From Pseudorhodobacter sp. E13 (GTDB lineage: Bacteria; Pseudomonadota; Alphaproteobacteria; Rhodobacterales; Rhodobacteraceae), in NCBI RefSeq assembly GCF_003991405.1, contig NZ_RPEN01000151.1, forward strand, positions 1-64,000: a stretch of 64,000 nucleotides of DNA, read 5' to 3'. A program made the translations under genes and the position numbers. This document shows, piece by piece, positions 1 to 64,000 of the stretch. How positions within the stretch are numbered: the first letter of the stretch is position 1; every line of letters begins with the position of its first letter. The notes below the pieces were generated by a model, which was given only the letters and a program-made list of their open reading frames with translations, made no database searches and was not told the origin of the DNA.

Positions 1-108
1 AACGGAAGGAAACACCAGCATTGACGCCATCATGACACGCAGAACATAACCACTGGGTGGGTCAGTTCTCGGTGACAATGCCGGGTCAATTCTCAGTGGC
101 AATCAACA
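1..108. mobile_element. Terminal fragment of an IS21-family-like insertion sequence
   Basis: Two near-identical 20-base direct repeats (GGGTCAgTTCTCgGTGaCAA at about 59 and GGGTCAaTTCTCaGTGgCAA at about 83) lie next to each other, and the block ends in CA at 108; read from the other strand it begins TGTTGATTGCC. Repeated end motifs and TG...CA termini are typical of IS21-family elements. The rest of the element lies left of the window, so no transposase can be read here. The assignment rests on the end structure only. Confidence 0.5.
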
Positions 109-440
109 GCCCAAACGCCATCTAAGTTTGTTTCACGCCGCTGAGGACCACGATAGCCCGACTTTTGCATCCGATCGCTTGATCGCAGGTTGCACCAGCG
201 GTTGTTTCTACGGTCCCCATCGATATGCTTGATATTTGTTTCCGGCATCGCGCCTGTCATCCACAACCATGCCAGCCGGTGCATGAGATAGCGCCGACCA
301 TCGATGCTGACTTTCAGAAACCCTCGATCATCGTGAAGCGTCCCTGCGACTGTTCCTTTCTTGGGATCTCGCGTCCAAGTGAAAATTCCCGTTTTGGGGT
401 CATACTTCAGAACAGCGCGCAGGCGTTTTTGGGTCAGCAT
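93..440 (-). pseudogene. HNH endonuclease (HNH_3 type), C-terminus cut by IS end
   Basis: A 115-residue phage-type HNH homing endonuclease fragment. It has an N-terminal region with the pattern DPKTGIFTW and then an HNH core with HRLAW, a KHIDGDRRNNRWCNLR stretch and the usual following Asn/Arg positions. I chose the ATG at 440 because GGAG lies about 8 bases before it; an in-frame ATG at 467 has no such site. Family members normally carry a further DNA-binding (AP2-like) region after the HNH core. Here the frame runs into the IS21-like terminus at about 108 and stops inside it, so the last five codons are element sequence. Probably non-functional, although the catalytic core is intact. Confidence 0.6.
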
Positions 441-795
441 GTTTCGTCTCCGACAAGTATCAAGCATATACTGAGCTCTTAGGACGATAGGGCTGTTTTG
501 TTTGTTGGGATGGACATATTTCGAGAATATTCAAATCGGCCAAGTTAACCGCGATGGATGGCCAGAAGACAAATCTAGTTTCTTCCCCGCCAATATGTGA
601 AAACGGCCCTTACCGGCCATTGACTCTGTGTCGCGTCGCCGCGATGCAGCTTCCCCGAAACGGACATTGATCGTTCGCGCAGCATTTTGGCGGAGCCAAG
701 GTCTGCTCAGTGGACGTAGCCGCCGTTCAGATTTTTGCAGACTTTGCGACTGATATCGGCATTCTGCCCTGATCAATCACGGTAGCTATTCTGGG
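441..795. other. Intergenic stretch, no convincing gene
   Basis: About 355 bases between the truncated HNH gene and the 3' end of the amidase gene. A short minus-strand frame (531-776) lacks recognisable domains, has an arginine-rich, low-information composition and no ribosome binding site that I can see. The DNA looks like decayed coding sequence. Confidence 0.4.
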
Positions 796-2226
796 TCAGA
801 CCGATGGCGTTGACCAACCGCTTTGCGGAAAAAGCTTCTCTACAATGGCGCTAAGACTAAGGACGCCCTTGTCGTCCAGGTGGCGTCCCATGATCTGCAG
901 TCCAATCGGTCGGCCATCCTGGGAAAACCCAATCGGCACCGAGGCGGCAGGCAACCCGGTGAAGTTGGCGAGCGCGGAGAACGGAACCCATGACGACGGT
1001 GACACCATCTGCCCTGCGATCTTGTCAGGGCCGTAGGTATCAATCGGAAAGGCGGCGCTTGCGGTTGTGGGGGTCAACAGAAAATCAAAATCGCGCATGA
1101 AGGCCGCAGTGAGGTTTGCGATGCGCTTGCGTTCCATGATGGCGGCTGTGAACTGGTCGCCGGTCCAGGTTCGTTCCAAGATGCTTCCGATCCAGCCATC
1201 CAACTCGATACCCTGTTCCGCAGTCATGGCTTTCAGACCAGCCCGATCCGTCTCAAGCGCAACAAGCGTATCGAGCAATCCTTCAGTATTTCCAACGGCA
1301 GGATAAGCACACTCGACATGGCCGATTGTCGTCCTCAGGCGCTCGATCGCCCGCTCAAAAACAGAGCGCACTTCCGAATCCACAATCGCAAACCCGAGGT
1401 CGCCCGAATAGGCGATGCGGACGTTTACCATTGTGTCCAAGCCACCCAGAACCCAGTCACCACTCTCCGACGGAACAGAATGACGGTCGTAGGCCGAGGG
1501 ACCAGATATCGCGGAAAACGCGAGAGCTGCATCGGCTGCGTTTCGGGTCATGGGGCCGATGTGTTCCAGGCTCTCCCAACCGGATTGTCCGGGGAAACGT
1601 GGGTCGCGGCAGCTTGGATATAACGGCACACGTCCCCACGATGGTTTCATGCCGAAGACGCCGCAAAGTGATGCCGGGATGCGTATCGAACCACCGCCAT
1701 CGCTGCCCAGGGCCAATGGAACCATGCCAGTGGAAACAGCAACCGCCGAACCGGCGCTCGACCCCCCTGGCGTCAGTGCTACATTCCAGGGATTGCGAGT
1801 TGTGGGGAAAACATGATTGTGACCAACGCCACCATAGCCGAATTCAGACGTGTTTGTTTTTCCGATGATTGTCGCACCAGCTTTCCTCAGGCGTTCGACA
1901 ACTATGTCATCCTGCTCAGGAACAAAATCCGCATAAAGGCGTGATCCAAAAGTTGTTCTCATACCTCGGGTGCAAATCAGGTCTTTCACGGCAACCGGAA
2001 CGCCCGCCAGTGGTCCCACGGGTAAACAGGCGGAAAGGCGACGGTCGGTTTCATCGGCCTGCTCTAAGGCCGTATCATCCAATGTGCAAAAGGCATGCAA
2101 GCTGTGATCAAGGTCCTCGATCCGAGAAAGCGATGCTTCTGCAATCTCGCGAGCGGTCCACTGACGCTGTGTGACTGCGTGAGCCAACTCAAGCAGGTTC
2201 AGATTTAATGGCGTGTTCTTTGACAA
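796..2226 (-). CDS. Amidase-signature family hydrolase
   Basis: Amidase-signature enzyme of about 476 residues, a usual length for the family. These enzymes hydrolyse amide bonds with a Ser-cisSer-Lys triad. The sequence shows the triad region: the lysine in PVAVKDLI, then the glycine/serine-rich TPGGSSAGSAVAVSTG and GSDGGGSIRIPA. The open frame continues upstream into the neighbouring IS1182 element, but family similarity begins at LNLLELAHAVTQ, so I placed a TTG start at 2226, with AAGGGA about 9 bases ahead. An alternative ATG at about 2266 has a better ribosome site but is in another frame. The IS1182 element sits about 110 bases upstream and probably removed the native promoter. Substrate unknown. 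Confidence 0.75.
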   Translation of the reverse strand: MSKNTPLNLNLLELAHAVTQRQWTAREIAEASLSRIEDLDHSLHAFCTLDDTALEQADETDRRLSACLPVGPLAGVPVAVKDLICTRGMRTTFGSRLYADFVPEQDDIVVERLRKAGATIIGKTNTSEFGYGGVGHNHVFPTTRNPWNVALTPGGSSAGSAVAVSTGMVPLALGSDGGGSIRIPASLCGVFGMKPSWGRVPLYPSCRDPRFPGQSGWESLEHIGPMTRNAADAALAFSAISGPSAYDRHSVPSESGDWVLGGLDTMVNVRIAYSGDLGFAIVDSEVRSVFERAIERLRTTIGHVECAYPAVGNTEGLLDTLVALETDRAGLKAMTAEQGIELDGWIGSILERTWTGDQFTAAIMERKRIANLTAAFMRDFDFLLTPTTASAAFPIDTYGPDKIAGQMVSPSSWVPFSALANFTGLPAASVPIGFSQDGRPIGLQIMGRHLDDKGVLSLSAIVEKLFPQSGWSTPSV

Positions 2227-2339
2227 CCGATCAAGTCCCTTGTCTGGGCCAGAGCCATGGATTTCTCCACCTTCTTTCGGTCGGTATAAGCGAGAAGTGG
2301 ATGAACTGCAGCCCCGAATATGAACGTCCGCAAGGGGCT

Positions 2340-3880
2340 TATTCTGTTGAAAAACTCTGCTTGATTGGCTTTTTAATCGCTGATTCACTTTCGGTAGGAT
2401 TAGCGGAGGTGAACGGCGATGATGGGACCGCGGCAAGAGGCGCAAGGTGCGCTGTTCTACGAGTTCTCGATCGAAGGGCATGTCCCGCCAGATCACATCC
2501 TTCGCTCGGTCGAGAGGTTTGTTGATCTCGCCGGCCTGCGTCAGCACCTCGCACCCTTCTACAGCTCGACGGGACGGCCATCGATCGATCCGGAACTGAT
2601 GATCAGGATGCTTCTTGTCGGCTATATTATGGGGATCCGGTCCGAGCGGCGGCTTTGCGAAGAGGTCCATCTCAATCTCGCGTATCGCTGGTTTTGTCGC
2701 CTGGATCTGAACAAGCAAGTTCCCGACCACTCGACCTTTTCAAAAAACCGGCACGGCCGTTTCCGCGACAGCGATCTTCTACGGCATTTGTTCGAGGCGG
2801 TCGTCGCACGCTGCATCGCTGAAGGGCTGGCGAGCGGCCAGCGTTTGGCGGCAGATGCTAGCCTGATCCAGGTCGATGCTAACCGCCAGAACTCAACACC
2901 ACAGACGGATTGGCATCCTACGAGCATCAATCCCGAGGACGCGCCTCGGGCCGTCCGGGAGTATCTTGCCACCCTCGATGATGCGGCTTTTGGGGCGGCC
3001 AGCCCGGTCGAGCCAAAGTTCACCTCACATTCCGATCCGGCGTCGCAATGGACCGGGGCAAGGGGCGGCCCTGCCTATTTTGCCTATTCCACCAATTATT
3101 TGATCGACACCGATAACGGCGTGATCCTCGATGTGGAGGCCACACGTTCGATCCGTCAGGCCGAGGTTGGATCGGTGCGGACGATGATCGACCGGGTGAA
3201 CGATACGTTTGGCATAAAGCCAGAACGCCTGATCGCGGACACAGCCTATGGTAAGGGCGAGATGCTCGACTGGCTGGTTCAGAAGCGCGGGATCGCGCCG
3301 CATATTCCGGTGATCGACAAATCAGCGCGCAAGGACGGCACATTCGAGCGCGCCGAGTTCGCTTATGATGCCGTGGAGGATATTTACACCTGTCCGGGCG
3401 GCAAAGAGCTGAAGCAAAGCCGCCGGGTATTTACAACGCCCAGAGAGACGAAACCCGATGAAGATGGCATGCTCCGTTACAGAGCCAGCAAGGGCAATTG
3501 TGATGGTTGTGCCTTGAAACCACGCTGCTGTCCGAAAGAACCTTCACGCAAAGTGACAAGGTCGATTTACGAGCCATCCCGCGATGTGGCTCGCGCGATA
3601 GCTCAAACGAAGCAATACGCAATCTCCTGCAAGCTCCGTAAGAAGGTCGAGATGCTGTTTGCTCACCTGAAGCGGATCCTTGGCCTGAACCGACTTCGAT
3701 TGCGCGGACCATACGGCGCACATGATGAATTCCACCTCGCCGCCACCGCCCAGAACCTCAGGAAGCTCGCAAAGCTCCTCCCGACACCACCAGCCGCCCG
3801 ACCAGCATAATCGAGAGAACGCGCGCCCGATGAAGAGGCCATGCCAGCCCGGCTGACACATCGAGTTTTTCAACAGAATA
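2340..3880 (+). mobile_element. Complete IS1182-family insertion sequence
   Basis: A 1541-bp element bounded by perfect 18-base inverted repeats, TATTCTGTTGAAAAACTC at 2340-2357 and its complement at 3863-3880. It is flanked on both sides by GGCT (2336-2339 and 3881-3884), consistent with a 4-base target duplication. It encodes one intact transposase on the plus strand, so it could still be mobile. It separates the amidase gene from its former upstream DNA and abuts an IS3-type remnant. Confidence 0.9.
2419..3810 (+). CDS. IS1182-family (DDE) transposase
   Basis: Full-length transposase of 463 residues that would cut and join the ends of the surrounding element. The N-terminal part carries the conserved helix-rich region (RPSIDPELMIRMLLVGYIMG), followed by the DDE catalytic core: ADASLIQVDA near residue 150, LIADTAYGKGEML near 275, and the C-terminal glutamate helix KKVEMLFAHLKRILGL near 415. 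A cysteine cluster (CDGCALKPRCC) sits before the last motif, as is common in this group. The start is well supported: GGAGGTG lies 5 bases before the first ATG at 2419. No frameshift or internal stop. Confidence 0.92.
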   Translation: MMGPRQEAQGALFYEFSIEGHVPPDHILRSVERFVDLAGLRQHLAPFYSSTGRPSIDPELMIRMLLVGYIMGIRSERRLCEEVHLNLAYRWFCRLDLNKQVPDHSTFSKNRHGRFRDSDLLRHLFEAVVARCIAEGLASGQRLAADASLIQVDANRQNSTPQTDWHPTSINPEDAPRAVREYLATLDDAAFGAASPVEPKFTSHSDPASQWTGARGGPAYFAYSTNYLIDTDNGVILDVEATRSIRQAEVGSVRTMIDRVNDTFGIKPERLIADTAYGKGEMLDWLVQKRGIAPHIPVIDKSARKDGTFERAEFAYDAVEDIYTCPGGKELKQSRRVFTTPRETKPDEDGMLRYRASKGNCDGCALKPRCCPKEPSRKVTRSIYEPSRDVARAIAQTKQYAISCKLRKKVEMLFAHLKRILGLNRLRLRGPYGAHDEFHLAATAQNLRKLAKLLPTPPAARPA

Positions 3881-4031
3881 GGCTCAAACCGGACCTCGGA
3901 TGCGGCGCAGCATCTGCCACTTCTCGATACGCTGTAGAAGCAAGGACGGCCCAAACCTGCCGTTTGACCCGCGTTCCTGATGCTGCGGTGCGGCCCGCAA
4001 TTGCGGACATTCATGCGTCTTGCAGCATTCT

Positions 4032-4115
4032 TGCTGGTATAACGAACCGCGCATCAAGATGTCCATTGGTGGTCGAAGCCCAATCGAATACCATAAAAGC
4101 CTCGGCCTTATGCGT
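4032..4115 (+). pseudogene. C-terminal remnant of an IS3-type transposase (orfB)
   Basis: Translation from 4032 gives WYNEPRIKMSIGGRSPIEY followed by a short tail. This closely matches the tail of IS3-family transposases (Y-N-x-x-R-I-K-x-x-L-x-G-x-S-P-x-x-Y). No catalytic region precedes it; upstream bases in the same frame give no further similarity. It is a scrap left by an older insertion or deletion, lying just right of the IS1182 target site. Confidence 0.5.
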
Positions 4116-4227
4116 GAAAACACTCAAAGTTTTTGTCCGCGTCCCCATCGGCTCGGTTTTGCGTGAAAACCAACACCCCTTGCTAAGAGCACGACCGCCT
4201 GAAACGATTCCGCAGGATTGGCCGGCC

Positions 4228-4908
4228 TCACGCCTTTATCAAGACCTCGCGCCCGCTTATCGTGTAGGGGCCATCGCTGACCAATCGGGCGACGACGCGC
4301 GACAAGGTTTCGGGCCTGATGCCCAGCAAATCGGCAAGGTCGATGCGTGAGATTGGCAGCGTCATCCGCCTGCCCTCTGCGCTCTGCTCTCCATGGATCT
4401 GCATCAGGCGTTCCAGCAAGTCAGACAGCCTTTCGGTGTTGGACCGGGTTGCAGCGGCAATGATATGGGCGTGGCTGCGGTCGATTTCCTGAAGGCAGCG
4501 ATCTGCCAAGCGGCCAAGCAATTCGGGCGTGCGGTCCATGATCTGCCGGACCGTGTGGCGCGGCACCATGCAAACCCGCGACGGCACCAGCGCTTGCGCC
4601 TCTGTTTGATGGGGCTGCCCCGCCATGAAGGACCGAAAGCCAATAACCTCCCCCGGATAGGCAAGCCGCAACAGCGTCGACTTACCGTCACCTTGGCGGC
4701 TCCGAATACCGATCAAACCTTTGGATACGCAATAAATCCCGGAATTCTCTTCGCCCTGCTCAAACAATACTTGTCCGCTGGAAAGTGGCAATCGGTCAAA
4801 TCCGCGGGTGAGCATCGGCAAGGCAGCCCCGCTCACCGGTTGCCAAACACTTTGATCGCGGAAACCGCAGTTGCCACAGGGATGTTTCAGGTCGCTGTAA
4901 TCACGCAT
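4228..4908 (-). CDS. Crp/Fnr-family transcriptional regulator, FNR-like
   Basis: A 226-residue regulator with an N-terminal cyclic-nucleotide-binding-type barrel (about 40-130), a dimerisation helix (about 120-150) and a C-terminal winged helix. The recognition helix reads RPETLSRVVARL; the E-x-x-S-R pattern is that of FNR proteins reading TTGAT/TTGAC half-sites. Candidate iron-sulphur ligands are C11, C14 and C113. The position that holds the third N-terminal cysteine in E. coli FNR is a serine or valine here, so cluster binding is uncertain. I chose the ATG at 4908, with GGAAAGGG upstream, over a longer frame from 4968. It diverges from the P450 gene with an FNR-type box at 5010 between them. 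It is a plausible regulator of this block and of the ubiD-ubiV operon. Confidence 0.85.
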   Translation of the reverse strand: MRDYSDLKHPCGNCGFRDQSVWQPVSGAALPMLTRGFDRLPLSSGQVLFEQGEENSGIYCVSKGLIGIRSRQGDGKSTLLRLAYPGEVIGFRSFMAGQPHQTEAQALVPSRVCMVPRHTVRQIMDRTPELLGRLADRCLQEIDRSHAHIIAAATRSNTERLSDLLERLMQIHGEQSAEGRRMTLPISRIDLADLLGIRPETLSRVVARLVSDGPYTISGREVLIKA

Positions 4909-5009
4909 GGGCGGGCCCTTTCCGATAGGGATGTATACGACAGCACACAAAGCTGCGCCACGCGGCAAGGCTGCGACCCATAGTATCAGCCAGCGACGAA
5001 CAGGTTGTC

Positions 5010-5023
5010 TTGACGACCGTCAA
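5010..5023. promoter_or_regulatory. FNR/NNR-type operator
   Basis: Perfect inverted repeat TTGAC-GACC-GTCAA with FNR-family spacing. It lies 67 bases before the P450 start and about 100 bases before the divergent regulator start, so it could serve either gene. The half-site TTGAC rather than TTGAT would suit a Dnr/Nnr-like or relaxed FNR protein. Confidence 0.7.
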
Positions 5024-5027
5024 TGAC

Positions 5028-5044
5028 TTTGCGCACCGCGCAAA
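5028..5044. promoter_or_regulatory. Second palindrome before the P450 gene
   Basis: Perfect 7-3-7 inverted repeat TTTGCGC-ACC-GCGCAAA, 4 bases after the FNR-type box and 45 bases before the P450 start. It is short for a terminator and has no T-run. An operator for a second regulator is the simplest reading. Confidence 0.4.
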
Positions 5045-5089
5045 TCATTCTTGCAAAACCCGCCCCCTAGCCGAAAAGCCAAGCGCCCG

Positions 5090-6520
5090 ATGCAAGACAA
5101 TGCCGCGACGTCATGCCCCTACCGCGTGTCGGCCTTACCGCCAAAACCCAAAGGGCGCGAAGGGCGCGTGGGCGTGCTGGCCTATTTCCGAATGTTCCGG
5201 CACGATATTCTGTCGGCGCAGCCCCGGCATTTGTTCCGCGCCTGGATGGCCGAAATGCGCACGCCGTTCTTTCGGTCATATCTGTGCAATGACCCTGCGT
5301 TGGTCGATCTGGTGCTGAAACAGCGCCCGCTGGATTTCCCGAAATCCGAACGCTTGCGGGTGGGGTTAAAACCCTTGCTGGGGGAGTCGATCTTTATCAG
5401 CAATGGCGCGCTTTGGGCACGGCAGCGCCGCATCATTGACCCCGCGTTTGAAGGCGGGCGCCTGCGCTTCATCTTTCCCGCGATGTGGGACAGTGCAACC
5501 GCCGCCGTTGCCCGGTTGCTGCCCGTGGCAGATGGCCGTGCGGTCGAGGTTGAGGCAATAGCCAGCCATCTGGCGATGGATGTCATTTTCCGCACCTTGT
5601 TTTCGGTGCCGATTGAAAATGAAATTGCGAGTGCCGCCTTTGCCGCCTTTCGCGCGCATCAGCAGGCGCAACCGCTTGCCAATATCGCCGCTGTTTTGCC
5701 ATTTCCGCGCTGGGTTCCGCGATTCCATTCGCGCAAGACCCGCCAGACCGCGCGCCTTATCCGCGATCTGATGGCGAAACTTGTGGGCCAGCGCGCGGCG
5801 CAGATTGCGACAGGCACCGCCCCAGATGATCTGGCGACCAAAATCATGACCACGCCCGATCCCGAAACCGGCAAGCGCTTCACCCGCGATGAAATGGTGG
5901 ATCAGGTGGCGATCTTCTTTCTGGCCGGGCATGAAACATCGGCGGCGGCACTGTCCTGGGCGCTCTATCTGCTGGCGCTGTATCCTGACTGGCAAGAGAG
6001 CGTGGCCGATGAGGCCCGCGCCGAGATTGACCCCGACCGCATCTATTTCTCCGCCCTTTCAAAGCTGCGCCAGTCCCGTGCGGTGTTTCGCGAAACCTTG
6101 CGGCTGTATCCGCCTGTGCCGATGTATGTGCGCGAGGCGGCCCGGCCCGAGGTATTTCGCGCCCGCCCAATTCGGCGCGGTGCGCAGGTCATCCTTAGCC
6201 CTTGGCATCTACATCGGCATGAACGGCTTTGGGCCAACCCGGATGGGTTTGACCCGACCCGCTTTGACACAGCCGAAGGCAAGCAAAGCCAACGCGATGC
6301 CTATATTCCGTTTTCAGCAGGGGCGCGGGTTTGTCCCGGCTCGGCCTTTGCAATGGCCGAGGGCACTTTGTTGCTGTCGATGCTGGTGCGCGCCTTCCGG
6401 TTTGAACCAGTCCCGGACCGCGTGCCCGTGCCGGTGGCACAGCTCACTCTGCGGGCCAAGGATGGCATTCATCTGAAACTGACCCCCCGCGTGCAACAGG
6501 AAAGACCGCATGACAGCTAA
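5090..6520 (+). CDS. Cytochrome P450
   Basis: Soluble bacterial cytochrome P450 of 476 residues. Heme-thiolate mono-oxygenases of this kind insert one oxygen atom into an organic substrate using electrons from a redoxin partner. Visible hallmarks are the I-helix AGHETS (about 278-283), the K-helix ETLR (about 335) and the heme loop FSAGARVCPG with the thiolate C415. No signal peptide or membrane anchor. The start at the ATG 5090 gives the expected length; an upstream TTG at 5051 would add 13 residues without homology. The 3' end overlaps the AlkB-like gene by 11 bases, so the two are co-translated. No ferredoxin or reductase gene is adjacent. The substrate cannot be inferred; a fatty acid, alkane or terpenoid is possible given the partner gene. 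Confidence 0.9.
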   Translation: MQDNAATSCPYRVSALPPKPKGREGRVGVLAYFRMFRHDILSAQPRHLFRAWMAEMRTPFFRSYLCNDPALVDLVLKQRPLDFPKSERLRVGLKPLLGESIFISNGALWARQRRIIDPAFEGGRLRFIFPAMWDSATAAVARLLPVADGRAVEVEAIASHLAMDVIFRTLFSVPIENEIASAAFAAFRAHQQAQPLANIAAVLPFPRWVPRFHSRKTRQTARLIRDLMAKLVGQRAAQIATGTAPDDLATKIMTTPDPETGKRFTRDEMVDQVAIFFLAGHETSAAALSWALYLLALYPDWQESVADEARAEIDPDRIYFSALSKLRQSRAVFRETLRLYPPVPMYVREAARPEVFRARPIRRGAQVILSPWHLHRHERLWANPDGFDPTRFDTAEGKQSQRDAYIPFSAGARVCPGSAFAMAEGTLLLSMLVRAFRFEPVPDRVPVPVAQLTLRAKDGIHLKLTPRVQQERPHDS

Positions 6521-7655
6521 TACCTCACCCCCCGCCCAGCCTTTGCGGGCCTGGCCCTATTGGATAACGATCACCTTTGTGCCGCTGGTCTATTTGGCGG
6601 TGACGCAGGGCGGTTGGGCCGTGCTGTTGATCCCGGCCTATGGTTGGGTGTTGATGCCGCTGCTCGATACTGTTCTGGGGCGCAATCTGCGCAACCCCGA
6701 CCCGAACACCCCCGAGGCGGCGCTCTTCTGGTTCCGCCTGCTGACATGGATATGGTTCCCGGTTCAGTTTGTTCTGGTGTTCGGCACGCTTTGGTATCTG
6801 ACCCGGATCGGCACCTATGGCGCGGCAGAGAACCTTGCGATCATGTTTGGCATCGGGGTGACAACCGGCACCGTGGGCATCGTTTATGCCCACGAACTGA
6901 TGCACAAACCGCAGAAGTTTGAACGCAATCTGGCCGATTTGCTGTTGGCTCCTGTGCTGTATGGCCATTTCCGCACCGAACATCTGCTGGTGCATCACCC
7001 CCATGTCGGCACACCGCGAGACACCGTGACGGCCCGCTATAACGAAGGGTTCTTGCACGCTTTTCTGCGGATTCTGGCAACCGGCCCTACGTCTGCGTGG
7101 CGGGCCGAGCGGGCAAAGCTGGCGCGGGCCGGGCGCAGCCCCTGGCATGGCTCCAACCCGATCTGGAAATATGCAGCACTGCAACTGGGGTTTCTGGCTT
7201 TGGCTTGGGCCATCGGTGGATGGCAGGCTGTTGGCCTGTTTGCGTTTCAGGCCTTTATCGCTGTCTGGCAGTTGGAGCTAACCAACTATGTTGAACATTA
7301 TGGCCTGACCCGCCGCCATCTGGGGGGCGGTGAATATGAGCCGGTGCAGCCGCATCATTCCTGGGATTCGGCGCATCGGGTTTCGGGGGCGCTGTTGAGC
7401 AACCTGCAACGCCATGCCGATCATCACCTGCACCCGATGCGGCGCTTTCCGCTGTTACAGATTTATGATGCGACGCAAGTGCCGCAACTGCCAACCAGCT
7501 ATCCGCCGATGACCGCGCTGGCGATGGTGCCTCCGCTGTGGCGGCGCATGTTCAACCCCAGGGTCCGTGCCTGGCGCAAGCAGTTCTACCCCGACATTAC
7601 CGATTGGGCAGCCTATAAAAACGCCACAAATCCTGCCCCCAAAGGTGCTGGCTAG
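6510..7655 (+). CDS. AlkB-type membrane alkane/fatty-acid mono-oxygenase
   Basis: Integral-membrane non-heme diiron hydroxylase of 381 residues. Enzymes of this family hydroxylate terminal methyl groups of alkanes or related chains with O2 and rubredoxin-delivered electrons. The histidine clusters are all present: HELMHK (about 128), EHLLVHH (about 157), and LQRHADHH (about 299), together with the AlkB signature NYVEHYGL. Several hydrophobic segments lie before residue 125 and around 230-255. It begins inside the end of the P450 gene and ends before a bidirectional hairpin at 7666. Pairing of two O2-dependent hydroxylases next to an anaerobic quinone operon is notable. True alkane specificity is not proven by motifs alone. 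Confidence 0.85.
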   Translation: MTANTSPPAQPLRAWPYWITITFVPLVYLAVTQGGWAVLLIPAYGWVLMPLLDTVLGRNLRNPDPNTPEAALFWFRLLTWIWFPVQFVLVFGTLWYLTRIGTYGAAENLAIMFGIGVTTGTVGIVYAHELMHKPQKFERNLADLLLAPVLYGHFRTEHLLVHHPHVGTPRDTVTARYNEGFLHAFLRILATGPTSAWRAERAKLARAGRSPWHGSNPIWKYAALQLGFLALAWAIGGWQAVGLFAFQAFIAVWQLELTNYVEHYGLTRRHLGGGEYEPVQPHHSWDSAHRVSGALLSNLQRHADHHLHPMRRFPLLQIYDATQVPQLPTSYPPMTALAMVPPLWRRMFNPRVRAWRKQFYPDITDWAAYKNATNPAPKGAG

Positions 7656-7665
7656 GCTGTTCATT

Positions 7666-7695
7666 CCCCTTTGCCCCAAAGCCGGGGCAAAGGGG
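7666..7695. terminator. Bidirectional hairpin terminator
   Basis: Perfect 12-bp stem CCCCTTTGCCCC / GGGGCAAAGGGG with a 6-base loop, placed between the convergent 3' ends of the AlkB-like gene (7655) and ubiV (7702). There is no long T-run, but the strength and position suit a shared transcription stop. Confidence 0.7.
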
Positions 7696-7701
7696 AGAAG
7701 T

Positions 7702-8604
7702 TCAGGCAACAACCGCCCCCGACCAATCGGCCCCGCGCGCGCCGCGCACAAACCCATCCGACAGGCGCGGCCTTGGGGTTTGTGCCGTCAGGGCGGCGGC
7801 CACTTCGGCCCCGGCAATCCGCCCATCCAGCAGATCGCGGAACAGCAGGCAAACCTGCCCGAAATCGCCCGTATGCGGCGACAGGCGCAGCGTTGTGACC
7901 CCTGCTTGCGCCAAGGCGTCGGCCTGCAATGCCATGCAGGCATAGGAGTCTGCCAAGGTTTGCACGCCGTTCATCGCCAGAAACGGCTGGCCTTCGCGGG
8001 TCGCGATTGACAGGCCATCGGGATCATCCTCGCAGGCGAATTGGCAGTTATCCTTGGGGCGCGCATGCAGGCGGGCGTGATAGCAGCGCCCCGAAATCGC
8101 CAGCGGCACGCGGCCATAGCCCCAGACCTCTATTTCCACCCCCAGTTCTCTCGCGGTGGCGGCCAAGGTGGCAATCGGGTCCAGCGGCAGTTCCGGCGGC
8201 AAACACAGCCGCACAGCCCCGCGCCCGGCAAGCCAGCGCAGGGTGCTTTCATTATACACATTGACCAAAGGCCCAACGCTAAACGGGGTGCCTGCCGGAA
8301 GATGCGCCAACGCTGTCAGGTCATTCACCTCGATCTCTACGCCCATTTCGGCCAGCTCTGCCGTCATCTTGCGTTCGCGCTTCAGCGTGACCAGCGCCAG
8401 ACTGCTAAGCGCGACCGTCTTGCCCGCCGCTTGCAGCACCGCGAGCGCGTCGGCAATCCGGTCCTGATAGAATGGCATGCGTTTGGAACACACCATCTCG
8501 CCCAGGCTGACGTGATCCACCGGGGCCTTGGCAACCCCGTCATAAAACGCAGCCCAGGCATCGGCTTTCCAAAAGAACTGGTTGGGGCCAACGGTCAGTT
8601 TCAT
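7702..8604 (-). CDS. ubiV: Anaerobic ubiquinone hydroxylation protein UbiV
   Basis: U32-peptidase-family protein of 300 residues. With UbiU it forms the O2-independent hydroxylase complex of ubiquinone synthesis and carries a [4Fe-4S] cluster. The N-terminus MKLTVGPNQFFW is characteristic. Candidate ligands are C39, C174, C187 and C191, matching the known pattern of one early cysteine plus a late cluster. The start at 8604 is supported by GGAGGTG six bases upstream; the open frame runs further but without homology. It lies 4 bases after ubiU and is the last gene of the seven-gene operon read from ubiD. It is not a protease in this setting. Confidence 0.9.
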   Translation of the reverse strand: MKLTVGPNQFFWKADAWAAFYDGVAKAPVDHVSLGEMVCSKRMPFYQDRIADALAVLQAAGKTVALSSLALVTLKRERKMTAELAEMGVEIEVNDLTALAHLPAGTPFSVGPLVNVYNESTLRWLAGRGAVRLCLPPELPLDPIATLAATARELGVEIEVWGYGRVPLAISGRCYHARLHARPKDNCQFACEDDPDGLSIATREGQPFLAMNGVQTLADSYACMALQADALAQAGVTTLRLSPHTGDFGQVCLLFRDLLDGRIAGAEVAAALTAQTPRPRLSDGFVRGARGADWSGAVVA

Positions 8605-8608
8605 AGGT

Positions 8609-9586
8609 TCACCTCCATGTTTTCTTGTAGGCACCGGTGGTGCTGGCCTGTCCCTCCGACAACCGCGCCAAAAGTCCCGCAGGCATCGGGCGCCCGGCGG
8701 CAAGGGCATCAACGGCGGCGCGGAAATTCTGCACCACCTGTGCCACATAAGAGGCAGAGCGTTGCCGCCCCTCAATCTTCAGCGCCGTCACCCCGGCTTT
8801 TTGCAGTTGCGGGATAAGCTGTTCGGCGTTCAGGCTGACCGGGTCTTCGAACAAATAGCCGCTTTGATCGCCTGCGGTAAAACAGCCCTTGCACAGGGTT
8901 GGATAGGGCGCGGGCTCCCCCTTTGCGGCGCTGTGGATCAGATAGCCACCCAGACGCGCCTTCAACTCTCCGGCTTCCTCGCGGTAATCGACATGGCTGG
9001 GAGGCGAACAGACGCCGTACATATTGGGCGATTTTCCGGTGGCATAGGACGACAGCGAACACCGCCCCTCGGCCATGACACACAGGCCGCCGAACACGAA
9101 CACCTCTGTCTCCACCTTGGTTTCGGCATTGATCGCGGCGATTTCGGGCACCGAAAGCACCCGCGGTAAAACCACCCGTTTGACCCCAAATGTCGCAGCG
9201 TAAAAGTTGATCATATCGGCATTGGCCGCAGCCGCCTGCACCGACAGGTGCCGCCGCAGGCCGGGGTGCTTTTGGGCGGCATGGTCCAGCAAGCCCAGAT
9301 CGGCCAGAATCACCGCATCGGCCTCCAAGGTGGCGGCGTCTGAAATGGCGCTGTGCCAGATGGCTTCGGCGCCTGCACGGGGAAAGGTGTTAATGGCGAT
9401 CAGCACTTTTGCACCGTGCCGATGGGCAAAGGCGATGCCGTCCCGCATTTCCGCCCGGTCAAAATTCAGGCCCGGAAAGTTGCGCGCATTGGTTTCATCG
9501 GCAAAGCCGCAATAGATCGTATGCGCCCCGGCCTTGACCGCGGCCCGCAAAGACGCGGGGGTTCCCGCTGGGCAAACAATTTCCAT
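8609..9586 (-). CDS. ubiU: Anaerobic ubiquinone hydroxylation protein UbiU
   Basis: U32-family protein of 325 residues, partner of UbiV in O2-independent ubiquinone hydroxylation, where prephenate rather than O2 supplies the hydroxyl groups in the studied systems. Iron-sulphur ligand candidates are C169, C176, C193 and C232, within GGLCVMAEGRC, GVCSP and YPTLCKGC. As I recall, these positions coincide with those known for the E. coli protein. The N-terminal MEIVCPAGTP is typical. The start at 9586 overlaps the ubiT stop (ATGA), indicating translational coupling; an upstream frame start at 9622 is unlikely. Confidence 0.92.
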   Translation of the reverse strand: MEIVCPAGTPASLRAAVKAGAHTIYCGFADETNARNFPGLNFDRAEMRDGIAFAHRHGAKVLIAINTFPRAGAEAIWHSAISDAATLEADAVILADLGLLDHAAQKHPGLRRHLSVQAAAANADMINFYAATFGVKRVVLPRVLSVPEIAAINAETKVETEVFVFGGLCVMAEGRCSLSSYATGKSPNMYGVCSPPSHVDYREEAGELKARLGGYLIHSAAKGEPAPYPTLCKGCFTAGDQSGYLFEDPVSLNAEQLIPQLQKAGVTALKIEGRQRSASYVAQVVQNFRAAVDALAAGRPMPAGLLARLSEGQASTTGAYKKTWR

Positions 9587-10128
9587 CAGATCCACTCTCC
9601 TTGGTCTGGCCGGGTCAGGCACAACCCTGTGCGGGCCTGCGCCACGGAAATGGCCTGCCCCATCACCCCTGCAAAGGGGCCGGACAGCGCTTGCAGCTCT
9701 GCCCCGATGTCCAACTCGGCATCATCAATTGCATTGCGCAGCGCCAGCGCCGCCTCTGTATTGCCTTCGATCACCAGATCGCGCGAAAAGAACAGCGCAT
9801 CGCCGTCAAAGGCCCCATGCACCAGCCCCAGCAAGGCCGCCAAGGGCCCGGCGATTTTGGTATCGCCCTGTTGTGCGCGGCGATGCAGGGCGACTTGCGG
9901 CTTGGCAGCATCTGGCAGCAGGCAGATCACGAAAGGCAGATCGGTCGGGTCCAAGACGAAACGCGCGGTTGAATAGGGGCCAAGCCTGCGAAACAGCGAG
10001 GGGTGCCGCGCCGCCACGCTGCGGGTCAGGGCCGTCAGCGCGGCCGAAAGCAGCGGCAGGGGCAAAGGGCGCAGGGCAATGGCCAAAAGCGGCGGGGCTG
10101 TTCTGATCGCCAAAGGCGCGGGCTGCAT
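9586..10128 (-). CDS. ubiT: SCP2-domain ubiquinone accessory protein UbiT
   Basis: An SCP2 (sterol-carrier-like) lipid-binding domain protein of 180 residues. UbiT supports anaerobic ubiquinone synthesis, probably by holding the hydrophobic intermediates for UbiU/UbiV. The first 40 residues are proline- and leucine-rich, followed by an SCP2-like region with LFFSRDLVIEGNTEAALALRN typical of this family's ligand pocket edge. Start at the ATG 10128 with AAGGA upstream; a longer frame exists but overlaps nothing conserved. Directly upstream of and overlapping ubiU; about 68 bases after nnrS. Confidence 0.85.
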   Translation of the reverse strand: MQPAPLAIRTAPPLLAIALRPLPLPLLSAALTALTRSVAARHPSLFRRLGPYSTARFVLDPTDLPFVICLLPDAAKPQVALHRRAQQGDTKIAGPLAALLGLVHGAFDGDALFFSRDLVIEGNTEAALALRNAIDDAELDIGAELQALSGPFAGVMGQAISVAQARTGLCLTRPDQGEWI

Positions 10129-10195
10129 GGGGTGTCCTTTGCTCGGGTCTTGCGCCCCGTCTAGCAAAGCCGAAGCCGAAAGGAATTGACGCCCG

Positions 10196-11353
10196 TCAAG
10201 CCGATAGCCGCTTAGCCCCCAGAACCGGGTGCGGCGATGGCTGCGCCAAACCGCGCAGTAGCGGCAGAAGGTAGCAGGCCCAACCAAGGCTCCACGCCAT
10301 AACCGACCAGTGCAGCCCCGTCAGCCCCATTGCCTCGGCGGTGGGGAACGCCAATCGCAACACCGCCGCGATTGAGATCAGTGCGATTGCGGCAGCATGG
10401 GCAGGGCTGGCAAGCAGCCGCCCCGGCGCGCGGGTCATGAAGGCGCGGGCGGTGACAGCCATGATCATGGCACCCATCGCACCCAGGGTCAGACCATGCA
10501 GCATCGTCGCTGGTGTGCCAGCATCCCCCAACCACAGCGCACGCCCCAGCAGCAACAATCCAAGGACAAGCCAACCCCAGGCCAGATAGAGCATCAACAG
10601 GTCAAACTGGGCGATCACGCCCCAGCGCGCCCAGACCATCATGCGCAGACCTTGCAATGCCCCAGCCAACAGCAACGCAGCCCCCGCCAGATCAGCCCGC
10701 TGCGCGATCACCGCGCCAAGTGACAGGGCAATGGCCCCGCTGGCCAGCACCCCGATGGCACGCAATTGCAACACCGGTTGGCCGCCCGCCGCAAAGCGGC
10801 TGTTGAAAAACGCGGGCAATGCACGCCCGCCAACCACGGATAGCAGCAGGGCAAAGCCCAGAACCAGCGCCAGCCCGATGGGGTGACCATTCCCGCCTTG
10901 TGTTGCCAACCAGACCACATCTGCCACGGCCAAAGCCACAGGCACCGCAGCCAAAGGCAGTTTGCGCCAAACGCGCGCGCGCCACAGCGGCGGCAGCATC
11001 AGCGCGGCCAATCCCAGCGGGTAAAGCACAACGCTGCCCCATAGACCCAACCCTTGCGCGCCCGACAGTATCGCGGCACGTCCAAGGCCCCAAGCCAAAA
11101 GCAAAAGGGCCAGTGACGGATACCCGATCCGGTGGCGATGGTTCGGCCCCGTCCAGCTTGGCAAGGCGATCAGCAAATAGCCGCCCAGCGCCGCGACTGC
11201 CACGCCAAAGATCAGCTCATGCGCGTGCCAAAAGGCAGGGTCCGGCACCAACTCCGGCCAGATCCAGACCCAAGGCACGAGCATTGCCCAGACCCCCATA
11301 GCCAAGAACAACGGCTTATGGGCGGCGGCGGGCCTAGGCGCTTTGCGGTTCAA
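10196..11353 (-). CDS. nnrS: NnrS-family membrane protein
   Basis: Polytopic NnrS protein of about 385 residues, with roughly twelve hydrophobic segments. NnrS is a heme- and copper-containing membrane protein found with denitrification and NO-stress genes; it protects against nitrosative damage. The diagnostic FWHAHELIFGVAVAALGGYL follows the first membrane helix and supplies conserved histidines. The start is uncertain: a TTG at 11353 (overlapping the ric 3' end by 20 bases) keeps the whole first helix, while an ATG at 11299 gives a shorter version. It sits in the middle of the ubiD-ubiV operon, between ric and ubiT. Confidence 0.85.
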   Translation of the reverse strand: MNRKAPRPAAAHKPLFLAMGVWAMLVPWVWIWPELVPDPAFWHAHELIFGVAVAALGGYLLIALPSWTGPNHRHRIGYPSLALLLLAWGLGRAAILSGAQGLGLWGSVVLYPLGLAALMLPPLWRARVWRKLPLAAVPVALAVADVVWLATQGGNGHPIGLALVLGFALLLSVVGGRALPAFFNSRFAAGGQPVLQLRAIGVLASGAIALSLGAVIAQRADLAGAALLLAGALQGLRMMVWARWGVIAQFDLLMLYLAWGWLVLGLLLLGRALWLGDAGTPATMLHGLTLGAMGAMIMAVTARAFMTRAPGRLLASPAHAAAIALISIAAVLRLAFPTAEAMGLTGLHWSVMAWSLGWACYLLPLLRGLAQPSPHPVLGAKRLSA

Positions 11354-12005
11354 AGCGCGGGAACAACACAGTTTCCTCCAGATGGATATGCGCAACAAGA
11401 TCATCCCCCAATTTGCGCAGGCCGGTATACAGCGCGGTCCACGACCCACAGGCCTCTTCGGGCAGGGTCAATCCATGGCTGGCATGTTCAATCCCGCGCA
11501 ACAGGTCGGTGGCGGCGTGATGATCGTCGCGCATCACCGCCAGTGGTGCAGCCAATGCGGCGGTATTACCAGCCCGCATCAAGGGGAACAGGACACGCTC
11601 TTCCTTCATCATATGGCTGTCCAACTCATCATGCAGGGCAATCAGCGCCGCCGTTAGCCCCAACGGGGCCTCCTCGTGGTCGCCATGCACGGTTTCAACC
11701 CTTTGGGCCAAGGGGATCAGGCTTTCCAGCTCGCGGCGATGGGTTTCGTGATAGCGATCCAACACATGGTCGATCAGCGCCAAAGTCTCGGTCGGGGCGT
11801 CGCGGTTCGCGGCCTCTTGCAGCGCGAAAAGCTGCGCCAGCACAGCGTCGGGGTCCAGCCCTTGCGCCTTTGCCGCCTCGGCCAAGGGCAGTTTGCCGCC
11901 ACAACAAAAGCTGATACCGGCTTGGCGGAACAGTTCGGCCGCTCCGGGCATTTCGGCGGCAATATCGCGAACTTGGGTGTCCAAGGTCATAGTCATCATG
12001 GTCAT
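11334..12005 (-). CDS. ric: Iron-sulphur cluster repair di-iron protein (Ric/YtfE/DnrN)
   Basis: A 223-residue protein that restores iron-sulphur clusters damaged by NO or peroxide. It has an N-terminal ScdA_N domain with DIAAEMPGAAELFRQAGISF followed by the paired cysteines CCGG, then a hemerythrin-like four-helix domain. Diiron ligand candidates include H and E in ETHRRELESLI, HDELDSHMMKEE, DDHHAATDLL and HIHLEETVLF. Its start overlaps the ubiX stop (ATGA). With NnrS it places an NO-repair function inside the quinone operon, which fits the iron-sulphur dependence of UbiU and UbiV. Confidence 0.92.
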   Translation of the reverse strand: MTMMTMTLDTQVRDIAAEMPGAAELFRQAGISFCCGGKLPLAEAAKAQGLDPDAVLAQLFALQEAANRDAPTETLALIDHVLDRYHETHRRELESLIPLAQRVETVHGDHEEAPLGLTAALIALHDELDSHMMKEERVLFPLMRAGNTAALAAPLAVMRDDHHAATDLLRGIEHASHGLTLPEEACGSWTALYTGLRKLGDDLVAHIHLEETVLFPRFEPQSA

Positions 12006-12577
12006 TCTCCGATCGAAGAGGCCCAGGCCTTGGCTTGGGGCGGGGCAAGGTGCAACAGATCGACCGCACGCGCGGCAATCTGGGTGGTGATCTCTTGGGT
12101 GGTTTGCGGGCGCAGATAGAAGGCAGGCACCGGGGGCAGGATGATGCCCCCCATTTCCGTCACCGCCGTCATGTTGCGTAGATGTGCCAGCGTCAGCGGT
12201 GCCTCGCGTGCCAGCAAAACCAGCGGGCGGCGTTCTTTTAGCTGCACGCCTGCGGCGCGGGTCAGAAGATTGTCATCCAGCCCAGTGGCAATGGCGGCAA
12301 GGCTGCGCATGGAACAAGGGGCCACAATCATCCCCGCCACAGGGTAAGAGCCTGATGCAATGGTCGCGCCAAGATCGGTGACGGCGTAGACATTCTCGAC
12401 CAATGCCACCAGATCGGCCTGCGCCCCGGGCCCGATTTCCAGCGTCAGGGTGCGTTCGGCCATGGGCGACAGCACCAGATCAACAGCAACACCCGCATCG
12501 CGCAGAACCCGCGCCGCCGCCAGCGCCAAGGCCGCACCTGACGCCCCCGAAACGCCCAAGATCACCCGCTTCGTCAT
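12002..12577 (-). CDS. ubiX: Flavin prenyltransferase UbiX
   Basis: UbiX, 191 residues, makes the prenylated FMN cofactor needed by UbiD from FMN and dimethylallyl phosphate. The flavoprotein signature is clear: the N-terminal loop ILGVSGASGAALALA binds FMN phosphate, and the segment VAGMIVAPCSMRSLAAIATG is the second family motif. Length and start are standard. It overlaps ubiD by 4 bases upstream and ric by 4 bases downstream, so UbiX is made together with its client UbiD. Confidence 0.95.
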   Translation of the reverse strand: MTKRVILGVSGASGAALALAAARVLRDAGVAVDLVLSPMAERTLTLEIGPGAQADLVALVENVYAVTDLGATIASGSYPVAGMIVAPCSMRSLAAIATGLDDNLLTRAAGVQLKERRPLVLLAREAPLTLAHLRNMTAVTEMGGIILPPVPAFYLRPQTTQEITTQIAARAVDLLHLAPPQAKAWASSIGE

Positions 12578-14082
12578 CGCGCACCCCCCGGATGCCGCGC
12601 CATGATTTCGGCAGCTCGCGCCTCATGCGCCGGGTCAAGGGCCATCACCCGCCCCCATTCGCGGCTGGTTTCCGACCCGATCTTGTTGGTGGCATCAATG
12701 CCCAGCTTGCCCGCCAACCCATCACGCGGGCTGGAGAAATCCAGATAGTCCATCGGGGTGTTTTCCAGAACCATGACATCGCGCGACGGGTCCATCCGCG
12801 TGGCCATGGCCCAGACCACACCGTCCCAATCGCGCGGGTTGATGTCTTCATCCACCACGATAATGGTCTTGGTATAGGAAAACTGCGCCAACATTCCCCA
12901 AAGCGCCATCATTACGCGCCGCGCCTGCCCCGGATAACGCTTGGCAATCTGCACAACGGCCATCCGGTAGGAACAGGCGACAGGCGGCAACCACAGATCG
13001 CGGATTTCGGGGATTTGCGCGCGGATCACCGGCAGGGCCAGCGTGTTGAACACCTCGCCAATTACCGAAGGTTCATCCGGGGGGCGGCCCGTGACCGTGC
13101 TCAGATACAAAGGATCGCGGCGATGGGTGATTGCGGAGATCCGCATCACAGGGAAGTTTTCGACCGTGTTGTAATAGCCGGTATGGTCGCCAAACGGGCC
13201 TTCGGGGGCGGTGTCACCGGGATGCACCCAACCCTCGATCATAATCTCGGCATGGGCAGGCACCAGCAGCGGCACGCTGCGGGCGGCCACAAGCTGGGTG
13301 CGCGCCCCCCGCAACACGCCGGAAAACGCCAGTTCTGAAACGGATTCCGGCAAGGGCAGCGCTGCGGCCAGCAAGGTGGCCGGGTCTGCGCCAAGGGCAA
13401 TGGCAACCGGCATCGGCGCGCTCGCTTGTGCCCAGCTGCGGGCGTGGGCTGCGCCGCCGCGATGCGCCAACCACCGCAGGATCAACCTGTCCAGCCCGAT
13501 CACCTGCGCGCGGTAAACGCCCAGGTTATACTGCGCCACGGCATCGGGTGCCGAACCATAGGGCCGCGTGATAACAACCGGCCAGGTAATCAACGGGCCT
13601 GCATCTTCTGGCCAAGGGGTTTGCACTGGGATGCGGCCCATGTCGATGGGAGCCGCCACCTCTTGCACCGGGGCATGGCGCAAGCGTCTTGGCCGTGTCG
13701 CCAAGGCCGCCTTCAGCATCGGCCAGCGCGACAAGGCGTCGCGCATACCGTCCACCGGGGGCGGGCTGCGCAAGGCGGCAAGGAAGCCGCCAAAGGCCGG
13801 CACCTGATCCAGTGTCAGCCCAAGCCCGGCCGCAACCCGATCAGCCGTGCCGAACAGATTGCCGATCACGGGCATCAAAGGCCCTTCGCCCGGCCCGGCC
13901 ACAGCGGCATCAAAGCGCAAAACCGGCCCATTGGCACGCAAAGAGGCCAATTGCAGCGCGGTCATTTCATGTTTCAGGCTGATCTTGTCGGGCAGGCACA
14001 GCACATCCCCCCGCTCGGAGGCCCAGGCCAGAAAGGCGCGCAGGTCAAGAAAGGCGGGCAGTGTCCGAATTTTGGGCCTCAT
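12574..14082 (-). CDS. ubiD: UbiD-family decarboxylase (3-octaprenyl-4-hydroxybenzoate carboxy-lyase)
   Basis: Prenylated-FMN-dependent decarboxylase of 502 residues that removes the carboxyl group of the polyprenyl-4-hydroxybenzoate ring during ubiquinone synthesis. Family motifs: GRPPDEPSVIGEVFN in the middle and IIVVDEDINPRDWDGVVWA, followed by NTPMDYLDFSSP and a late LGIDATNK. It is the first gene of the seven-gene operon. An FNR-type box lies 43 bases upstream of its start. UbiD enzymes also act on other aromatic acids, but the UbiX/UbiT/UbiU/UbiV context points to quinone synthesis. Confidence 0.92.
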   Translation of the reverse strand: MRPKIRTLPAFLDLRAFLAWASERGDVLCLPDKISLKHEMTALQLASLRANGPVLRFDAAVAGPGEGPLMPVIGNLFGTADRVAAGLGLTLDQVPAFGGFLAALRSPPPVDGMRDALSRWPMLKAALATRPRRLRHAPVQEVAAPIDMGRIPVQTPWPEDAGPLITWPVVITRPYGSAPDAVAQYNLGVYRAQVIGLDRLILRWLAHRGGAAHARSWAQASAPMPVAIALGADPATLLAAALPLPESVSELAFSGVLRGARTQLVAARSVPLLVPAHAEIMIEGWVHPGDTAPEGPFGDHTGYYNTVENFPVMRISAITHRRDPLYLSTVTGRPPDEPSVIGEVFNTLALPVIRAQIPEIRDLWLPPVACSYRMAVVQIAKRYPGQARRVMMALWGMLAQFSYTKTIIVVDEDINPRDWDGVVWAMATRMDPSRDVMVLENTPMDYLDFSSPRDGLAGKLGIDATNKIGSETSREWGRVMALDPAHEARAAEIMARHPGGAR

Positions 14083-14124
14083 GGATTAATACCGTTCTGC
14101 TATCAGCCTTGAAACGCAATGGAT

Positions 14125-14138
14125 TTGACGAAAATCAA
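14125..14138. promoter_or_regulatory. FNR-type operator before ubiD
   Basis: TTGAC-GAAA-ATCAA, an FNR-family box with standard 4-base spacing, 43 bases upstream of the ubiD ATG. It would make the whole ubiD-ubiX-ric-nnrS-ubiT-ubiU-ubiV operon respond to oxygen limitation or NO, matching its content. The nearest candidate regulator is the FNR-like gene at 4228-4908. Confidence 0.75.
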
Positions 14139-14718
14139 TCGGACGGCAAATTTGGACATGAAAGGACAGTGCCAGAGAAGCTACCTTGTCGGCGAGGTTT
14201 CTTACTTAAACATGGTCGGATGATTTTATCGGTGAGTTTAGATGGTGTGCAAAAACTGACGACGAGTGGGCTCAAAAGCGGGTCCCATCAATTTCTCGAG
14301 TTTGACCGTTTCGAGAAGACGCTAACAAAAACTATTCCGTGAGAAGCTACTTGCAGCAAGAAAGTTTCGCAGTGTTGAACAGATTTCCGCCCAAGATTCA
14401 ACTAACTGGCTCCTGACATGAACGACTGCTTCACACCCGACATTACTCCCCCTAGCATCTGCGGCGAATGTCGGGTTTCCGCCCTTGTTTGGACCGCTGT
14501 ATCGCGCAACGTTCAACACGGTATTGGTTGCGCAAACCGACGACACACGTCCGCCACGCTCTTTGTTATGCCCCAAAGGCGGAGGGTTGAGCCGCCCCCG
14601 ACCTGCCGACACCGGCAGCATTCCCATCACTAGGTCACATTTTTCCTAGGACTTCGCATGTCCCAAGCGACCACGAAAACTCCCACCCGACCGTTCTGAT
14701 GCAACGCGGTAAAATAAG
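14139..14718. other. Intergenic stretch, no convincing gene
   Basis: About 580 bases between the ubiD promoter and the XRE-repressor operon. Short frames on both strands (for example 14418-14633) have no domain and no ribosome binding site. Base composition is lower in GC than the flanking operon, consistent with a boundary between core and acquired DNA. Confidence 0.4.
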
Positions 14719-14738
14719 TCATGTAACCAACCACATGA
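14719..14738. promoter_or_regulatory. Inverted repeat before the XRE gene
   Basis: TCATGT-AACCAACC-ACATGA lies immediately upstream of the XRE-type gene, ending 7 bases before its ATG. The position, at the start of a predicted repressor gene, suggests an autoregulatory operator. Confidence 0.45.
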
Positions 14739-14745
14739 GAAAAAC

Positions 14746-15144
14746 ATGACGAACCCATGCCAAAACACCGCGACCGCAAAAATTATCACAGACCGCATCC
14801 GCGACCTGTCACATCGCAAAACACAGGCAGAGATTGCATCCGAGGCGGGTTTCGCCAACGCCAACATGATGACCTTCCTCAAGAACGGAAAGAACAAGGT
14901 GCCACTGGACCGTGTTCCGTCCTTGGCCAAAGCTTTGGAGGTGGACCCCGCATACCTGATGCGCCTTGCTCTTGACCAATCCGTCGGTGCGACGGCTGCG
15001 AAAGCAATCACCGACATTTTCGGCACGCCTGCAACCGAAAATGAACGCGGTTGGCTGGATGAACTGCGTGATGCATCAGACAACACCGACCCCCGCCTTA
15101 CGGCTCGGTCGCGCGCTGCACTTAGAGGGATTTTCAACAAATGA
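14746..15144 (+). CDS. XRE-type helix-turn-helix regulator
   Basis: A 132-residue protein with an N-terminal lambda-repressor-like helix-turn-helix: KTQAEIASEAGFANANMMTF forms helices 2-3, and LDRVPSLAKALEVDPAYLM is the typical following helix pair. The C-terminal 40 residues (TENERGWLDELRDAS...DPRLT) form a separate small domain that reappears in the next gene. The downstream gene starts at its stop (ATGA), so both are one transcript. Probably a repressor controlling this small island; the direct target is not known. Confidence 0.8.
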   Translation: MTNPCQNTATAKIITDRIRDLSHRKTQAEIASEAGFANANMMTFLKNGKNKVPLDRVPSLAKALEVDPAYLMRLALDQSVGATAAKAITDIFGTPATENERGWLDELRDASDNTDPRLTARSRAALRGIFNK

Positions 15145-15329
15145 GCGAACCCATTTTCGCTTTACCCACGGCCCCAGCGGGACCATGGGACCAACTGACC
15201 GAAAACGAGAAGGCTTGGATTGAGTTCATCCGAGTCATCAGTGGCGGTCGTGACCCGCGCATTACACCCAAACGCGTTAAGGCACTTAGAGAGATGCTGG
15301 ACCCTGTGGTTTCATCGGATCAAAAATAG
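15141..15329 (+). CDS. Small protein repeating the repressor's C-terminal domain
   Basis: A 62-residue protein translationally coupled to the XRE gene. Its core TENEKAWIEFIRVISGG, then DPRITPKRVKALREML, lines up with the last 36 residues of the upstream repressor (TENERGWLDELRDASDN, then DPRLTARSRAALRGIF), with identities at T-E-N-E, W, R, S, D-P-R, T and A-L-R. It has no DNA-binding helix of its own. It may bind the repressor, for example as an anti-repressor or hetero-oligomer partner. This role is inference. Confidence 0.65.
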   Translation: MSEPIFALPTAPAGPWDQLTENEKAWIEFIRVISGGRDPRITPKRVKALREMLDPVVSSDQK

Positions 15330-15433
15330 GGAACCAATGTTTAGTTCCTGAGGACCGGGGAATATGGAATTGCTATCTTTTTCCCTCGGAAGGGACGTCG
15401 GCAAGATGGCAGAAACGCAAGGTATGGACACGG

Positions 15434-15467
15434 GCTTGCCACACAATATATTTTTTGTGTGGCAAGC
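15434..15467. promoter_or_regulatory. 13-bp perfect inverted repeat upstream of the nucleotidyltransferase gene
   Basis: GCTTGCCACACAA, an 8-base A/T-rich spacer, then TTGTGTGGCAAGC. The core CCACAC/GTGTGG recurs in the next palindrome 48 bases on. It could be a hairpin terminator for the upstream pair or, given the repeated core, an operator. Confidence 0.55.
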
Positions 15468-15484
15468 GCAGTTCTTATAGGCTA

Positions 15485-15512
15485 TACCACACGAAAGATA
15501 CTTTGTGTGGTA
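15485..15512. promoter_or_regulatory. Second inverted repeat, adjoining the nucleotidyltransferase start
   Basis: TACCACAC, then AAAG-ATA-CTTT, then GTGTGGTA, ending 4 bases before the ATG at 15517. It shares the CCACAC/GTGTGG arms with the repeat at 15434. In RNA it would hide the ribosome binding region, so translational control is possible as well as protein binding. Confidence 0.5.
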
Positions 15513-15516
15513 AGCC

Positions 15517-16548
15517 ATGCCTCAAGCCTCAATTAAACATCATACGCTCACCGGGCAATCCGCTTGGCAGGACCTGTTGCGTCTTCTGAAAGAGACTGCG
15601 ATCTCTGACATCCGAGGCAAACCTACGCTGCGCCAACGCGACAACCGAGGATACTGGTATGACCGCTATCGTCTCGGAGATCAGATCATCGAGCGGTATA
15701 TTGGTGAGGACAATGACGACCTGCGCCATCGCCTTGAACGTCACGAAACCTTGCAGTCCAGCGCACGCGACCAAAAATCAGAGGCTGCACGTCTCATCCG
15801 CCTGATGCGCAGCGAGGGTTATTTAACACCGGACCTCGCGACCGGCCAGATTCTCATGGCAATGTCGCGAGCAGGCGTCTTTAGGCTTGGTGGAACCGTC
15901 GTCGGGACGCAGGCATTTCGGCAATATGAAGGTGTTCTCGGAGTGCGCATTGGCGCAGATCAGGCAGCGCAGACAAATGACATCGACATTGCAAGTTTCG
16001 AACGCTTATCACTTGCGCTCCAAGATCAGGTAGACCCCGCCCTGGCCGATGTTTTCAAAAGCCTGGATTTCTCGGCAGCGCCGTCCCTTGACCAGCGTAG
16101 AGTTTGGCGCTGGCGGCAGACCCACCGCCAAACTATGGTGGAATTCTTGACACCATCTTTCAAGGATGACGAAGGCCTGCGTGACTTGCCTGCACTCGGC
16201 GTTTCCGCCCAGTCGCTCCACTTTCTAAACTACCTGATAGCAGAGCCACTGACGGTGCCACTTCTCTATCGGGACGGCGCCTTGATACAAATACCACGTC
16301 CGGAACGTTATGCGATCCACAAGCTAATAGTATCAGAACGGCGCAGGAAAGGCGATGACGGCCTGAAAGCTCGCAAAGATCGGGCGCAAGCTGGATTCCT
16401 CATAAATGTGCTGAGTGAAGAGGACCCCTACGCCCTTGCCGAGGCCTATCAAACGGCGATCTCAAAGGGAGCGGCATGGCGCGAAGCGATCGAACGCGCG
16501 TTAAGCAAACTTCCAGACACCGCAGGAAAACTTCAAGCCCTTCCCTGA
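15517..16548 (+). CDS. GSU2403-family nucleotidyltransferase-fold protein
   Basis: A 343-residue protein with a central polymerase-beta-type nucleotidyltransferase fold. The GG motif region is RLGGTVVGTQAF (about 123-134), and the paired acidic residues are in NDIDIA (D155, D157). The N-terminal part (about 40-110) is a helix-rich extension, and the C-terminal half resembles the family's conserved region with RPERYAIHKLIVSERR. Such proteins are scattered on genomic islands and resemble toxin or defence nucleotidyltransferases, but their substrate is generally unknown. It follows two matched palindromes and sits beside an XRE repressor, a layout seen in toxin-antitoxin-like modules. No partner antitoxin of known type is visible. 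Confidence 0.75.
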   Translation: MPQASIKHHTLTGQSAWQDLLRLLKETAISDIRGKPTLRQRDNRGYWYDRYRLGDQIIERYIGEDNDDLRHRLERHETLQSSARDQKSEAARLIRLMRSEGYLTPDLATGQILMAMSRAGVFRLGGTVVGTQAFRQYEGVLGVRIGADQAAQTNDIDIASFERLSLALQDQVDPALADVFKSLDFSAAPSLDQRRVWRWRQTHRQTMVEFLTPSFKDDEGLRDLPALGVSAQSLHFLNYLIAEPLTVPLLYRDGALIQIPRPERYAIHKLIVSERRRKGDDGLKARKDRAQAGFLINVLSEEDPYALAEAYQTAISKGAAWREAIERALSKLPDTAGKLQALP

Positions 16549-16686
16549 GAGACAGCATGAGTTCGCGGACTGATTTACACAAAGTCACACACTTGCCAGA
16601 ATGCCATTTACCATCGATAAGGGACGAATAAGATCGGCCCGCTTTGCTACAAAATCACGCTCAATACAGTGCTACAAAGATACTCG
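16549..16686. other. AT-richer non-coding stretch with short direct repeats
   Basis: Contains two copies of TGCTACAAA, each followed some bases later by AATACAG (with one further AATACAG copy beyond). Repeats of this kind can be arm sites for a tyrosine recombinase, but no integrase gene lies nearby. Confidence 0.3.
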
Positions 16687-16741
16687 TAACCCATTGATTT
16701 CATTAATACAGTCGAGAGTTCAATCCTCTCTCACAGCACCA
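16687..16741 (+). repeat. tRNA-3'-end-like sequence, candidate attachment site
   Basis: The bases 16714-16741 read as a T-arm (GAGAG, loop TTCAATC, CTCTC), a 7-base acceptor strand TCACAGC, a discriminator A and CCA. No matching 5' half (GCTGTGA, D-arm, anticodon arm) is found upstream. It is therefore a tRNA tail without a tRNA, as left when an element integrates in a tRNA gene. It is preceded by ACCCATTGATTT. It may mark the right edge of the small island starting after ubiD. Confidence 0.4.
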
Positions 16742-17103
16742 TCCTAACTCTTTGATATTGGCAATCTTTTTTGATGCTTCACGCGTCGTGCCGCCTCTAC
16801 CCGTGCAGAGAGGTGGTGCAGATGCGGTAAGCAGTGCCAAACCGGGAACCGACCGCTTGCCTGCGGCTTCAATGCTCCAAAAATGTTGCGCCGCGGCGTT
16901 ATCGGGGCGCCGATGACCTGCGTGGGGCGGGCTGGTGCCTCGTGGTCAGCGTTTGCATTGGCTATGCAGAGTGATCCGTCCAGAGACCCTGCGCGCGCCA
17001 TAGCCGTTCGGCACAGATTTGCCGGCGTCAGGCGCGGTGTGAACAGGGTAAACGCAGTTCGCAAAGCAGAGCCGGCGGCGGGTTCGCCACAAAGGTGCGC
17101 GAT
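16742..17103. other. Intergenic stretch, no convincing gene
   Basis: About 360 bases before the 3' end of the phasin gene. A 106-codon minus-strand frame (16744-17064) has no domain, odd composition and no ribosome binding site; I do not call it. Confidence 0.4.
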
Positions 17104-17457
17104 TTACAGCGGCACGTCGTCATAGGCGCGCTTTGACGGTTGGAACATGTCACCCATCGGATTTTTCGCGCCATCTGACCACACATCCATGCTGCGCTGC
17201 ATCTGCGCCTGATAGTCCGCAATCGCCTGCGTGACATAGGCGGTTTGGACTTTTTGAATATCCGGCAGGCTCTTGCAGGCGAGCATGGCTTTTTGCGCCT
17301 CGAGGTCTTGCGCAAGGCGAGTGGTGAAGAATTGCAGCATCCCCGCACCCCAGGCGGAGAAAGCTTTCATCTGCGCGTCCATCACTGGATTGAGCAGGGA
17401 GAGGCCGGGTGTCGTGGAATGGTTTTCCGCTGCCTGCGTTTTGGATGGTTTTGTCAT
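17104..17457 (-). CDS. Phasin-family protein
   Basis: A 117-residue phasin, a small amphipathic protein that coats polyhydroxyalkanoate granules. The sequence shows the family pattern of long amphipathic helices: NPVMDAQMKAFSAWGAGMLQ, then FTTRLAQDLEAQKAMLACKS, then a third with YVTQAIADYQAQMQRSMDVW. The start at 17457 has GGAAAG upstream; the longer frame from 17529 has no support. It implies that the organism stores polyhydroxyalkanoate, although no synthase gene lies in the window. Confidence 0.8.
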   Translation of the reverse strand: MTKPSKTQAAENHSTTPGLSLLNPVMDAQMKAFSAWGAGMLQFFTTRLAQDLEAQKAMLACKSLPDIQKVQTAYVTQAIADYQAQMQRSMDVWSDGAKNPMGDMFQPSKRAYDDVPL

Positions 17458-17534
17458 AGTCTTTCCTTTCCCGATTTTGCCGATTGCAGGGCCGCCTTCA
17501 CCCCTCTGCCCGAAGGGCTGATCTGGCATCCCGC

Positions 17535-17948
17535 TTATTTCTGGATCGCCTCAAGATAGACAAGCAAACCGGCCAGCGCCCTTGGTGTCGGGGTCAGCAC
17601 GCCGTCAAGCTCTACCGGCACAAGATCCTCGGACATTGCGCCGGCGAACTGGGGCATCACGCGCGCAAGATGGCTTTCCTTGGGGTCGCCCCAGATATAG
17701 GCAAGCGCCCGCGTGGCCGGGAAGGTTCCGCCGTTGCGACGGCTGAGCGCGGTCAGATCCGGCGGGGCTTTTGACAGGCCAGCGGCCAGCGGGCCATCAC
17801 CGGCCCCGTCTGCTCCATGGCAGGAGGTGCAGTTCTGACTGAAAAACGCCCGCCCCTCTGACCGGTCTGGCATGGATACATCGCTGCACGCCACAAGCGC
17901 CGCGAAAGCCGTTCCAAGACAGAGCGAAAATGAGATGGAGGCGTTCAT
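17535..17948 (-). CDS. Lipoprotein monoheme cytochrome c
   Basis: A 137-residue class I cytochrome c. The N-terminus is a lipoprotein signal ending in LVAC, so the mature protein is probably membrane-anchored in the periplasm. The single heme site is CTSCH within AFFSQNCTSCHGADGAGDGP, and a methionine in VMPQFAGAMS is the likely axial ligand. Such small dehydrogenase-like cytochromes carry electrons to oxidases or accept them from dehydrogenases. Start at 17948 with a good AAAGGG site. It lies just upstream of the phasin gene (about 77 bases apart) with no obvious functional link. Confidence 0.85.
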   Translation of the reverse strand: MNASISFSLCLGTAFAALVACSDVSMPDRSEGRAFFSQNCTSCHGADGAGDGPLAAGLSKAPPDLTALSRRNGGTFPATRALAYIWGDPKESHLARVMPQFAGAMSEDLVPVELDGVLTPTPRALAGLLVYLEAIQK

Positions 17949-18064
17949 GGTTTCCCTTTTGTGTTGGCTATGCGTCAGTCTGCGCGCAATCCTGTGCCCG
18001 CGCCATGATCGAAATCAATGCACGCAAGCGCCGAATGTGGTGACGGCAAGCCGGGGTCCCGCGC

Positions 18065-20125
18065 CTATTTCGCCCCTTGCGTTATGGCGCTGCGCTTCGA
18101 GCGTTGCCATTGCAGCAAAAGCACCGGTGCTATCGCAGCGACGGCGATGGCCATCGTTGTCAGACCGGGCGCGACGAACAACAGGCCCACGAGGCCCACA
18201 TACCACCGCTCTGTCTTGGTCATGGTGGTAAAGATATAGCCGGAAAACGCTGCCCCGATAGAGGCGATGCCCAGCATGGCCCCCAACAAGGTGACAAAGA
18301 AGGCAGGCCAAGTGAAACCATCGGCGACCAACAGCAAGGCAGGCGAATAGACGAACACAAACGGCACCAGCGCCTTGGCGATCCCCAGCCGGAACGCAGT
18401 GTTCCCGGTTTGGAACGGGTTTGACCCGGCGATCCCCGCAGCGGCATAAGCCGCAAGGGCCACGGGCGGCGTGATATCGGCCAGCACCCCGTAGTAGAAC
18501 ACAAAGAAATGCGACACCAAGGGCTGCACACCCAGTTGTGCCAAGGCCGGGGCCGCAACCGCAACAAGGATGATATAGGTTGCTGTTGTGGGGATGCCCG
18601 CCCCCATGATGATGCAGGAAAAAGCGATGAGTATCAAAGATACGAAGAGCGCCCATTGTGTCACGGTGAAATAGGCCAAGGGGCCGAAGGTCGACAGCAT
18701 GGTGCCGATATCGGTGGCCGTTTGCACCACGACATAGCCCAAGCGGAACCCCACCCCGGTCAGCGTAACCACGCCGACCACAATGCCCACCGTGGCCGCC
18801 GCAGCCCCCACCGCAATCGTGTTGCGCGCGCCATTGGCAAGGGCAGTGATCAGATCAGCAATCGTCAACCGGTTCAGCGGGTTCAGAAAGCCGATCACCA
18901 CGCAGGCGATGATGCCGTAAACTGCGGCGAAATCCGGTGTGCGCCCCGACAGGATGAAATAGACCAGAATAGCCAAGGGAATGATCGACATCCAGTTTTG
19001 CCGCAGCACCTGTTTGGCCTTGGGCATTTCATCCGCGCGCAATCCGCGCAGGCCAAGGCGCTTGGCCTCCAGATGGACCATGATGAAAATGCCGAAGTAA
19101 TGCAGCAGGGCCGGGAACAGTGCCGCCGCCAGAATATCGCGCAGGGGCAGTTCCAGATATTCCACCATGATGAAGGCCGCAGCCCCAAGGATCGGCGGGG
19201 TGATCTGGCCCCCTGTCGACGATGTCGCCTCCACCGCCGCCGCGAACCGACCGGAATAACCGACCCGTTTCATCGCCGGAATGGTCAGCGCGCCGGTGGT
19301 CACCGTGTTGGCAATGGATGACCCCGAAATCGTGCCCATGAAAGCAGAGGAGAAAATCGCCACTTTGGCCGGACCGCCCGCATAGCGCCCCGCCAGAACC
19401 ATCGCCAGATCAATGAACAATTGGCCCAAGCCGATGCGGGTTGCCAGAACACCGAACAGGATGAACAGAAAGACGTATTTCGCCATCACTCCGATTGCGA
19501 TGCCGTAAATGCCCTGATTGGTCATATAGAGGTGATTGACCAGCCCGGACCAACTTGCGCCGCCATGCTTCAGCGCGCCGGGCATGAAGGGGCCGAACAA
19601 GGCGAACGCGATGAAGCCGATGCCGATCAGCGGCAGGGTGATCCCGACTGAGCGACGCGATGCCTCCAGCGTCAGCAGCAGCAGCGCCGAGCCCATGAAC
19701 ACATCGGTGGGCGATGGGTTTCCGACCCGCATCGCCAGCGCCGCAGACGGCAGCAGCGGCAGATACATCGCCGCGCCGACACCCAGGATCGCCAGCGCGA
19801 TATCAAAATAGGGCACCCCGTCAAAACGATACCAAGCAGAGGGCGCGACATCCGTCGACAACGATTTGCGCCATGAAAACAGCAAGAACACAAGGCCCAG
19901 CACAAAGGACAGGTGAATGCCGCGATGCGTCAGTTCCTGAATCAGCGCAAAGCCCGAGGCATAGAAATGATAGACCGACATCGCGACAAGCCCTGCCGTG
20001 ATCACCAGCCCCATGCGCTTGCCTGTCGCGCGAAAGGCGGATTCCGGGTCGAACTTGCGTTCAATCTCGGCAAGCTCTGCGGCGCTGAGTTTTGCTTCGG
20101 CCATCTCGATGTCTCGCATTACCAT
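18065..20125 (-). CDS. TRAP transporter fused 4TM/12TM permease (TAXI type)
   Basis: A 686-residue integral membrane protein that fuses the small (DctQ-like) and large (DctM-like) TRAP permease subunits. It would import an organic acid with a Na+ or H+ gradient, using the TAXI binding protein encoded immediately upstream. The first 150 residues hold the 4-helix part; the remainder has the large-subunit signatures, including ISGSSIANTVTTGALTIPAM and EATSSTGGQITPPILGAAAF. Start taken at 20125; an internal ATG at about 20104 is also possible. A strong stem-loop separates it from the binding-protein gene. Substrate cannot be told from sequence. Confidence 0.92.
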   Translation of the reverse strand: MVMRDIEMAEAKLSAAELAEIERKFDPESAFRATGKRMGLVITAGLVAMSVYHFYASGFALIQELTHRGIHLSFVLGLVFLLFSWRKSLSTDVAPSAWYRFDGVPYFDIALAILGVGAAMYLPLLPSAALAMRVGNPSPTDVFMGSALLLLTLEASRRSVGITLPLIGIGFIAFALFGPFMPGALKHGGASWSGLVNHLYMTNQGIYGIAIGVMAKYVFLFILFGVLATRIGLGQLFIDLAMVLAGRYAGGPAKVAIFSSAFMGTISGSSIANTVTTGALTIPAMKRVGYSGRFAAAVEATSSTGGQITPPILGAAAFIMVEYLELPLRDILAAALFPALLHYFGIFIMVHLEAKRLGLRGLRADEMPKAKQVLRQNWMSIIPLAILVYFILSGRTPDFAAVYGIIACVVIGFLNPLNRLTIADLITALANGARNTIAVGAAAATVGIVVGVVTLTGVGFRLGYVVVQTATDIGTMLSTFGPLAYFTVTQWALFVSLILIAFSCIIMGAGIPTTATYIILVAVAAPALAQLGVQPLVSHFFVFYYGVLADITPPVALAAYAAAGIAGSNPFQTGNTAFRLGIAKALVPFVFVYSPALLLVADGFTWPAFFVTLLGAMLGIASIGAAFSGYIFTTMTKTERWYVGLVGLLFVAPGLTTMAIAVAAIAPVLLLQWQRSKRSAITQGAK

Positions 20126-20134
20126 AAAGGACGA

Positions 20135-20156
20135 CCCGCCGGAAAACTCCGGCGGG
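20135..20156 (-). promoter_or_regulatory. Stem-loop between binding-protein and permease genes
   Basis: Perfect 9-bp stem CCCGCCGGA / TCCGGCGGG with a 4-base loop, in the 54-base gap between the TAXI gene and the permease gene. It is not followed by a clear U-run. It likely acts as a partial terminator or 3' mRNA stabiliser, allowing more binding protein than permease. Confidence 0.6.
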
Positions 20157-20179
20157 CCTTTGGACGTGTGACGGGGCTG

Positions 20180-21184
20180 TTACTTCAGCAAACCGGCTTC
20201 TTTATAGAAACGCTCGGCACCGGGGTGCAGCGGGATGCCGATGCCATCCAGCGCGGTTTCGGCAGTGATCGACTTGCCTTTCGCATGGCCAACATCCAGC
20301 AAGACGCGGGTCTTTTCGTTCCACAGCGCTTTGGTGATGTCATAGATCAGCGCCTCATCCTCTTTGGCAGAGGTGATCCACTGCGCGCCAACGGCGACGG
20401 TGGGGGTGGCCGGAACGCCTTCGTAAGCGCCTTCCGGAATGTCAGAGGCCGAGAAGAACCCGTATTTGGAGGTCAGCGCCTCGGCACCCGCGCCATCAAT
20501 TGGCACCAGTTTGATTTTCACGGCCGAGGCCAGTTCCACAATCGCCCCGGTCGGGAAACCACCCACGAAGAAGAACGCATCAATCTGGCCGTTGCGCAGC
20601 GCATCGCCCGATGCATCCGGCTTGAGTGCTTCAGCGGTGAAGCTGCCTTCGGTCAGGCCGTTGGCTTCAAGGATCAGGTTGGCATCGACAAAGGTGCCCG
20701 AACCCGGCTCATCCAAGCTGACGCGCTTGCCTGCCAGATCAGCGACCGAGTTGATGCCGCTATCGGCCAGTGCCACAAGGTGAATATGTTCGGGGAACAG
20801 GGCTGCAATGGCGCGCAGGTCAGAGGCCGGTGGCTGGCCTTCCATCGTGCCGGTGCCGGTATAGGCCCAATAGGCAACATCCGATTGCGCAAAGCCCGAG
20901 TTACGCAGCCCCGACACAATTGCGTTCACGTTATCCACAGACCCGCGCGACGACACTGCCGAGGCGATCAGGCCGGGGACGCCGCAGCTTCCGCCTTCGT
21001 CACAGGGGCGCGATCCGGGCGGGTTGGAAATGGCGTTGGCGATAACGCCGCCAACGGGGTAATAGGTTGCAGCCGTGCCGCCTGTGCCAATGGTAAAGAA
21101 TTTCAGTTCCTGTGCCGTCGCACCGCCAACAAGGCTGGTCGACACAATCGCCGCGATTGCAGCCGTTTTTATCAGATTGAACAT
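20180..21184 (-). CDS. TAXI-family TRAP transporter solute-binding protein
   Basis: A 334-residue periplasmic binding protein with a cleavable signal peptide (MFNLIKTAAIAAIVSTSLVG, cleavage after TAQ). The mature start ELKFFTIGTGGTAATYYPVG is the TAXI-family hallmark. Later segments LAGKRVSLDEPGSGT and DAFFFVGGFPTGA also fit. It feeds substrate to the fused permease directly downstream. TAXI proteins typically bind glutamate or other organic acids, but specificity is not predictable here. A 6-bp inverted repeat (21222-21237) lies upstream and could be an operator. Confidence 0.93.
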   Translation of the reverse strand: MFNLIKTAAIAAIVSTSLVGGATAQELKFFTIGTGGTAATYYPVGGVIANAISNPPGSRPCDEGGSCGVPGLIASAVSSRGSVDNVNAIVSGLRNSGFAQSDVAYWAYTGTGTMEGQPPASDLRAIAALFPEHIHLVALADSGINSVADLAGKRVSLDEPGSGTFVDANLILEANGLTEGSFTAEALKPDASGDALRNGQIDAFFFVGGFPTGAIVELASAVKIKLVPIDGAGAEALTSKYGFFSASDIPEGAYEGVPATPTVAVGAQWITSAKEDEALIYDITKALWNEKTRVLLDVGHAKGKSITAETALDGIGIPLHPGAERFYKEAGLLK

Positions 21185-21221
21185 CCTGATCTCCCTTTGA
21201 TTTCAGTCTCGTTATCGTTGT

Positions 21222-21237
21222 CGCATGGTTATGCGAA
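21222..21237. promoter_or_regulatory. Inverted repeat upstream of the TAXI gene
   Basis: TCGCAT-GGTT-ATGCGA, about 38 bases upstream of the binding-protein start. Possible operator for transporter control; no regulator gene is adjacent. Confidence 0.3.
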
Positions 21238-21370
21238 GGTCACGCCTTGTGCATTTGTGGTGCAGGCGCAGCGCTTTTACAATCGCAGATCAACGTGTTC
21301 TGAAAACAATTCGGGCCAGACCGGGGGGCCACTGCCATAGCCCGGCACAGGGGGCAGGCTGCGCCGCGCG

Positions 21371-21925
21371 TCAGTAAACCCCGATGGCGCGCACAGAAAG
21401 ATCGGCATCATGGTCCCGGCCAAAGGCGACAACGGCCACGCTGCGCACATCGGAAACCTTGAACGATTGGCGCAACAGCCCGCCATAGGGCGCAAAGGCC
21501 GAAAAGGGCACGCGTATCTCTTGCCAGGTCTGCGCGGTGTCAAACTTGGCCTGAAACAATTGCCAGGGCAGCACGGTCCATTTCGTTCGGATATGCAGGT
21601 AATAGGGTTGGCCGTTGCCGCGCACCGTCAAGATGATGCCTTGCGCCGTTTCTGGCAGCGGGGCCTCCAGCTTGGCGCGGGCCTGAATGAACCCACCGTT
21701 ATTGGCGGTGCTGACCCGCCCGGACAGATGCAGAATAGGCTGGCCCTGCTCTGTTTCAAATGTCACCCGACCTTGGGAAACACCCCCCATGACCTGATCG
21801 CTGAAATAATCCCAGCGGCTGGGGTCATTGACAGGCAGATCAATCATGGCGTCCTCGGCAAAGCTGACGGTGGGGCAGATCAGGGCAACCGCAAGCGCCA
21901 CCCGACGCAGGTTTACAAAGCGCAT
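21371..21925 (-). CDS. Exported CIA30-domain protein
   Basis: A 184-residue protein with a signal peptide (cleavage near VSFA-ED) and one CIA30/NADH-ubiquinone oxidoreductase assembly-factor-like galactose-binding fold. The family signature is WDYFSDQVMGGVSQGRVTFE, with ANNGGFIQARAKLEAPLP and a late WQEIRVPFSAF. Bacterial members are usually of unknown role; the name derives from a mitochondrial complex I factor. The presence of a signal peptide argues for a periplasmic carbohydrate- or lipid-binding role rather than complex I assembly. Encoded alone. Confidence 0.75.
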   Translation of the reverse strand: MRFVNLRRVALAVALICPTVSFAEDAMIDLPVNDPSRWDYFSDQVMGGVSQGRVTFETEQGQPILHLSGRVSTANNGGFIQARAKLEAPLPETAQGIILTVRGNGQPYYLHIRTKWTVLPWQLFQAKFDTAQTWQEIRVPFSAFAPYGGLLRQSFKVSDVRSVAVVAFGRDHDADLSVRAIGVY

Positions 21926-22023
21926 GGCGTTCTCCTTGTTCTACATGCAGGTGGGGGGGCGCGCGGCACAAACAACCCAAGCGGGCAATATGCCGCAAGC
22001 GCGGCCCGCGCCGGAACGGATCA

Positions 22024-23241
22024 TCACGCGGGCAAAAGCACGTCGAGCAAGCGGGGAATTTGCTGTTTGACCTTAAAAAACCCTGCGGTGGCATGGGGCC
22101 AGATTGCCCGATCCCAATCGCGCTGCCATTCGCACAAGGTGATCCCCCGTGCCGCCAGCGCAGGCGCGGCCTCATCCAGCCAGTCGCGCAGCGGCCCCCG
22201 TGTCACATAGGCCGTTGCGATTTGCGTGGCCCCGACCGATGCGGCCCATTTCGCCAGATCATCTGCTGCGCCCGCCTGCATCTGTGTGGCCACGCCCCCC
22301 ACCCGCGCCGCTGCATCTGCAAGCGCGCGCCCCTCAAACCGGGCCACCGCCGCTGCAACCGGCAAGGGGGATCGCAGGTGGGAGGTCGCGAGCGTGGCAG
22401 CACAACGGATATCGAGACCCGCCAGCCCGAAATCTTCGATCCGGCAATCCTCATCCGTGATCAGCAAGGCCGTGGGCTGGCCGGCTTGCGGCGGTGTGCA
22501 AGGGCGCAGGGGGCGCAAGGGGGGCAGGCCATCCGGCTCTGTCCCCTCCAGCCCTTTGGTCACTTTTGCCAGATCTTGCGGGCGGGGGATAAAGCGCCCG
22601 GCGGTGAAGGTTGCGATATTGCCCGCCTCTGCCGGATAGGGTTTGCCCCGCGTGTGCAGCCCCGCCACCCAGCGCCACCCCAAAGTGTTAGAGGCCGCAT
22701 CGCCATCCAACAGATGCCGATAAAAGAAATCCGCGCCCAGCCGCCACGGCAGCCCCAGCGTGAATATCCAGATCGAGGCAAACCACATGCGGGCATGATT
22801 GTGCAGATAGCCCGTGTCTACCAGTTCCTCGACCCAGGCATCGAAGCAATCAAGGCCGGTTTGCCCGGCCATCGCGCGATCAACATCGCGGCGCAGGCGG
22901 CGGTCCCGGTCCAGCACGGCAAGATCGGCCTGCACCCCCTGCGCATAGCTGGCCCAGACCTGAGGGCGCTGTTCCAGCCAGCCTTTGAAATAGCCGCGCC
23001 AGACCACCTCTTGCACGAATTTTTCTGCATCCTCTGGCCCGTGTGCGGCAAGCGCTGCCGCCACGACATCGGATTCCAGCACCAACCTGCGCCGGATATA
23101 GGGCGACAAGACCGACACCGCCAAATGCGCGCCCGCCCCGTGGTCAGTGTTGCGCCCATTGGCATAGCGCCGCCCCATGCGCGGCACAAATGCCACCAGC
23201 CGGGCCTCCCCTTCGGCGCGGGTCGCTGTCAGATCGGTCAT
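22024..23241 (-). CDS. Cryptochrome/photolyase-family protein with FAD domain first
   Basis: A 405-residue flavoprotein. The N-terminal 230 residues are the photolyase FAD-binding domain: HLAVSVLSPYIRRRLVLESD, QEVVWRGYFKGWLEQRP, GYLHNHARMWFASIWIF and DGDAASNTLGWRWVAGL are all recognisable. After a proline-rich link (about 240-260), residues 265-400 resemble an alpha/beta antenna-type domain (ATQIATAYVTRGPLRDWLDE, then WDRAIWPHATAGFF). In ordinary photolyases the alpha/beta domain comes first, so the order looks swapped. A DNA-repair or light-sensing role is inferred from the FAD domain. I prefer the ATG at 23241, with AGAGGA 8 bases before, over 23250. Confidence 0.75.
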   Translation of the reverse strand: MTDLTATRAEGEARLVAFVPRMGRRYANGRNTDHGAGAHLAVSVLSPYIRRRLVLESDVVAAALAAHGPEDAEKFVQEVVWRGYFKGWLEQRPQVWASYAQGVQADLAVLDRDRRLRRDVDRAMAGQTGLDCFDAWVEELVDTGYLHNHARMWFASIWIFTLGLPWRLGADFFYRHLLDGDAASNTLGWRWVAGLHTRGKPYPAEAGNIATFTAGRFIPRPQDLAKVTKGLEGTEPDGLPPLRPLRPCTPPQAGQPTALLITDEDCRIEDFGLAGLDIRCAATLATSHLRSPLPVAAAVARFEGRALADAAARVGGVATQMQAGAADDLAKWAASVGATQIATAYVTRGPLRDWLDEAAPALAARGITLCEWQRDWDRAIWPHATAGFFKVKQQIPRLLDVLLPA

Positions 23242-23250
23242 CGCGGTCAT

Positions 23251-23751
23251 CCTCTTTGCACTTGCCGGTCAAATGGCGCAGCGCAAAGCGATTTCAAGGT
23301 GGGGCAATGACCAGCCCCCGGCACTTTTTGCGCGCCACTGTCTGGGGCCGCCAGCCCCGTGCCACAAGAAAAACCCATCGCGGTGAAAGCGCAGCCTATG
23401 CAGGACAAGCAAAGACAGACCCAACGGGCGACCTGTTTTCGATGCGCGCTTGACGATACCATGCGGCGAAATTTGGCCAGAACCTGCTTTCCCACCAGTT
23501 GCTGTTCACCTTCGTCAGTCATCCAAAGCGGCGCATAGCGCGAGATGGCGGGCCGCGTGATCCGCAGGTCTTGCTTGCGAAAGTGACGGCGCTGAGCCGC
23601 CGTCAGGACCGGGATGAGAAGCGGCATCGCAGGTCCTTGATAGCAGCGTATCGTTTTGCTTTTTCGCCCAGAAGTCCATCGGTTGAAACCACCACCTGTG
23701 CAGCGGACAAAAGCCGTTGAAGGCGCTGTAGAGGCCGCTATTGTCGCCAAC
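23251..23751. other. Intergenic stretch, no convincing gene
   Basis: About 500 bases between the divergent photolyase and rhomboid genes. Frames on the minus strand (for example 23247-23753) contain no domain I recognise and lack a ribosome site. It should contain both promoters, but I see no clear operator. Confidence 0.4.
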
Positions 23752-24351
23752 ATGGGAAAACGGGATCACATGCGCGCCTTCTTTCGGCGCGCCACGGCGC
23801 TTGCAGCCTTTGTTTCACTGCTCTGGGCGGTGCAGGTCGTCAATTGGCTTTTCGGCTACGGCTTCAATCCGGCCTTCGGCCTTATTCCCCGGCACGTCAG
23901 CGGGTTGGATGGCATCATCGCAATGCCGCTATTGCACGCAAGCTTCGCGCATTTAATGGCCAATACGCCGCCATTATTGGTGATGGGAGGGTTGCTGGTG
24001 GCCACTGCCACGCGGGCCTTGCTGGCTGTGAACGCCGTAGTGATTGGCCTCGGCGGTGGTCTGGTCTGGCTGTTTGGAAGCTCTGCCATCCATATTGGTG
24101 CCTCTGGGCTGATCTTTGGCTGGTTCGGTTTCCTCGTGGCCCGTGGCCTGGTGGATCGATCACCGATTACGCTCGGCGCAGCACTCTTGGTCGGGGTTCT
24201 GTATGGCTCCATTCTCTGGGGTGTGCTGCCGGGTCAACCCGGCGTCTCTTGGGAGGCCCATCTGTTCGGCGCTATCGCGGGCGCCGCGGCTGCGCTCCTC
24301 ATCCGAACCCATGTGCACGCGCCGCGCCTCGGTGACGTCAATCGGGACTGA
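23752..24351 (+). CDS. Rhomboid-family intramembrane serine protease
   Basis: A 199-residue membrane protein with about six hydrophobic segments. Rhomboid proteases cleave transmembrane substrates with a Ser-His dyad. The catalytic serine lies in [12 protein letters not shown] (S118), the histidine in [12 protein letters not shown] (H170), and the usual helix-2 motif [19 protein letters not shown] supplies H and N71. Starts at 23752 or 23770 are both possible. No operon partner is close. Confidence 0.85.
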
Positions 24352-24542
24352 ACCCGCACAAACGGCCCCTTGAAAACTTTGGTTGACAGTCGGAGTGCTG
24401 CGCGGCCCTTTTAGCGGTGGCTTCCCGAGCATCCGCCAAAAGCACCTCAGAAAAGCAACCCTCCTTGCTGTTTCAGGTGCGTGGCATGGCGTTTTCATCG
24501 ATGTAGATGGAAACGATGAGAGGTCAGAGATACAAGCTTTCC

Positions 24543-24938
24543 CTAGCCCATTTCAACCAAGCGCTTCAGGACATCCGAACGCCGCAACAGCCCCAGGAAT
24601 TGCGCGCCATCAAGGACGGGAAAGACCCGGTAGGAATGCGTAAGGAAGGCTTCGGCGGCATCGGTGATATCGGCGCTGACGGGCAGCGTCGCGACCTCGG
24701 CGGTCATAAAGTCGGCCACTGTGCCCTTCCATTCCTGATAATAGCTCGCGTTCAGTGTCGGGCGGAAGCAATCCTTCTGGCTCAGGATGCCGCGCAGCGC
24801 GCCGCTGTCATCAAGCACGGCTGCCGCTGCCGCACGCTCTTGCACAAGCGTGGCGACGGCGCGGCGGATAGGCATGTCTGGCGTCAGCACCGGCAGGTCG
24901 GTGCGCACCAGCCCGCGCAGGGTTTCATTCACGCTCAT
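24543..24938 (-). CDS. Two-CBS-domain protein at the end of the nqr operon
   Basis: A 131-residue protein made only of a CBS pair (about 8-60 and 70-130), recognised from PDMPIRRAVATLVQERAAAA, the GILSQKDCFRP joint, FMTAEVATLPVSADITDAAE and GLLRRSDVLKRL. CBS pairs sense adenosine nucleotides. It overlaps nqrM by 4 bases (ATGA), making it the last gene of the Nqr operon. A regulatory role that tunes Nqr activity or assembly to energy charge is attractive but is inference. Confidence 0.8.
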   Translation of the reverse strand: MSVNETLRGLVRTDLPVLTPDMPIRRAVATLVQERAAAAAVLDDSGALRGILSQKDCFRPTLNASYYQEWKGTVADFMTAEVATLPVSADITDAAEAFLTHSYRVFPVLDGAQFLGLLRRSDVLKRLVEMG

Positions 24939-25102
24939 TCCGCGCCCCCGGTCTTGCGGTGCGGGCATCCTTCGCAGGCAATATCCTTAAGACAAGACAT
25001 CCCCCCGCACGAGCCTTTGACCGGCCCCCGCCCGAGGGCCAGACCAAGCGCAAGCCCCCCCATGGCCAAGACAACGACGACAAGTCCGAGTAGCAGTTCC
25101 AT
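24935..25102 (-). CDS. nqrM: Na+-NQR maturation protein NqrM (55 aa)
   Basis: A short gene easily missed by length cut-offs. It encodes one N-terminal membrane helix (MELLLGLVVVVLAMGGLALG) and a cysteine-rich tail with GPVKGSCGGMSCLKDIACEG then CPHRK. NqrM is needed to insert the intramembrane iron centre between NqrD and NqrE. The KGSCGG motif and four cysteines (C32, C37, C43, C46) match that family. It lies just 10 bases after apbE and overlaps the CBS gene. Confidence 0.85.
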   Translation of the reverse strand: MELLLGLVVVVLAMGGLALGLALGRGPVKGSCGGMSCLKDIACEGCPHRKTGGAE

Positions 25103-25112
25103 CGCCCGCCCC

Positions 25113-26102
25113 TTACATCACATAGCGGTCAAAGCCGCCGGTGGTTATCACATCAAGTGCCGCGCCGTTGTTCAGCAAAAACAGCGCCGCGATGCTGTTG
25201 GCGCGGGCGATCTTCGGCCCTGCCTCACCAGCGGCGAGAAGTGCGGTGGCCCATCCGTCTGCCATCATCGCCGTCCCGCTCAGAACCGAGACAGAGGCGA
25301 TACGCCCCTGCGCGGGGCGCGCGGATTTCGGGTCGATGATATGGCCATATCGATGCGCGCCAAAGTCATAGCTTTGCGCCCGCAGGCCAGAGGTCGCGAC
25401 CGCCAGCCCCGAGGGCAAGACCAGCGCGGCGGCTGCGCCCTCCTGTCCGATGCGCGGGTCTTCCACTGCCACACGCCAGTCGCGGCCCAAGGGATGCAGG
25501 CCCGCGCTTTTCAACTCTCCGCCAAGATCAATCAGGAAATCCGTCGCCCCCGCTGTCAGCAGATGCTGTGCCATAAGGTCGAGCGCGCGCCCTTTGGCGA
25601 TGCCGCACAAATCCATCGTCAGGCCCGGCTGATCCTTGTGCAGGCGATCGTCACCCACTGCCAGCCCTTGCCAACGCCCAGTCTCAAGGCCGGAAATGCG
25701 CCCGAACCCCCAACGCGCCACCAATGGCCCGACTGTTGGGTCAAACGCCCCGCCGCTGCTTTGCGCCAGACCCAGCGCGGCACGGGCGACCCGTGCCACA
25801 TCGGGTGACACCGCGCATTCCTGCGGTGCGGCATTGAATCGGGACAGGTCGCTGTCGTCGCGCCAAGGCGACATTTCGCGGTCGACCCGGGCCAGCAGGC
25901 GTTCAATCCCGGCGCGATGGCGGGCGATGCGGGTTCCGGCGGGGGTGGTGATACGCCAGTGACTGGCAAAGGCGCGCCCCTCGATGGTTTCAACCGGGTT
26001 TGCCCCCGTCAGCGGCACCGGGGCCTCGGCCCTTGCGGCACCGGACCACAGCGCGGCGCCTGTCAGGGCGATTATCTGGCGTCGGGTCATATGGGTCGGC
26101 AT
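25113..26102 (-). CDS. apbE: FAD:protein FMN transferase
   Basis: ApbE, 329 residues, attaches FMN covalently to threonine residues of Nqr and Rnf subunits. It starts with a Tat-like signal (MTRRQIIALTGAALWSGAA), so it works in the periplasm, where NqrC is modified. Conserved segments: SRFNAAP, FDPTVGPLVARWGFG, GLTMDLCGIAKGRALD, and the C-terminal SVSVLSGTAMMADGWATALL with the Mg/FAD-binding residues. It sits directly after nqrF in the operon, as expected for a dedicated NqrC modifier. Confidence 0.92.
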   Translation of the reverse strand: MPTHMTRRQIIALTGAALWSGAARAEAPVPLTGANPVETIEGRAFASHWRITTPAGTRIARHRAGIERLLARVDREMSPWRDDSDLSRFNAAPQECAVSPDVARVARAALGLAQSSGGAFDPTVGPLVARWGFGRISGLETGRWQGLAVGDDRLHKDQPGLTMDLCGIAKGRALDLMAQHLLTAGATDFLIDLGGELKSAGLHPLGRDWRVAVEDPRIGQEGAAAALVLPSGLAVATSGLRAQSYDFGAHRYGHIIDPKSARPAQGRIASVSVLSGTAMMADGWATALLAAGEAGPKIARANSIAALFLLNNGAALDVITTGGFDRYVM

Positions 26103-26105
26103 GGC

Positions 26106-27326
26106 TTAGCCTCCAAAATCATCATTGTGGATTGATTGCGGTTCCACCCCCAGCTTTGCAAGCATGTGGAGCACGGCGGAAATCATCACCGGTGGGCCAC
26201 ACAGATAATACTCGCAATCCTCTGGGGCGGGGTGTTTTAAAAGCGCGGCGCGCACCGTGTCGTGGACAAATCCGGTGGCCCCTTGCCAACGATCGCCCGG
26301 CGCGGGGTCAGACAGGGTGGGTGTCCAGTCAAAATTCGGGTGGGCGGCGGCAATCGCCTCGAACTCTTCGACATAGAACAGATCGGCCGCCGAGCGCGCG
26401 CCATAGAAATAGCGCATCCGCCGGGGCGTGCCCTGCCCGATCTGTTCATGGATCATCGCGCGCAGCGGGGCCATGCCAACACCGCCGCCGATAAAGATCA
26501 TCTCACGCTCTGTCGGCTGAACATGGAAATCACCGAAGGGGCCAGAGGCTTCGACCGTTTCACCGGGTTTCAGCGCAAACAGCCATGATGAGACAACACC
26601 CGGCGGCAGGTCCCGTTCTTGCCCTGCGGGGGGCACTGCCAGCCGGATGTTGAACACCGCATGCCCCACATCCTCGGGCCGGTTGGCAATGGAATAGGCG
26701 CGGGTAACACTTTCGGCCGAGACGGAGCGCATTTGCGGCCAGTCGGCCAGCATCCAGATATCCCGGAACGCGGGTTCCACGTCGATCTGGTGGAAACCGA
26801 GGTCATGAGGCGGCGCGGTCAGTTGCAAAAACCCACCGGCGCGGAAATCGAAGGGCTGTTCTGCGGGCAGTTTCAGCACCAGTTCGCGGATCAGCGGGGC
26901 CAATTGCCGATTGGACAGCACGGTGCAGGTAAATCCGGTGCTGCCCAGCAAGGCCTGCGGCACCGTGACAGCGCAGGGGCCACGCAGGGCCGCCTGACAG
27001 GCCAGCCGCACATGTGCCTTGCGTTCGGCCGCTGACAGGATGCCTTTTTCGGTGGCTTGCGCCTCGCCCGCGCCATCGCCTTCAACCACCACGCGGCACA
27101 GCCCGCAGGTGCCCGACCCGCCACAAGCGGCAGGGATGCCAATGCCCGCGCCATGCAGCACGCCCAGCAATCGGTCCCCCCTTGCGGCCTGAATGGTATG
27201 GGTTCCGTTGACCGTTACGGTCATCGCCTCGGCAGGGATCAGCCTGCGGCGTGTGACCAGCAGCGCCAAGGTCAGTGCGACCAGCAGCACAACGATGATA
27301 AGCGCACCCAGCAGGATCTCGGTCAT
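26106..27326 (-). CDS. nqrF: Na+-translocating NADH:quinone reductase subunit F
   Basis: The NADH-oxidising subunit, 406 residues. A single N-terminal membrane helix is followed by a [2Fe-2S] ferredoxin domain with [14 protein letters not shown] and a fourth cysteine in VRLACQ. Then come a ferredoxin-reductase FAD domain with [11 protein letters not shown], and a C-terminal NADH domain with [15 protein letters not shown] and [11 protein letters not shown]. Electrons enter here from NADH and pass to the membrane subunits. The start overlaps the nqrE stop. Confidence 0.95.
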
Positions 27327-27934
27327 GATGCTACCATCTGCGCAAAGGCGGAAAAGCCGAGCGACATCATGCCCGCCAGTATGAAGGTGATCCCAAGACC
27401 CCGCAGGCCCTGTGGCAGGTCAGCATAGGCCAGCCGCGCCCGGATAGCCCCCAGCATGACCACCGCCACGGCAAAACCAAAGCCCGCGCCAAGGCCAAAG
27501 ACTGTGGATTGCGCTAGGCTGTAATTGCGTTCCACCATGAACAGGCTGCCGCCCAGAATGGCGCATTGCACGGTCAGCAGCGGCAAAAACACCCCGAATG
27601 AGGCATAGATCGCCGGAAAGAACCGGTCCAGCACCATTTCCAACAGTTGCACGGTGGCGGCAATGACACCGATAAACGCGATAAGTTTCAGATAGGACAG
27701 GTCAGTTTCGGGCAGGCCAGCCCAAGCCCATGCGCCGGGGGTCAGCAGCGCGGTATAGATCAGGTGGTTCAGCGGCACGGTCACGCCCATGACTGCGATC
27801 ATGGCGATGCCAAGCCCCAGCGCCGATGCGGTTTTCCGCGACAGCGCGATGAAGGTGCACAGCCCAAGGAAGAAGGTCAGCGGCATATTCTCGACAAAGG
27901 CCGCGCGCAGAAAAAGGGACCAAAGCTCGGTCAT
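27323..27934 (-). CDS. nqrE: Na+-translocating NADH:quinone reductase subunit E
   Basis: A 203-residue six-helix membrane subunit, homologous to NqrD in inverted topology. The paired cysteines [11 protein letters not shown] (about 26) and [12 protein letters not shown] (about 115) are the ligands that, with those of NqrD, hold the intramembrane iron-sulphur centre. It overlaps both nqrD and nqrF by 4 bases. Confidence 0.95.
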
Positions 27935-28596
27935 GCCGCATTCTCCGGGTCATCGGGGCGCAGATAGTCCAGCGCCTCTGCCTGGTCCGGCAAGATGCTG
28001 CGGATCGCCCAGACCAGCCCCCCCAACAGGAAAAAGGCCGAAGGGGCCAGTAGCATCAGGTTCAGCGGCGTATACCAGCCCCCCTGATCGACCGTTGCAA
28101 ACACTTGCCAACCCAGCAGCGACCCCGCCCCGAACAGCTCCCGTATCGCGCCGATCACGGTCAGCACCAGTGAATAGCCCAACCCATTGCCAAGCGCATC
28201 GACCATCGCGCGCAAGGGCGGGTTATGCCGCGAATAGGATTCGGTGCGCCCCAGCACAAGGCAGTTCGTCGTGATCAGGCTGACAAAAACCGACAGCCGC
28301 TGGCTGATCTCAAACAGATAGGCCTGCAAAAGCTGATCGATCACAATCACCAACGAGGCGACGATCACGATCTGAACGATCAGCCGGATCGAGTCCGGGA
28401 TATGCCGCCGGATCAGGCTGATCACCCCGGCGGAAAGCACCACAACGGCCGTCAGCGCCCCGGACATGGTCAGCGCGGTGGCCACCGATGTTGTCACCGC
28501 CAGCGCCGAACAGATCCCAAGGATCTGGAGCGTCACCGGGTTTTGCCGGATCAACGGTTCGGTCAGGATCCCCCAAAGACCTGTGCGTGCGCTCAT
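27931..28596 (-). CDS. nqrD: Na+-translocating NADH:quinone reductase subunit D
   Basis: A 221-residue six-helix membrane subunit. The metal-site cysteines are in [13 protein letters not shown] (about 29) and [11 protein letters not shown] (about 112), equivalent to those of characterised Nqr complexes. Rnf subunit E/A proteins are related, but the full nqrA-F order identifies this as Nqr. It begins 3 bases after the nqrC stop. Confidence 0.95.
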
Positions 28597-28599
28597 GGC

Positions 28600-29400
28600 C
28601 TAGAACTCCCCCCGCCTGATGGCTTGCAGAAGCGGGCCGTAACCGTCCGGCCCCAGCCAAAAGCGCATCATGCGGGTGATGGCGTTTGATGTGCGGGTGG
28701 CCCCGGTGATCCCATCGACCTCATATTCGCTGCCTGCCTGACCACGGGCAACGGCAAAGCGAATGGTGCCGCTGGCATCTGCGACCGTCTTGCTGCGGAA
28801 CTGGTCCAGCCACGCCGCTTCCTCAATCCGGGCGCCAAGCCCCGGCGTTTCGGACTGGTTGGTGATGGCAAGCCCGGCGATGGTATTCGTGTCGGCCCGC
28901 AGTGCAAGGATTGCGTCTATCAACCCGTTATAGCCCGCGCCACTGATCGGCAGCAGCACCAAAGACAGATCACCGCCCGCATCGCGCAGAAAATACACTT
29001 GCGCGTAATTGGGGCGCTGGCCCAGCCCGGCAAGATCCTGCGCTGGGGTCAGGCCGGTCCAGTTGCCGCTGTCTTCCAGCGCGGCAGACAGGGTTTCGGG
29101 CTGCACCCCGGTCGCTGCCGCACCCCGGTTCAAATCAATAACAACGGTGGAAACGGTGCCCCCCGCTTGCGACAAAACCTCGGTCATGCCCGGAATACCC
29201 GAGATCAGCGCCTCCAGCCGGGCCTGTTGTTCCACAGCGCGGTTGGCGGCCTGAATGGGCCGCAGCATAACCGTGGCCCCGCTGACCATCAGCGCGCAGA
29301 CGGCCGAGACGATAAAGGCCATGCCCAGCGTTTTGGGTCTGCTTTCATTGGGCAGCGCCAGAAATCTGCGCCACGCGGTAAGCGGGTTCAAGTCAACCAT
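28600..29400 (-). CDS. nqrC: Na+-translocating NADH:quinone reductase subunit C
   Basis: A 266-residue subunit with one N-terminal membrane helix (about 25-45) and a periplasmic FMN-binding domain. The flavinylation motif DGITGATRTSNA places covalent FMN on T235, the target of the ApbE encoded downstream. Start at the ATG 29400, overlapping nqrB by 8 bases; the open frame is longer upstream but inside nqrB. Electrons pass from here to NqrB. Confidence 0.93.
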   Translation of the reverse strand: MVDLNPLTAWRRFLALPNESRPKTLGMAFIVSAVCALMVSGATVMLRPIQAANRAVEQQARLEALISGIPGMTEVLSQAGGTVSTVVIDLNRGAAATGVQPETLSAALEDSGNWTGLTPAQDLAGLGQRPNYAQVYFLRDAGGDLSLVLLPISGAGYNGLIDAILALRADTNTIAGLAITNQSETPGLGARIEEAAWLDQFRSKTVADASGTIRFAVARGQAGSEYEVDGITGATRTSNAITRMMRFWLGPDGYGPLLQAIRRGEF

Positions 29401-30169
29401 GACGTCGTCTCCTGCGTTCTGTCCAAAGCGCGAGCGCCGCCTCGTCCAGCAGCGGCGCGGCGAGAGAGGCCCAAAGCGCGGCGGATACCGCGATTTGGGC
29501 CGTGGCGGCCCCTTGCCAACCGGTGGCAAACAGCACAACCAGCGCGCCATAAAGCCCCCCGTTCAGCCAGCCGCCAAGCCGGGTGGACGCACTGGCCACC
29601 GGGTCGGTGACAAGCAGCGCCAACACAAGTGCCGCCACGGGCAGCGCCGCCGCGACAGGCACCCCAAAGGCAAGCGCCACCCCCGGCGCGACCATCGCCC
29701 CCAAAATCAACCGTAACGACATAACCCCGAAGACCACCCCCATCGCCAAGGCCGGCAACGCGGCCCAACCAACGGGGGCAACAAAATCCGGCCAAGCAGC
29801 CGTCGGAAAGCCAAAGCCCAGAAAGGCAATCGTCACAGTTGCCGGGTTCAAGACGTTGCGGCCCCAGCCGCCGAACACCAATTCCGCGAAGACCGACCCA
29901 AAGCTGATTCCCAAGATCAGTTGCAACAAACTCAGGTCCTGCGGGGCAAGCATCGCCACCCCCACTGCTGTAATCGCCCCGGCGAAAGAAGGCGGTTGCG
30001 CCCGCGCCAGCATGAAAACCAAATGCCAGATGCCCGATATCACCAGCGTAAAGACAAGCCGCCCCAACGCATCAAGGCCGCCGAACCACAGCCACGCGAA
30101 AACCATCGGCAGCATTGCCAGCAACAGCAACAGCGCAACCATCTCCCGGTCCCAGAGGCCCCGCTTCAT
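29393..30169 (-). CDS. nqrB: Short NqrB-like membrane subunit
   Basis: A 258-residue, wholly hydrophobic protein with about nine helices, in the nqrB position. The family core is present: LGISFGSVFAELVFGGWGRN, then VLNPATVTIAFLGFGFP, and near the end LVTDPVASASTRLGGWL. Usual NqrB proteins have about 410 residues. Missing here are the roughly 50-residue cytosolic N-terminus and, right after the NPA motif, the segment bearing ISGDxVW and the DGxSGAT flavinylation site. So covalent FMN on this subunit is not expected. It starts 4 bases before the nqrA stop. Either a compact lineage-specific form or a functionally altered enzyme; the reading frame is clean, so it is not simple decay. Confidence 0.8.
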   Translation of the reverse strand: MKRGLWDREMVALLLLLAMLPMVFAWLWFGGLDALGRLVFTLVISGIWHLVFMLARAQPPSFAGAITAVGVAMLAPQDLSLLQLILGISFGSVFAELVFGGWGRNVLNPATVTIAFLGFGFPTAAWPDFVAPVGWAALPALAMGVVFGVMSLRLILGAMVAPGVALAFGVPVAAALPVAALVLALLVTDPVASASTRLGGWLNGGLYGALVVLFATGWQGAATAQIAVSAALWASLAAPLLDEAALALWTERRRRRHG

Positions 30170-31440
30170 GCTGCGTCCTCTTCTTTGGCGATCTGGTTCA
30201 GCATCGCGCGCAATTGGTCGGCCAGCCGTGGCCGAGCCCCGGTGACGTAATCGGCCAGCGCCACATCCTCTTCAACCAGCGACAACCCGCCCAGCTTGGT
30301 GAAAGCCTCGGTGTCTCTGGTGGCCAGCGCACGGATCATTGCAGCGACAGGAAACGCCGCGCCGCCCATGGCCTGTTCCAAGGCGGCGGTTGGGATGATC
30401 GGCATCGCAATCGCCGCCTGATCCAGCGCCGCCCCGAACCAGTGCCGCAGCTTGGGCTGCGCAGCGCGGGATAACACGGTGACCTGCCGGTCGCGCGGGG
30501 CCAACCAATGCGCGGCGCGGCCATCAAGGAACGCGCCCGACAGAATATCATGCGGGCCGGGCCGCACGAGGCTTTGGGTCAACCCCCGCAAATCCGCGCC
30601 CGGCTGGCAGCGAACAAGCCGCGTCTCGCGCAGCGCATCCCCCGCAATAGCGACCAGCCGAGTGGGGGGCAGATATCCGGTTTCCAGCACTGCGCCCAGA
30701 TCGGCCACATCCTCGGCGGCGATATCCCAAACCGGGGCGGCAATCCGCGCCGGAAACTGACGGTGGATCAACAGCCCCGCCGCCCCTTGCGGATGCAGCG
30801 CACCCGCCTGTAGGCGCGTGATCTGTGACGGGACAGCCCCGCCATAGCGCGCCTTGCCGGGTTCACAAAAGAAGATCGGCCCCGCCGCAAACCCGGCCAG
30901 CGCGGCAAGACCGCGTTCAAAATCCGCCTCGCGCCCGGCCAGCGCCACTGCCGGGGCGGCGGCATTGGGCCGCGTGTCCACACCCATCACAAAGATCGCC
31001 GCCGCAACCTCTGCCACCTTGGGGGGGTGGCCGAAGGGGCGGCTGCGAAACATCCGCCACAACCCGCTTTGCTGAAGCAATGCGCGCAGACCATCGGGGC
31101 CGCGCGCAGCGGTGCTTGTATCGAACCGATAGCGGTCGCCACGGGCATCGTGAAACAGCACAGCCTGCAACAACTGGCGCCCCGGACGCAGTTCGATACG
31201 GGCAACCTGCCCGGCCATTGGCGCCACAAGGGCAATTCCGGGTGTATCGCGCAGCCGCATCACCGGTTGCCCCTGCGCTACACGCCCACCTTCGGGCACC
31301 AACAGTTCGATGCGCAACGCCTCACCGTGATCGGGGATCAGCGCGGCTTCGTCCGTGATATGCGTTTCAGGCGCGGCCTGCGCCGAGGGTAAAGTGGAAA
31401 AAGGCAAGACAAGCCCTGCGGAAAAAAGAGGACCGAACAT
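30166..31440 (-). CDS. nqrA: Na+-translocating NADH:quinone reductase subunit A
   Basis: A 424-residue peripheral subunit, first gene of the nqr operon. The conserved biotin-carrier-like N-terminal part is visible (RVAQGQPVMRLRDTPGIALV, then APMAGQVARIELRPGRQLLQ), followed by GLWRMFRSRPFGHPPK and GVDTRPNAAAPAVAL. It is somewhat divergent from gammaproteobacterial NqrA. Start at 31440 with GGAGAA upstream; the frame extends to 31548 but without homology. It diverges from the pentaheme cytochrome gene across about 130 bases. Confidence 0.9.
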   Translation of the reverse strand: MFGPLFSAGLVLPFSTLPSAQAAPETHITDEAALIPDHGEALRIELLVPEGGRVAQGQPVMRLRDTPGIALVAPMAGQVARIELRPGRQLLQAVLFHDARGDRYRFDTSTAARGPDGLRALLQQSGLWRMFRSRPFGHPPKVAEVAAAIFVMGVDTRPNAAAPAVALAGREADFERGLAALAGFAAGPIFFCEPGKARYGGAVPSQITRLQAGALHPQGAAGLLIHRQFPARIAAPVWDIAAEDVADLGAVLETGYLPPTRLVAIAGDALRETRLVRCQPGADLRGLTQSLVRPGPHDILSGAFLDGRAAHWLAPRDRQVTVLSRAAQPKLRHWFGAALDQAAIAMPIIPTAALEQAMGGAAFPVAAMIRALATRDTEAFTKLGGLSLVEEDVALADYVTGARPRLADQLRAMLNQIAKEEDAA

Positions 31441-31570
31441 ATCTTCTCCGTTGGTCTGCATCTTGTTTCCCGCACCACCCTGCCCGCGCAAGCGATTGCG
31501 GAAATCACCCAGAAATGATACCAAGAAATTGCGCGAACGTATAGCCAAGACAGCTAAGGAGCGACAAAAG

Positions 31571-32770
31571 ATGATTTATACAGGTTTGAAAATAAAAGAT
31601 ATTTTTAAGATATATGTTTCTTTTGTCATTTTGGCGACTGTTCCGGCGCAGTCTTTTGCGCAGGATGTGACCACCCCCACCTCACCCGAGATCGAGGCCA
31701 TTGCGAAAGAGCTTGAGCTGTTTGTCATGCCCCGGTCAGGGCCGTTTCACCCGGATCAGATCAAGATCGAAAACCAGCTTGCCATTTCAAACTGGGCGCG
31801 GTCAGGGCACTCGGATGCAGCGTCTGAATCCTTTGCCCACTGGAATGCCGAAGGGGAGATTCCGCCTGCCTGTGCCACATGCCATTCCGGCGCAGGGTTT
31901 CGCATATTTCACGGATTGGACGGCAGCGAACGTGGCCCCTCCGCGACCCCCGTGCCGACAGGCGGTGTGGTGGATTGCGCGACATGCCACGATCCGGGTC
32001 TGACCAGCATCACAGAGGTGAAGTTTCCAAGCGGGCTTATGCACCCCGTCGCATCGACGGCAGAGGCGTCTTGCATGACCTGCCATCAGGGCCGTGCCTC
32101 GGGCGTGCAGATCACCGCAGCGGTCGGCACGCGCGATGCCGATACGCCTGACCCTGCGTTGAATTTCATTAACCCGCATTACGCTGTAGCCGCCGCCACT
32201 TGGCTTGGGGGCTATGGTGGGGCGGGTTATCACTATCCCGCGAAAACCTATTCGGGCCGCTTCTTCCATGCGCGACCGGTGGAAACCTGCGTTTCGTGTC
32301 ACGAACCCCACAGCCTTGAAGTGGCGCAGCAAAGCTGTTCCACCTGCCACCAAGACGGCACGCCCGACAACATCCGCCTGTCCCGCATCAGCTATGACGG
32401 TAGCGGCAATCTTGCCAAGGGCATCCGTTCGGATATCGCGGCCAATGCAGAGCGTCTCCACGGGCTCGTGATCGAATATTCCAAATCCATCGCGGGGACG
32501 CCTATGGTCTATGACGGTCACAGCTTCCCGTATTTCTTTGCCGATGCGAATGGCGACGGGCGGATAGACCAAGCAGACGGAAAATCAGTTGCGTATAAGG
32601 CTTGGACACCGCGTCTCTTGAAGGCTGCCTACAACTGGAAACTGGTGACTTCAGACGCGGGTGCCTTCGCGCACAACCCACATTATGCCCTAGAACTTTT
32701 ATACGACTCCATCGAAGACATTGCAGGCCCGCTCGGGCAGGATTTTGCGTCATGGAGCCTGTATCGTTAA
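31571..32770 (+). CDS. Exported pentaheme cytochrome c
   Basis: A 399-residue periplasmic protein with a signal peptide (cleavage near SFAQ) and five CxxCH heme sites starting at residues 101, 136, 168, 240 and 256: CATCH twice, CMTCH, CVSCH and CSTCH. The C-terminal 130 residues have no heme motif but include an EF-hand-like FADANGDGRIDQADG. Start at 31571 is backed by AAGGAG. Multiheme proteins of this type transfer electrons in the periplasm, for example to terminal reductases. Its divergent position next to nqrA suggests shared control, but no membrane partner or catalytic subunit is encoded nearby. Function unknown. Confidence 0.85.
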   Translation: MIYTGLKIKDIFKIYVSFVILATVPAQSFAQDVTTPTSPEIEAIAKELELFVMPRSGPFHPDQIKIENQLAISNWARSGHSDAASESFAHWNAEGEIPPACATCHSGAGFRIFHGLDGSERGPSATPVPTGGVVDCATCHDPGLTSITEVKFPSGLMHPVASTAEASCMTCHQGRASGVQITAAVGTRDADTPDPALNFINPHYAVAAATWLGGYGGAGYHYPAKTYSGRFFHARPVETCVSCHEPHSLEVAQQSCSTCHQDGTPDNIRLSRISYDGSGNLAKGIRSDIAANAERLHGLVIEYSKSIAGTPMVYDGHSFPYFFADANGDGRIDQADGKSVAYKAWTPRLLKAAYNWKLVTSDAGAFAHNPHYALELLYDSIEDIAGPLGQDFASWSLYR

Positions 32771-33358
32771 GGGCCAGACCCACTGATTTCGGGCTTTTTG
32801 TTTCATTCAGGCTTCGCGAGGATACCTGATCAACAGGCAGTCTTTACTGGCTGACGGACGCCTGAATGGGGCGTCCGAAGCCGTTCTTTCCCGAGGCTTG
32901 GCAAAGGTGGTTTGCGCTTGATTGCGGTTGTGGTCCGTTTTCTGTGCTGGCCAACGGATCAAACTTCGCCTTCATTCCGGGGGGGCAGCGTGTTGCGGCG
33001 GCTGCGGGCAAAATCTGTTCCACTTAAACGAACGAATTCAAGCGGATGTTGATGCTAGGGTCGTGCAAATCAACCGCAACGCTGCGACGCGCAAGCGGCT
33101 GGGTTTTGTCATCGCGGCGATAAATCCGCGCCCGGCCCGTCCCGCCAAGGTGCTTCTGACAGTGGCACGCCGCTGATTTTACCGCGTCCCGCGCAGGTCC
33201 TTGACGATGAATATGCCCTTTGCCCGGAAACGCCGGGCTTTATGAAAATGCGCCGCGAGCAAGGGCATTCCTACCGGCCTGAACCGGCCCAAAGATCCCG
33301 CGTAAAGCCGAAGAAGATCTTGTATCTCTGGCCAAAGGCGGCATCAAATGTTGACCCA
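32771..33358. other. Intergenic stretch, no convincing gene
   Basis: About 590 bases between the convergent 3' ends of the cytochrome and the 987-residue protein genes. An 84-codon plus-strand frame (32922-33176) shows no domain; it may be decayed coding sequence. No clear terminator seen. Confidence 0.4.
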
Positions 33359-36322
33359 TCAAGGGGCGAACAGATCCTCTGGCAATCCATAGATATCAAG
33401 CCAGTCATACCAGGCGACATCGGTGGGGCCGAAGGCGAGCATCATCATCACCCACTCTCCGTCGATATTCTGCATCAGTCCCATCACCGTATCGCTCATC
33501 ACTCCTTTGGCGATGTCATTGGCATAGGGTGTGGCGGCCCAGTTGATTGCCTTTCCGTTTGGTTGAACCGGCCTGCCTTGCAAATATGCCCAAGTGCCAT
33601 CGGTTTTCAGAACCGAGATCACAAAGATCACCGGTTGCTGCAAAAGGCCCTCGACAGGCACACGCAGCGTATCTGCCAGCGCAGTGCGCAAGGCGGTGCC
33701 ACGAGCCGGGGTGAACAGCGCGGCGGTGTTCAGCGGCGGATACCCCTCGGCCACCGACATGTCGTCAGAACCAGCGTAGTCTCGGTCGGTATTCGCGGCG
33801 GGCTGGCCCCCCATCGGGCCAAAGCCATCGGCCATATAGCGGATCACCGGTTGGAAATTGGCGGCCAAGGCCGGCGGGTAGCTGATCTCAAACACCTGAA
33901 CAAAGCCATCGGCACTGACCAAGACCTTGCGGTAAAAGGCTGCCCCCTCGGAAAAGCCTGCGATCTCATACCAGCCGGGGCCTTCGGTCGACTGCGTAAT
34001 CTGATCGCTTCCGGACATCTCAAGGTCAAACTGCTTCAAACCCTCCTGCCCTAGCCCCATCGCGTCATATTGCGCAAAGACCATGAATTGCGCCGCGCCG
34101 TCGGCCGAAACAAAGCTGCGGCCATCACCACTGTCCGGAGGCGGTTGAGGACTGAAATAATCACTGGGGTAGCTGATCTGGGTGCCATATCGCCCATTGG
34201 TATAGCGCGAATAGCCCCCTTCTTCGGCCACAAAAACATCCGGGTCTGCAATGGGTGGCGCGGGAGGCACGGCCAGAACAGGTGGCGCAGGCGGGGCGAG
34301 TTGCGCCGCAGGTGGTGGTGCCACATCAGGCGCTGCCGCGACTTTCGGTTCGGATTGAACCTCTGGCACTGGCGGTGTTTCCGTGGGCGCGGACAAACCG
34401 GCGGACTCGACCATCGGGCCGATCACCATATCGGTCTGAGGATCCAGAATCAGACCGGCACTGCGCGGCCCGTCACACTCTGCCGACCCCTCGGGCAGAT
34501 GAAAAGCCAGACTGGATGTCACCTGACCAAGCTCCTTGCCCTCGCGAAAGCTCTGGACACCACCAAAGGCGATGGCAAAAGCCTCGCCCCCCGGCAAGCA
34601 GGTTCTGGAAATCCACAAGCGATGATATCCCGGATCGGCAACGCCATTCTCCATGAATTCCGGAACCGTTCCGGGCCAAGCGTAGCCAGACAGCTCCAAA
34701 CCCGGCAGGGTTTCGAAATTGCCATGGGCGCGCAGCGGCACCGATCCGGCCAACCCATCGGGTGCCAGCAACGCGGCACCGCGCAGGATCGTGAGATACC
34801 CCCGCCCCTCATCCTCCATCAGGGTCAAACTGTCGGGCATTTCGGTGACGGTCCAGCCGACCGGCAGCGTGTATTCAACCAGCCCCTCCAGACCCAGCGT
34901 CGGAACCGGTTGCGCCGCGGCGGTGTCGATCGTCATGGTCGCAAGGATGTCGATGAAGCCGGGGCCATCGGGCTGACCACCGCGAAGGCTGATCAACAAG
35001 TGCCCCTGCGCCCCGACTGGCGCCAATGAAACCAGCACCGCGCCATCTGGCTGACTCATTTCGACAAATCGTTGACCGTCAATCACGATTTCCCTGCGGT
35101 CAGCAGTCTGGGCCGGGGCATCCGGGGTGGTGCCGACGAACAGTTCGTATTGGCCTTGCGACGACATATAGGCAAGGCCGCTGTCAACCGGGCCACCCGT
35201 CCAGCTTTCCGGCACGCCAAAGCGAAGCCCGCCGAGGTTGAGCGCAGGCCAATCAGGCTGCGGCACCGGGCGCACCAACAGACTGTTGCCAGTCACACTG
35301 CGTCGCGCCCCCCCATCGCCTGTGGTTTCCGGCACCGGGAACACTGTTTCGGCACAGGGTGCGGCCCCGTCACCGGGCGTGAATTGCAGCCCGTCCAGCA
35401 GGTTCTGCACCGTGCCGGATGTTTGAAAAGACGGCATGCCTTCGATCAGCACACCGACAGGCGCACCATCGGGCAGACATGTCTCCATAACGTAGAGCCG
35501 CACAGATTCGGGGTCGTCGGAATTGTCACCATAGCTGTCTTGCGGCTTGTGCCAATCATAGAACCGCGCGGGCTGGCCCATGAAAGTCACGCTTTCTGCG
35601 GGGGTCCGGTTTTCGACGTGGTAGGTCCAGCTGTCCCAATCCTTGTCGGCCGCGTCATACCGGATCAGCGTGACCGCACCTCTCGGGTCGATCCGGGTGA
35701 ACTCGATATAGCTGTGTTCCTCCGGGCGATAGTCTTTCCACGCGTCGGGCAATGGTGCTTGCAACACAGCGCCGAGAACCGGCTCCCGCCACGGTCCATC
35801 GGCCATGGGCAAGGCCAACGTCGCCATGATCCGGGCAAACAGATCTTCATGTTTGGCAAGGGCGTCCCCGTGGGCAGAACGGATGATGGCAATATGTTCG
35901 TTGCCCAAGACCGGTTCTGCCGAAATCAGAACATCGCCTTCGATCGTCACCTTGCCATCTGGTGCCTCTGATCCACGAAAGCGGTTGAAGACCCAACCGC
36001 CAATCACCTCTTCGCCCAATGGCTCTAGGCCGCTGACCATGGATTTCGGCATGGCGGTCAGTGTCATGCCAAAGCCGGGCCCGGTCTGTGCCTCGGCCGT
36101 GCCCGCGATATAGCCAAGGCCAGAGTCCGAGTCCTGCACCACAGTCCAATCCGAAGGCACGGCAAAACTGGCACCGCGAAAGTCATGGCGCTGCCAATCG
36201 GGTGGCAAGCTGTCAGTTTGCGCCATGGCCACACCTGCCAATACCCCCAACGCTGTGCTGGCCATGCACAGGTGGACATACCACCCCAAACCACGCTTTG
36301 TCGGGTCACGCATCGTCTTCAT
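33359..36322 (-). CDS. Large exported repeat protein of unknown function (987 aa)
   Basis: I do not recognise this protein as a characterised family. A signal peptide (cleavage near VAMAQ) is followed by four modules of about 140-170 residues, each beginning with a strand-rich pattern around a WTV or ESW motif: RHDFRGASFAVPSDWTVV, LGAVLQAPLPDAWKDY, LGGLRFGVPESWTGG and LEGLVEYTLPVGWTV. They resemble small lipid- or ligand-binding (DUF1795/PsbP-like) folds. Each module also keeps a cysteine before its end. A proline/alanine linker (about 655-715) precedes a fifth similar domain (YGTQISYPSDYF). The C-terminal 110 residues (from RTALADTLRVPVEGL) form a separate domain ending WYDWLDIYGLPEDLF. It diverges from the 816/717-residue gene pair. 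Confidence 0.8.
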   Translation of the reverse strand: MKTMRDPTKRGLGWYVHLCMASTALGVLAGVAMAQTDSLPPDWQRHDFRGASFAVPSDWTVVQDSDSGLGYIAGTAEAQTGPGFGMTLTAMPKSMVSGLEPLGEEVIGGWVFNRFRGSEAPDGKVTIEGDVLISAEPVLGNEHIAIIRSAHGDALAKHEDLFARIMATLALPMADGPWREPVLGAVLQAPLPDAWKDYRPEEHSYIEFTRIDPRGAVTLIRYDAADKDWDSWTYHVENRTPAESVTFMGQPARFYDWHKPQDSYGDNSDDPESVRLYVMETCLPDGAPVGVLIEGMPSFQTSGTVQNLLDGLQFTPGDGAAPCAETVFPVPETTGDGGARRSVTGNSLLVRPVPQPDWPALNLGGLRFGVPESWTGGPVDSGLAYMSSQGQYELFVGTTPDAPAQTADRREIVIDGQRFVEMSQPDGAVLVSLAPVGAQGHLLISLRGGQPDGPGFIDILATMTIDTAAAQPVPTLGLEGLVEYTLPVGWTVTEMPDSLTLMEDEGRGYLTILRGAALLAPDGLAGSVPLRAHGNFETLPGLELSGYAWPGTVPEFMENGVADPGYHRLWISRTCLPGGEAFAIAFGGVQSFREGKELGQVTSSLAFHLPEGSAECDGPRSAGLILDPQTDMVIGPMVESAGLSAPTETPPVPEVQSEPKVAAAPDVAPPPAAQLAPPAPPVLAVPPAPPIADPDVFVAEEGGYSRYTNGRYGTQISYPSDYFSPQPPPDSGDGRSFVSADGAAQFMVFAQYDAMGLGQEGLKQFDLEMSGSDQITQSTEGPGWYEIAGFSEGAAFYRKVLVSADGFVQVFEISYPPALAANFQPVIRYMADGFGPMGGQPAANTDRDYAGSDDMSVAEGYPPLNTAALFTPARGTALRTALADTLRVPVEGLLQQPVIFVISVLKTDGTWAYLQGRPVQPNGKAINWAATPYANDIAKGVMSDTVMGLMQNIDGEWVMMMLAFGPTDVAWYDWLDIYGLPEDLFAP

Positions 36323-36478
36323 GGCACACTCCTCATGATCTGAACCATTCTACCGCAGATGTGCCTCGACTGCCTTGATCCACCTCAGATCGCAGACTCG
36401 GCCAAGGTGCTATTCTTGTCCTTGTCGCCGGTGATGCTTGGGCGGTTTCAGCCGCCAAAAGGCCAAAAGGGGCAAGCT

Positions 36479-38929
36479 ATGTTTTTGACCGTTTGCAAAA
36501 GCGCTATCCTGTGTGGGACGCTCTCGGCGCAGGCGCTTTGGGCGAATACGCCAGAGCAGCCTTGGGTGCAGGCTTTCTCTGATGATCTAGGGGTCGCCTG
36601 CCAGCCCGGCACGGCCGCCCTGCCCGCTTGGGACAAACTGGAACGGTTGGGTATGGCGCCGGAATGGGCGCTGATTTGCGGCGACAAGCGGGTGGTTTCT
36701 GTCACGCTGGCCGCCGATCCCGCGCAGTCGCTGTCGCGGCTGCAACGCCCGCTTCTTGCGGCATTTCTGGCCGAGAGGGGCGTCTCGCTATTCCTGCTGG
36801 ATCAAAGCCGTGGCACCATGATCAGCCTGACACCGCAGCCGCCCGCAGGCATGGCGATGGCGCTGGTGGCCCCCCCCGAATTACCGCAGGTGCTGTTTAT
36901 GGGCCAGCCCGATCCGGCTTGGCTGCCCTACGCCCATCGTGGTGGCGATTTCGACGCTGGGGCCAGCTATTCGGACCAGTCCCTGCATTTGCGCGTTGGC
37001 CCCGACAACGGCACGGCAACTGCGGGTTTGACCAGTGTGGCCCCCGTTGTCTGGCTGCCGGAACCAGACAGTGGCCTGATCCGTCGGTTGACGTTCACTC
37101 TGGCGTCAGATCAGGCCGACGGCGCGCAGTTCACGCTTATGGCACCCGAAGTGGCGGGGCAGGAAGACTGGCCCGCGCATGACCTGATGATCCGGATCAG
37201 CAGCGAGAACGGCGGCCCGCCCCTTGTTGCTCTATACCTTGACGAAGGCCGCAAGGGGCAGGTGCCGCTGGAAGGTCTGGAGGATCCGTCATCCCTTGTG
37301 CTGGATCTGGACGAAAAAGGTTTGGCCGTGTTGCGCGATGCCTCGGGGCTTTGGCTTGCCGAAACGATGCTGCCGCCAGAGATGGGGCTGCAAGGCTGGC
37401 ATCTGCAAGCGTCGGCCCGGCCGGGCACCCATCAGGGCAAGGCGGCAATGGATCTGGCGATGATCACCAGTCAAAGCCTGCGTGCGCCTGTGTCAAACCC
37501 ACCCACAGCCCTGCCCGCCGCCTTTGCACCCCCCGGAACAGCTTTGCAAACCACCCTCTTCGACGCCAGCAGGATTGGCCCCTGGATGGAACCCTTTACC
37601 ATCCGCAACCTGCCCTTTGCCGAAAGCGCCAGCTTGGCAGACGGCATGCTGGCGATTTCGGTCGGGGAAAGCCGCAACCATGCCAATGCCGGGCTTTTCT
37701 CGCCTGAACCGCTGATCTGGCTGGACAGGTTCACCGATACTGCCAACACCCGCTTGCGGATCGAGATTGACCCGGATTTTACCTCGGGCCTGCGGGTGGC
37801 GCTGATCCCTGACAAGGTGCTGGACGGGGGCGACCCCGGCAATGGCAGCTATGTGGTGACTTTGGTCAAGACGGCCGAAGGCGGTTTGCAACTGGGCCGG
37901 CTGCCCGGCAACGCGACCGACCTGCCGACGCTGGAATTTGCCGATATGGCCGATATGCCAAAGGTGCTAGAGCTGGTCTTGCGACCGGGCATGATCGACG
38001 TGATCGCCGATGGCGCTGCGCTGGAAACCGGGCTTGCATGGCCAACGCTGCGCGATGGGCGCGCCCTGCGCCTGATCGTCACCAGTCACACCGCCAAACC
38101 GAACTTGCCCGCCACACTGGGCTTGCGACGGATCGACCTGATCCGCGAGATCGGGCCCGTCCTGTCCGACCAAGATCAGGCACCATCCGGCTTCGCCCCG
38201 CTTGATCGTCAGGTTCTGATGGCTCCGGGGCGGCTGGCGGGCTGGACGGTCGTGACCCCCGCCTCACCCGAAATGGCAAAAGAGGTTAGCCTTGATGGCA
38301 ATGGCCTGACCGTAAAGACTTCGGCCCGGTTTGACACTGCCGCCGCAGGGGCCATCACCACCGATCCGGTTGTCATTCTGGATGACCGACTTGATCTGGC
38401 AGGGCAACGGATTGCACTGCGCTTTGATCCGGCCAGCACATCGGGGCTTCATGTGCAACTGGCCGACTCAGCCAAGGCGGATCTGAACAAGGACCAATCC
38501 CTTTTGGTGGCGCTGATCAAGCAGGACGAGGGGCGCAATGCCGGCACATGGCAGTTGCAGCTTTATGGCGGCTATTATGCCAATTGGACCCGCCCCCTGA
38601 CCGCCGCAGATATGGCGCTGTGGGATGGCAAGCTGTTCATTGACGTCACCGACACCACAGTGCGCGTCACCCTGCCCGGTATCACCGCGCTGGAGGCCCA
38701 GGGATTTTCAAGCCTGCGTCGGGGCACGCGCCATCACCTTTCTGTGCTGTCCTTTGCCGGGCACCGATATGGCCCGGCGCAGCTTCGCCTGACCGATGTC
38801 ACCATCGGAACAGTGGCACCGCCCCTGATGGATCTGGGCACCCGGCTCTTGCTGGAGCCGAACGAGAGTTTTGATGCCGATGCCTATCTGGATTGGCTTG
38901 CCACGCAAATGACAAAGGATGGACCATGA
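36479..38929 (+). CDS. Large exported protein with three repeated beta-sandwich-like modules (816 aa)
   Basis: Unrecognised. The start at 36479 (AAAGGGG upstream) gives a signal peptide ending near LWANT. After about 150 residues come three repeats of 200-230 residues sharing a pattern: a short LHLRVG / LAISVG / LTVKTS strand, an APVVWLPE / PEPLIWLD / DPVVILDD strand, and a TLASDQADGAQF / IEIDPDFTSGLRV / RFDPASTSGLHVQ strand. This is like a concanavalin/laminin-G type sandwich. No catalytic residues are obvious. The stop overlaps the next start (ATGA), so the two proteins are likely made in fixed ratio and act together in the periplasm or outside the cell. Confidence 0.8.
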   Translation: MFLTVCKSAILCGTLSAQALWANTPEQPWVQAFSDDLGVACQPGTAALPAWDKLERLGMAPEWALICGDKRVVSVTLAADPAQSLSRLQRPLLAAFLAERGVSLFLLDQSRGTMISLTPQPPAGMAMALVAPPELPQVLFMGQPDPAWLPYAHRGGDFDAGASYSDQSLHLRVGPDNGTATAGLTSVAPVVWLPEPDSGLIRRLTFTLASDQADGAQFTLMAPEVAGQEDWPAHDLMIRISSENGGPPLVALYLDEGRKGQVPLEGLEDPSSLVLDLDEKGLAVLRDASGLWLAETMLPPEMGLQGWHLQASARPGTHQGKAAMDLAMITSQSLRAPVSNPPTALPAAFAPPGTALQTTLFDASRIGPWMEPFTIRNLPFAESASLADGMLAISVGESRNHANAGLFSPEPLIWLDRFTDTANTRLRIEIDPDFTSGLRVALIPDKVLDGGDPGNGSYVVTLVKTAEGGLQLGRLPGNATDLPTLEFADMADMPKVLELVLRPGMIDVIADGAALETGLAWPTLRDGRALRLIVTSHTAKPNLPATLGLRRIDLIREIGPVLSDQDQAPSGFAPLDRQVLMAPGRLAGWTVVTPASPEMAKEVSLDGNGLTVKTSARFDTAAAGAITTDPVVILDDRLDLAGQRIALRFDPASTSGLHVQLADSAKADLNKDQSLLVALIKQDEGRNAGTWQLQLYGGYYANWTRPLTAADMALWDGKLFIDVTDTTVRVTLPGITALEAQGFSSLRRGTRHHLSVLSFAGHRYGPAQLRLTDVTIGTVAPPLMDLGTRLLLEPNESFDADAYLDWLATQMTKDGP

Positions 38930-41079
38930 CCAATGCTTTCCGTCTGATCGGCCTTGCGGCTGTGATCGCGGCGCTGTCGGGTGCTGCGGCGCTTGCGCAA
39001 GACAACGGGCGCAGCCCGTCCGAAAAGAAGGTGCTGAAGGGCATCATCTTCCTGCCCTATGAAAAGCATATCGCCACGCTGGGGCGCCTTGGCGTCCAGC
39101 CCACTGAAGCCTTCTACAATTGCCTGTGCAAAAGCGCAGGCTACGGGGCGATCGGCACCTCTCAGTTCTATCATCCCGGCACGCTTGGCGAATATGACCC
39201 GCGCTACAGCTGTAACCAGCCCGGCGATCCTTGTGTCGTTTCGGGCTATGGGTGCTTTCGCAACCCCTTGCCGACGACGCAATCCATCTGGGACAGCTGT
39301 GCAATCACCAACCCGCTTGGTTCCGGAAATTCGGTTCTGGAGGAAATGCTGGGGGCGATTTCAGCCCGCTCCGGTCTGGAAAAGCGCAAGCTGAACGAGG
39401 ACTTTCAGCGCTGCAAGGCGCGCCATGCCGAACTGTCAAAAGAACAGAATCTGCGGGACCGGTTTCGCGGGTATGACTACTTGGCGGCCAGCGGTGTTCC
39501 CGTTCTGCCGCCCCCCAAAAGACTGGCCGAAGCGCAAAAGGCGCAAGCCGACCGCTTCATTCTGGACGCAGGCAACCGTCTGCGACAGGCCGAGGTCGAG
39601 ATTCAGAAGGCGCTGGATCAATCCGCGATGAAACAACTGTTGTCCGCGCTGGTGTCGGACCCGAACCATCAGCAGGAATTCTTCTCCACCATGAAGGAAT
39701 TGACCGATCTTGCCCATGCAACCGAGGCGATGAACGTCTCTCGGGCCGAGTCGATCTACAATACCGCGGCCAAGAAGGCCCGCGCCGACGGCACCCCCGA
39801 TTCCTATGCCATCGCCCGCGACGCCCACAACGCCCACAGCGCCGCCCGCGCACGGCTGGCAAGCCATGACGCCATGGCCAGGAATATCGACCGTCTGGGC
39901 AAGATCATCGGCGGCGTGCAGGACGTAAAGGCGTTTTCCGACGCCTTGGGCGCGACGAAGGGCGGCGGTTCGAAAGAGGCGATCGTGCTTTTGACGACGA
40001 CGATGGACATGACACAAAAATATGTCGAAATGGCAACATCGGGACACGTCGACGATCTGGCCGCTCTGACCCAGAAGATGGAAAAGCTGGACCCGACCTT
40101 TCGCATGCCGCAAGGGCTGAACCTCGACAATCACGCGCAGTTGGAACGCTTGCGCAAAAAGACCCAGAACAGCAAATTCGTCGTCGACACGCTGAAAAAA
40201 GGGGTCGAGGTCGGCAACGCGGTCAAGGAAGTTTACGACCAATACACGCTATACGAAAGCAAGGTCGCTGCTGCCCGGACCCGCATGGCCTCCGGGCGCT
40301 ACAGCGAGGCGCAGCAGGATCTGCTCTTTGCCATGAGCATCATGTCAGGGCTTGCAAAGAAGGGCGGAGATTTCCTGCCAGCAGGTCTGGGCGACATCGC
40401 AACCTATTTCTCCGAAGCGTTGATGATACCGGAAATGGCCGATACCGCCATGCGCAAGGCCGTCGATACCCAAGACAACTTTGCCCAGATCGCCGGGTCC
40501 CAGAAGGGATCAGAGGCAATGCAGAATTGGGTCAACATGAACGGTAATGACTTGATGCTCGACGACTATCTGTATCGTCAGGCAAAGCTCTCGGCTTATG
40601 TCGAGGACAATGCCGGCAAGGATCCCTTCGTGTTTCTTTCCGGCGGCACGTTGCACGGGGCGACGCGTCTTGGCTATGACAAGGTGGCGGAAATGGCCTA
40701 TCTTTTCCCGATCGTGTATGGTCGGCGCATGACCGATGAAGATCTTCTGGATGTTTTTGGCAAATACGATCGGCTTGAGAAGATCGACCTGAACCCGATG
40801 CGCGAACAGGCGCAACTGGCCCTGTCCAAGGCTGCGGAAACAGGGCGGATCGCCGATCTGATGGGCAAGAAGACCATCACGCCAGAGGAAGAACGCGCCT
40901 ACCGCTCTTTCAGCTTGGAAGTCCTCAAGGCGTTGCCGTTCGGTTGTGCGATGGACCCGGAACTGGAAAGCTCGCTTTTTGCGGGATGGATGAAGGGAAA
41001 GGAAGATCAGGCCAAGATTACCACCTGGCTGAAAGACTATGGGGCTGATCTGAACAGCCTTAAATCACAAGAGCAGTGA
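38926..41079 (+). CDS. Large exported helical protein of unknown function (717 aa)
   Basis: Unrecognised. The start at 38926 overlaps the upstream stop; a signal peptide (MTNAFRLIGLAAVIAALSGA, cleavage near ALAQ) follows. Residues 45-130 hold six to eight cysteines (LCKSAGYG, YSCNQPGDPCVVSGYGCF, DSCAIT), suggesting a disulphide-bonded cap. The remainder (about 150-700) is strongly helical and charged, with coiled-coil-like stretches around 180-270 and 380-480. No membrane helices inside. Co-translation with the 816-residue repeat protein and the divergent 987-residue protein suggests a three-part surface or periplasmic assembly. That is inference only. Confidence 0.8.
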   Translation: MTNAFRLIGLAAVIAALSGAAALAQDNGRSPSEKKVLKGIIFLPYEKHIATLGRLGVQPTEAFYNCLCKSAGYGAIGTSQFYHPGTLGEYDPRYSCNQPGDPCVVSGYGCFRNPLPTTQSIWDSCAITNPLGSGNSVLEEMLGAISARSGLEKRKLNEDFQRCKARHAELSKEQNLRDRFRGYDYLAASGVPVLPPPKRLAEAQKAQADRFILDAGNRLRQAEVEIQKALDQSAMKQLLSALVSDPNHQQEFFSTMKELTDLAHATEAMNVSRAESIYNTAAKKARADGTPDSYAIARDAHNAHSAARARLASHDAMARNIDRLGKIIGGVQDVKAFSDALGATKGGGSKEAIVLLTTTMDMTQKYVEMATSGHVDDLAALTQKMEKLDPTFRMPQGLNLDNHAQLERLRKKTQNSKFVVDTLKKGVEVGNAVKEVYDQYTLYESKVAAARTRMASGRYSEAQQDLLFAMSIMSGLAKKGGDFLPAGLGDIATYFSEALMIPEMADTAMRKAVDTQDNFAQIAGSQKGSEAMQNWVNMNGNDLMLDDYLYRQAKLSAYVEDNAGKDPFVFLSGGTLHGATRLGYDKVAEMAYLFPIVYGRRMTDEDLLDVFGKYDRLEKIDLNPMREQAQLALSKAAETGRIADLMGKKTITPEEERAYRSFSLEVLKALPFGCAMDPELESSLFAGWMKGKEDQAKITTWLKDYGADLNSLKSQEQ

Positions 41080-41509
41080 TCGGATAATGATCGCTTTCTG
41101 CCAATTGCGTTTTGAGTTTTCAGGGGAATAGCCTTGGCTTTCGGGGGCACCGTGACCCAGTGGGATCAATAATTCCATATATTTTACAAAAGATTATCTT
41201 GTTTTTAAGGGGGCAGCGCCATGCCAGTCGCATGAGTTGGAAAGCCTGGCCTGCTTCCTGCGCGTCGCTGGTCGAACCTTTTTGCGACCAGCCGCTTCGC
41301 CTTTGCGGGCACATTCGACCGAAATGGGGGCAAGCGCATGGATCGCCCTGCGAACAGCCTTCAAGCTTGGAATATTTAGGGCGTCCAAGCAAGGTTTCGC
41401 CCGTTCTTCATTGTGCTCCTTCAAGGCCAAATGGTTTTCTTCGTGGATCATTTTGATCGTCGGCCGATCTGTTCAAAATATCAAAGCCGACTGTCACGAT
41501 GCACATGCC
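41080..41509. other. Intergenic stretch, no convincing gene
   Basis: About 430 bases between two convergent genes. Several short frames on both strands are mutually overlapping and have no domain. Nothing further seen. Confidence 0.4.
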
Positions 41510-42403
41510 TTACGCAGCATGAGCTTTAAATTCTCTCCAAAGCAATTCCGCTACGGCGCGGACGATTGGCTTTGGCTGGCGAAACGCATAGATTGTGACG
41601 TCAAAGGCAAGATGCGTGTGTGGCAGGTCGATCTCGCACAGCCGCCCTTGCTTTAATTCGTTGGCGATCATGTGGTCCGGCAGGCGGCCCCAGCCAAGGC
41701 CCGCGATCAGAAGGTGCTTCTTTGTGTGCAGGTCGCTGACATACCAGCGTCGCTGACCTTTCTGGACGCCAATTTCGCGGTCGAACAGCCCTCCGGCTTG
41801 CCCGCTGTCGCTTGCGATGACCTGATGAAAGCGCCGCAGGTCCGAGAGCCGCCTGGGATTGTCCATCTCGGCCCAAAGGGAGGGTGACGTGACATTGCGC
41901 AACGTCGAAATCCCGAGGGGGATGTAGTCGAAACCCTCTTCCTCGAGCATGATCGAGGACATTGGCGAAATCGCGATTGCCGCTGTGCCTGATTTTACGG
42001 CCTCGATGGCACCGGACAGAACCTCGGGGCGCAAGACCACGCGGGTCTCGGGAAAGTCCGTTTGCAGTTTGCACAAGACGGGGGTCAGCGCGTTGAGGTT
42101 GGTGCTGGTATCCACCGCGATCGTGATCGTTTCTTCCTGCCCTTTCTCAAAATGCTGGATCAACTGACCCAGATCCTCCGCCTCCGTTAAAACGCGCAAG
42201 GATTGAAGATAGACCCGTTTGCCGACGGGGGTGAGTTCAAGCCGATACCCCGACCGGTCAAACAATTCGGTTCCGGTCTGGAATTCTAGGGCCTTCAACG
42301 CCTGGCTGATCGCTGGCTGCGTCCGGTTGAGGCGGTCAGCGGCCGCTTTGACCGAGCCGGTTTCAACAACGGCGCGCAAGACGTTCAGGTGATCGAGTTT
42401 CAT
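41510..42403 (-). CDS. LysR-family transcriptional regulator
   Basis: A 297-residue LysR regulator. The N-terminal winged helix reads MKLDHLNVLRAVVETGSVKA, then AADRLNRTQPAISQALKALE, the classical family pattern, followed by the effector-binding domain. Start at 42403. It diverges from the pirin-like gene, the FAD oxidoreductase and the Tat-exported AttH-like protein, which are its likely targets. A palindrome in the shared promoter region is a candidate binding site. Effector unknown. Confidence 0.93.
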   Translation of the reverse strand: MKLDHLNVLRAVVETGSVKAAADRLNRTQPAISQALKALEFQTGTELFDRSGYRLELTPVGKRVYLQSLRVLTEAEDLGQLIQHFEKGQEETITIAVDTSTNLNALTPVLCKLQTDFPETRVVLRPEVLSGAIEAVKSGTAAIAISPMSSIMLEEEGFDYIPLGISTLRNVTSPSLWAEMDNPRRLSDLRRFHQVIASDSGQAGGLFDREIGVQKGQRRWYVSDLHTKKHLLIAGLGWGRLPDHMIANELKQGRLCEIDLPHTHLAFDVTIYAFRQPKPIVRAVAELLWREFKAHAA

Positions 42404-42423
42404 CAGGCACCAGAGGTTAAGCA

Positions 42424-42450
42424 ATACTTATGTAGATACTAAAAAAGTAT
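42424..42450. promoter_or_regulatory. Candidate LysR operator
   Basis: Within the 103-base divergent promoter region, ATACTT (42424-42429) and AAGTAT (42445-42450) form an inverted repeat; an inner pair ATACT-AAAAA-AGTAT (42436-42450) shares the right arm. The AT-rich dyad (with T-N11-A-like spacing for the inner pair) is as expected for LysR proteins. Confidence 0.5.
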
Positions 42451-42506
42451 AAATATTAATCAAGTTCCGTTTCGCCTATCACCGGATCAACAACCGGAGC
42501 AACTCA

Positions 42507-42758
42507 ATGAAACACGTTTCTTTCCAAGAGCCAGCGCAGCCCGATCGGGTCGGCACATTTACAATCGCACGGGCCCTTGCGAACCGGGCTGTTGAACCGT
42601 TCGCCCGGCTGCTGTTTGGGGGCGAGGCGATCACCGACCCCGTCGCGATGCGCGGCCCGTTGGTCATGAACAGCGACGGCGATCTTGCGCAAGCGTATCG
42701 CGCCGGGAAAGTCGGGCAGATCACCTATCCCGCCGATCACGCTGCCCACAAAACATAG
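42507..42758 (+). CDS. Short pirin C-terminus-like protein
   Basis: An 83-residue frame. Residues 37-70 (LLFGGEAITDPVAMRGPLVM, then NSDGDLAQAYRAGKVGQ) match the extreme C-terminus of pirin proteins, where a GGEPIxEPVxxxGPFVMN segment is conserved. The cupin domains with metal-binding histidines are missing. The first 35 residues show no similarity. It may be a deletion remnant of a pirin gene, which are often paired with LysR genes, or a small expressed peptide; the frame is open and 36 bases upstream of the oxidoreductase. Confidence 0.5.
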   Translation: MKHVSFQEPAQPDRVGTFTIARALANRAVEPFARLLFGGEAITDPVAMRGPLVMNSDGDLAQAYRAGKVGQITYPADHAAHKT

Positions 42759-42794
42759 AACAACGCCGCAAGGCCCCCAAGAAGGTTAGAAATC

Positions 42795-43883
42795 ATGCCA
42801 CAGAAAATTGCCATTGTCGGCGGCGGTTACATAGGCGCCGAACTTGCAAAGTCTCTCGACGACACCGCGGAGGTCACATTGATCGAGCCGCGCAGTCATT
42901 TTGTTCACGCACCGGCCATGATCCGCGCGGTTGTCGACCCTACGCTGCTGGATCGCGCGCTTATTCCTTACGGAGGGCTGCTCAGGAATGGCCGGATTGT
43001 CGCGGCCAAGGCGACAGGCATCGACGCAAACGGCGTGACCCTGGACAACGGCACGCGGGTAGAGGCGGATCAAATCGTTGTTGCAACCGGATCTGGCAAT
43101 GCCATGCCCTTCAAGCCAAAAGGCGCCGATATTGCGGGCCTTAGGGCGGACAACCAGCGCATTCACCAGCAACTCAAAACGGCGCGGAGCATCGGCATTG
43201 TCGGGGCTGGTGCCGTTGGCACCGAGCTTGCGGGCGAGATCGCCTATGCCATGCCGGACAAGAAGGTGACGTTGATCTCAAGCGACAAGGCGTTGTTCCC
43301 GACGATGCCGTCAAAGCTGGGCACCTCTTTGGCTGCGAAGCTGCGCAAGGCTGGTGTGACGCTCATTCTCGGCCAGCGGGCGGAGAACCTGAAAAGCTTG
43401 ACCGAGCCTTATGCGGGAACCCTGCAACTTTCCGATGGGTCACAGCACGGTTTCGACCTGATCTTTCCGGTTATCGGATCGCGCGCGAATTCCGAGGTGC
43501 TTGAAACGCTTGCCGGTGTCCAGAAAACGACGGCAAACCGGATCAAGGTCGACCCGTGGATGCGCCCATCGTCGCTGCCCAATGTTTTCGCGGCGGGCGA
43601 TGTCGCGGATGCAGGCGACGGGATGACCATTGTGGCCATCAGCCGCCAACTGCCTTGGCTCAAGGCCACATTGTCCGCGTTGGCGAAGGGCAAAAGCATC
43701 GAGGACATCAAGCCTTACAAGCCTTGGGGCAGCAAGGCGCCGATCCTTGTGCCACTGGGCCCCAAACAGGGGAATTCCTTCCTCGGCTTCTTCACCGCTG
43801 GGGACTTCCTGACCCGCAAGATGAAGGGCGCGGACCTGTTTCTCAAGAAATACGCGAAGCTGCTGAACCGGCCTGAACGCTGA
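42795..43883 (+). CDS. FAD/NAD(P)-dependent oxidoreductase (NDH-2/FSP1-like)
   Basis: A 362-residue two-dinucleotide-domain flavoprotein. The FAD motif IAIVGGGYIGAELAKSL is at the N-terminus, the NAD(P)H motif IGIVGAGAVGTELAGEIA near 135, and the late FAD motif NVFAAGDVADAGDG near 270. No redox-active CxxC pair is seen, so disulphide reductase activity is unlikely. It resembles AIFM2/FSP1 and type II NADH dehydrogenases, which reduce quinones. It belongs to the LysR-divergent group; the next gene follows after 39 bases. Confidence 0.85.
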   Translation: MPQKIAIVGGGYIGAELAKSLDDTAEVTLIEPRSHFVHAPAMIRAVVDPTLLDRALIPYGGLLRNGRIVAAKATGIDANGVTLDNGTRVEADQIVVATGSGNAMPFKPKGADIAGLRADNQRIHQQLKTARSIGIVGAGAVGTELAGEIAYAMPDKKVTLISSDKALFPTMPSKLGTSLAAKLRKAGVTLILGQRAENLKSLTEPYAGTLQLSDGSQHGFDLIFPVIGSRANSEVLETLAGVQKTTANRIKVDPWMRPSSLPNVFAAGDVADAGDGMTIVAISRQLPWLKATLSALAKGKSIEDIKPYKPWGSKAPILVPLGPKQGNSFLGFFTAGDFLTRKMKGADLFLKKYAKLLNRPER

Positions 43884-43922
43884 TCAGAGCACGACTGAAT
43901 CAAACTTCCAAAAGGAAAGACC

Positions 43923-45092
43923 ATGGCAATCTCCCGAAGATCCCTTTTGACGTCAACGGCGTTCGGCGCGGGGCTCCTGCTTGTGCCGGGCTTGCGGTCT
44001 GTGGCCAGTGCCCAGACCCCGAAACGCGTCATCGGCAACTACGAGGCACCGGGCCTGTATGACCAGGCCGCCCAGGAAGTCGTGACAGACCGCGACGATG
44101 GCTATCACAATGACGGAAACCCGCGCCACTACGAGTGGTGGTATTTCGATCTGTTCACCCAGTCAGGGCTCAAGGCCGCGGTGATCCTGATGGACCGCCC
44201 GTTGATCATGTTGGACAACCCTGATCTACCGCCGATGTTGATGTTGAACGTCGAACTGCCTGACGGCACCAACCGCGATTTCCAGGTGCCGTTCCCCGGT
44301 GTAAACTTCATCGCGGCCGAGGAGCATTGCGACGTAAAGCTGGGCAACAACTGGTGCAAAGGCCGCTACCCGAATTGGCAGCTTCACGCCGAGCATGATG
44401 ATGTGGTCGTCGACCTTGAGCTTGTCGCCACAGTCGAATCCTGGCGGGCCGGATCTGGTGCGATGTATTTCGACGAGGCGCTGACGGTGTTTAACGCGCA
44501 TGTCGTGCCAGCCCCGCGCGCAGTTGTGAACGGCACCATTCAGGTCGCGGGCGAAACAATCGCCATCGAGGACGGTCACGGCTATCACGACCACAATTGG
44601 GGCAATGCCGGTATCGAAGGTGTTCTCAAGGCGTGGCACTGGGGCCGTGCCGAATGCGGAGATTTCACGCTGAACTTCTCTTATATTCAACACAACGCGG
44701 ATTACGGCAACAAGGTCGTTTGCAAGTTCATGTTGGCAAAAGACAGTGAAATCCTGCTCAGCACGGGTGAGTTCGAGGACAGTTTCGTTGGCGAAATCCA
44801 TGTCGGCCCGCAGTCCGGCAACGGCTGGCCTGACGGCTTCCTGATCGAAGCACCCTACAACGGCGACGTGATCCGTATCGAGATTTCGGGCAATCACCTT
44901 CTAAGCGATGCGCTCAATTCCGACCAGCAACCGGATGACGAAACCGCACGGCCGGGCTATATCCGTCTTGGCGGCGACATCAGGGTGACGGTGCCACTCG
45001 CAGGTGGCACCGAGGTCGCAACCGGCAACATCATCCACGAAATGTCCTTTTCGGAAAGTATCCCCAAAGCGGAAGCAAACTGGCTTTTGTAG
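43923..45092 (+). CDS. Tat-exported AttH/CrtC-like lipocalin-fold protein
   Basis: A 389-residue protein. A twin-arginine signal (SRRSLLTSTAFGAGLLLVPG) is followed by two lipocalin-like beta domains. Family hallmarks are RHYEWWYFDLF near residue 72 and EDGHGYHDHNWGNAGIEG near 218, the latter seen in AttH and hydroxyneurosporene-synthase-like proteins. CrtC hydrates carotenoids, but no carotenoid genes are near and the Tat signal argues for a periplasmic role, perhaps binding or hydrating a hydrophobic compound. Likely co-transcribed with the oxidoreductase. Confidence 0.75.
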   Translation: MAISRRSLLTSTAFGAGLLLVPGLRSVASAQTPKRVIGNYEAPGLYDQAAQEVVTDRDDGYHNDGNPRHYEWWYFDLFTQSGLKAAVILMDRPLIMLDNPDLPPMLMLNVELPDGTNRDFQVPFPGVNFIAAEEHCDVKLGNNWCKGRYPNWQLHAEHDDVVVDLELVATVESWRAGSGAMYFDEALTVFNAHVVPAPRAVVNGTIQVAGETIAIEDGHGYHDHNWGNAGIEGVLKAWHWGRAECGDFTLNFSYIQHNADYGNKVVCKFMLAKDSEILLSTGEFEDSFVGEIHVGPQSGNGWPDGFLIEAPYNGDVIRIEISGNHLLSDALNSDQQPDDETARPGYIRLGGDIRVTVPLAGGTEVATGNIIHEMSFSESIPKAEANWLL

Positions 45093-45101
45093 GCCCAGGC
45101 T

Positions 45102-45135
45102 CGCCCCCCTTGCGCGCATTCGCCGCAGGGGGGCG
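45102..45135. terminator. Hairpin after the AttH-like gene
   Basis: A 9-bp stem CGCCCCCCT / AGGGGGGCG starting 10 bases after the stop at 45092. No T-run follows, so it may be a Rho-assisted stop or an mRNA end protector. Confidence 0.45.
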
Positions 45136-45477
45136 TCGGATTGGTGCCGCAACGCGGCGGGAACAGCGGCCACTTGCGCGATGCGCGGGACAAAACGGTT
45201 GTGCCGAATGCAAGCGCTGATTGTTGTCTGGCCCTGCTTGTTGGAACGAGCCTTCGTCCGGTGGGGCTGAACTTTTTATCTGCATCAAAGCCTTTACACA
45301 CGCCGCTTCCCCAAGAGGAGAAGAATTGGAAGATCACCGCAAGAACTGCCAAAGCCAAGTCCAAAGCTGTACCAACCCCGTGTGATCGCGACTGGTGCAA
45401 TAAAACTCGCTGCACCACGACGGAACGGCGCCATGCCTGCGTATCATACGTAGACTTTGCAGAACTGGCTCAAAACT

Positions 45478-45761
45478 ATGCGTTCACGACTCCTTGTTGC
45501 ACTATTGCCGTTTGGAACAACCTCTGTCGCCGTTCGGAATTCCCTATGACGGATACCGGTCAGACAGCCTGTTTCAATTTGGACTGCGAAATCGAATGTG
45601 CCGCAGCAGGCACGGGATTTGTCGGCAAAGGCGGTCAGCTTTCGGGCACGCCTGCCTGTTTTGCCGTCGATACCGACGGCTTGGTGACCGGCGAAGGTGA
45701 CACTGCCCAAGCGCCGGCGCCGAAAGCCGCTTGGTCGGGCGGGTCATGTCTCGGACGCTGA
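45478..45761 (+). pseudogene. Frameshifted DUF1566/Lcl-type exported protein
   Basis: An ATG at 45478 encodes a good signal peptide (MRSRLLVALLPFGTTSVAV) but the frame stops at 45549. The body continues in another frame just there: DTGQTACFNLDCEIECAAAG, then TGFVGKGGQL, and CFAVDTDGLVTGEG, which matches the start of the DUF1566 (legionella collagen-like C-terminal) fold. The rest of that domain is missing; the sequence ends at 45761. A frameshift plus 3' truncation makes this a remnant. It lies directly before the sulfatase gene. Confidence 0.55.
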
Positions 45762-45839
45762 TGCCGAGTGCTTGCGAAACGACCGATCCCGCGCTGCGCC
45801 GCTGTGGCGTGCGCCAATGAAACATTATCGGAGAGCTAC

Positions 45840-47132
45840 ATGAAAATCCGCACCGTCCTTTTGACCACTTGCCTTACCGCCTTGCCCGCCTTGGCTCTGG
45901 CGGCGGACCGACCCAACATCCTCTTGATCATCGCCGATGACATGGGGCTGGATGCTTCTACCTGCTACGCGGTCGGCCATCAGCAAGCAAGGATGCCCAA
46001 TATCCAAGCGATGTGCGATAGCGGACTGGTGTTTGACAACGCCTATAGCGCGCCGGTCTGCACGCCTACCCGCGCAACGATCATGACGGGGCAATACAGT
46101 TTCCGCACCGGCACGGGCGGGGCCATTCCGCGGGATGGCACCAACGGCTTGTCACCGGATGTAACCAGCCTGTTTGATGTGCTGAAAGATACGGATTACA
46201 GCGCGAACCTGATCGGCAAATGGCATTTGGCCGGATCGGATGCAGGCACGAACCACCCGGCCGAGCTGGGCGTTCCGAACTATTGGGGGCTTTACAAAGG
46301 CGGTGCCAGCCCCAGCTATTGGGAATGGAGCGGCGTTGACAACGGCACCCCAGTCAATGTTACCGAATACGCCACCACCGCCTTTACCGACCGCGCGATC
46401 GGCTGGATCGAGGCGCAGGATACAGAAAAGCCGTGGTTCCTGTGGCTGGCCTATAACGCGCCGCATTCTCCGTTCCACCTGCCGCCCGCGCATTTGCACA
46501 CGGCGGGCGATCTGCCCACAGATGAAGCCAGCATCGCGGCCGATCCTCTGCCCTATTTCAACGCCATGCTAGAGGCATTGGATACCGAAATCGGTCGTCT
46601 GCTCGCCACGCTGGATGACGATACGATTGTCATGTTTATCGGTGACAACGGCTCTCCCAATCAGGTGACGCGTGGGTTTTATGGCGACCACGGTGCCAAG
46701 GGCACCATCTATGAAGGCGGCACCCATGTGCCTTTCGTCGTATCCGGGCCGGGTATCCAGCAAGGACGCACGGATGCCCTGTTCCAGACACCGGACCTGT
46801 TCACCACCATCGCCGGCATGACCGGGGCCAAGGCCCCTGCCACCGACGGCGTTGACTTCGCGCCGGTTCTGACCGGTGGGACCAGCCAGCGCGACCATTT
46901 CTATGTCGAGCATTTCTCGGACTACGAACCCATGCGCAGCGATGTTTATGGCTGGGCGCTTCGGATGGGCGACCACAAGCTGGTCGCTGTCGAAGGGGCC
47001 GAACCGGTGCTTTATGACCTTGCCACCGACCCGATGGAGGCCGTCGACCTTCTGGCGGACGGCGTTTCGGATGACGAGGCCGCCATCCGTGACCGCCTGC
47101 AATCACGCGTCGATGCGATCCGCGCCAAATAA
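45840..47132 (+). CDS. Secreted arylsulfatase-type sulfatase
   Basis: A 430-residue sulfatase with a signal peptide (cleavage after LALA). These enzymes cleave sulphate esters using a formylglycine made from cysteine. The activation motif CTPTR begins at C74 within YSAPVCTPTRATIMTGQY, and the metal site uses NILLIIADDMGLD and FIGDNGSPNQ. KGTIYEGGTHVPFVVSGPG is the typical C-terminal active-site segment. Start at 45840 (GGAGAG upstream). Followed after 25 bases by the C-type-lectin-like protein, probably one operon. No formylglycine-generating enzyme gene is in the window, so activation depends on one elsewhere. Substrate likely an environmental sulphate ester. Confidence 0.92.
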   Translation: MKIRTVLLTTCLTALPALALAADRPNILLIIADDMGLDASTCYAVGHQQARMPNIQAMCDSGLVFDNAYSAPVCTPTRATIMTGQYSFRTGTGGAIPRDGTNGLSPDVTSLFDVLKDTDYSANLIGKWHLAGSDAGTNHPAELGVPNYWGLYKGGASPSYWEWSGVDNGTPVNVTEYATTAFTDRAIGWIEAQDTEKPWFLWLAYNAPHSPFHLPPAHLHTAGDLPTDEASIAADPLPYFNAMLEALDTEIGRLLATLDDDTIVMFIGDNGSPNQVTRGFYGDHGAKGTIYEGGTHVPFVVSGPGIQQGRTDALFQTPDLFTTIAGMTGAKAPATDGVDFAPVLTGGTSQRDHFYVEHFSDYEPMRSDVYGWALRMGDHKLVAVEGAEPVLYDLATDPMEAVDLLADGVSDDEAAIRDRLQSRVDAIRAK

Positions 47133-47157
47133 TCCAATCCAACCAAAGGAATTTCGC

Positions 47158-48003
47158 ATGACACGCAAACAAATCCTCATCGCGTTCGCGGCATCGACCT
47201 CGATGCTGGCCGCGCAGGCGATGGCGCAAGACTATACCCCTGCGCAAAATTTCTATGACCTGAGCGATCAACCCGAAACCGGGATGTTTGTGCAAGGCGG
47301 CTCCAAGCCCGGCGAGGGCGGTGCCCCTCCTCCCAAGGGGGAGGTGCAGATGCAAGAGGTCGTCGTCGGTCCGGCCACGTTCTCGATCAACTATCCCGTG
47401 TTCGACAGCTTTGACGCCTTGCCCGACGATGTCGAATACATCCGCGAACCGATCCAAAGCTTCACCCGGCCCGAAGGCGACACCCATTATTACGAGGTTG
47501 TGCTGGTCGACAGCATGAACGTCAGCTGGGTGCAGGCCGCCATTCTGGCGCAGGCCGAGGGTGGCTATCTGGCCTCCATCACCACGCCTGAAGAAAACGC
47601 CTTTCTGTTCGGTCTGGTGGATGACGACAAATACTATTGGCAGTTCCCCGATGATTATACGTCTGACAGTCACTATCGCATCAAGATCGGCCCGTTCCTT
47701 GGCGGCGTGCGCGTGTCGGACACCGAGGACAGTCTCGACGGCTGGCAATGGCTGTCAGGGGAGGAATGGACCTATAGCAACTGGGCGCAAAACCTGAATG
47801 ACGGCGTCATCGACCGCGATCCCCGCGACAACACCCAGCCGAATGGCAAGGGCAACCAGAACGTCATGGGCTTTGGCGAATTGAACGTGCCTGTGCCCAC
47901 ATGGGGCGACTATTGGGATACCGTCGCCCAATACGGCAAGCGCGGAATGCCCAGCGGATATAACAGGGGCTTCGTCATCGAATATGATGCAATGCCCAAT
48001 TAG
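47158..48003 (+). CDS. Exported C-type-lectin-like protein
   Basis: A 281-residue protein with a signal peptide (cleavage near AMAQ). The first 100 residues are a proline/glycine-rich region; from residue 115 there is a C-type-lectin fold: HYYEVVLVDSMNVSWVQAAI, GGYLASITTPEENAF, DGWQWLSGEEWTYSNWAQNL and a late MPSGYNRGFVIEY. Such domains bind sugars or other ligands and are not enzymes. Directly behind the sulfatase gene, it may deliver a sulphated polysaccharide to the enzyme. Start with AAAGGAAT upstream. Confidence 0.8.
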   Translation: MTRKQILIAFAASTSMLAAQAMAQDYTPAQNFYDLSDQPETGMFVQGGSKPGEGGAPPPKGEVQMQEVVVGPATFSINYPVFDSFDALPDDVEYIREPIQSFTRPEGDTHYYEVVLVDSMNVSWVQAAILAQAEGGYLASITTPEENAFLFGLVDDDKYYWQFPDDYTSDSHYRIKIGPFLGGVRVSDTEDSLDGWQWLSGEEWTYSNWAQNLNDGVIDRDPRDNTQPNGKGNQNVMGFGELNVPVPTWGDYWDTVAQYGKRGMPSGYNRGFVIEYDAMPN

Positions 48004-48747
48004 GCGGCATCCAAGCAACGGCGGCCTTCAGCGTTTCAGGTTCCGAGTAGGGCTTTCACTTCAGAAAAGAAGCACTGTCCTGGGGGGCAATCCCCAATGA
48101 TAACCCATGAGAACCTGTGCGCCTGACGACACTGGTAGCGGGCAGCGGTGACGCTGCCCCCGACTTTTACCCAGCGTGCGGAAAGACGGCTACTTCGTTC
48201 CAGCGCTCAAGGACAGGAATCATAAACCGCTTTGGGATCGCGTCGCCTGCCAGAAACGCTTTGATGCACTGATCCGTGGTGCCGAGCCGATCTGTGTCGC
48301 AATGCATGACTGGTGCGGACTATCATCGGCAGCGCACCGACTTATGATAAGCCCCGGCGATATCCTTGCCATGACAAAGGACGGCCGACTGACCCGCATC
48401 GGAAAATATCGGGGATATGAAGGCTTTGTATCCCCTTTGTTAAAATTGTAAGACGCGGAGCGGTCTTTTGAACGCCCTTAAGCCAAAGGTCAAAGCATCT
48501 TTGGAAGACTTGGCAGCAGTTGAACGCCGAACTTGCCAAAGCCCAGATTGCGCCATTCGCCCCGGAAGGTCGCGACCTTGGCGCAGTTTTGGAATGGGAA
48601 AGCCTCGAACCGCTTTGGATTAGACGCCCGATCGACGGAGCCCTTCAAAAAACACCCATATAGACCGCCAATCTGGCTATCTTTATGGCTATTTCCGATA
48701 GAGCGCCGGCGATCCGATCATGGGTGGTAGAACCCTTCACGACACCG
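48004..48747. other. Gene-poor stretch
   Basis: About 740 bases. A 91-codon plus-strand frame (48176-48451) is the longest; its sequence (GAEPICVAMHDWCGLSSAAH, then MISPGDILAMTKDGRLTRIG) resembles nothing I can name, and a ribosome site is not evident. It may be a decayed gene. Otherwise nothing seen. Confidence 0.35.
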
Positions 48748-48789
48748 CTTCTAAAAACCGACTTCTGTCGAAAAGTCGGTCTTTAGAAG
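48748..48789 (-). terminator. Rho-independent terminator of nrdJ
   Basis: A 17-bp imperfect stem with one mismatch (arms 48748-48764 and 48773-48789), loop 8 bases. Read on the minus strand, the GC core ACCGACTT...AAGTCGGT is followed by TTTTT. It lies 30 bases beyond the nrdJ stop. Confidence 0.8.
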
Positions 48790-48818
48790 TCGAACCTCAA
48801 ACAACCGCGCAGCCGTCC

Positions 48819-51080
48819 CTAGCCACATTTCGAAAAGCCGCAATCGGCGCAGGTCATGCAGCCTTCGACCATCCGCAGCTCATAGCTGCCACAAGAGGAG
48901 CAGGATTTGCCTTTGGGTGTGCCGATGGACACGACATCCGCTTGCGGGTCGGATTTCAGGCCCATGCCTTCGCCTTCGATAAAGCCGATCGCGATCAGGT
49001 GGCGTTCGATCACGCCACCGATGGCTGCCAAGATGGACGGGATGTAACGCCCTTCGACCCAGGCACCGCCGCGCGGGTCGAACACGGCTTTCAACTCCTC
49101 CACCACGAAAGACACATCGCCCCCGCGCCGGAACACCGCCGAAATCATCCGGGTCAGCGCCACGGTCCATGCAAAATGCTCCATGTTCTTGGAGTTGATG
49201 AACACTTCGAACGGGCGGCGGTGGCCGGAAATGATGATGTCATTGATGGTGATATACAGCGCATGCTCCGAGCCGGGCCATTTCACCTTGTAGGTCGACC
49301 CTTCCAGCGCCGCCGGGCGATCCAGCGGTTCGGTCAGATAGACGACTTCGGCACCCTGATCGGCCTCGGGCGCCGCCTCGGTGGTTTCGTTGACCGACAG
49401 CACCGACCCTGTCACCGCATTGGGGCGATAAGTGGTGCAGCCTTTGCAGCCTTGGTCCCAAGCGGCCATATAGACCTCTTTGAAAGCATCAAAGCTGATA
49501 TCCTCCGGGCAGTTGATGGTTTTGGAGATGGAACTGTCCACCCATTTCTGCGCAGCGGCCTGCATGCGCACATGGTCCAGCGGCGGCAGCGTTTGCGCAT
49601 TGACGAAATGGTCGGGCAAAGGCGCATCGCCATGCAGGTCGCGCCACATGCGGACGGCGTAATCCACCACTTCCTCTTCGGTCCGTGACCCGTCCTTTTG
49701 CAGCACCTTGCGGGTATAGGCATAGGCAAAGACCGGTTCGATTCCGCTGGAAACATTGCCCGCGTAAAGGCTGATCGTCCCAGTCGGCGCGATGGATGTC
49801 AGCAGCGCGTTGCGGATGCCATGGGTGCGGATGGCGTCGCGCACGTCCTCATCCATCGCCTGCATGGTGCCAGAGGCGAGGTATTTTTCGGCGTCAAACA
49901 GCGGGAAGGCGCCTTTTTCCTTGGCCAGATCGACCGAGGCCAGATAGGCCGCGCGGGCGATGGCCTTCATCCAGGCTTCGGTCTGTGCGGCGGCAGCTTC
50001 GTCGCCATAGCGCAGGCCCAGCATCAGCAAAGCATCGGCCAACCCGGTGACCCCAAGGCCTATACGGCGCTTGGCCTTCGCCTCGGCCTGCTGCTGCGGC
50101 AAGGGAAAGCGGCTGACATCGACGACGTTATCCATCATCCGCACCGCCGTCGCGACCAAGGCTTTCAGCGCCTCGGGGTCTAGTTGCGCCTTCGGACCGA
50201 ACGGATCCGTGACCAGCGTTGCAAGGTTGATCGACCCAAGCAGGCAGGCCCCATAGGGCGGCAAGGGTTGTTCACCGCAGGGGTTGGTGGCAGCGATGGT
50301 TTCGCAATAGGACAGGTTGTTGGCCGCATTGATCCGGTCGATGAAAATCACCCCCGGCTCCGCGAAATCATAAGTGTTGCGCATGATCTTGTTCCACAGA
50401 TCGCGCGCGTTGACGGTGTGATAGACCTTGTTGCCGAACACCAGCTCCCACGGGCCATCCGCCTTGACGGCGGCCATGAACGCATCTGTCACCAGCACCG
50501 ACAGGTTGAACATCCGCAACCGCGCAGGGTCTTTCTTGGCCTCGATAAAGGCTTCGATATCCGGGTGGTCGCAGCGCATGGTGGCCATCATCGCGCCCCG
50601 GCGGCTGCCTGCCGACATGATGGTGCGGCACATCGCATCCCAGACATCCATGAAGGACAAGGGGCCCGAGGCATCTGCGGCCACGCCTTTCACCTCGGCC
50701 CCGCGCGGGCGGATGGTGCTGAAATCATAGCCGATGCCGCCGCCTTGCTGCATGGTCAGCGCGGCCTCTTTCAACATATCGAAAATGCCGCCCATATCAT
50801 CGGGCACCGTGCCCATGACAAAGCAATTGAACAGCGTGACCGACCGCTCGGTCCCCGCCCCTGCCGTGATGCGGCCTGCGGGCAGATATTTGAAATCCTC
50901 CAAGGCGGCGTAGAATTTGGATTCCCACTGCGCCGGGTCTGCTTCCCCCGCCGCCAAAGCCCGCGCAATCCGCCGCCATGTATCTTCGACACTGCCGTCA
51001 ATCGGGGTGCCATCCTGTTGTTTCAGGCGATATTTCATATCCCAGATGGCCTCGGCGATAGGGGCGGAAAAACGGGACAT
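48819..51080 (-). CDS. nrdJ: Adenosylcobalamin-dependent (class II) ribonucleotide reductase
   Basis: A 753-residue class II reductase, which converts ribonucleotides to deoxyribonucleotides using vitamin B12, with or without oxygen. Family features are FNCFVMGTVPDD near the N-terminus, the substrate-site segment NPCGEQPLPPYGACLLGSIN near residue 275, and TSIAPTGTISLYAGNVSSGI near 445. The C-terminal zinc-ribbon-like tail has SCSSCGSYELRMVEGCMTC and CGFSKCG. Start at 51080 (AAGGAC upstream). It is monocistronic between a clear terminator and a divergent DUF1489 gene. I see no cobalamin riboswitch upstream. Suits a facultative anaerobe. Confidence 0.95.
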   Translation of the reverse strand: MSRFSAPIAEAIWDMKYRLKQQDGTPIDGSVEDTWRRIARALAAGEADPAQWESKFYAALEDFKYLPAGRITAGAGTERSVTLFNCFVMGTVPDDMGGIFDMLKEAALTMQQGGGIGYDFSTIRPRGAEVKGVAADASGPLSFMDVWDAMCRTIMSAGSRRGAMMATMRCDHPDIEAFIEAKKDPARLRMFNLSVLVTDAFMAAVKADGPWELVFGNKVYHTVNARDLWNKIMRNTYDFAEPGVIFIDRINAANNLSYCETIAATNPCGEQPLPPYGACLLGSINLATLVTDPFGPKAQLDPEALKALVATAVRMMDNVVDVSRFPLPQQQAEAKAKRRIGLGVTGLADALLMLGLRYGDEAAAAQTEAWMKAIARAAYLASVDLAKEKGAFPLFDAEKYLASGTMQAMDEDVRDAIRTHGIRNALLTSIAPTGTISLYAGNVSSGIEPVFAYAYTRKVLQKDGSRTEEEVVDYAVRMWRDLHGDAPLPDHFVNAQTLPPLDHVRMQAAAQKWVDSSISKTINCPEDISFDAFKEVYMAAWDQGCKGCTTYRPNAVTGSVLSVNETTEAAPEADQGAEVVYLTEPLDRPAALEGSTYKVKWPGSEHALYITINDIIISGHRRPFEVFINSKNMEHFAWTVALTRMISAVFRRGGDVSFVVEELKAVFDPRGGAWVEGRYIPSILAAIGGVIERHLIAIGFIEGEGMGLKSDPQADVVSIGTPKGKSCSSCGSYELRMVEGCMTCADCGFSKCG

Positions 51081-51234
51081 GGGTCGGTCCTTTTGGGTAG
51101 ATTGGTGGGTATTTAGGGGGTGCTTGCGCGCGAACACACAAAATAGGCCGCAGGGACGAAAAGGTCAAACAATCACTTCACCCTTGCCGCTGCGTCTATC
51201 GGGATTATGTTGGGGGCAACCGTGGGGGTGACTT

Positions 51235-51666
51235 TTGACCGGAACCGTTAATCTGCTGAAACTTTGCGTCGGAACCGAAACGGTAGAGGAGCTTGCCGCG
51301 TGGCAAGACCTGCGGCGCAAGCATTGGCCTGATGGCAAGCCGCGCCACATCACCCGCATGTGGCCCAAGCGTGAGGCTGAGGTGCTGAACGGTGGCTCGC
51401 TGTATTGGGTGTTCAAAGGTGTGATCCTTGCGCGCCAGCACATCACCGCGCTTGAGGAAGTGCGCGGCGAAGATGGCATCCTGCGCTGTGCCTTGGTGCT
51501 GAACCCTGCGCTGCACCGCACCGAAGCCGCCCCCCGCCGCCCGTTTCAAGGCTGGCGCTATCTTTCCCCCGAGGATGCACCGCGCGATCTGCCAAAAGGC
51601 CGCAGCGTCGAAGACCCGCTTCCCGCAGACCTGGCCCGCGCGTTGGCCGATATCGGGTTGCGCTGA
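51235..51666 (+). CDS. DUF1489 family protein
   Basis: A 143-residue alphaproteobacterial conserved protein of unknown function. The family pattern is visible throughout: VNLLKLCVGTETVEELAAWQ, RHITRMWPKR, GSLYWVFKGVILARQHI and RPFQGWRYLSPEDAPRDL. The start codon appears to be TTG at 51235 with GGGGGTGA just ahead; no ATG lies in a suitable place. Single gene, divergent from nrdJ and convergent with hisG. Confidence 0.85.
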   Translation: MTGTVNLLKLCVGTETVEELAAWQDLRRKHWPDGKPRHITRMWPKREAEVLNGGSLYWVFKGVILARQHITALEEVRGEDGILRCALVLNPALHRTEAAPRRPFQGWRYLSPEDAPRDLPKGRSVEDPLPADLARALADIGLR

Positions 51667-51780
51667 CCGCTTGGCACGCCAGCCAAGGGCGCGACCGCAG
51701 CGGGGCCCGCGCCCCGCTGCCCGGCCCAACATTGAGGCGATGGGCGCAGCCCGTCAACGAATGGCGGGAGTGCCCGCCGC

Positions 51781-52485
51781 TCAGATCTCGGCAGAGACGC
51801 CCAGCTTTTGCGCCAAGGCCTGCAAGCTGGCGCGGGTGGTCGCATCCCAATCCGCCGCCTTGGCCGCGAACAACGTGGCTTGGCTGGCATGGATCAACCC
51901 ATCCGACAGAATTTTCAGGTGGTTCGCGCGCAGCGTTTCCCCCGAGGAGGTGATATCGGCAATTGCCTCGGCAGTCAGGTTTTTCACCGTGCCTTCGGTG
52001 GCACCCTGACTGTCGACCAGTTGATAATCCGCCACCTCTTGCGCGGTCAGGAACTCGCGCACCAGCCGGTGATATTTCGTCGCAATCCGCAACCGGAACC
52101 CATGCGCCGCGCGAAACGCGGCAGCCGCCGCGTCCAGATCATCCACCGTATCCACGTCAATCCAGGCCACAGGCACCGCGATGATCAGGTCCGCATGGCC
52201 AAAGCCAAGCGCGGCCAGTTCCGTCACCTGCATCTGCCAATCGGCCAGTTTGTCGCGCACAAGGTCCGACCCGGTGACGCCCAGATGAATACGCCCCGCC
52301 GCCAGTTCACGCGGGATTTCCCCAGCTGAGAGCAGCACAAGCTCTACCCCCGCCACGCCTTCCACTGCGCCTGCATATTCCCGGTCCGACCCGGTGCGCG
52401 CCATGGTCACACCGCGCGCGCCGAACCAGTCAAAGGTCTTTTCCATCAGCCGCCCCTTGGACGGCACGCCGATTTTCAGGCTCAT
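51781..52485 (-). CDS. hisG: ATP phosphoribosyltransferase, short form
   Basis: A 234-residue short-form HisG, which catalyses the first step of histidine synthesis (ATP + PRPP). Recognised from [35 protein letters not shown] and the C-terminal LVDSQGATEGTVKNL. The short form lacks the regulatory third domain and needs HisZ, encoded immediately upstream with a 4-base overlap. Confidence 0.95.
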   Translation of the reverse strand: MSLKIGVPSKGRLMEKTFDWFGARGVTMARTGSDREYAGAVEGVAGVELVLLSAGEIPRELAAGRIHLGVTGSDLVRDKLADWQMQVTELAALGFGHADLIIAVPVAWIDVDTVDDLDAAAAAFRAAHGFRLRIATKYHRLVREFLTAQEVADYQLVDSQGATEGTVKNLTAEAIADITSSGETLRANHLKILSDGLIHASQATLFAAKAADWDATTRASLQALAQKLGVSAEI

Positions 52486-53582
52486 GCGATGCCCTCCCGC
52501 AGGCTGGCCACCATGGCAGGCCGGATCACCCCGCCCACCGCAGGGATAGAGCGCCCCTGCCCCAGCACCGCCGTGAGCGCGTCATAGCGCCCGCCCGAGG
52601 CGACGGGTGGCAGATCGCCCGTGGCGTGAAAACTGAACACGAACCCATCGTAATATTCCATCGACGACCGCCCGTGGCTGGCCGCAAAGGGCAGGTCCGA
52701 CGGGTTGATGCCATGGCGTTCCAGCGCGTCCAGCCGGGTGGCGAAACGGTCCACGGCGGGTTCAATCGCGGGCAGCATCCCCGTAATCCCACGCAAATGC
52801 GACAGAGCCGACCGCGCCGGGGCCTGAAGCGTCAGCAGATCATAGAGCAAGGCCGCCTCGGGGGCTTTCAAGGCTGGCGTTTCGGCATCTTCGATCAAGG
52901 CTTCGGCGCGGCTGGCAATCTCGGCCTCGGACCGCAGGCCGGTCATCGGGCCTGCCGCCGCGATCAGATCGGCCACCGCCGCACTGCCCAGCCGCGCCAG
53001 CAGGTCGGCGCGGGCTTGAGGCAGCGCCGCGCGGCCCGAAAACCGGTCCAGCAATTTGCGAAAGCGCGCGGGCCGCCAGATATGGCGCAGCAGGGCTGCC
53101 TTGCGGCGCGCGCTGGTGGAAAGCCCATGCACCGCCGCCATCAAGATGCCGATATCCCCAGTCGCAGGGCGCAGGCCCAATGGCGCCAGAAGCCCATGAA
53201 ACAGCGCGAATAATTCGGCATCCGCCGCCTCGGGCGCGGTGCGATCAAACAGCTCGAACCCGACTTGCAAATATTCGCTGGCGCGCGGGCCAAGGTGATC
53301 TTGCTTGCGATACACCTCGCCGATGTAGCAATAGCGCGCGGGTTCTGCGCCGTCTTTCATATGCGCCTGGACCACTGGCACCGTGAAATCCGGCCGCAGC
53401 ATCATTTCGCCGCGCAAAGGGTCATTGGTCACATAGGCACGGGCGCGGATATCCTCGCCGTAAAGGTCCAGCAGGGTTTCGGCGGGCAGCAGCGTGTCTG
53501 CCTCTACCGCCACGGCCCCTGCGGCTTTGAAAGCGGCGAACAGCGTTTCCGCCTCGGCGCGGATGGCGGCGCGGCTGGTCAT
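52482..53582 (-). CDS. hisZ: ATP phosphoribosyltransferase regulatory subunit
   Basis: A 366-residue histidyl-tRNA-synthetase-like protein without tRNA-charging activity, the regulatory partner of short HisG. Class II synthetase motifs are recognisable ([28 protein letters not shown], and a late [15 protein letters not shown]). It overlaps hisS upstream and hisG downstream by 4 bases each. Start at 53582. Confidence 0.93.
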
Positions 53583-55066
53583 GGGGCCAACATCTTTTTG
53601 ACTTCGGCCACCAGATCGCGCAGCGGCACCTCGACCTGCGCGGGGCGGTCTTTCCACTCCTCCAGCGTGGCATTTTCGGCGATTTTCGCGCCAAGGATCA
53701 GGTCTTTCAGCACCACCACGCCTTTTGCCGCCTCATCCCCGCCTTGGATAATGGCAATGGGGCTGCCGCGTTTATCGGCGTATTTCAACTGGTTGCCGAA
53801 ACTCTTGGGGTTGCCCAGATACATTTCCGCGCGAATACCCGCGCGGCGCAATTCGCCCACCATGGCCATGTAATCGGCCATACGGTCGCGGTCCATCACC
53901 GTGACCACCACGGGGCCTTGGGCGGTGGTTTCCGCCTCCCCCCGCTCCAGCTTTTTCGCGCGAAGGGCGGCGAGCAACCGGTCCACCCCAATGGAGACGC
54001 CCGTGGCCGGAACCGCTTGCCCGGTAAACCGCTTCACCAGATCATCATAGCGCCCACCCCCGGCAACAGACCCGAACTGCCGCTTGCGGCCCTTCTCGTC
54101 GAGGATTTCAAAGGTGAGTTCAGCTTCATAAACCGGGCCTGTGTAGTAGCCGAGGCCGCGCACGACCGACGGGTCGATGACGATGCGGTCGGGGCCGTAG
54201 CCTTGGGCTGCGAGCAGATCGGCGATCATCTCCAACTCCGCAACGCCTTCAGCGCCAATTACCGAAGTTCCAACCAGTGCGCGCAACCGCGCCACGGTTT
54301 CTGCCCCATTGGCGCGCTTGGCATCCATAAAGCCCATGATGACCTCAGCGGCATCTGCCCCCAAGCCCGCGCCTTTGGTGAAATCGCCGCTTTCGTCCTT
54401 GCGCCCCGCACCCAACAGCGCGCGCACGCCGTCCGGCCCAAGGCGGTCCAGCTTGTCAATCGCGCGCAGCACGATGCCGCGTTCGGCTTCTTTGTCGTCG
54501 CCCGACAGGCCCGCAACCTCCAGAACACCATTCAGCACTTTGCGGTTGTTCACCCGGACGATGTAATCGCCCCGCTCAATCCCGACCTCTTCCAAAGCAT
54601 CGGCCAGCATCGCGCAAATCTCGGCGTCTGCGGCCACGCTCGGTGCGCCCACGGTATCGGCATCGCATTGATAGAATTGACGGAAACGGCCGGGGCCGGG
54701 CTTTTCATTGCGCCAGACGGGGCCATAGGCATAGCGGCGATAAGGGGTGGGCAGATCATTGCGGAACTGGGCTGCAACGCGCGCAAGCGGAGCTGTCAGG
54801 TCATAGCGCAGGGCCATCCAATCGCCATCTTCATCCTGCCAGCCGAACACGCCTTCATTCGGGCGGTCCACATCGGGCAGGAATTTGCCCAGCGCCTCCA
54901 CCGTTTCCACGGCGCTGGTTTCCAAGGGGTCAAAGCCATACCGCTCATACACTTGCGAGATTTTGTCCAGCATCGCGCGGCGTTCCACCACATCGGCACC
55001 GAAGTAATCGCGAAAGCCTTTCGGCGTTTCGGCGCGTGGTTTGCGGGGTTGTTTGTCTTTGGCCAT
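53579..55066 (-). CDS. hisS: Histidyl-tRNA synthetase
   Basis: A 495-residue class II synthetase that charges tRNA-His. Motifs: PKGFRDYFG at the N-terminus, [12 protein letters not shown] (motif 2 region), [20 protein letters not shown], the histidine-specific [17 protein letters not shown] and [15 protein letters not shown] (motif 3 region), and a C-terminal anticodon domain. First gene of hisS-hisZ-hisG. Confidence 0.96.
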
Positions 55067-55137
55067 GGGGAAACCCTTTGCAGCTTATGCGTGGGCGGTG
55101 TAGCGGAAGGGGCACGGCGCTTCAAGCGAGGGATGAC

Positions 55138-55335
55138 ATGACAGACAGGATTGACGCTTTGGAAGAGCGGGTCGCGCATCTGATCCATACGGTGGACGAG
55201 CTTTCGGATGTCGTGGCGCGGCAAGCCGATGAGATTGACCGCCTGACGCGGCGCATGGCCTTGGTGCTGGACCGGATGTCGGGGCCGGATGAAAATGGCG
55301 CGGTATTCACCGACCAACGCCCCCCGCATTGGTAG
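55138..55335 (+). CDS. slyX: SlyX family protein
   Basis: A 65-residue coiled-coil protein. The pattern RIDALEERVAHLIHTVDELS, then VVARQADEIDRLTRRM and the terminal PPHW is the SlyX signature. Function unknown. The start is the ATG at 55138 with GAGGGA upstream; the open frame is far longer upstream but belongs to the hisS shadow. Six bases before the next gene. Confidence 0.85.
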   Translation: MTDRIDALEERVAHLIHTVDELSDVVARQADEIDRLTRRMALVLDRMSGPDENGAVFTDQRPPHW

Positions 55336-55341
55336 GCCCAC

Positions 55342-55782
55342 ATGGCGCGGTTCCGGGTTTGGCTGTGGCGGCTGGCCATGCTGGCAAGCATGGGGATGGC
55401 GCTGTTTTTCGCGTGGTTCAGCATCGCCCCGTTTGAGACAGTGGGCGATCCGACATTCGACACGGTGATATGGCGGGCGCGGGCATGGGAAGGCGGGCCT
55501 GTGTTTGCCCAGCTTGCCGGGGTGGTCGCGTGGCTGCTTTCTGCGCTGATGGCGGGGCGCTGGGGCCGTGGCCTGCTGTGCCTAAGCGCGGGGGGGATGC
55601 AGTTTCTGTGCCTGCTGGCCATGGCCAATGAATATGGCAGCCTGATCCAATACGGCGATCTGCGCGATGCCTATGACATCGCCGCGCATAAGCTGATGGT
55701 CAGCCGAGTGCTGACACTTGGCCTTGCGCTTGGCAGCCTTGCCTTGGGGGCCTTGGCCCGCAGCGGGCACGTGCGGGGCTGA
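55342..55782 (+). CDS. Small membrane protein of unknown function
   Basis: A 146-residue protein with about four hydrophobic segments (11-30, 55-75, 80-95 and 122-140). I recognise no family. It follows slyX by 6 bases, so it is probably co-transcribed with it and perhaps with the following AbrB-type gene (68 bases later). Confidence 0.65.
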   Translation: MARFRVWLWRLAMLASMGMALFFAWFSIAPFETVGDPTFDTVIWRARAWEGGPVFAQLAGVVAWLLSALMAGRWGRGLLCLSAGGMQFLCLLAMANEYGSLIQYGDLRDAYDIAAHKLMVSRVLTLGLALGSLALGALARSGHVRG

Positions 55783-55850
55783 CGCCCAAGACGCGCGGTC
55801 TTGCCATTGCCGCGCCGTGGTGGTCATTTGGCGCAGGAAAGCGCAGGCAT

Positions 55851-56930
55851 ATGACCCCCATTCGCATCGGCAAAACCCGGATTGACCCCGCCGCCCTGTT
55901 GGCGACATTGGCACTTGGCACCCTTGGTGGCGGGGTCGGGCATCTGCTGGGCCTGCCCTTGGGGTATCTGATGGGGTCTTTGCTGCTGGTGGCGATCTGG
56001 TCGGTGCGGGGCTGGCGCGTGCTGGGCCAGCCGATCCACCTGCCGCAACCGCTGCGCATGTGTTTCATCCCGATTGTGGGCGTGGGCATCGGTGGCGCCT
56101 TTACCCCCGGCCTGTTCCAAGAGGCGGCGGGGTGGTGGCCCAGCGTGCTTGGCCTGTTCCTCTTTATCCCTTTGGCGCATTTCATCAGCTACCGGATTTA
56201 CCGCGCGGGCGGTCTGAGCCCGGTGACGGCCTATTTCGGCGGCGTTCCCGGCGGGTTGATTGAAAGCGTGGTGATGGGCGAGGAAGCCGGGGCCGATGTC
56301 GCCTTGCTGACGCTGATCCAGTTTCTGCGGCTGATCCTGACCATCGTTTCGGTGCCGCTGATCTTTCTGGCGCTGACGGGGCATAGCGTCGGGTCATCGG
56401 CGGGGGTGGCGATGGCAGGGGCGGAAAACCCGTTGGAGGCGCTGGATATTCTGGTGCTGCTGGTTGCGGCGGCGGGTGGCTATGCGCTTGGCCGCGTCTT
56501 GCACTTTCCCGCCCCCATCCTGACGGGGCCGCTGGCCGCTTCGGCCCTCGCGCATCTGTTGGGGCTGACGGATGCCGTGCCGCCGGGCTGGACGCTGATC
56601 GTTACGCAAATCGTGGTCGGCACGGGGTTGGGTGCGCGGTTTACCGGCATGGGCGGGGCGATGCTGCGGCGCGGGGTGGCGCTGGGGCTGGTGTCGGTAG
56701 GGGCCTCGCTGATATTGGCTTTTGCCTTTGCCGAAGTGCTGCATCTGACGGTGGATATGCCCATCGCCGCCGTATTTCTGGCCTTTGCCCCCGGCGGCGT
56801 CACGGAAATGAGCCTGATCGCGTTAAGCCTGCATATCAGCGTGGTCTTTGTGTCGCTGCACCATGTCTTACGGATTTTGCTGGCGATCAGCTTTGCCCGG
56901 CTCTTTGCCAGCCGCGTGACCAAGGGCTAG
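55851..56930 (+). CDS. AbrB-type membrane protein (PF05145)
   Basis: A 359-residue membrane protein with ten or so helices and two internal repeats, each starting with a GGGVGHLLGLPLGYLMGSL- or FPAPILTGPLAASALAHLLG-like segment. Each repeat continues with a glycine-rich GVPGGLIES or APGGVTEMSLIAL motif. The family was named after AbrB of E. coli and is also annotated as an ammonia mono-oxygenase regulator; it has no proven enzyme activity and may be a transporter. Ends 8 bases before the convergent dnaE stop. Confidence 0.85.
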   Translation: MTPIRIGKTRIDPAALLATLALGTLGGGVGHLLGLPLGYLMGSLLLVAIWSVRGWRVLGQPIHLPQPLRMCFIPIVGVGIGGAFTPGLFQEAAGWWPSVLGLFLFIPLAHFISYRIYRAGGLSPVTAYFGGVPGGLIESVVMGEEAGADVALLTLIQFLRLILTIVSVPLIFLALTGHSVGSSAGVAMAGAENPLEALDILVLLVAAAGGYALGRVLHFPAPILTGPLAASALAHLLGLTDAVPPGWTLIVTQIVVGTGLGARFTGMGGAMLRRGVALGLVSVGASLILAFAFAEVLHLTVDMPIAAVFLAFAPGGVTEMSLIALSLHISVVFVSLHHVLRILLAISFARLFASRVTKG

Positions 56931-56938
56931 GGCCGGGG

Positions 56939-59900
56939 CTACAGCTCTTCGACCATCACCACGCCTGACATGGCCTTCAGCGCCCCTTTGACCTGCGGCG
57001 TCACCGGGTATTCGCTGGGCAGATCGAGATCAATCTCTTGCCCGGTTTCCGCATCCGGCACGCAGATCGTGACCGCCGCGCGGTTGCGCCCGCCATCCTT
57101 GGCCACCCGCGCCAGCAGCGCCGCGACCGAGGCCGCCGCATCCGTCTTGTCGATATGAATACGAATAGCCGAACCGCCCGCCTCGGCGGCCACGCTGTCA
57201 ATCGGTTGCGCCCCGCGGGCCAGCAGTTTCAACGTCTCGCCTTCGAGCGTCGCCTCGACCGTCAGCACAACATTCATGCCGGGTTCCAGCACATCGCGCG
57301 CGGCCTCCAGCGTGTCGGAAAACACCGTCACCTCATAAAGCCCTGTCGGATCAGACAGTTGCACAAAGGCAAAGCGATTGCCCCGCGCCGATTTGCGTTC
57401 CTGCTTGGAACTGACCGACCCCGCAATCTTGGCCACCATCGCGCCGCCTTCGGCCCGCGCGGTAATTTCGGCCAAGGTGGAAACGCCCTTGCGCTTCAGC
57501 GGCACCATGTAATCATCCAGCGGATGGCCCGAGAGGTAAAAGCCGATGGCCTTGTGTTCCTCGGTCAGCCGTTCCACCGGCAACCAGTCATCGCGCGACC
57601 CAAGGCGCGGTTCCGGCACATCTTCGCCCGCCTCACCGAACAGGCTGACTTGGTTGGAATTTTTCGCCTCATGGATCGCGGCGGAATAGGCGGCCAGCCC
57701 GTCCAGCGCCTCAAACACGCGGGCGCGGTTGGGATCAAGCTTGTCAAAAGCCCCGGCGCGGGCCAGCATTTCCAAGGGCCGCTTGCCCACCCGCTTCAAA
57801 TCCACCCGCCGCGCGAAATCGAACAGCGTGGCAAAGGGCTTTTCGCCCTGATCGGTCTGGCGGGCCGCGACGATCATCTTCATCGCCTCTACGCCCACGT
57901 TTTTCAGCGCGCCCAGCGCATAGACCAGCGCGCCATCCCGCACCGTAAAGGTGGCAAGCGAGGCGTTGACACAAGGCGCAATCGTCTTGATGCCCAGCTT
58001 GTCCACCTCGCGCTTGTAGACGGCAAGTTTGTCGGTCAGATGAATATCGCAGTTCATCACACCGGCCATGAATTCAACCGGGTAATTCGCCTTCAGATAA
58101 GCCGTTTGATACGACACCACCGCATAGGCCGCCGCGTGGGATTTGTTGAAACCGTAGTTTGCAAATTTCTCCAGCAAGTCAAAGACTTCACCCGCCTTTT
58201 TCGCATCGACATTATGGGTTTTCTTGGCACCTTCGATGAATTTCGGGCGTTCCTTCGCCATTTCCTCGGCGATCTTTTTCCCCATCGCGCGGCGCAACAG
58301 GTCCGCGCCGCCAAGCGAATATCCCGCCATGACCTGCGCGATCTGCATCACCTGTTCCTGATAGACGATGATGCCTTGGGTTTCGGCCAGCAGATGGTCA
58401 ATTGTGGGATGAACGGATTCAATCTCGCGCAGGCCGTTCTTCACCTCGCAATAGGTCGGAATATTCTCCATCGGGCCGGGACGATAGAGCGCGACCAAGG
58501 CCACGATATCCTCGATGCAGGTCGGTTTCATGCGCCGCAGCGCATCCATCATGCCGCTGGATTCCACCTGAAACACCGCCACGGTTTTGGCGGCAGCATA
58601 AAGCTGATAGGTCTTTTCATCATCGAGGGGGATCATGGCAATATCCAGATCCACCCCGCGCAGACGCAACAGGTTCAGCGCCGATTGAATCACCGTCAGC
58701 GTTTTCAGGCCCAGAAAGTCAAACTTCACCAATCCCGCCGCTTCGACCCATTTCATGTTGAACTGGGTGGCGGGCATATCGGATTTCGGGTCCTGATACA
58801 GCGGCACCAGTTCATCCAAGGGCCTGTCGCCAATCACCACGCCCGCCGCGTGGGTCGATGCGTTGCGCAGCAGGCCTTCGATCTGCTGGCCGTAATTCAG
58901 CAGCCGTTCGACCACTTCTTCCTTGGCGGCTTCACGCAGGCGCGGCTCATCCGCCAGCGCCTTGGTGATGGAAACGGGTTTGACCCCTTCGACCGGGATC
59001 ATCTTGGACAGCCGGTCCACCTGCATGTAAGACATCTGCAAAACCCGGCCCACATCGCGCACCGCAGCCTTGGACAGCAGCGCACCAAAGGTAATGATCT
59101 GCCCTACCCGGTCGCGCCCGTATTTTTCCTGCACATATTGAATCACCTCCTCGCGGCGATCCATGCAGAAGTCGATATCGAAGTCGGGCATCGACACCCG
59201 TTCCGGGTTCAAAAAGCGTTCGAACAGCAAGCTGTAGCGCAAAGGATCAAGATCGGTGATCGTCAGCGCATAAGCCACCAACGAGCCCGCACCCGACCCC
59301 CGCCCCGGCCCTACGGGGATGCCGTTATCCTTGGCCCATTTGATGAAATCAGCCACGATCAGGAAATAGCCGGGGAACTTCATCCCGATGATGATATCCA
59401 GCTCAAAATCCAGCCTTGCCTGATAATCCTCGACACTGACCGCATGAGGGATGACCGCCAGCCGCGCCTGCAACCCCTCATTGGCCTGACGGCGCAATTC
59501 ATTCACCTCATCATCGGCGAATTTGGGCAGGATCGGCGGATGCTTGGCCACTTTGAACGCACAGCGCCGCGCGATCTCAACGGTGTTTTCCAGCGCTTCG
59601 GGCAAATCGGCGAACAGGGTCGCCATCTCGGCCTCGGTCTTGAAATAATGCTGCGGGGTCAGGCGGCGGCGGGGTTGTTGCTGATCGACATAGGCGCCTT
59701 CGGCAATGCAGATCAGCGCGTCATGCGCCTCATACATCTCGGCCTTGGGGAAATAGACATCATTGGTCGCGACAAGGGGCAGCCCCATGTCATAGGCCAT
59801 CTCGATAAACCCGCGCTCCGACCCGCGCTCACCTTCGGTCAATTGGCCACCCGCGCCGGGATGGCGCTGCAATTCCACATATAAACGGTCGCCGTAAGCC

Positions 59901-60391
59901 GCCGCAAGCCGCTGCATCAGCGCGCGCGCCTTGGGAAGTTGCGCGGTTTGCAACAGCTTGCCCACCGGCCCTTCGGCCCCGCCTGTCAGGCAGATCAAAC
60001 CTTCGGCATGCGCCGCCAACTGCTCCAGCGTGACCTGCGGCAATTGCCCGCCGGTGCCGACATACAGGCAGGTGTTCAGCTTCATCAGATTCATGTAGCC
60101 CGCCTGATTTTGCGCCAGCAACACCAGCGGCGCGGGCGCGCGCGGCTTTTCGCCGGGCTGCGGCGGGTCATAGGCCAGACTGATCTGGCAGCCCACAATC
60201 GCCTGCACCCCTGCGCCTGCGGCAAGGGTCGAAAATTCCAGCGCCGCGAACATGTTATTGGTATCCGTCACCGCCACGGCAGGCATGTTCTGCCCGGCAC
60301 ACAGGCCGATCAGCTTTTTCAGCGGCACCGCCCCTTCCAGCAAGGAATATTCGGTATGGGTGCGCAGATGGATGAATCGAGGTGCTGTCAT
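56939..60391 (-). CDS. dnaE: DNA polymerase III alpha subunit
   Basis: The replicative polymerase, 1150 residues, of DnaE1 type. The N-terminal PHP domain starts with FIHLRTHTEYSLLEGAV. The polymerase catalytic acids lie in PGRGSGAGSLVAYAL and PDFDIDFCMDRREEVI; GFNKSHAAAYAVVSYQTAYL marks the fingers. The tail carries an OB-fold region. Start at 60391; a frame start at 60400 adds three residues. Long frames on the opposite strand are shadows. Confidence 0.96.
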   Translation of the reverse strand: MTAPRFIHLRTHTEYSLLEGAVPLKKLIGLCAGQNMPAVAVTDTNNMFAALEFSTLAAGAGVQAIVGCQISLAYDPPQPGEKPRAPAPLVLLAQNQAGYMNLMKLNTCLYVGTGGQLPQVTLEQLAAHAEGLICLTGGAEGPVGKLLQTAQLPKARALMQRLAAAYGDRLYVELQRHPGAGGQLTEGERGSERGFIEMAYDMGLPLVATNDVYFPKAEMYEAHDALICIAEGAYVDQQQPRRRLTPQHYFKTEAEMATLFADLPEALENTVEIARRCAFKVAKHPPILPKFADDEVNELRRQANEGLQARLAVIPHAVSVEDYQARLDFELDIIIGMKFPGYFLIVADFIKWAKDNGIPVGPGRGSGAGSLVAYALTITDLDPLRYSLLFERFLNPERVSMPDFDIDFCMDRREEVIQYVQEKYGRDRVGQIITFGALLSKAAVRDVGRVLQMSYMQVDRLSKMIPVEGVKPVSITKALADEPRLREAAKEEVVERLLNYGQQIEGLLRNASTHAAGVVIGDRPLDELVPLYQDPKSDMPATQFNMKWVEAAGLVKFDFLGLKTLTVIQSALNLLRLRGVDLDIAMIPLDDEKTYQLYAAAKTVAVFQVESSGMMDALRRMKPTCIEDIVALVALYRPGPMENIPTYCEVKNGLREIESVHPTIDHLLAETQGIIVYQEQVMQIAQVMAGYSLGGADLLRRAMGKKIAEEMAKERPKFIEGAKKTHNVDAKKAGEVFDLLEKFANYGFNKSHAAAYAVVSYQTAYLKANYPVEFMAGVMNCDIHLTDKLAVYKREVDKLGIKTIAPCVNASLATFTVRDGALVYALGALKNVGVEAMKMIVAARQTDQGEKPFATLFDFARRVDLKRVGKRPLEMLARAGAFDKLDPNRARVFEALDGLAAYSAAIHEAKNSNQVSLFGEAGEDVPEPRLGSRDDWLPVERLTEEHKAIGFYLSGHPLDDYMVPLKRKGVSTLAEITARAEGGAMVAKIAGSVSSKQERKSARGNRFAFVQLSDPTGLYEVTVFSDTLEAARDVLEPGMNVVLTVEATLEGETLKLLARGAQPIDSVAAEAGGSAIRIHIDKTDAAASVAALLARVAKDGGRNRAAVTICVPDAETGQEIDLDLPSEYPVTPQVKGALKAMSGVVMVEEL

Positions 60392-60683
60392 GCGGCCCAA
60401 GTTAGACAGAACACCGGGCCAGCGAAAGCCATAGCGCCCCGAAGCGGGCAGATTTCTTTCGGCCCAAGCACTGCGCCCGCGCGCGGCCCCGCTGCCGCAT
60501 TTTCAAGCGAAACCAAAAGCAGTTCCAGTATTTTCAAGCAAGATTGTGTTTGCAATTGACCCCAACCAACGGCTTGATGACAAGTAAGACCTGAGAAAAG
60601 AAAAGGCGCATGATCCGCTTTACGCCGCATCGGGCGGGCATGCAGGGGCCTTGGGTGCAACAGAGGGTGGCGGATTTTAAGAC
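60392..60683. other. Divergent promoter region dnaE / xdhA
   Basis: About 290 bases with no gene. It should hold both promoters; I see no clear operator. The xdhA start at 60684 has only a weak ribosome site (GGGTGGCGG 13 bases before). Confidence 0.4.
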
Positions 60684-62114
60684 ATGACGGATATCGCGTT
60701 TCACCTGAACGGAACGCCGGTTTGGCTTTCGGATGTCGCGCCGACCCAAACCCTGCTGGACTGGCTGCGCGAAACGCGCGGCCTGAAAGGCACCAAGGAA
60801 GGCTGCAACGAAGGCGATTGCGGCGCCTGCACGGTGATCGTCACCGACCAGAACGGCCCCAAGGCGCTGAACGCCTGCATCCTGTTCCTGCCGCAATTGC
60901 ACGGCAAAGCCATTCGCACCGTTGACGGGCTGACCGCCCCCGATGGCACCCCCCACCCGGTGCAAGAGGCCATGGTCAGCCATCACGGCTCGCAATGCGG
61001 CTTTTGCACACCGGGTTTCGTGATGTCGATGGTTGCCGCCCATACCACCGGGCGCAAAGACCATGACACAGCACTTGCCGGAAACCTTTGCCGCTGCACC
61101 GGCTACGCCCCGATCATCCGCGCGGCAAAGGCCGCCGAAACCGCCCCTGTCCCCGACTGGCTCAAGGCCGAAACCGACCCTGCTTTCTTTTCGGCACAAA
61201 TATCCTCGGGGGGGAAGGGCGCGATCGCGCCCGCTGGGGGGGCAGACAGCCCACCCTCCCCCGTTTGCCGCCCGACAACGACGGATGACCTGGCGACCTG
61301 GTATGCGGCCAACCCAAACGCAACCCTGATCGCAGGGGCCACCGATGTCGGGCTTTGGGTTACGAAACAGCTCCGCGACCTTGCGCCCGTGGCCTTTCTG
61401 GGTGGCATCGCCGAGTTGAAAACTATCCATGACAGCGGGGCGCGTCTGCATGTGGGTGCAGGTGTCACCATCAACCAGCTGATGGAGGCAGTCGCGCCCA
61501 GCCTGCCCTCTTTCGCGGAACTGCTGCGCCGCTATGCCAGCGACCAGATCCGCAACGCCGCCACGATCGGTGGCAATATCGCCAATGGCTCACCCATCGG
61601 CGATGGCCCGCCCGCGCTGATCGCACTGGGGGCGCGGCTGCATCTGCGGCGCGGGGCGGATCGGCGTGATATGGCACTGGAGGATTTCTTCCTCGATTAC
61701 CGCAAACAAGATCGCCTGCCGGGCGAATTTGTCGAAGCCGTCAGCTTTTCCCATACCGCCCCTGCTCTGCGCTGCTACAAACTCTCCAAACGCTTTGATC
61801 AGGATATTTCCGCCGTCTGCGGTTGCTTCAATGTCACCCTTGAAAACGGCAGCGTGCAATCGGCCCGCATCGCCTTTGGCGGCATGGCGGGCACCCCAAA
61901 ACGCGCGGCCAAGGCCGAGGCCGCGATGCTGGGCAAACCCTGGAGCATGGAAACCATCATCGCCGCCCGCAGCGCGATGCAAGGCGATTTTACCCCGCTC
62001 AGCGATATGCGCGCCTCTGCCGCCTACCGGACAGAGACGGCGGGCAATATGCTGATCCGCTATTTCCATGATCTGTCTGGCTTGCCCGTCAATGTGTTGG
62101 AGGTGACGCCATGA
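60684..62114 (+). CDS. xdhA: Xanthine dehydrogenase small subunit (FeS + FAD)
   Basis: A 476-residue subunit. Two [2Fe-2S] clusters come from [14 protein letters not shown] with LNAC, and [13 protein letters not shown] with [11 protein letters not shown]. The FAD domain from about 215 has [16 protein letters not shown] and [19 protein letters not shown]. Between the two, residues about 165-200 form a glycine/proline-rich linker encoded by an inserted palindromic repeat (61182-61232). The linker does not disrupt any domain. Translationally coupled to xdhB (ATGA). Oxidises hypoxanthine and xanthine in purine breakdown. Confidence 0.93.
61182..61232 (-). repeat. Palindromic repeat inserted in xdhA (copy 1)
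   Basis: The core GCTTTCTTTTCGGCACAAAT, followed by ATCCTCGGGGGGG, matches the complement of the xdhB copy at 31 of 32 positions plus one extra base. It is followed by a perfect 16-base palindrome GGGCGCGATCGCGCCC (61217-61232). The repeat keeps the xdhA frame open and falls in an inter-domain linker. Confidence 0.75.
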
Positions 62115-64000
62115 GCGTGGGCAAATCTCTGCCGCATGATGCGGCCCCGCTGCATGTCACCGGCGCCGCCCGCTATGTCGATGATATCGACCTGCCCGCA
62201 GGCGCGCTGCATCTGGCCTTCGGCCTGTCCACCTACGCGCATGCCGAGATTACGGGCATGGACCTGACTGCGGTGCGCGCCGCCCCCGGTGTGGTGGCGG
62301 TTTATGCCGCAGCAGATTTCGACGAGATGCCCGATTGTTCGCCTTCCGCACATGATGAGCCTTTGCTGGCCACCGGAAAGGTGCATTACCTTGGCCAACC
62401 GGTGTTTCTGGTGGTGGCCACCAGCCATCTGGCCGCGCGCAAAGCCGCGCGATTGGGGCGGGTGGATTATGCCCCCCTGCCCGCCATCCTGACAGTGGAT
62501 GACGCGCTGGCGGCGGGGTCGCGCTTCGAATCCGGTCCGGTGGTCTGGACCAAAGGCGATGCGGGGGCGGCCATTGCCGCAGCCCCCCACCGGATCGAAG
62601 GCGAAATGGAGATTGGCGGGCAGGAGCATTTTTATCTGGAGGGGCAGATCGCCGCCGCCGTGCCGCAAGAAGGCGGCGATATGTTGATCTATTCCTCGAC
62701 CCAGCACCCGACCGAGATTCAGCATAAAGTGGCGCATGCGCTGCATATCCCGATGCATGGGGTGCGGGTGGAAACCCGGCGGATGGGTGGCGGTTTTGGT
62801 GGCAAGGAAAGCCAAGGCAATGCTTTGGCAATTGCCTGTGCCTGGGCCGCGCGCGATACCGGGCGGCCTTGCAAGATGCGCTATGACCGTGATGATGACA
62901 TGATGATCACCGGCAAGCGCCACGATCTGCGCATCAGATACCGCGCCGGGTTTGACGGTGAAGGGCGGGTTCTGGGCGTCGATTTCACCCATCTTTTTCG
63001 CTGCGGCTGGGCTTTGGATCTGTCGATCCCGGTGGCGGACCGCGCGATGTTGCATGCCGATAATTGCTATCATCTGACCGATGTGCGGATCGAAAGCCAC
63101 CGCTTGCGCACCAATACCCAAAGCGCCACCGCCTTTCGCGGGTTTGGTGGCCCGCAGGGCATGGTCGGGGTTGAGCGGGTGATGGACCATATCGCCTTTG
63201 ATCTGGGGCGCGACCCTTTGGCCGTGCGGCGCGCGAATTTTTACGCCGGGATGGCGGTCAGCGGCGGGGGGGCCAGCCCCCCCGCACCCCCCCGGGATAT
63301 TTATGCCGAAAAGAAAGCGGAAGATCAGGATCTGGCCTCGCGGGCCGCTGTTGAGGCGGTATCGGGTGGGGCGGATGTGCCGGTGCCTTTGGGTGTGCAG
63401 ACAACGCCTTATCATATGCCGGTTGTGGATTTCATCGGGCATGAGCTGGTGGCGGCGCTGGAAGCCTCGGCCGAGTATACTGCGCGGCGGGGCGCGATTG
63501 CAGAGTGGAACGCGCGCAGCCCGATTTTGAAGCGCGGGATGGCTTTGACGCCGGTGAAGTTCGGGATTTCCTTTACGCTGACGCATCTTAATCAGGCCGG
63601 GGCTTTGGTGCATGTTTATCAGGATGGGTCTATTCATCTGAACCATGGCGGCACTGAAATGGGGCAAGGCTTGTTTCAGAAAGTGGCCCAAGTGGCGGCG
63701 GGGGTGTTTGGTGTCGGTTTGGAGGCGGTGAAGATTACCGCAACCGATACCGGCAAAGTGCCCAATACCAGTGCCACGGCGGCCTCCTCCGGGTCGGATT
63801 TGAACGGGATGGCGGCGCAGGTGGCTTGTGTGACCATCCGCGACCGGATGGCGGCGTTTCTGGCCGGGCAGCATCAGGTGCCACCAGATGCGGTGCGCTT
63901 TGAAGGCGGTCGGGTTTTCGTGGCCGGGGCCAGTTACAGTTTTGCCGAAGCCGCAGCGAAGTCCTATGCCGGGCGGGTGGCGCTGTCTTCGACCGGGTTT
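62111..64000 (+). CDS. xdhB: Xanthine dehydrogenase molybdopterin subunit (partial, runs off right edge)
   Basis: The first 630 residues of the molybdenum-cofactor subunit, open to the end of the window. Molybdenum-hydroxylase motifs are present: [53 protein letters not shown] (with the catalytic-pocket arginine) and [16 protein letters not shown]. After residue 380 (RRANFYAG) an insert of about 25 residues, starting [16 protein letters not shown], is encoded by a palindromic repeat also found in xdhA. Normal family members have a shorter, polar loop there. An opposite-strand frame over this gene (62060-63874) is a shadow. Confidence 0.93.
63264..63318 (+). repeat. Palindromic repeat inserted in xdhB (copy 2)
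   Basis: A perfect hairpin GCGGGGGGG-CCAG-CCCCCCCGC (63264-63285), then the shared core CCCCCCCGGGATATTTATGC and CGAAAAGAAAGC (63287-63318). Opposite orientation to the xdhA copy. The insertion is in frame. It resembles the small GC-rich repeats that litter Rhodobacterales genomes. Confidence 0.75.

Follow-up and report, generated by a model that had tools for sequence, protein, structure and literature searches.

Two predicted FNR-type promoters in a probably rearranged anaerobic-ubiquinone gene cluster with ric and nnrS from Pseudorhodobacter sp. E13

In Rhodobacter sphaeroides, an FnrL site lies between RSP0466-4 and RSP0467-8, both of which are marked + in the available part of the source (PMC2908626). 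The genes flanking that site (RSP0464-0466/RSP0467-0468) are ubiUV and ubiT, as U32 and lipid-carrier proteins, and ubiD, as in the locus described here (PMC2908626). Unlike our locus, the R. sphaeroides genes are divergent and share a single box, TTGATGTAGGTCAA, whose letters recur identically in locus L169; no ric or nnrS match was found in the 18 kb of L169. The same source, as far as it is accessible, predicted in 2010 that NnrS, a U32 protein and a lipid carrier are DNR targets, and its FNR/Dnr regulons hold both ubi-type and ric/nnrS-type genes (PMC2908626). In R. capsulatus, mutants in ubiDX and in ubiUV fail without O2 but match wild-type growth in its presence, and ubiD is described as being expressed and working under both conditions (PMC10626278, accessible portion); an FnrL recognition sequence is present at this ubiD, yet its expression showed no change that depended on FnrL. 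The likeness to our locus is that ubiD-X and ubiU-V are both needed only anaerobically, UbiN standing in for UbiD with O2, and the difference is that R. capsulatus is a phototroph, for which no linkage to ric or nnrS is mentioned (PMC10626278, same portion).

We analysed 64,000 nt of Pseudorhodobacter sp. E13 (contig NZ_RPEN01000151.1, positions 1 to 64,000), referred to below as the window. Pfam identified all seven genes of the cluster and NCBIfam all except NnrS, bearing out the order ubiD-ubiX-ric-nnrS-ubiT-ubiU-ubiV given in a preliminary description; all seven lie on the minus strand between 7702 and 14082 (Table 1). That description had also read the genes as tightly packed with ATGA overlaps. 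Such overlaps do join ubiD to ubiX and ubiX to ric (spacing -4 in both cases), the ric/nnrS spacing is -20 given the inferred nnrS start, and the ubiT/ubiU and ubiU/ubiV spacings are -1 and +4, but a 67-nt gap between nnrS and ubiT, the sole sizeable one in the cluster, had been overlooked.

Table 1. Coordinates of the cluster genes, the nearby regulator gene and the FNR-type boxes in the window.
Feature	Position	Strand	Basis or remark
ubiD, prFMN-dependent decarboxylase	12574..14082	-	Pfam, NCBIfam
ubiX, flavin prenyltransferase	12002..12577	-	Pfam, NCBIfam
ric (ytfE/scdA/dnrN family), di-iron Fe-S repair protein	11334..12005	-	Pfam, NCBIfam
nnrS, divergent ubi-linked clade	10196..11353	-	Pfam; start TTG 11353 inferred
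ubiT, SCP2-domain accessory factor	9586..10128	-	Pfam, NCBIfam
ubiU, [4Fe-4S] O2-independent hydroxylase subunit	8609..9586	-	NCBIfam, cysteines
ubiV, [4Fe-4S] hydroxylase subunit	7702..8604	-	NCBIfam, cysteines
Crp/Fnr-family regulator gene	4228..4908	-	Pfam, NCBIfam
FNR-type box 1, TTGATTTTCGTCAA	14125..14138	-	centre 49.5 nt before ubiD ATG
FNR-type box 2, TTGACGGGCGTCAA	10186..10199	-	overlaps the stop codon of nnrS; ubiT lies 64.5 nt downstream
FNR-type box 3	5010..5023	.	upstream of Crp/Fnr-like regulator gene

The UbiT, UbiU and UbiV equivalog models gave 73.0, 504.3 and 353.7 bits (cut-offs 46.9, 440 and 275), and the occurrence of all three at one locus was taken as the mark of the O2-independent ubiquinone pathway. 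UbiU has the cluster cysteines Cys169, 176, 193 and 232 and UbiV has Cys39, 174, 187 and 191 in the pattern CXnCX12CX3C, the same positions and pattern as in E. coli UbiU/UbiV, in agreement with the proposed dependence of both proteins on Fe-S clusters. UbiX scores over its NCBIfam cut-off. UbiD exceeds the family model TIGR00148 (430 bits, cut-off 244.85), falls below the E. coli-type equivalog NF008175 (533.5 against 788) and adjoins ubiTUV as in Rhodobacter. Ric exceeds TIGR03652 (219.3, cut-off 204.7), contains both an ScdA_N and a hemerythrin domain, and scores 237.5 against the YtfE model NF008221, under the 254 set for it; NnrS reaches 184.1 bits with the Pfam NnrS model (gathering score 28). 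The UbiD, ScdA_N and NnrS matches of the cluster are each the only one in the strain's own genome (n=1). The published O2-independent pathway additionally requires UbiA, UbiE and UbiG, none of them encoded by the seven genes, so the description of the cluster as nearly self-contained is not supported; a Pfam scan of 20 of the 48 kept ORFs revealed no other gene for ubiquinone synthesis.

The motif TTGAYNNNNRTCAA occurs three times in the 64 kb, against 0.11 expected, and none of 100 shuffled sequences reached three. One occurrence is the FNR-type box already reported ahead of ubiD. In a class-II FNR promoter the box is centred at -41.5, which places the -10 element 22 nt after it, and a Sphingopyxis study gives box positions of -40.5/-41.5. 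Box 1 is followed after 22 nt by the -10-like element TAGCAG, and box 2, at the nnrS-ubiT gap, after 22 nt by TAGACG; transcription would be predicted to start near 14090 and near 10151, the latter with a 23-nt leader to ubiT. The nos box of the same genome has the TA spacing too, and it was not seen there for box 3 toward the regulator gene or for the cco box pair toward ccoN. Pseudorhodobacter ferrugineus (L031) has a box at the position corresponding to box 3; in genome G150 neither a strict nor a loose box precedes the regulator gene, and one box lies beyond it (L154:12267). A Crp/Fnr-family regulator gene also adjoins ubiTUV in several relatives, and the box sequence cannot separate FnrL from Dnr-type regulators.

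Gene order was compared in 80 named loci with ubi genes and in the three genomes of the genus for which the tandem layout was found. The relatives mostly do not have one co-directional operon: ubiD is divergent from ubiT in 73 of the 80 loci, and likewise in all 12 loci with a visible ubiD in a family sample (L002-L013). Exactly one strict box, shared and at the same spacing on both sides, is present in 59 of the 73 divergent loci, with TA at that spacing in 98%/100% on the ubiD side and 92%/93% on the ubiT side. Thirteen of the 73 lack a strict box, eight having only a looser TTG-N8-CAA and five neither; among these five is L047, for which the start estimate failed. In all three tandem genomes the two boxes are retained, each followed by a TA at a distance of 23-24 nt. 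As far as spacing goes, both putative promoters in the three tandem genomes and those in the 59 relatives have the layout of a class-II FNR promoter.

The preliminary description placed the cluster in a cell that synthesizes ubiquinone while denitrifying, which the gene content of this genome (rated 100% complete) does not support. NirS gave no match in it, NirK and NarG gave matches only far below cut-off, and its COX1-family proteins are only of the aa3 (CtaD) and cbb3 (CcoN) types, in a search with PF00115 that would presumably also catch NorB. Protein L179 is a CcoN over the cut-off and L180 a NuoG-like piece under it. The combination that would mark a denitrifier, NirK or NirS with an NO reductase, was not found in this genome, and NosZ was (TIGR04244, 1121.9 bits, cut-off 625). 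Judged from these genes, the bacterium is at most an N2O reducer and seems not to denitrify. Nor can phototrophy account for a need to make ubiquinone anaerobically, since the genome search found no photosynthetic reaction centre.

A single operon behind one FNR-type box, as originally described, is unsupported because a separate box, conserved together with its promoter spacing, precedes ubiTUV. When the three tandem genomes are aligned, 13 of the 14 columns of the box before ubiT are kept, as are all 7 columns that come after it, while the preceding part of nnrS keeps 19 of 42 and the leader that follows 23 of 50. It is therefore very unlikely that one transcript from box 1 serves all seven genes and the box at 10186 is idle, even though the genes share a strand with short gaps within each block; in relatives, too, ubiTUV begins beside its own box. 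The nnrS-ubiT gap contains no predicted terminator-like site, and a single long transcript might therefore be made as well. Minus-strand terminator candidates lie within nnrS (10830-10812, 10585-10571) and ubiX (12506-12492); the region has 14 such candidates where shuffled sequence leads one to expect 9.2, so that either read-through or an internal stop may occur. Two separately promoted blocks being the preferred reading, ric and nnrS might still be co-regulated passengers, anaerobic genes that share FNR-type control but play no part in ubiquinone synthesis. The FNR/Dnr regulons that contain both gene classes (PMC2908626, available part) are consistent with this, as are the rarity of ric (in 6 of 149 family genomes, absent from 143) and the shifting position of nnrS, which among the 80 loci is on the ubiV side in 23, on the ubiX side in 7, in tandem in 1 and not within 4 kb in 49. 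We nevertheless think passengers unlikely, given that Ric-like hemerythrin genes and nnrS recur beside ubiTUV in a second UbiU lineage and that one NnrS clade is concentrated at ubi loci. Of the 80 loci, 31 have nnrS and 9 have ric within 4 kb of the ubi genes, and ric directly follows ubiX in the divergent layout in L077, L082, L083, L086, L101, L109 and G010; no obvious UbiD replacement was found in the nine neighbourhoods of the second UbiU type. The neighbourhoods thus support a physical tie between anaerobic-ubiquinone and NO/Fe-S-repair genes, in keeping with the joining first described.

What NnrS does is a separate matter. A role in guarding against NO is at most putative for the window protein, which belongs to a divergent clade without some canonical histidines. 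In a tree with strands picked by HMM and linked/unlinked labels assigned by hand, 11 of 86 rows were left out (the repeats L155, L157, L159, L160, L162, L164, L165, L167, L168 and L137, and the short row L065); the clade has support of 100/99, and 29 of its 33 rows adjoin ubi genes. Of six histidines invariant in 28 canonical rows it keeps three (35, 37 and 278 in L142 row numbering), those at 141, 248 and 300 being replaced by Leu, Tyr and Arg. Two structure models have cbb3 CcoN and NO reductases as top PDB matches, with TM of 0.62 and 0.69 but rmsd of 7.2 and 5.6, so that the modelled fold resembles the catalytic subunit of haem-copper oxidases and NO reductases. Sequence comparison gave an hhalign probability of 0.2% for homology with CcoN (the strain's own, one sequence only) and no match at E 1 among PDB sequences. 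The clade could have left NO defence to serve the quinone pathway, for example as a haem/quinol protein that gives electrons to UbiUV or protects it. The tree, the missing histidines, the modelled likeness to quinol-using NO reductases and the fact that this is the sole NnrS in a genome without detected nir/nar all fit this, but four clade rows are unlinked and 10 of 42 rows outside the clade are linked, and we find it doubtful. Equally speculative is that the catalytic subunits of cbb3 oxidase and quinol NO reductase have a minimal relative in NnrS, which would probably bind one haem between TM2 (HxH) and TM10 (H), and that the clade is a dedicated anaerobic-ubiquinone partner using cluster-made ubiquinol to clear away NO or another ligand before the UbiU/UbiV clusters are exposed to it, in an N2O respirer without nitrite or NO reductases of its own. 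Part of the NnrS family may work with quinone synthesis, not with the cell's own denitrification.

The explanation that we regard as quite probable is a rearranged module with two class-II FNR-type promoters for low-O2 ubiquinone synthesis, aided by Ric and NnrS. In the usual Rhodobacterales layout, ubiX-ubiD and ubiT-ubiU-ubiV diverge from a single FNR-type box that they share; the ubiD-ubiX block of this genus, with ric and nnrS already added, was probably flipped, making the blocks co-directional, each with its own predicted class-II promoter. An inversion that leaves a box on both sides requires a second, unexplained step. When O2 drops, an FnrL/Dnr-type regulator would act on both boxes, UbiX/UbiD would decarboxylate the prenylated ring, and UbiT/UbiU/UbiV would hydroxylate it without O2, replacing the aerobic enzymes. 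Ric may supply or repair iron for the UbiU/UbiV [4Fe-4S] clusters. Anaerobic ubiquinone requires ISC in E. coli (PMC10470549, in part), and YtfE has been called a nitrite reductase that generates NO, which would run counter to a protective role (PMC9052748, in part); in Sphingopyxis, ytfE seemed to respond to nitrosative damage, not to Fnr. At the membrane, the level of NO or of a similar ligand is probably reduced by the NnrS-type membrane protein; neighbours would be the main source of the NO, not the cell's own denitrification. The quinone would then feed low-O2 respiration through the cbb3 oxidase and N2O respiration through NosZ. The locus would be an apparent case of a bidirectional anaerobic promoter becoming two tandem ones with its spacing intact, and in two UbiU lineages it links the making of ubiquinone without O2 to genes for Fe-S repair and NnrS.

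In E. coli, unlike here, ubiT presumably lies opposite ubiUV, with ubiD elsewhere. The resemblance to our cluster is the Fnr control of the two operons, ubiUV and ubiT, which are divergent there, with UbiUVT active from anoxic conditions to 0.1% O2 (PMC10470549, available part). The ubiXDTUV genes of Hyphomicrobium denitrificans are likewise five clustered Ubi genes, co-regulated with denitrification, in a true denitrifier where NO reductase genes adjoin and sHdrR/SoxR control was studied (PMC12423496, available part). A single bidirectional Fnr/Dnr site, as proposed for the relatives of our locus, is described for nirS/nosR2 of Dinoroseobacter shibae (PMC5398030, available part); other genes are involved there, and the window has two tandem boxes. 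FNR-type control of the divergent ubiD/ubiTUV pair is already published for Rhodobacter, and the cluster described here is a variant, probably by rearrangement, of this known Rhodobacterales module.

Six of the seven cluster genes are named by NCBIfam models; none exists there for NnrS. The window UbiU has Cys169, Cys176, Cys193 and Cys232 at the published ligand positions, and UbiV has Cys39, Cys174, Cys187 and Cys191 with the published spacing (PMC6747719, in excerpt). Across the whole genome (3.88 Mb, 159 contigs, rated 100% complete), UbiD, NnrS and ScdA_N have one match each, all three within the cluster. The region upstream of ubiD has a small ORF and a nucleotidyltransferase gene with third-position G+C of 0.62 and 0.56, compared with 0.70-0.75 in the cluster genes; these two genes were perhaps acquired.

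Coordinates of the features discussed
Feature	Location	Strand	Remark
ubiD, ubiX, ric, nnrS, ubiT, ubiU, ubiV	14082-7702	minus	Pfam families for all seven
Box 1	14125-14138		before ubiD
Box 2	10186-10199		before ubiT
Box 3	5010-5023		before the regulator
Small ORF, NTP_transf_8 gene	14746-16548		upstream of ubiD
Cytochrome P450, fatty-acid-desaturase-family gene	5051-7655		between ubiV and the regulator; Pfam, AlkB-like by eye
Crp/Fnr-like regulator	4228-4908		
NQR-type genes	26106-31548		NADH:quinone reductase family
NosZ, NosR-like genes	L185:10199-14861		same genome, outside the window
Split ubiD and ric, intact ubiX	L158:7587-10238		genome G013

The preliminary description had assigned all seven genes to one operon behind an FNR-type box. 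Three copies of TTGAYNNNNRTCAA are present in the 64 kb (expectation 0.11), and the complete 140.5-kb contig has four. A box does precede ubiD, but another, TTGACGGGCGTCAA, overlaps with the stop codon of nnrS inside the 67-nt gap before ubiT, the only sizeable gap in the cluster (the remaining junctions measure -20 to +4). The distance from box 1 to a TAGCAG element on the ubiD side and from box 2 to a TAGACG element on the ubiT side is 22 nt in both cases, which, as read from the sequence, is class-II spacing. The box before ubiD is retained, and the single operon would give way to two blocks with a putative promoter each. The box of the nos cluster likewise stands 22 nt before a TAGAAG element, again class-II spacing; this was not seen for box 3 towards the regulator, nor for the two cco boxes of the genome towards ccoN. 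Terminator prediction returned candidates inside nnrS and ubiX and none in the nnrS-ubiT gap, so read-through from the first block may add to the second promoter.

The two-box form recurs in the genus. Nine Pseudorhodobacter genomes were searched and ubiU was found in four, three of which (the window, G150 and G151, taken as P. ferrugineus DSM 5888) have the tandem order and both boxes, with TA 23-24 nt past each box; the fourth, G154, ends just upstream of ubiT, where a box is present. Across the three, 13 of 14 columns of the ubiT box and all seven of the next are kept, compared with 19/42 in the flank before and 23/50 in that after. The nnrS products are 59% (G150) and 64% (P. ferrugineus) identical to that of the window. 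The regulator gene recurs near ubiTUV in relatives, and only ∼260 nt separate it from ubiV in P. ferrugineus. The window regulator has Cys11, Cys14, Cys60, Cys113 and Cys138, a serine at what we take to be the position of FNR's third cluster cysteine, and an FnrL model score of 62.1 bits (cut-off 300).

Most relatives are arranged differently. Among the best 80 loci from the UbiU matches listed in the genome scan, ubiD is divergent from ubiT in 73, of which five show no ubiX match in the stretch. The P. ferrugineus locus alone is tandem, and the other six have no ubiD in the stretch, three of these near a contig end. Exactly one strict box is present at 59 divergent loci, two at one and none at 13, eight of which have a looser TTG-N8-CAA. 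At the 59 one-box loci, TA follows 23-24 nt past the box in 98%/100% on the ubiD side and 92%/93% on the ubiT side, and the single box therefore most likely drives two class-II promoters. The window's form likely descends from a divergent arrangement in which ric and nnrS follow ubiX, as in L077, L082, L083 and G010 (also L086, with 1.3 kb separating ric and nnrS). Inversion of the ubiX-side block would give the window's gene order; it would not account for the second box.

Linkage of NO- and Fe-S-related genes to ubi genes takes several forms. Within 4 kb, nnrS is found in 31 of the best 80 loci (ubiV side 23, ubiX side 7, tandem 1) and ric in nine. A close UbiU (E below 1e-100) is present in 31 of 149 family genomes, 14 with the window type and 17 with a second type; UbiD lies beside UbiU on the same contig in 13/14 of the former, and 16/17 of the latter lack any UbiD match, which puts their O2-free decarboxylation route in question. 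The same question has been raised for Rhodovulum and Rhodomicrobium (PMC10626278, in excerpt). In the family, NnrS lies ∼5 kb or less from ubiU in nine genomes, and ric is rare (6/149), adjoining ubiD/ubiX in three (G000, G010, G013). In G013, which has no UbiU match, ubiD and ric are each split over two frames beside an FNR box, either a decaying remnant or sequencing errors. Nine second-type loci were compared (L162, L164-L168, L170, L171, L173), with families verified on L164, L165 and L168 and the others assigned by blastp grouping. Besides ubiTUV and nnrS, an Rrf2 regulator and a DUF2478 protein are common to five of them (L164-L168), and L165-L168 additionally have a Ric-like hemerythrin; the verified regulators score best to NsrR, below cut-off. 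The association has arisen in different forms, which speaks for a functional tie rather than chance, and the ISC dependence of anaerobic ubiquinone in E. coli (PMC10470549, in excerpt) fits a role for iron-sulphur upkeep. One paper's description of YtfE as an NO-generating nitrite reductase (PMC9052748, in excerpt) speaks against a protective role.

A tree of 75 NnrS rows contains a clade of 33 (support 100/99), of which 29 adjoin ubi genes, as do 10/42 outside it; L138, L139 and L094 are long branches of unsure placement within the clade. Because the named loci had been selected by UbiU, the 149-genome sample was added. Eight of its nine clade copies are in UbiU genomes (background 31/149; p about 1e-5), and five of the nine are beside ubiU compared with 4/83 other NnrS (p about 3e-4), where 41 of 92 copies were placed on the tree and 51 counted outside the clade, six of these scoring below 300 bits and so possibly belonging inside. 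In 28 canonical NnrS rows, six histidines do not vary. In the nine ubiX-side rows (L142-row numbering), His 35 and His 278 are kept throughout and His 37 in 89%; position 141 is Leu in 89%, position 248 is His in 44%, and position 300 is always Arg.

Modelled with AlphaFold2 (pLDDT 89.9), the window NnrS best matches cbb3 CcoN in the PDB (E 1.9e-4, TM 0.62, rmsd 7.2). CcoN, cNOR and qNOR all match at probability 1.00, with E below 0.001 for CcoN alone, and among the 50 matches listed any outside the oxidase/reductase superfamily has probability ≤0.18. A model of a canonical NnrS (pLDDT 93.2) likewise has CcoN as its top match (TM 0.69), followed by qNOR, with probability 0.51 for the best unrelated match listed. 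Sequence comparison with the genome's own CcoN and with PDB sequences did not reveal this relation. The TM2 HxH and TM10 His presumably lie on helices matching those that bind haem b in the superfamily, a correspondence of helices rather than a residue-level superposition. Together with the fold matches, this points to a protein with one haem that binds NO and may be linked to quinol. In the excerpts of literature searched, which covered NnrS with haem-copper oxidase, we found no description of the NnrS fold.

The proposal that ubiquinone synthesis is kept running while denitrifying does not suit the gene content of this genome. NirS has no match, NirK and NarG match only far below cut-off, and PF00115 (the COX1 family), which we assume would also catch NorB, finds only one aa3 and one cbb3 oxidase (CcoN 783.8 bits, cut-off 583.15). 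NosZ is present (1121.9 bits, cut-off 625; TAT-type, clade I) with a NosR-like protein (800.2 bits, under the cut-off of 1000). Four molybdopterin proteins were identified: a formate dehydrogenase over cut-off, a NuoG-like piece and two that pass no model's cut-off; NapA, DmsA and TorA are not represented above cut-off among them. No photosynthetic reaction centre was found. The organism is apparently a non-denitrifying N2O reducer, and its anaerobic ubiquinone is likely used by the cbb3 oxidase when O2 is low and for the reduction of N2O; the NQR-type genes in the window would also use ubiquinone. E. coli produces UbiUV over the range from anoxic conditions to 0.1% O2 (PMC10470549, in excerpt). 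Should NO matter, its source would be mostly outside the cell.

In the most likely course of events, low O2 would activate FnrL or a Dnr-type regulator, between which the box does not discriminate, both blocks would be transcribed, and UbiD/UbiX decarboxylation with UbiUV hydroxylation would maintain the ubiquinone supply. Ric and NnrS, we infer, probably shield the steps carried out by cluster-bearing enzymes. Mutants of R. capsulatus affected in one or the other block are able to grow in the presence of O2 but not in its absence (PMC10626278, in excerpt).

Within the excerpts of literature searched, covering ubiU with nnrS, nnrS with ubiD and Rhodobacter, ubiU/ubiV with Fe-S repair, and Pseudorhodobacter nosZ, we found no description of the tandem form. 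An FnrL site lies between the ubiD and ubiTUV gene groups of R. sphaeroides, both marked as activated (PMC2908626, in excerpt). In R. capsulatus, ubiD is listed with an FnrL recognition sequence but without an expression change (PMC4634722, in excerpt), and its expression is reported both with and without O2 (PMC10626278, in excerpt). A survey of Pseudomonadota records FNR sites at 1362/1566 ubiTUV sets (PMC11707229, in excerpt). One box serving two promoters, as proposed for the divergent relatives, has been shown by experiment for nirS/nosR2 of Dinoroseobacter (PMC5398030, in excerpt). With such sites at ubi genes in Rhodobacter and across Pseudomonadota, FNR-type control of these genes is already known; the variant here is the tandem, two-box form enclosing ric and nnrS.
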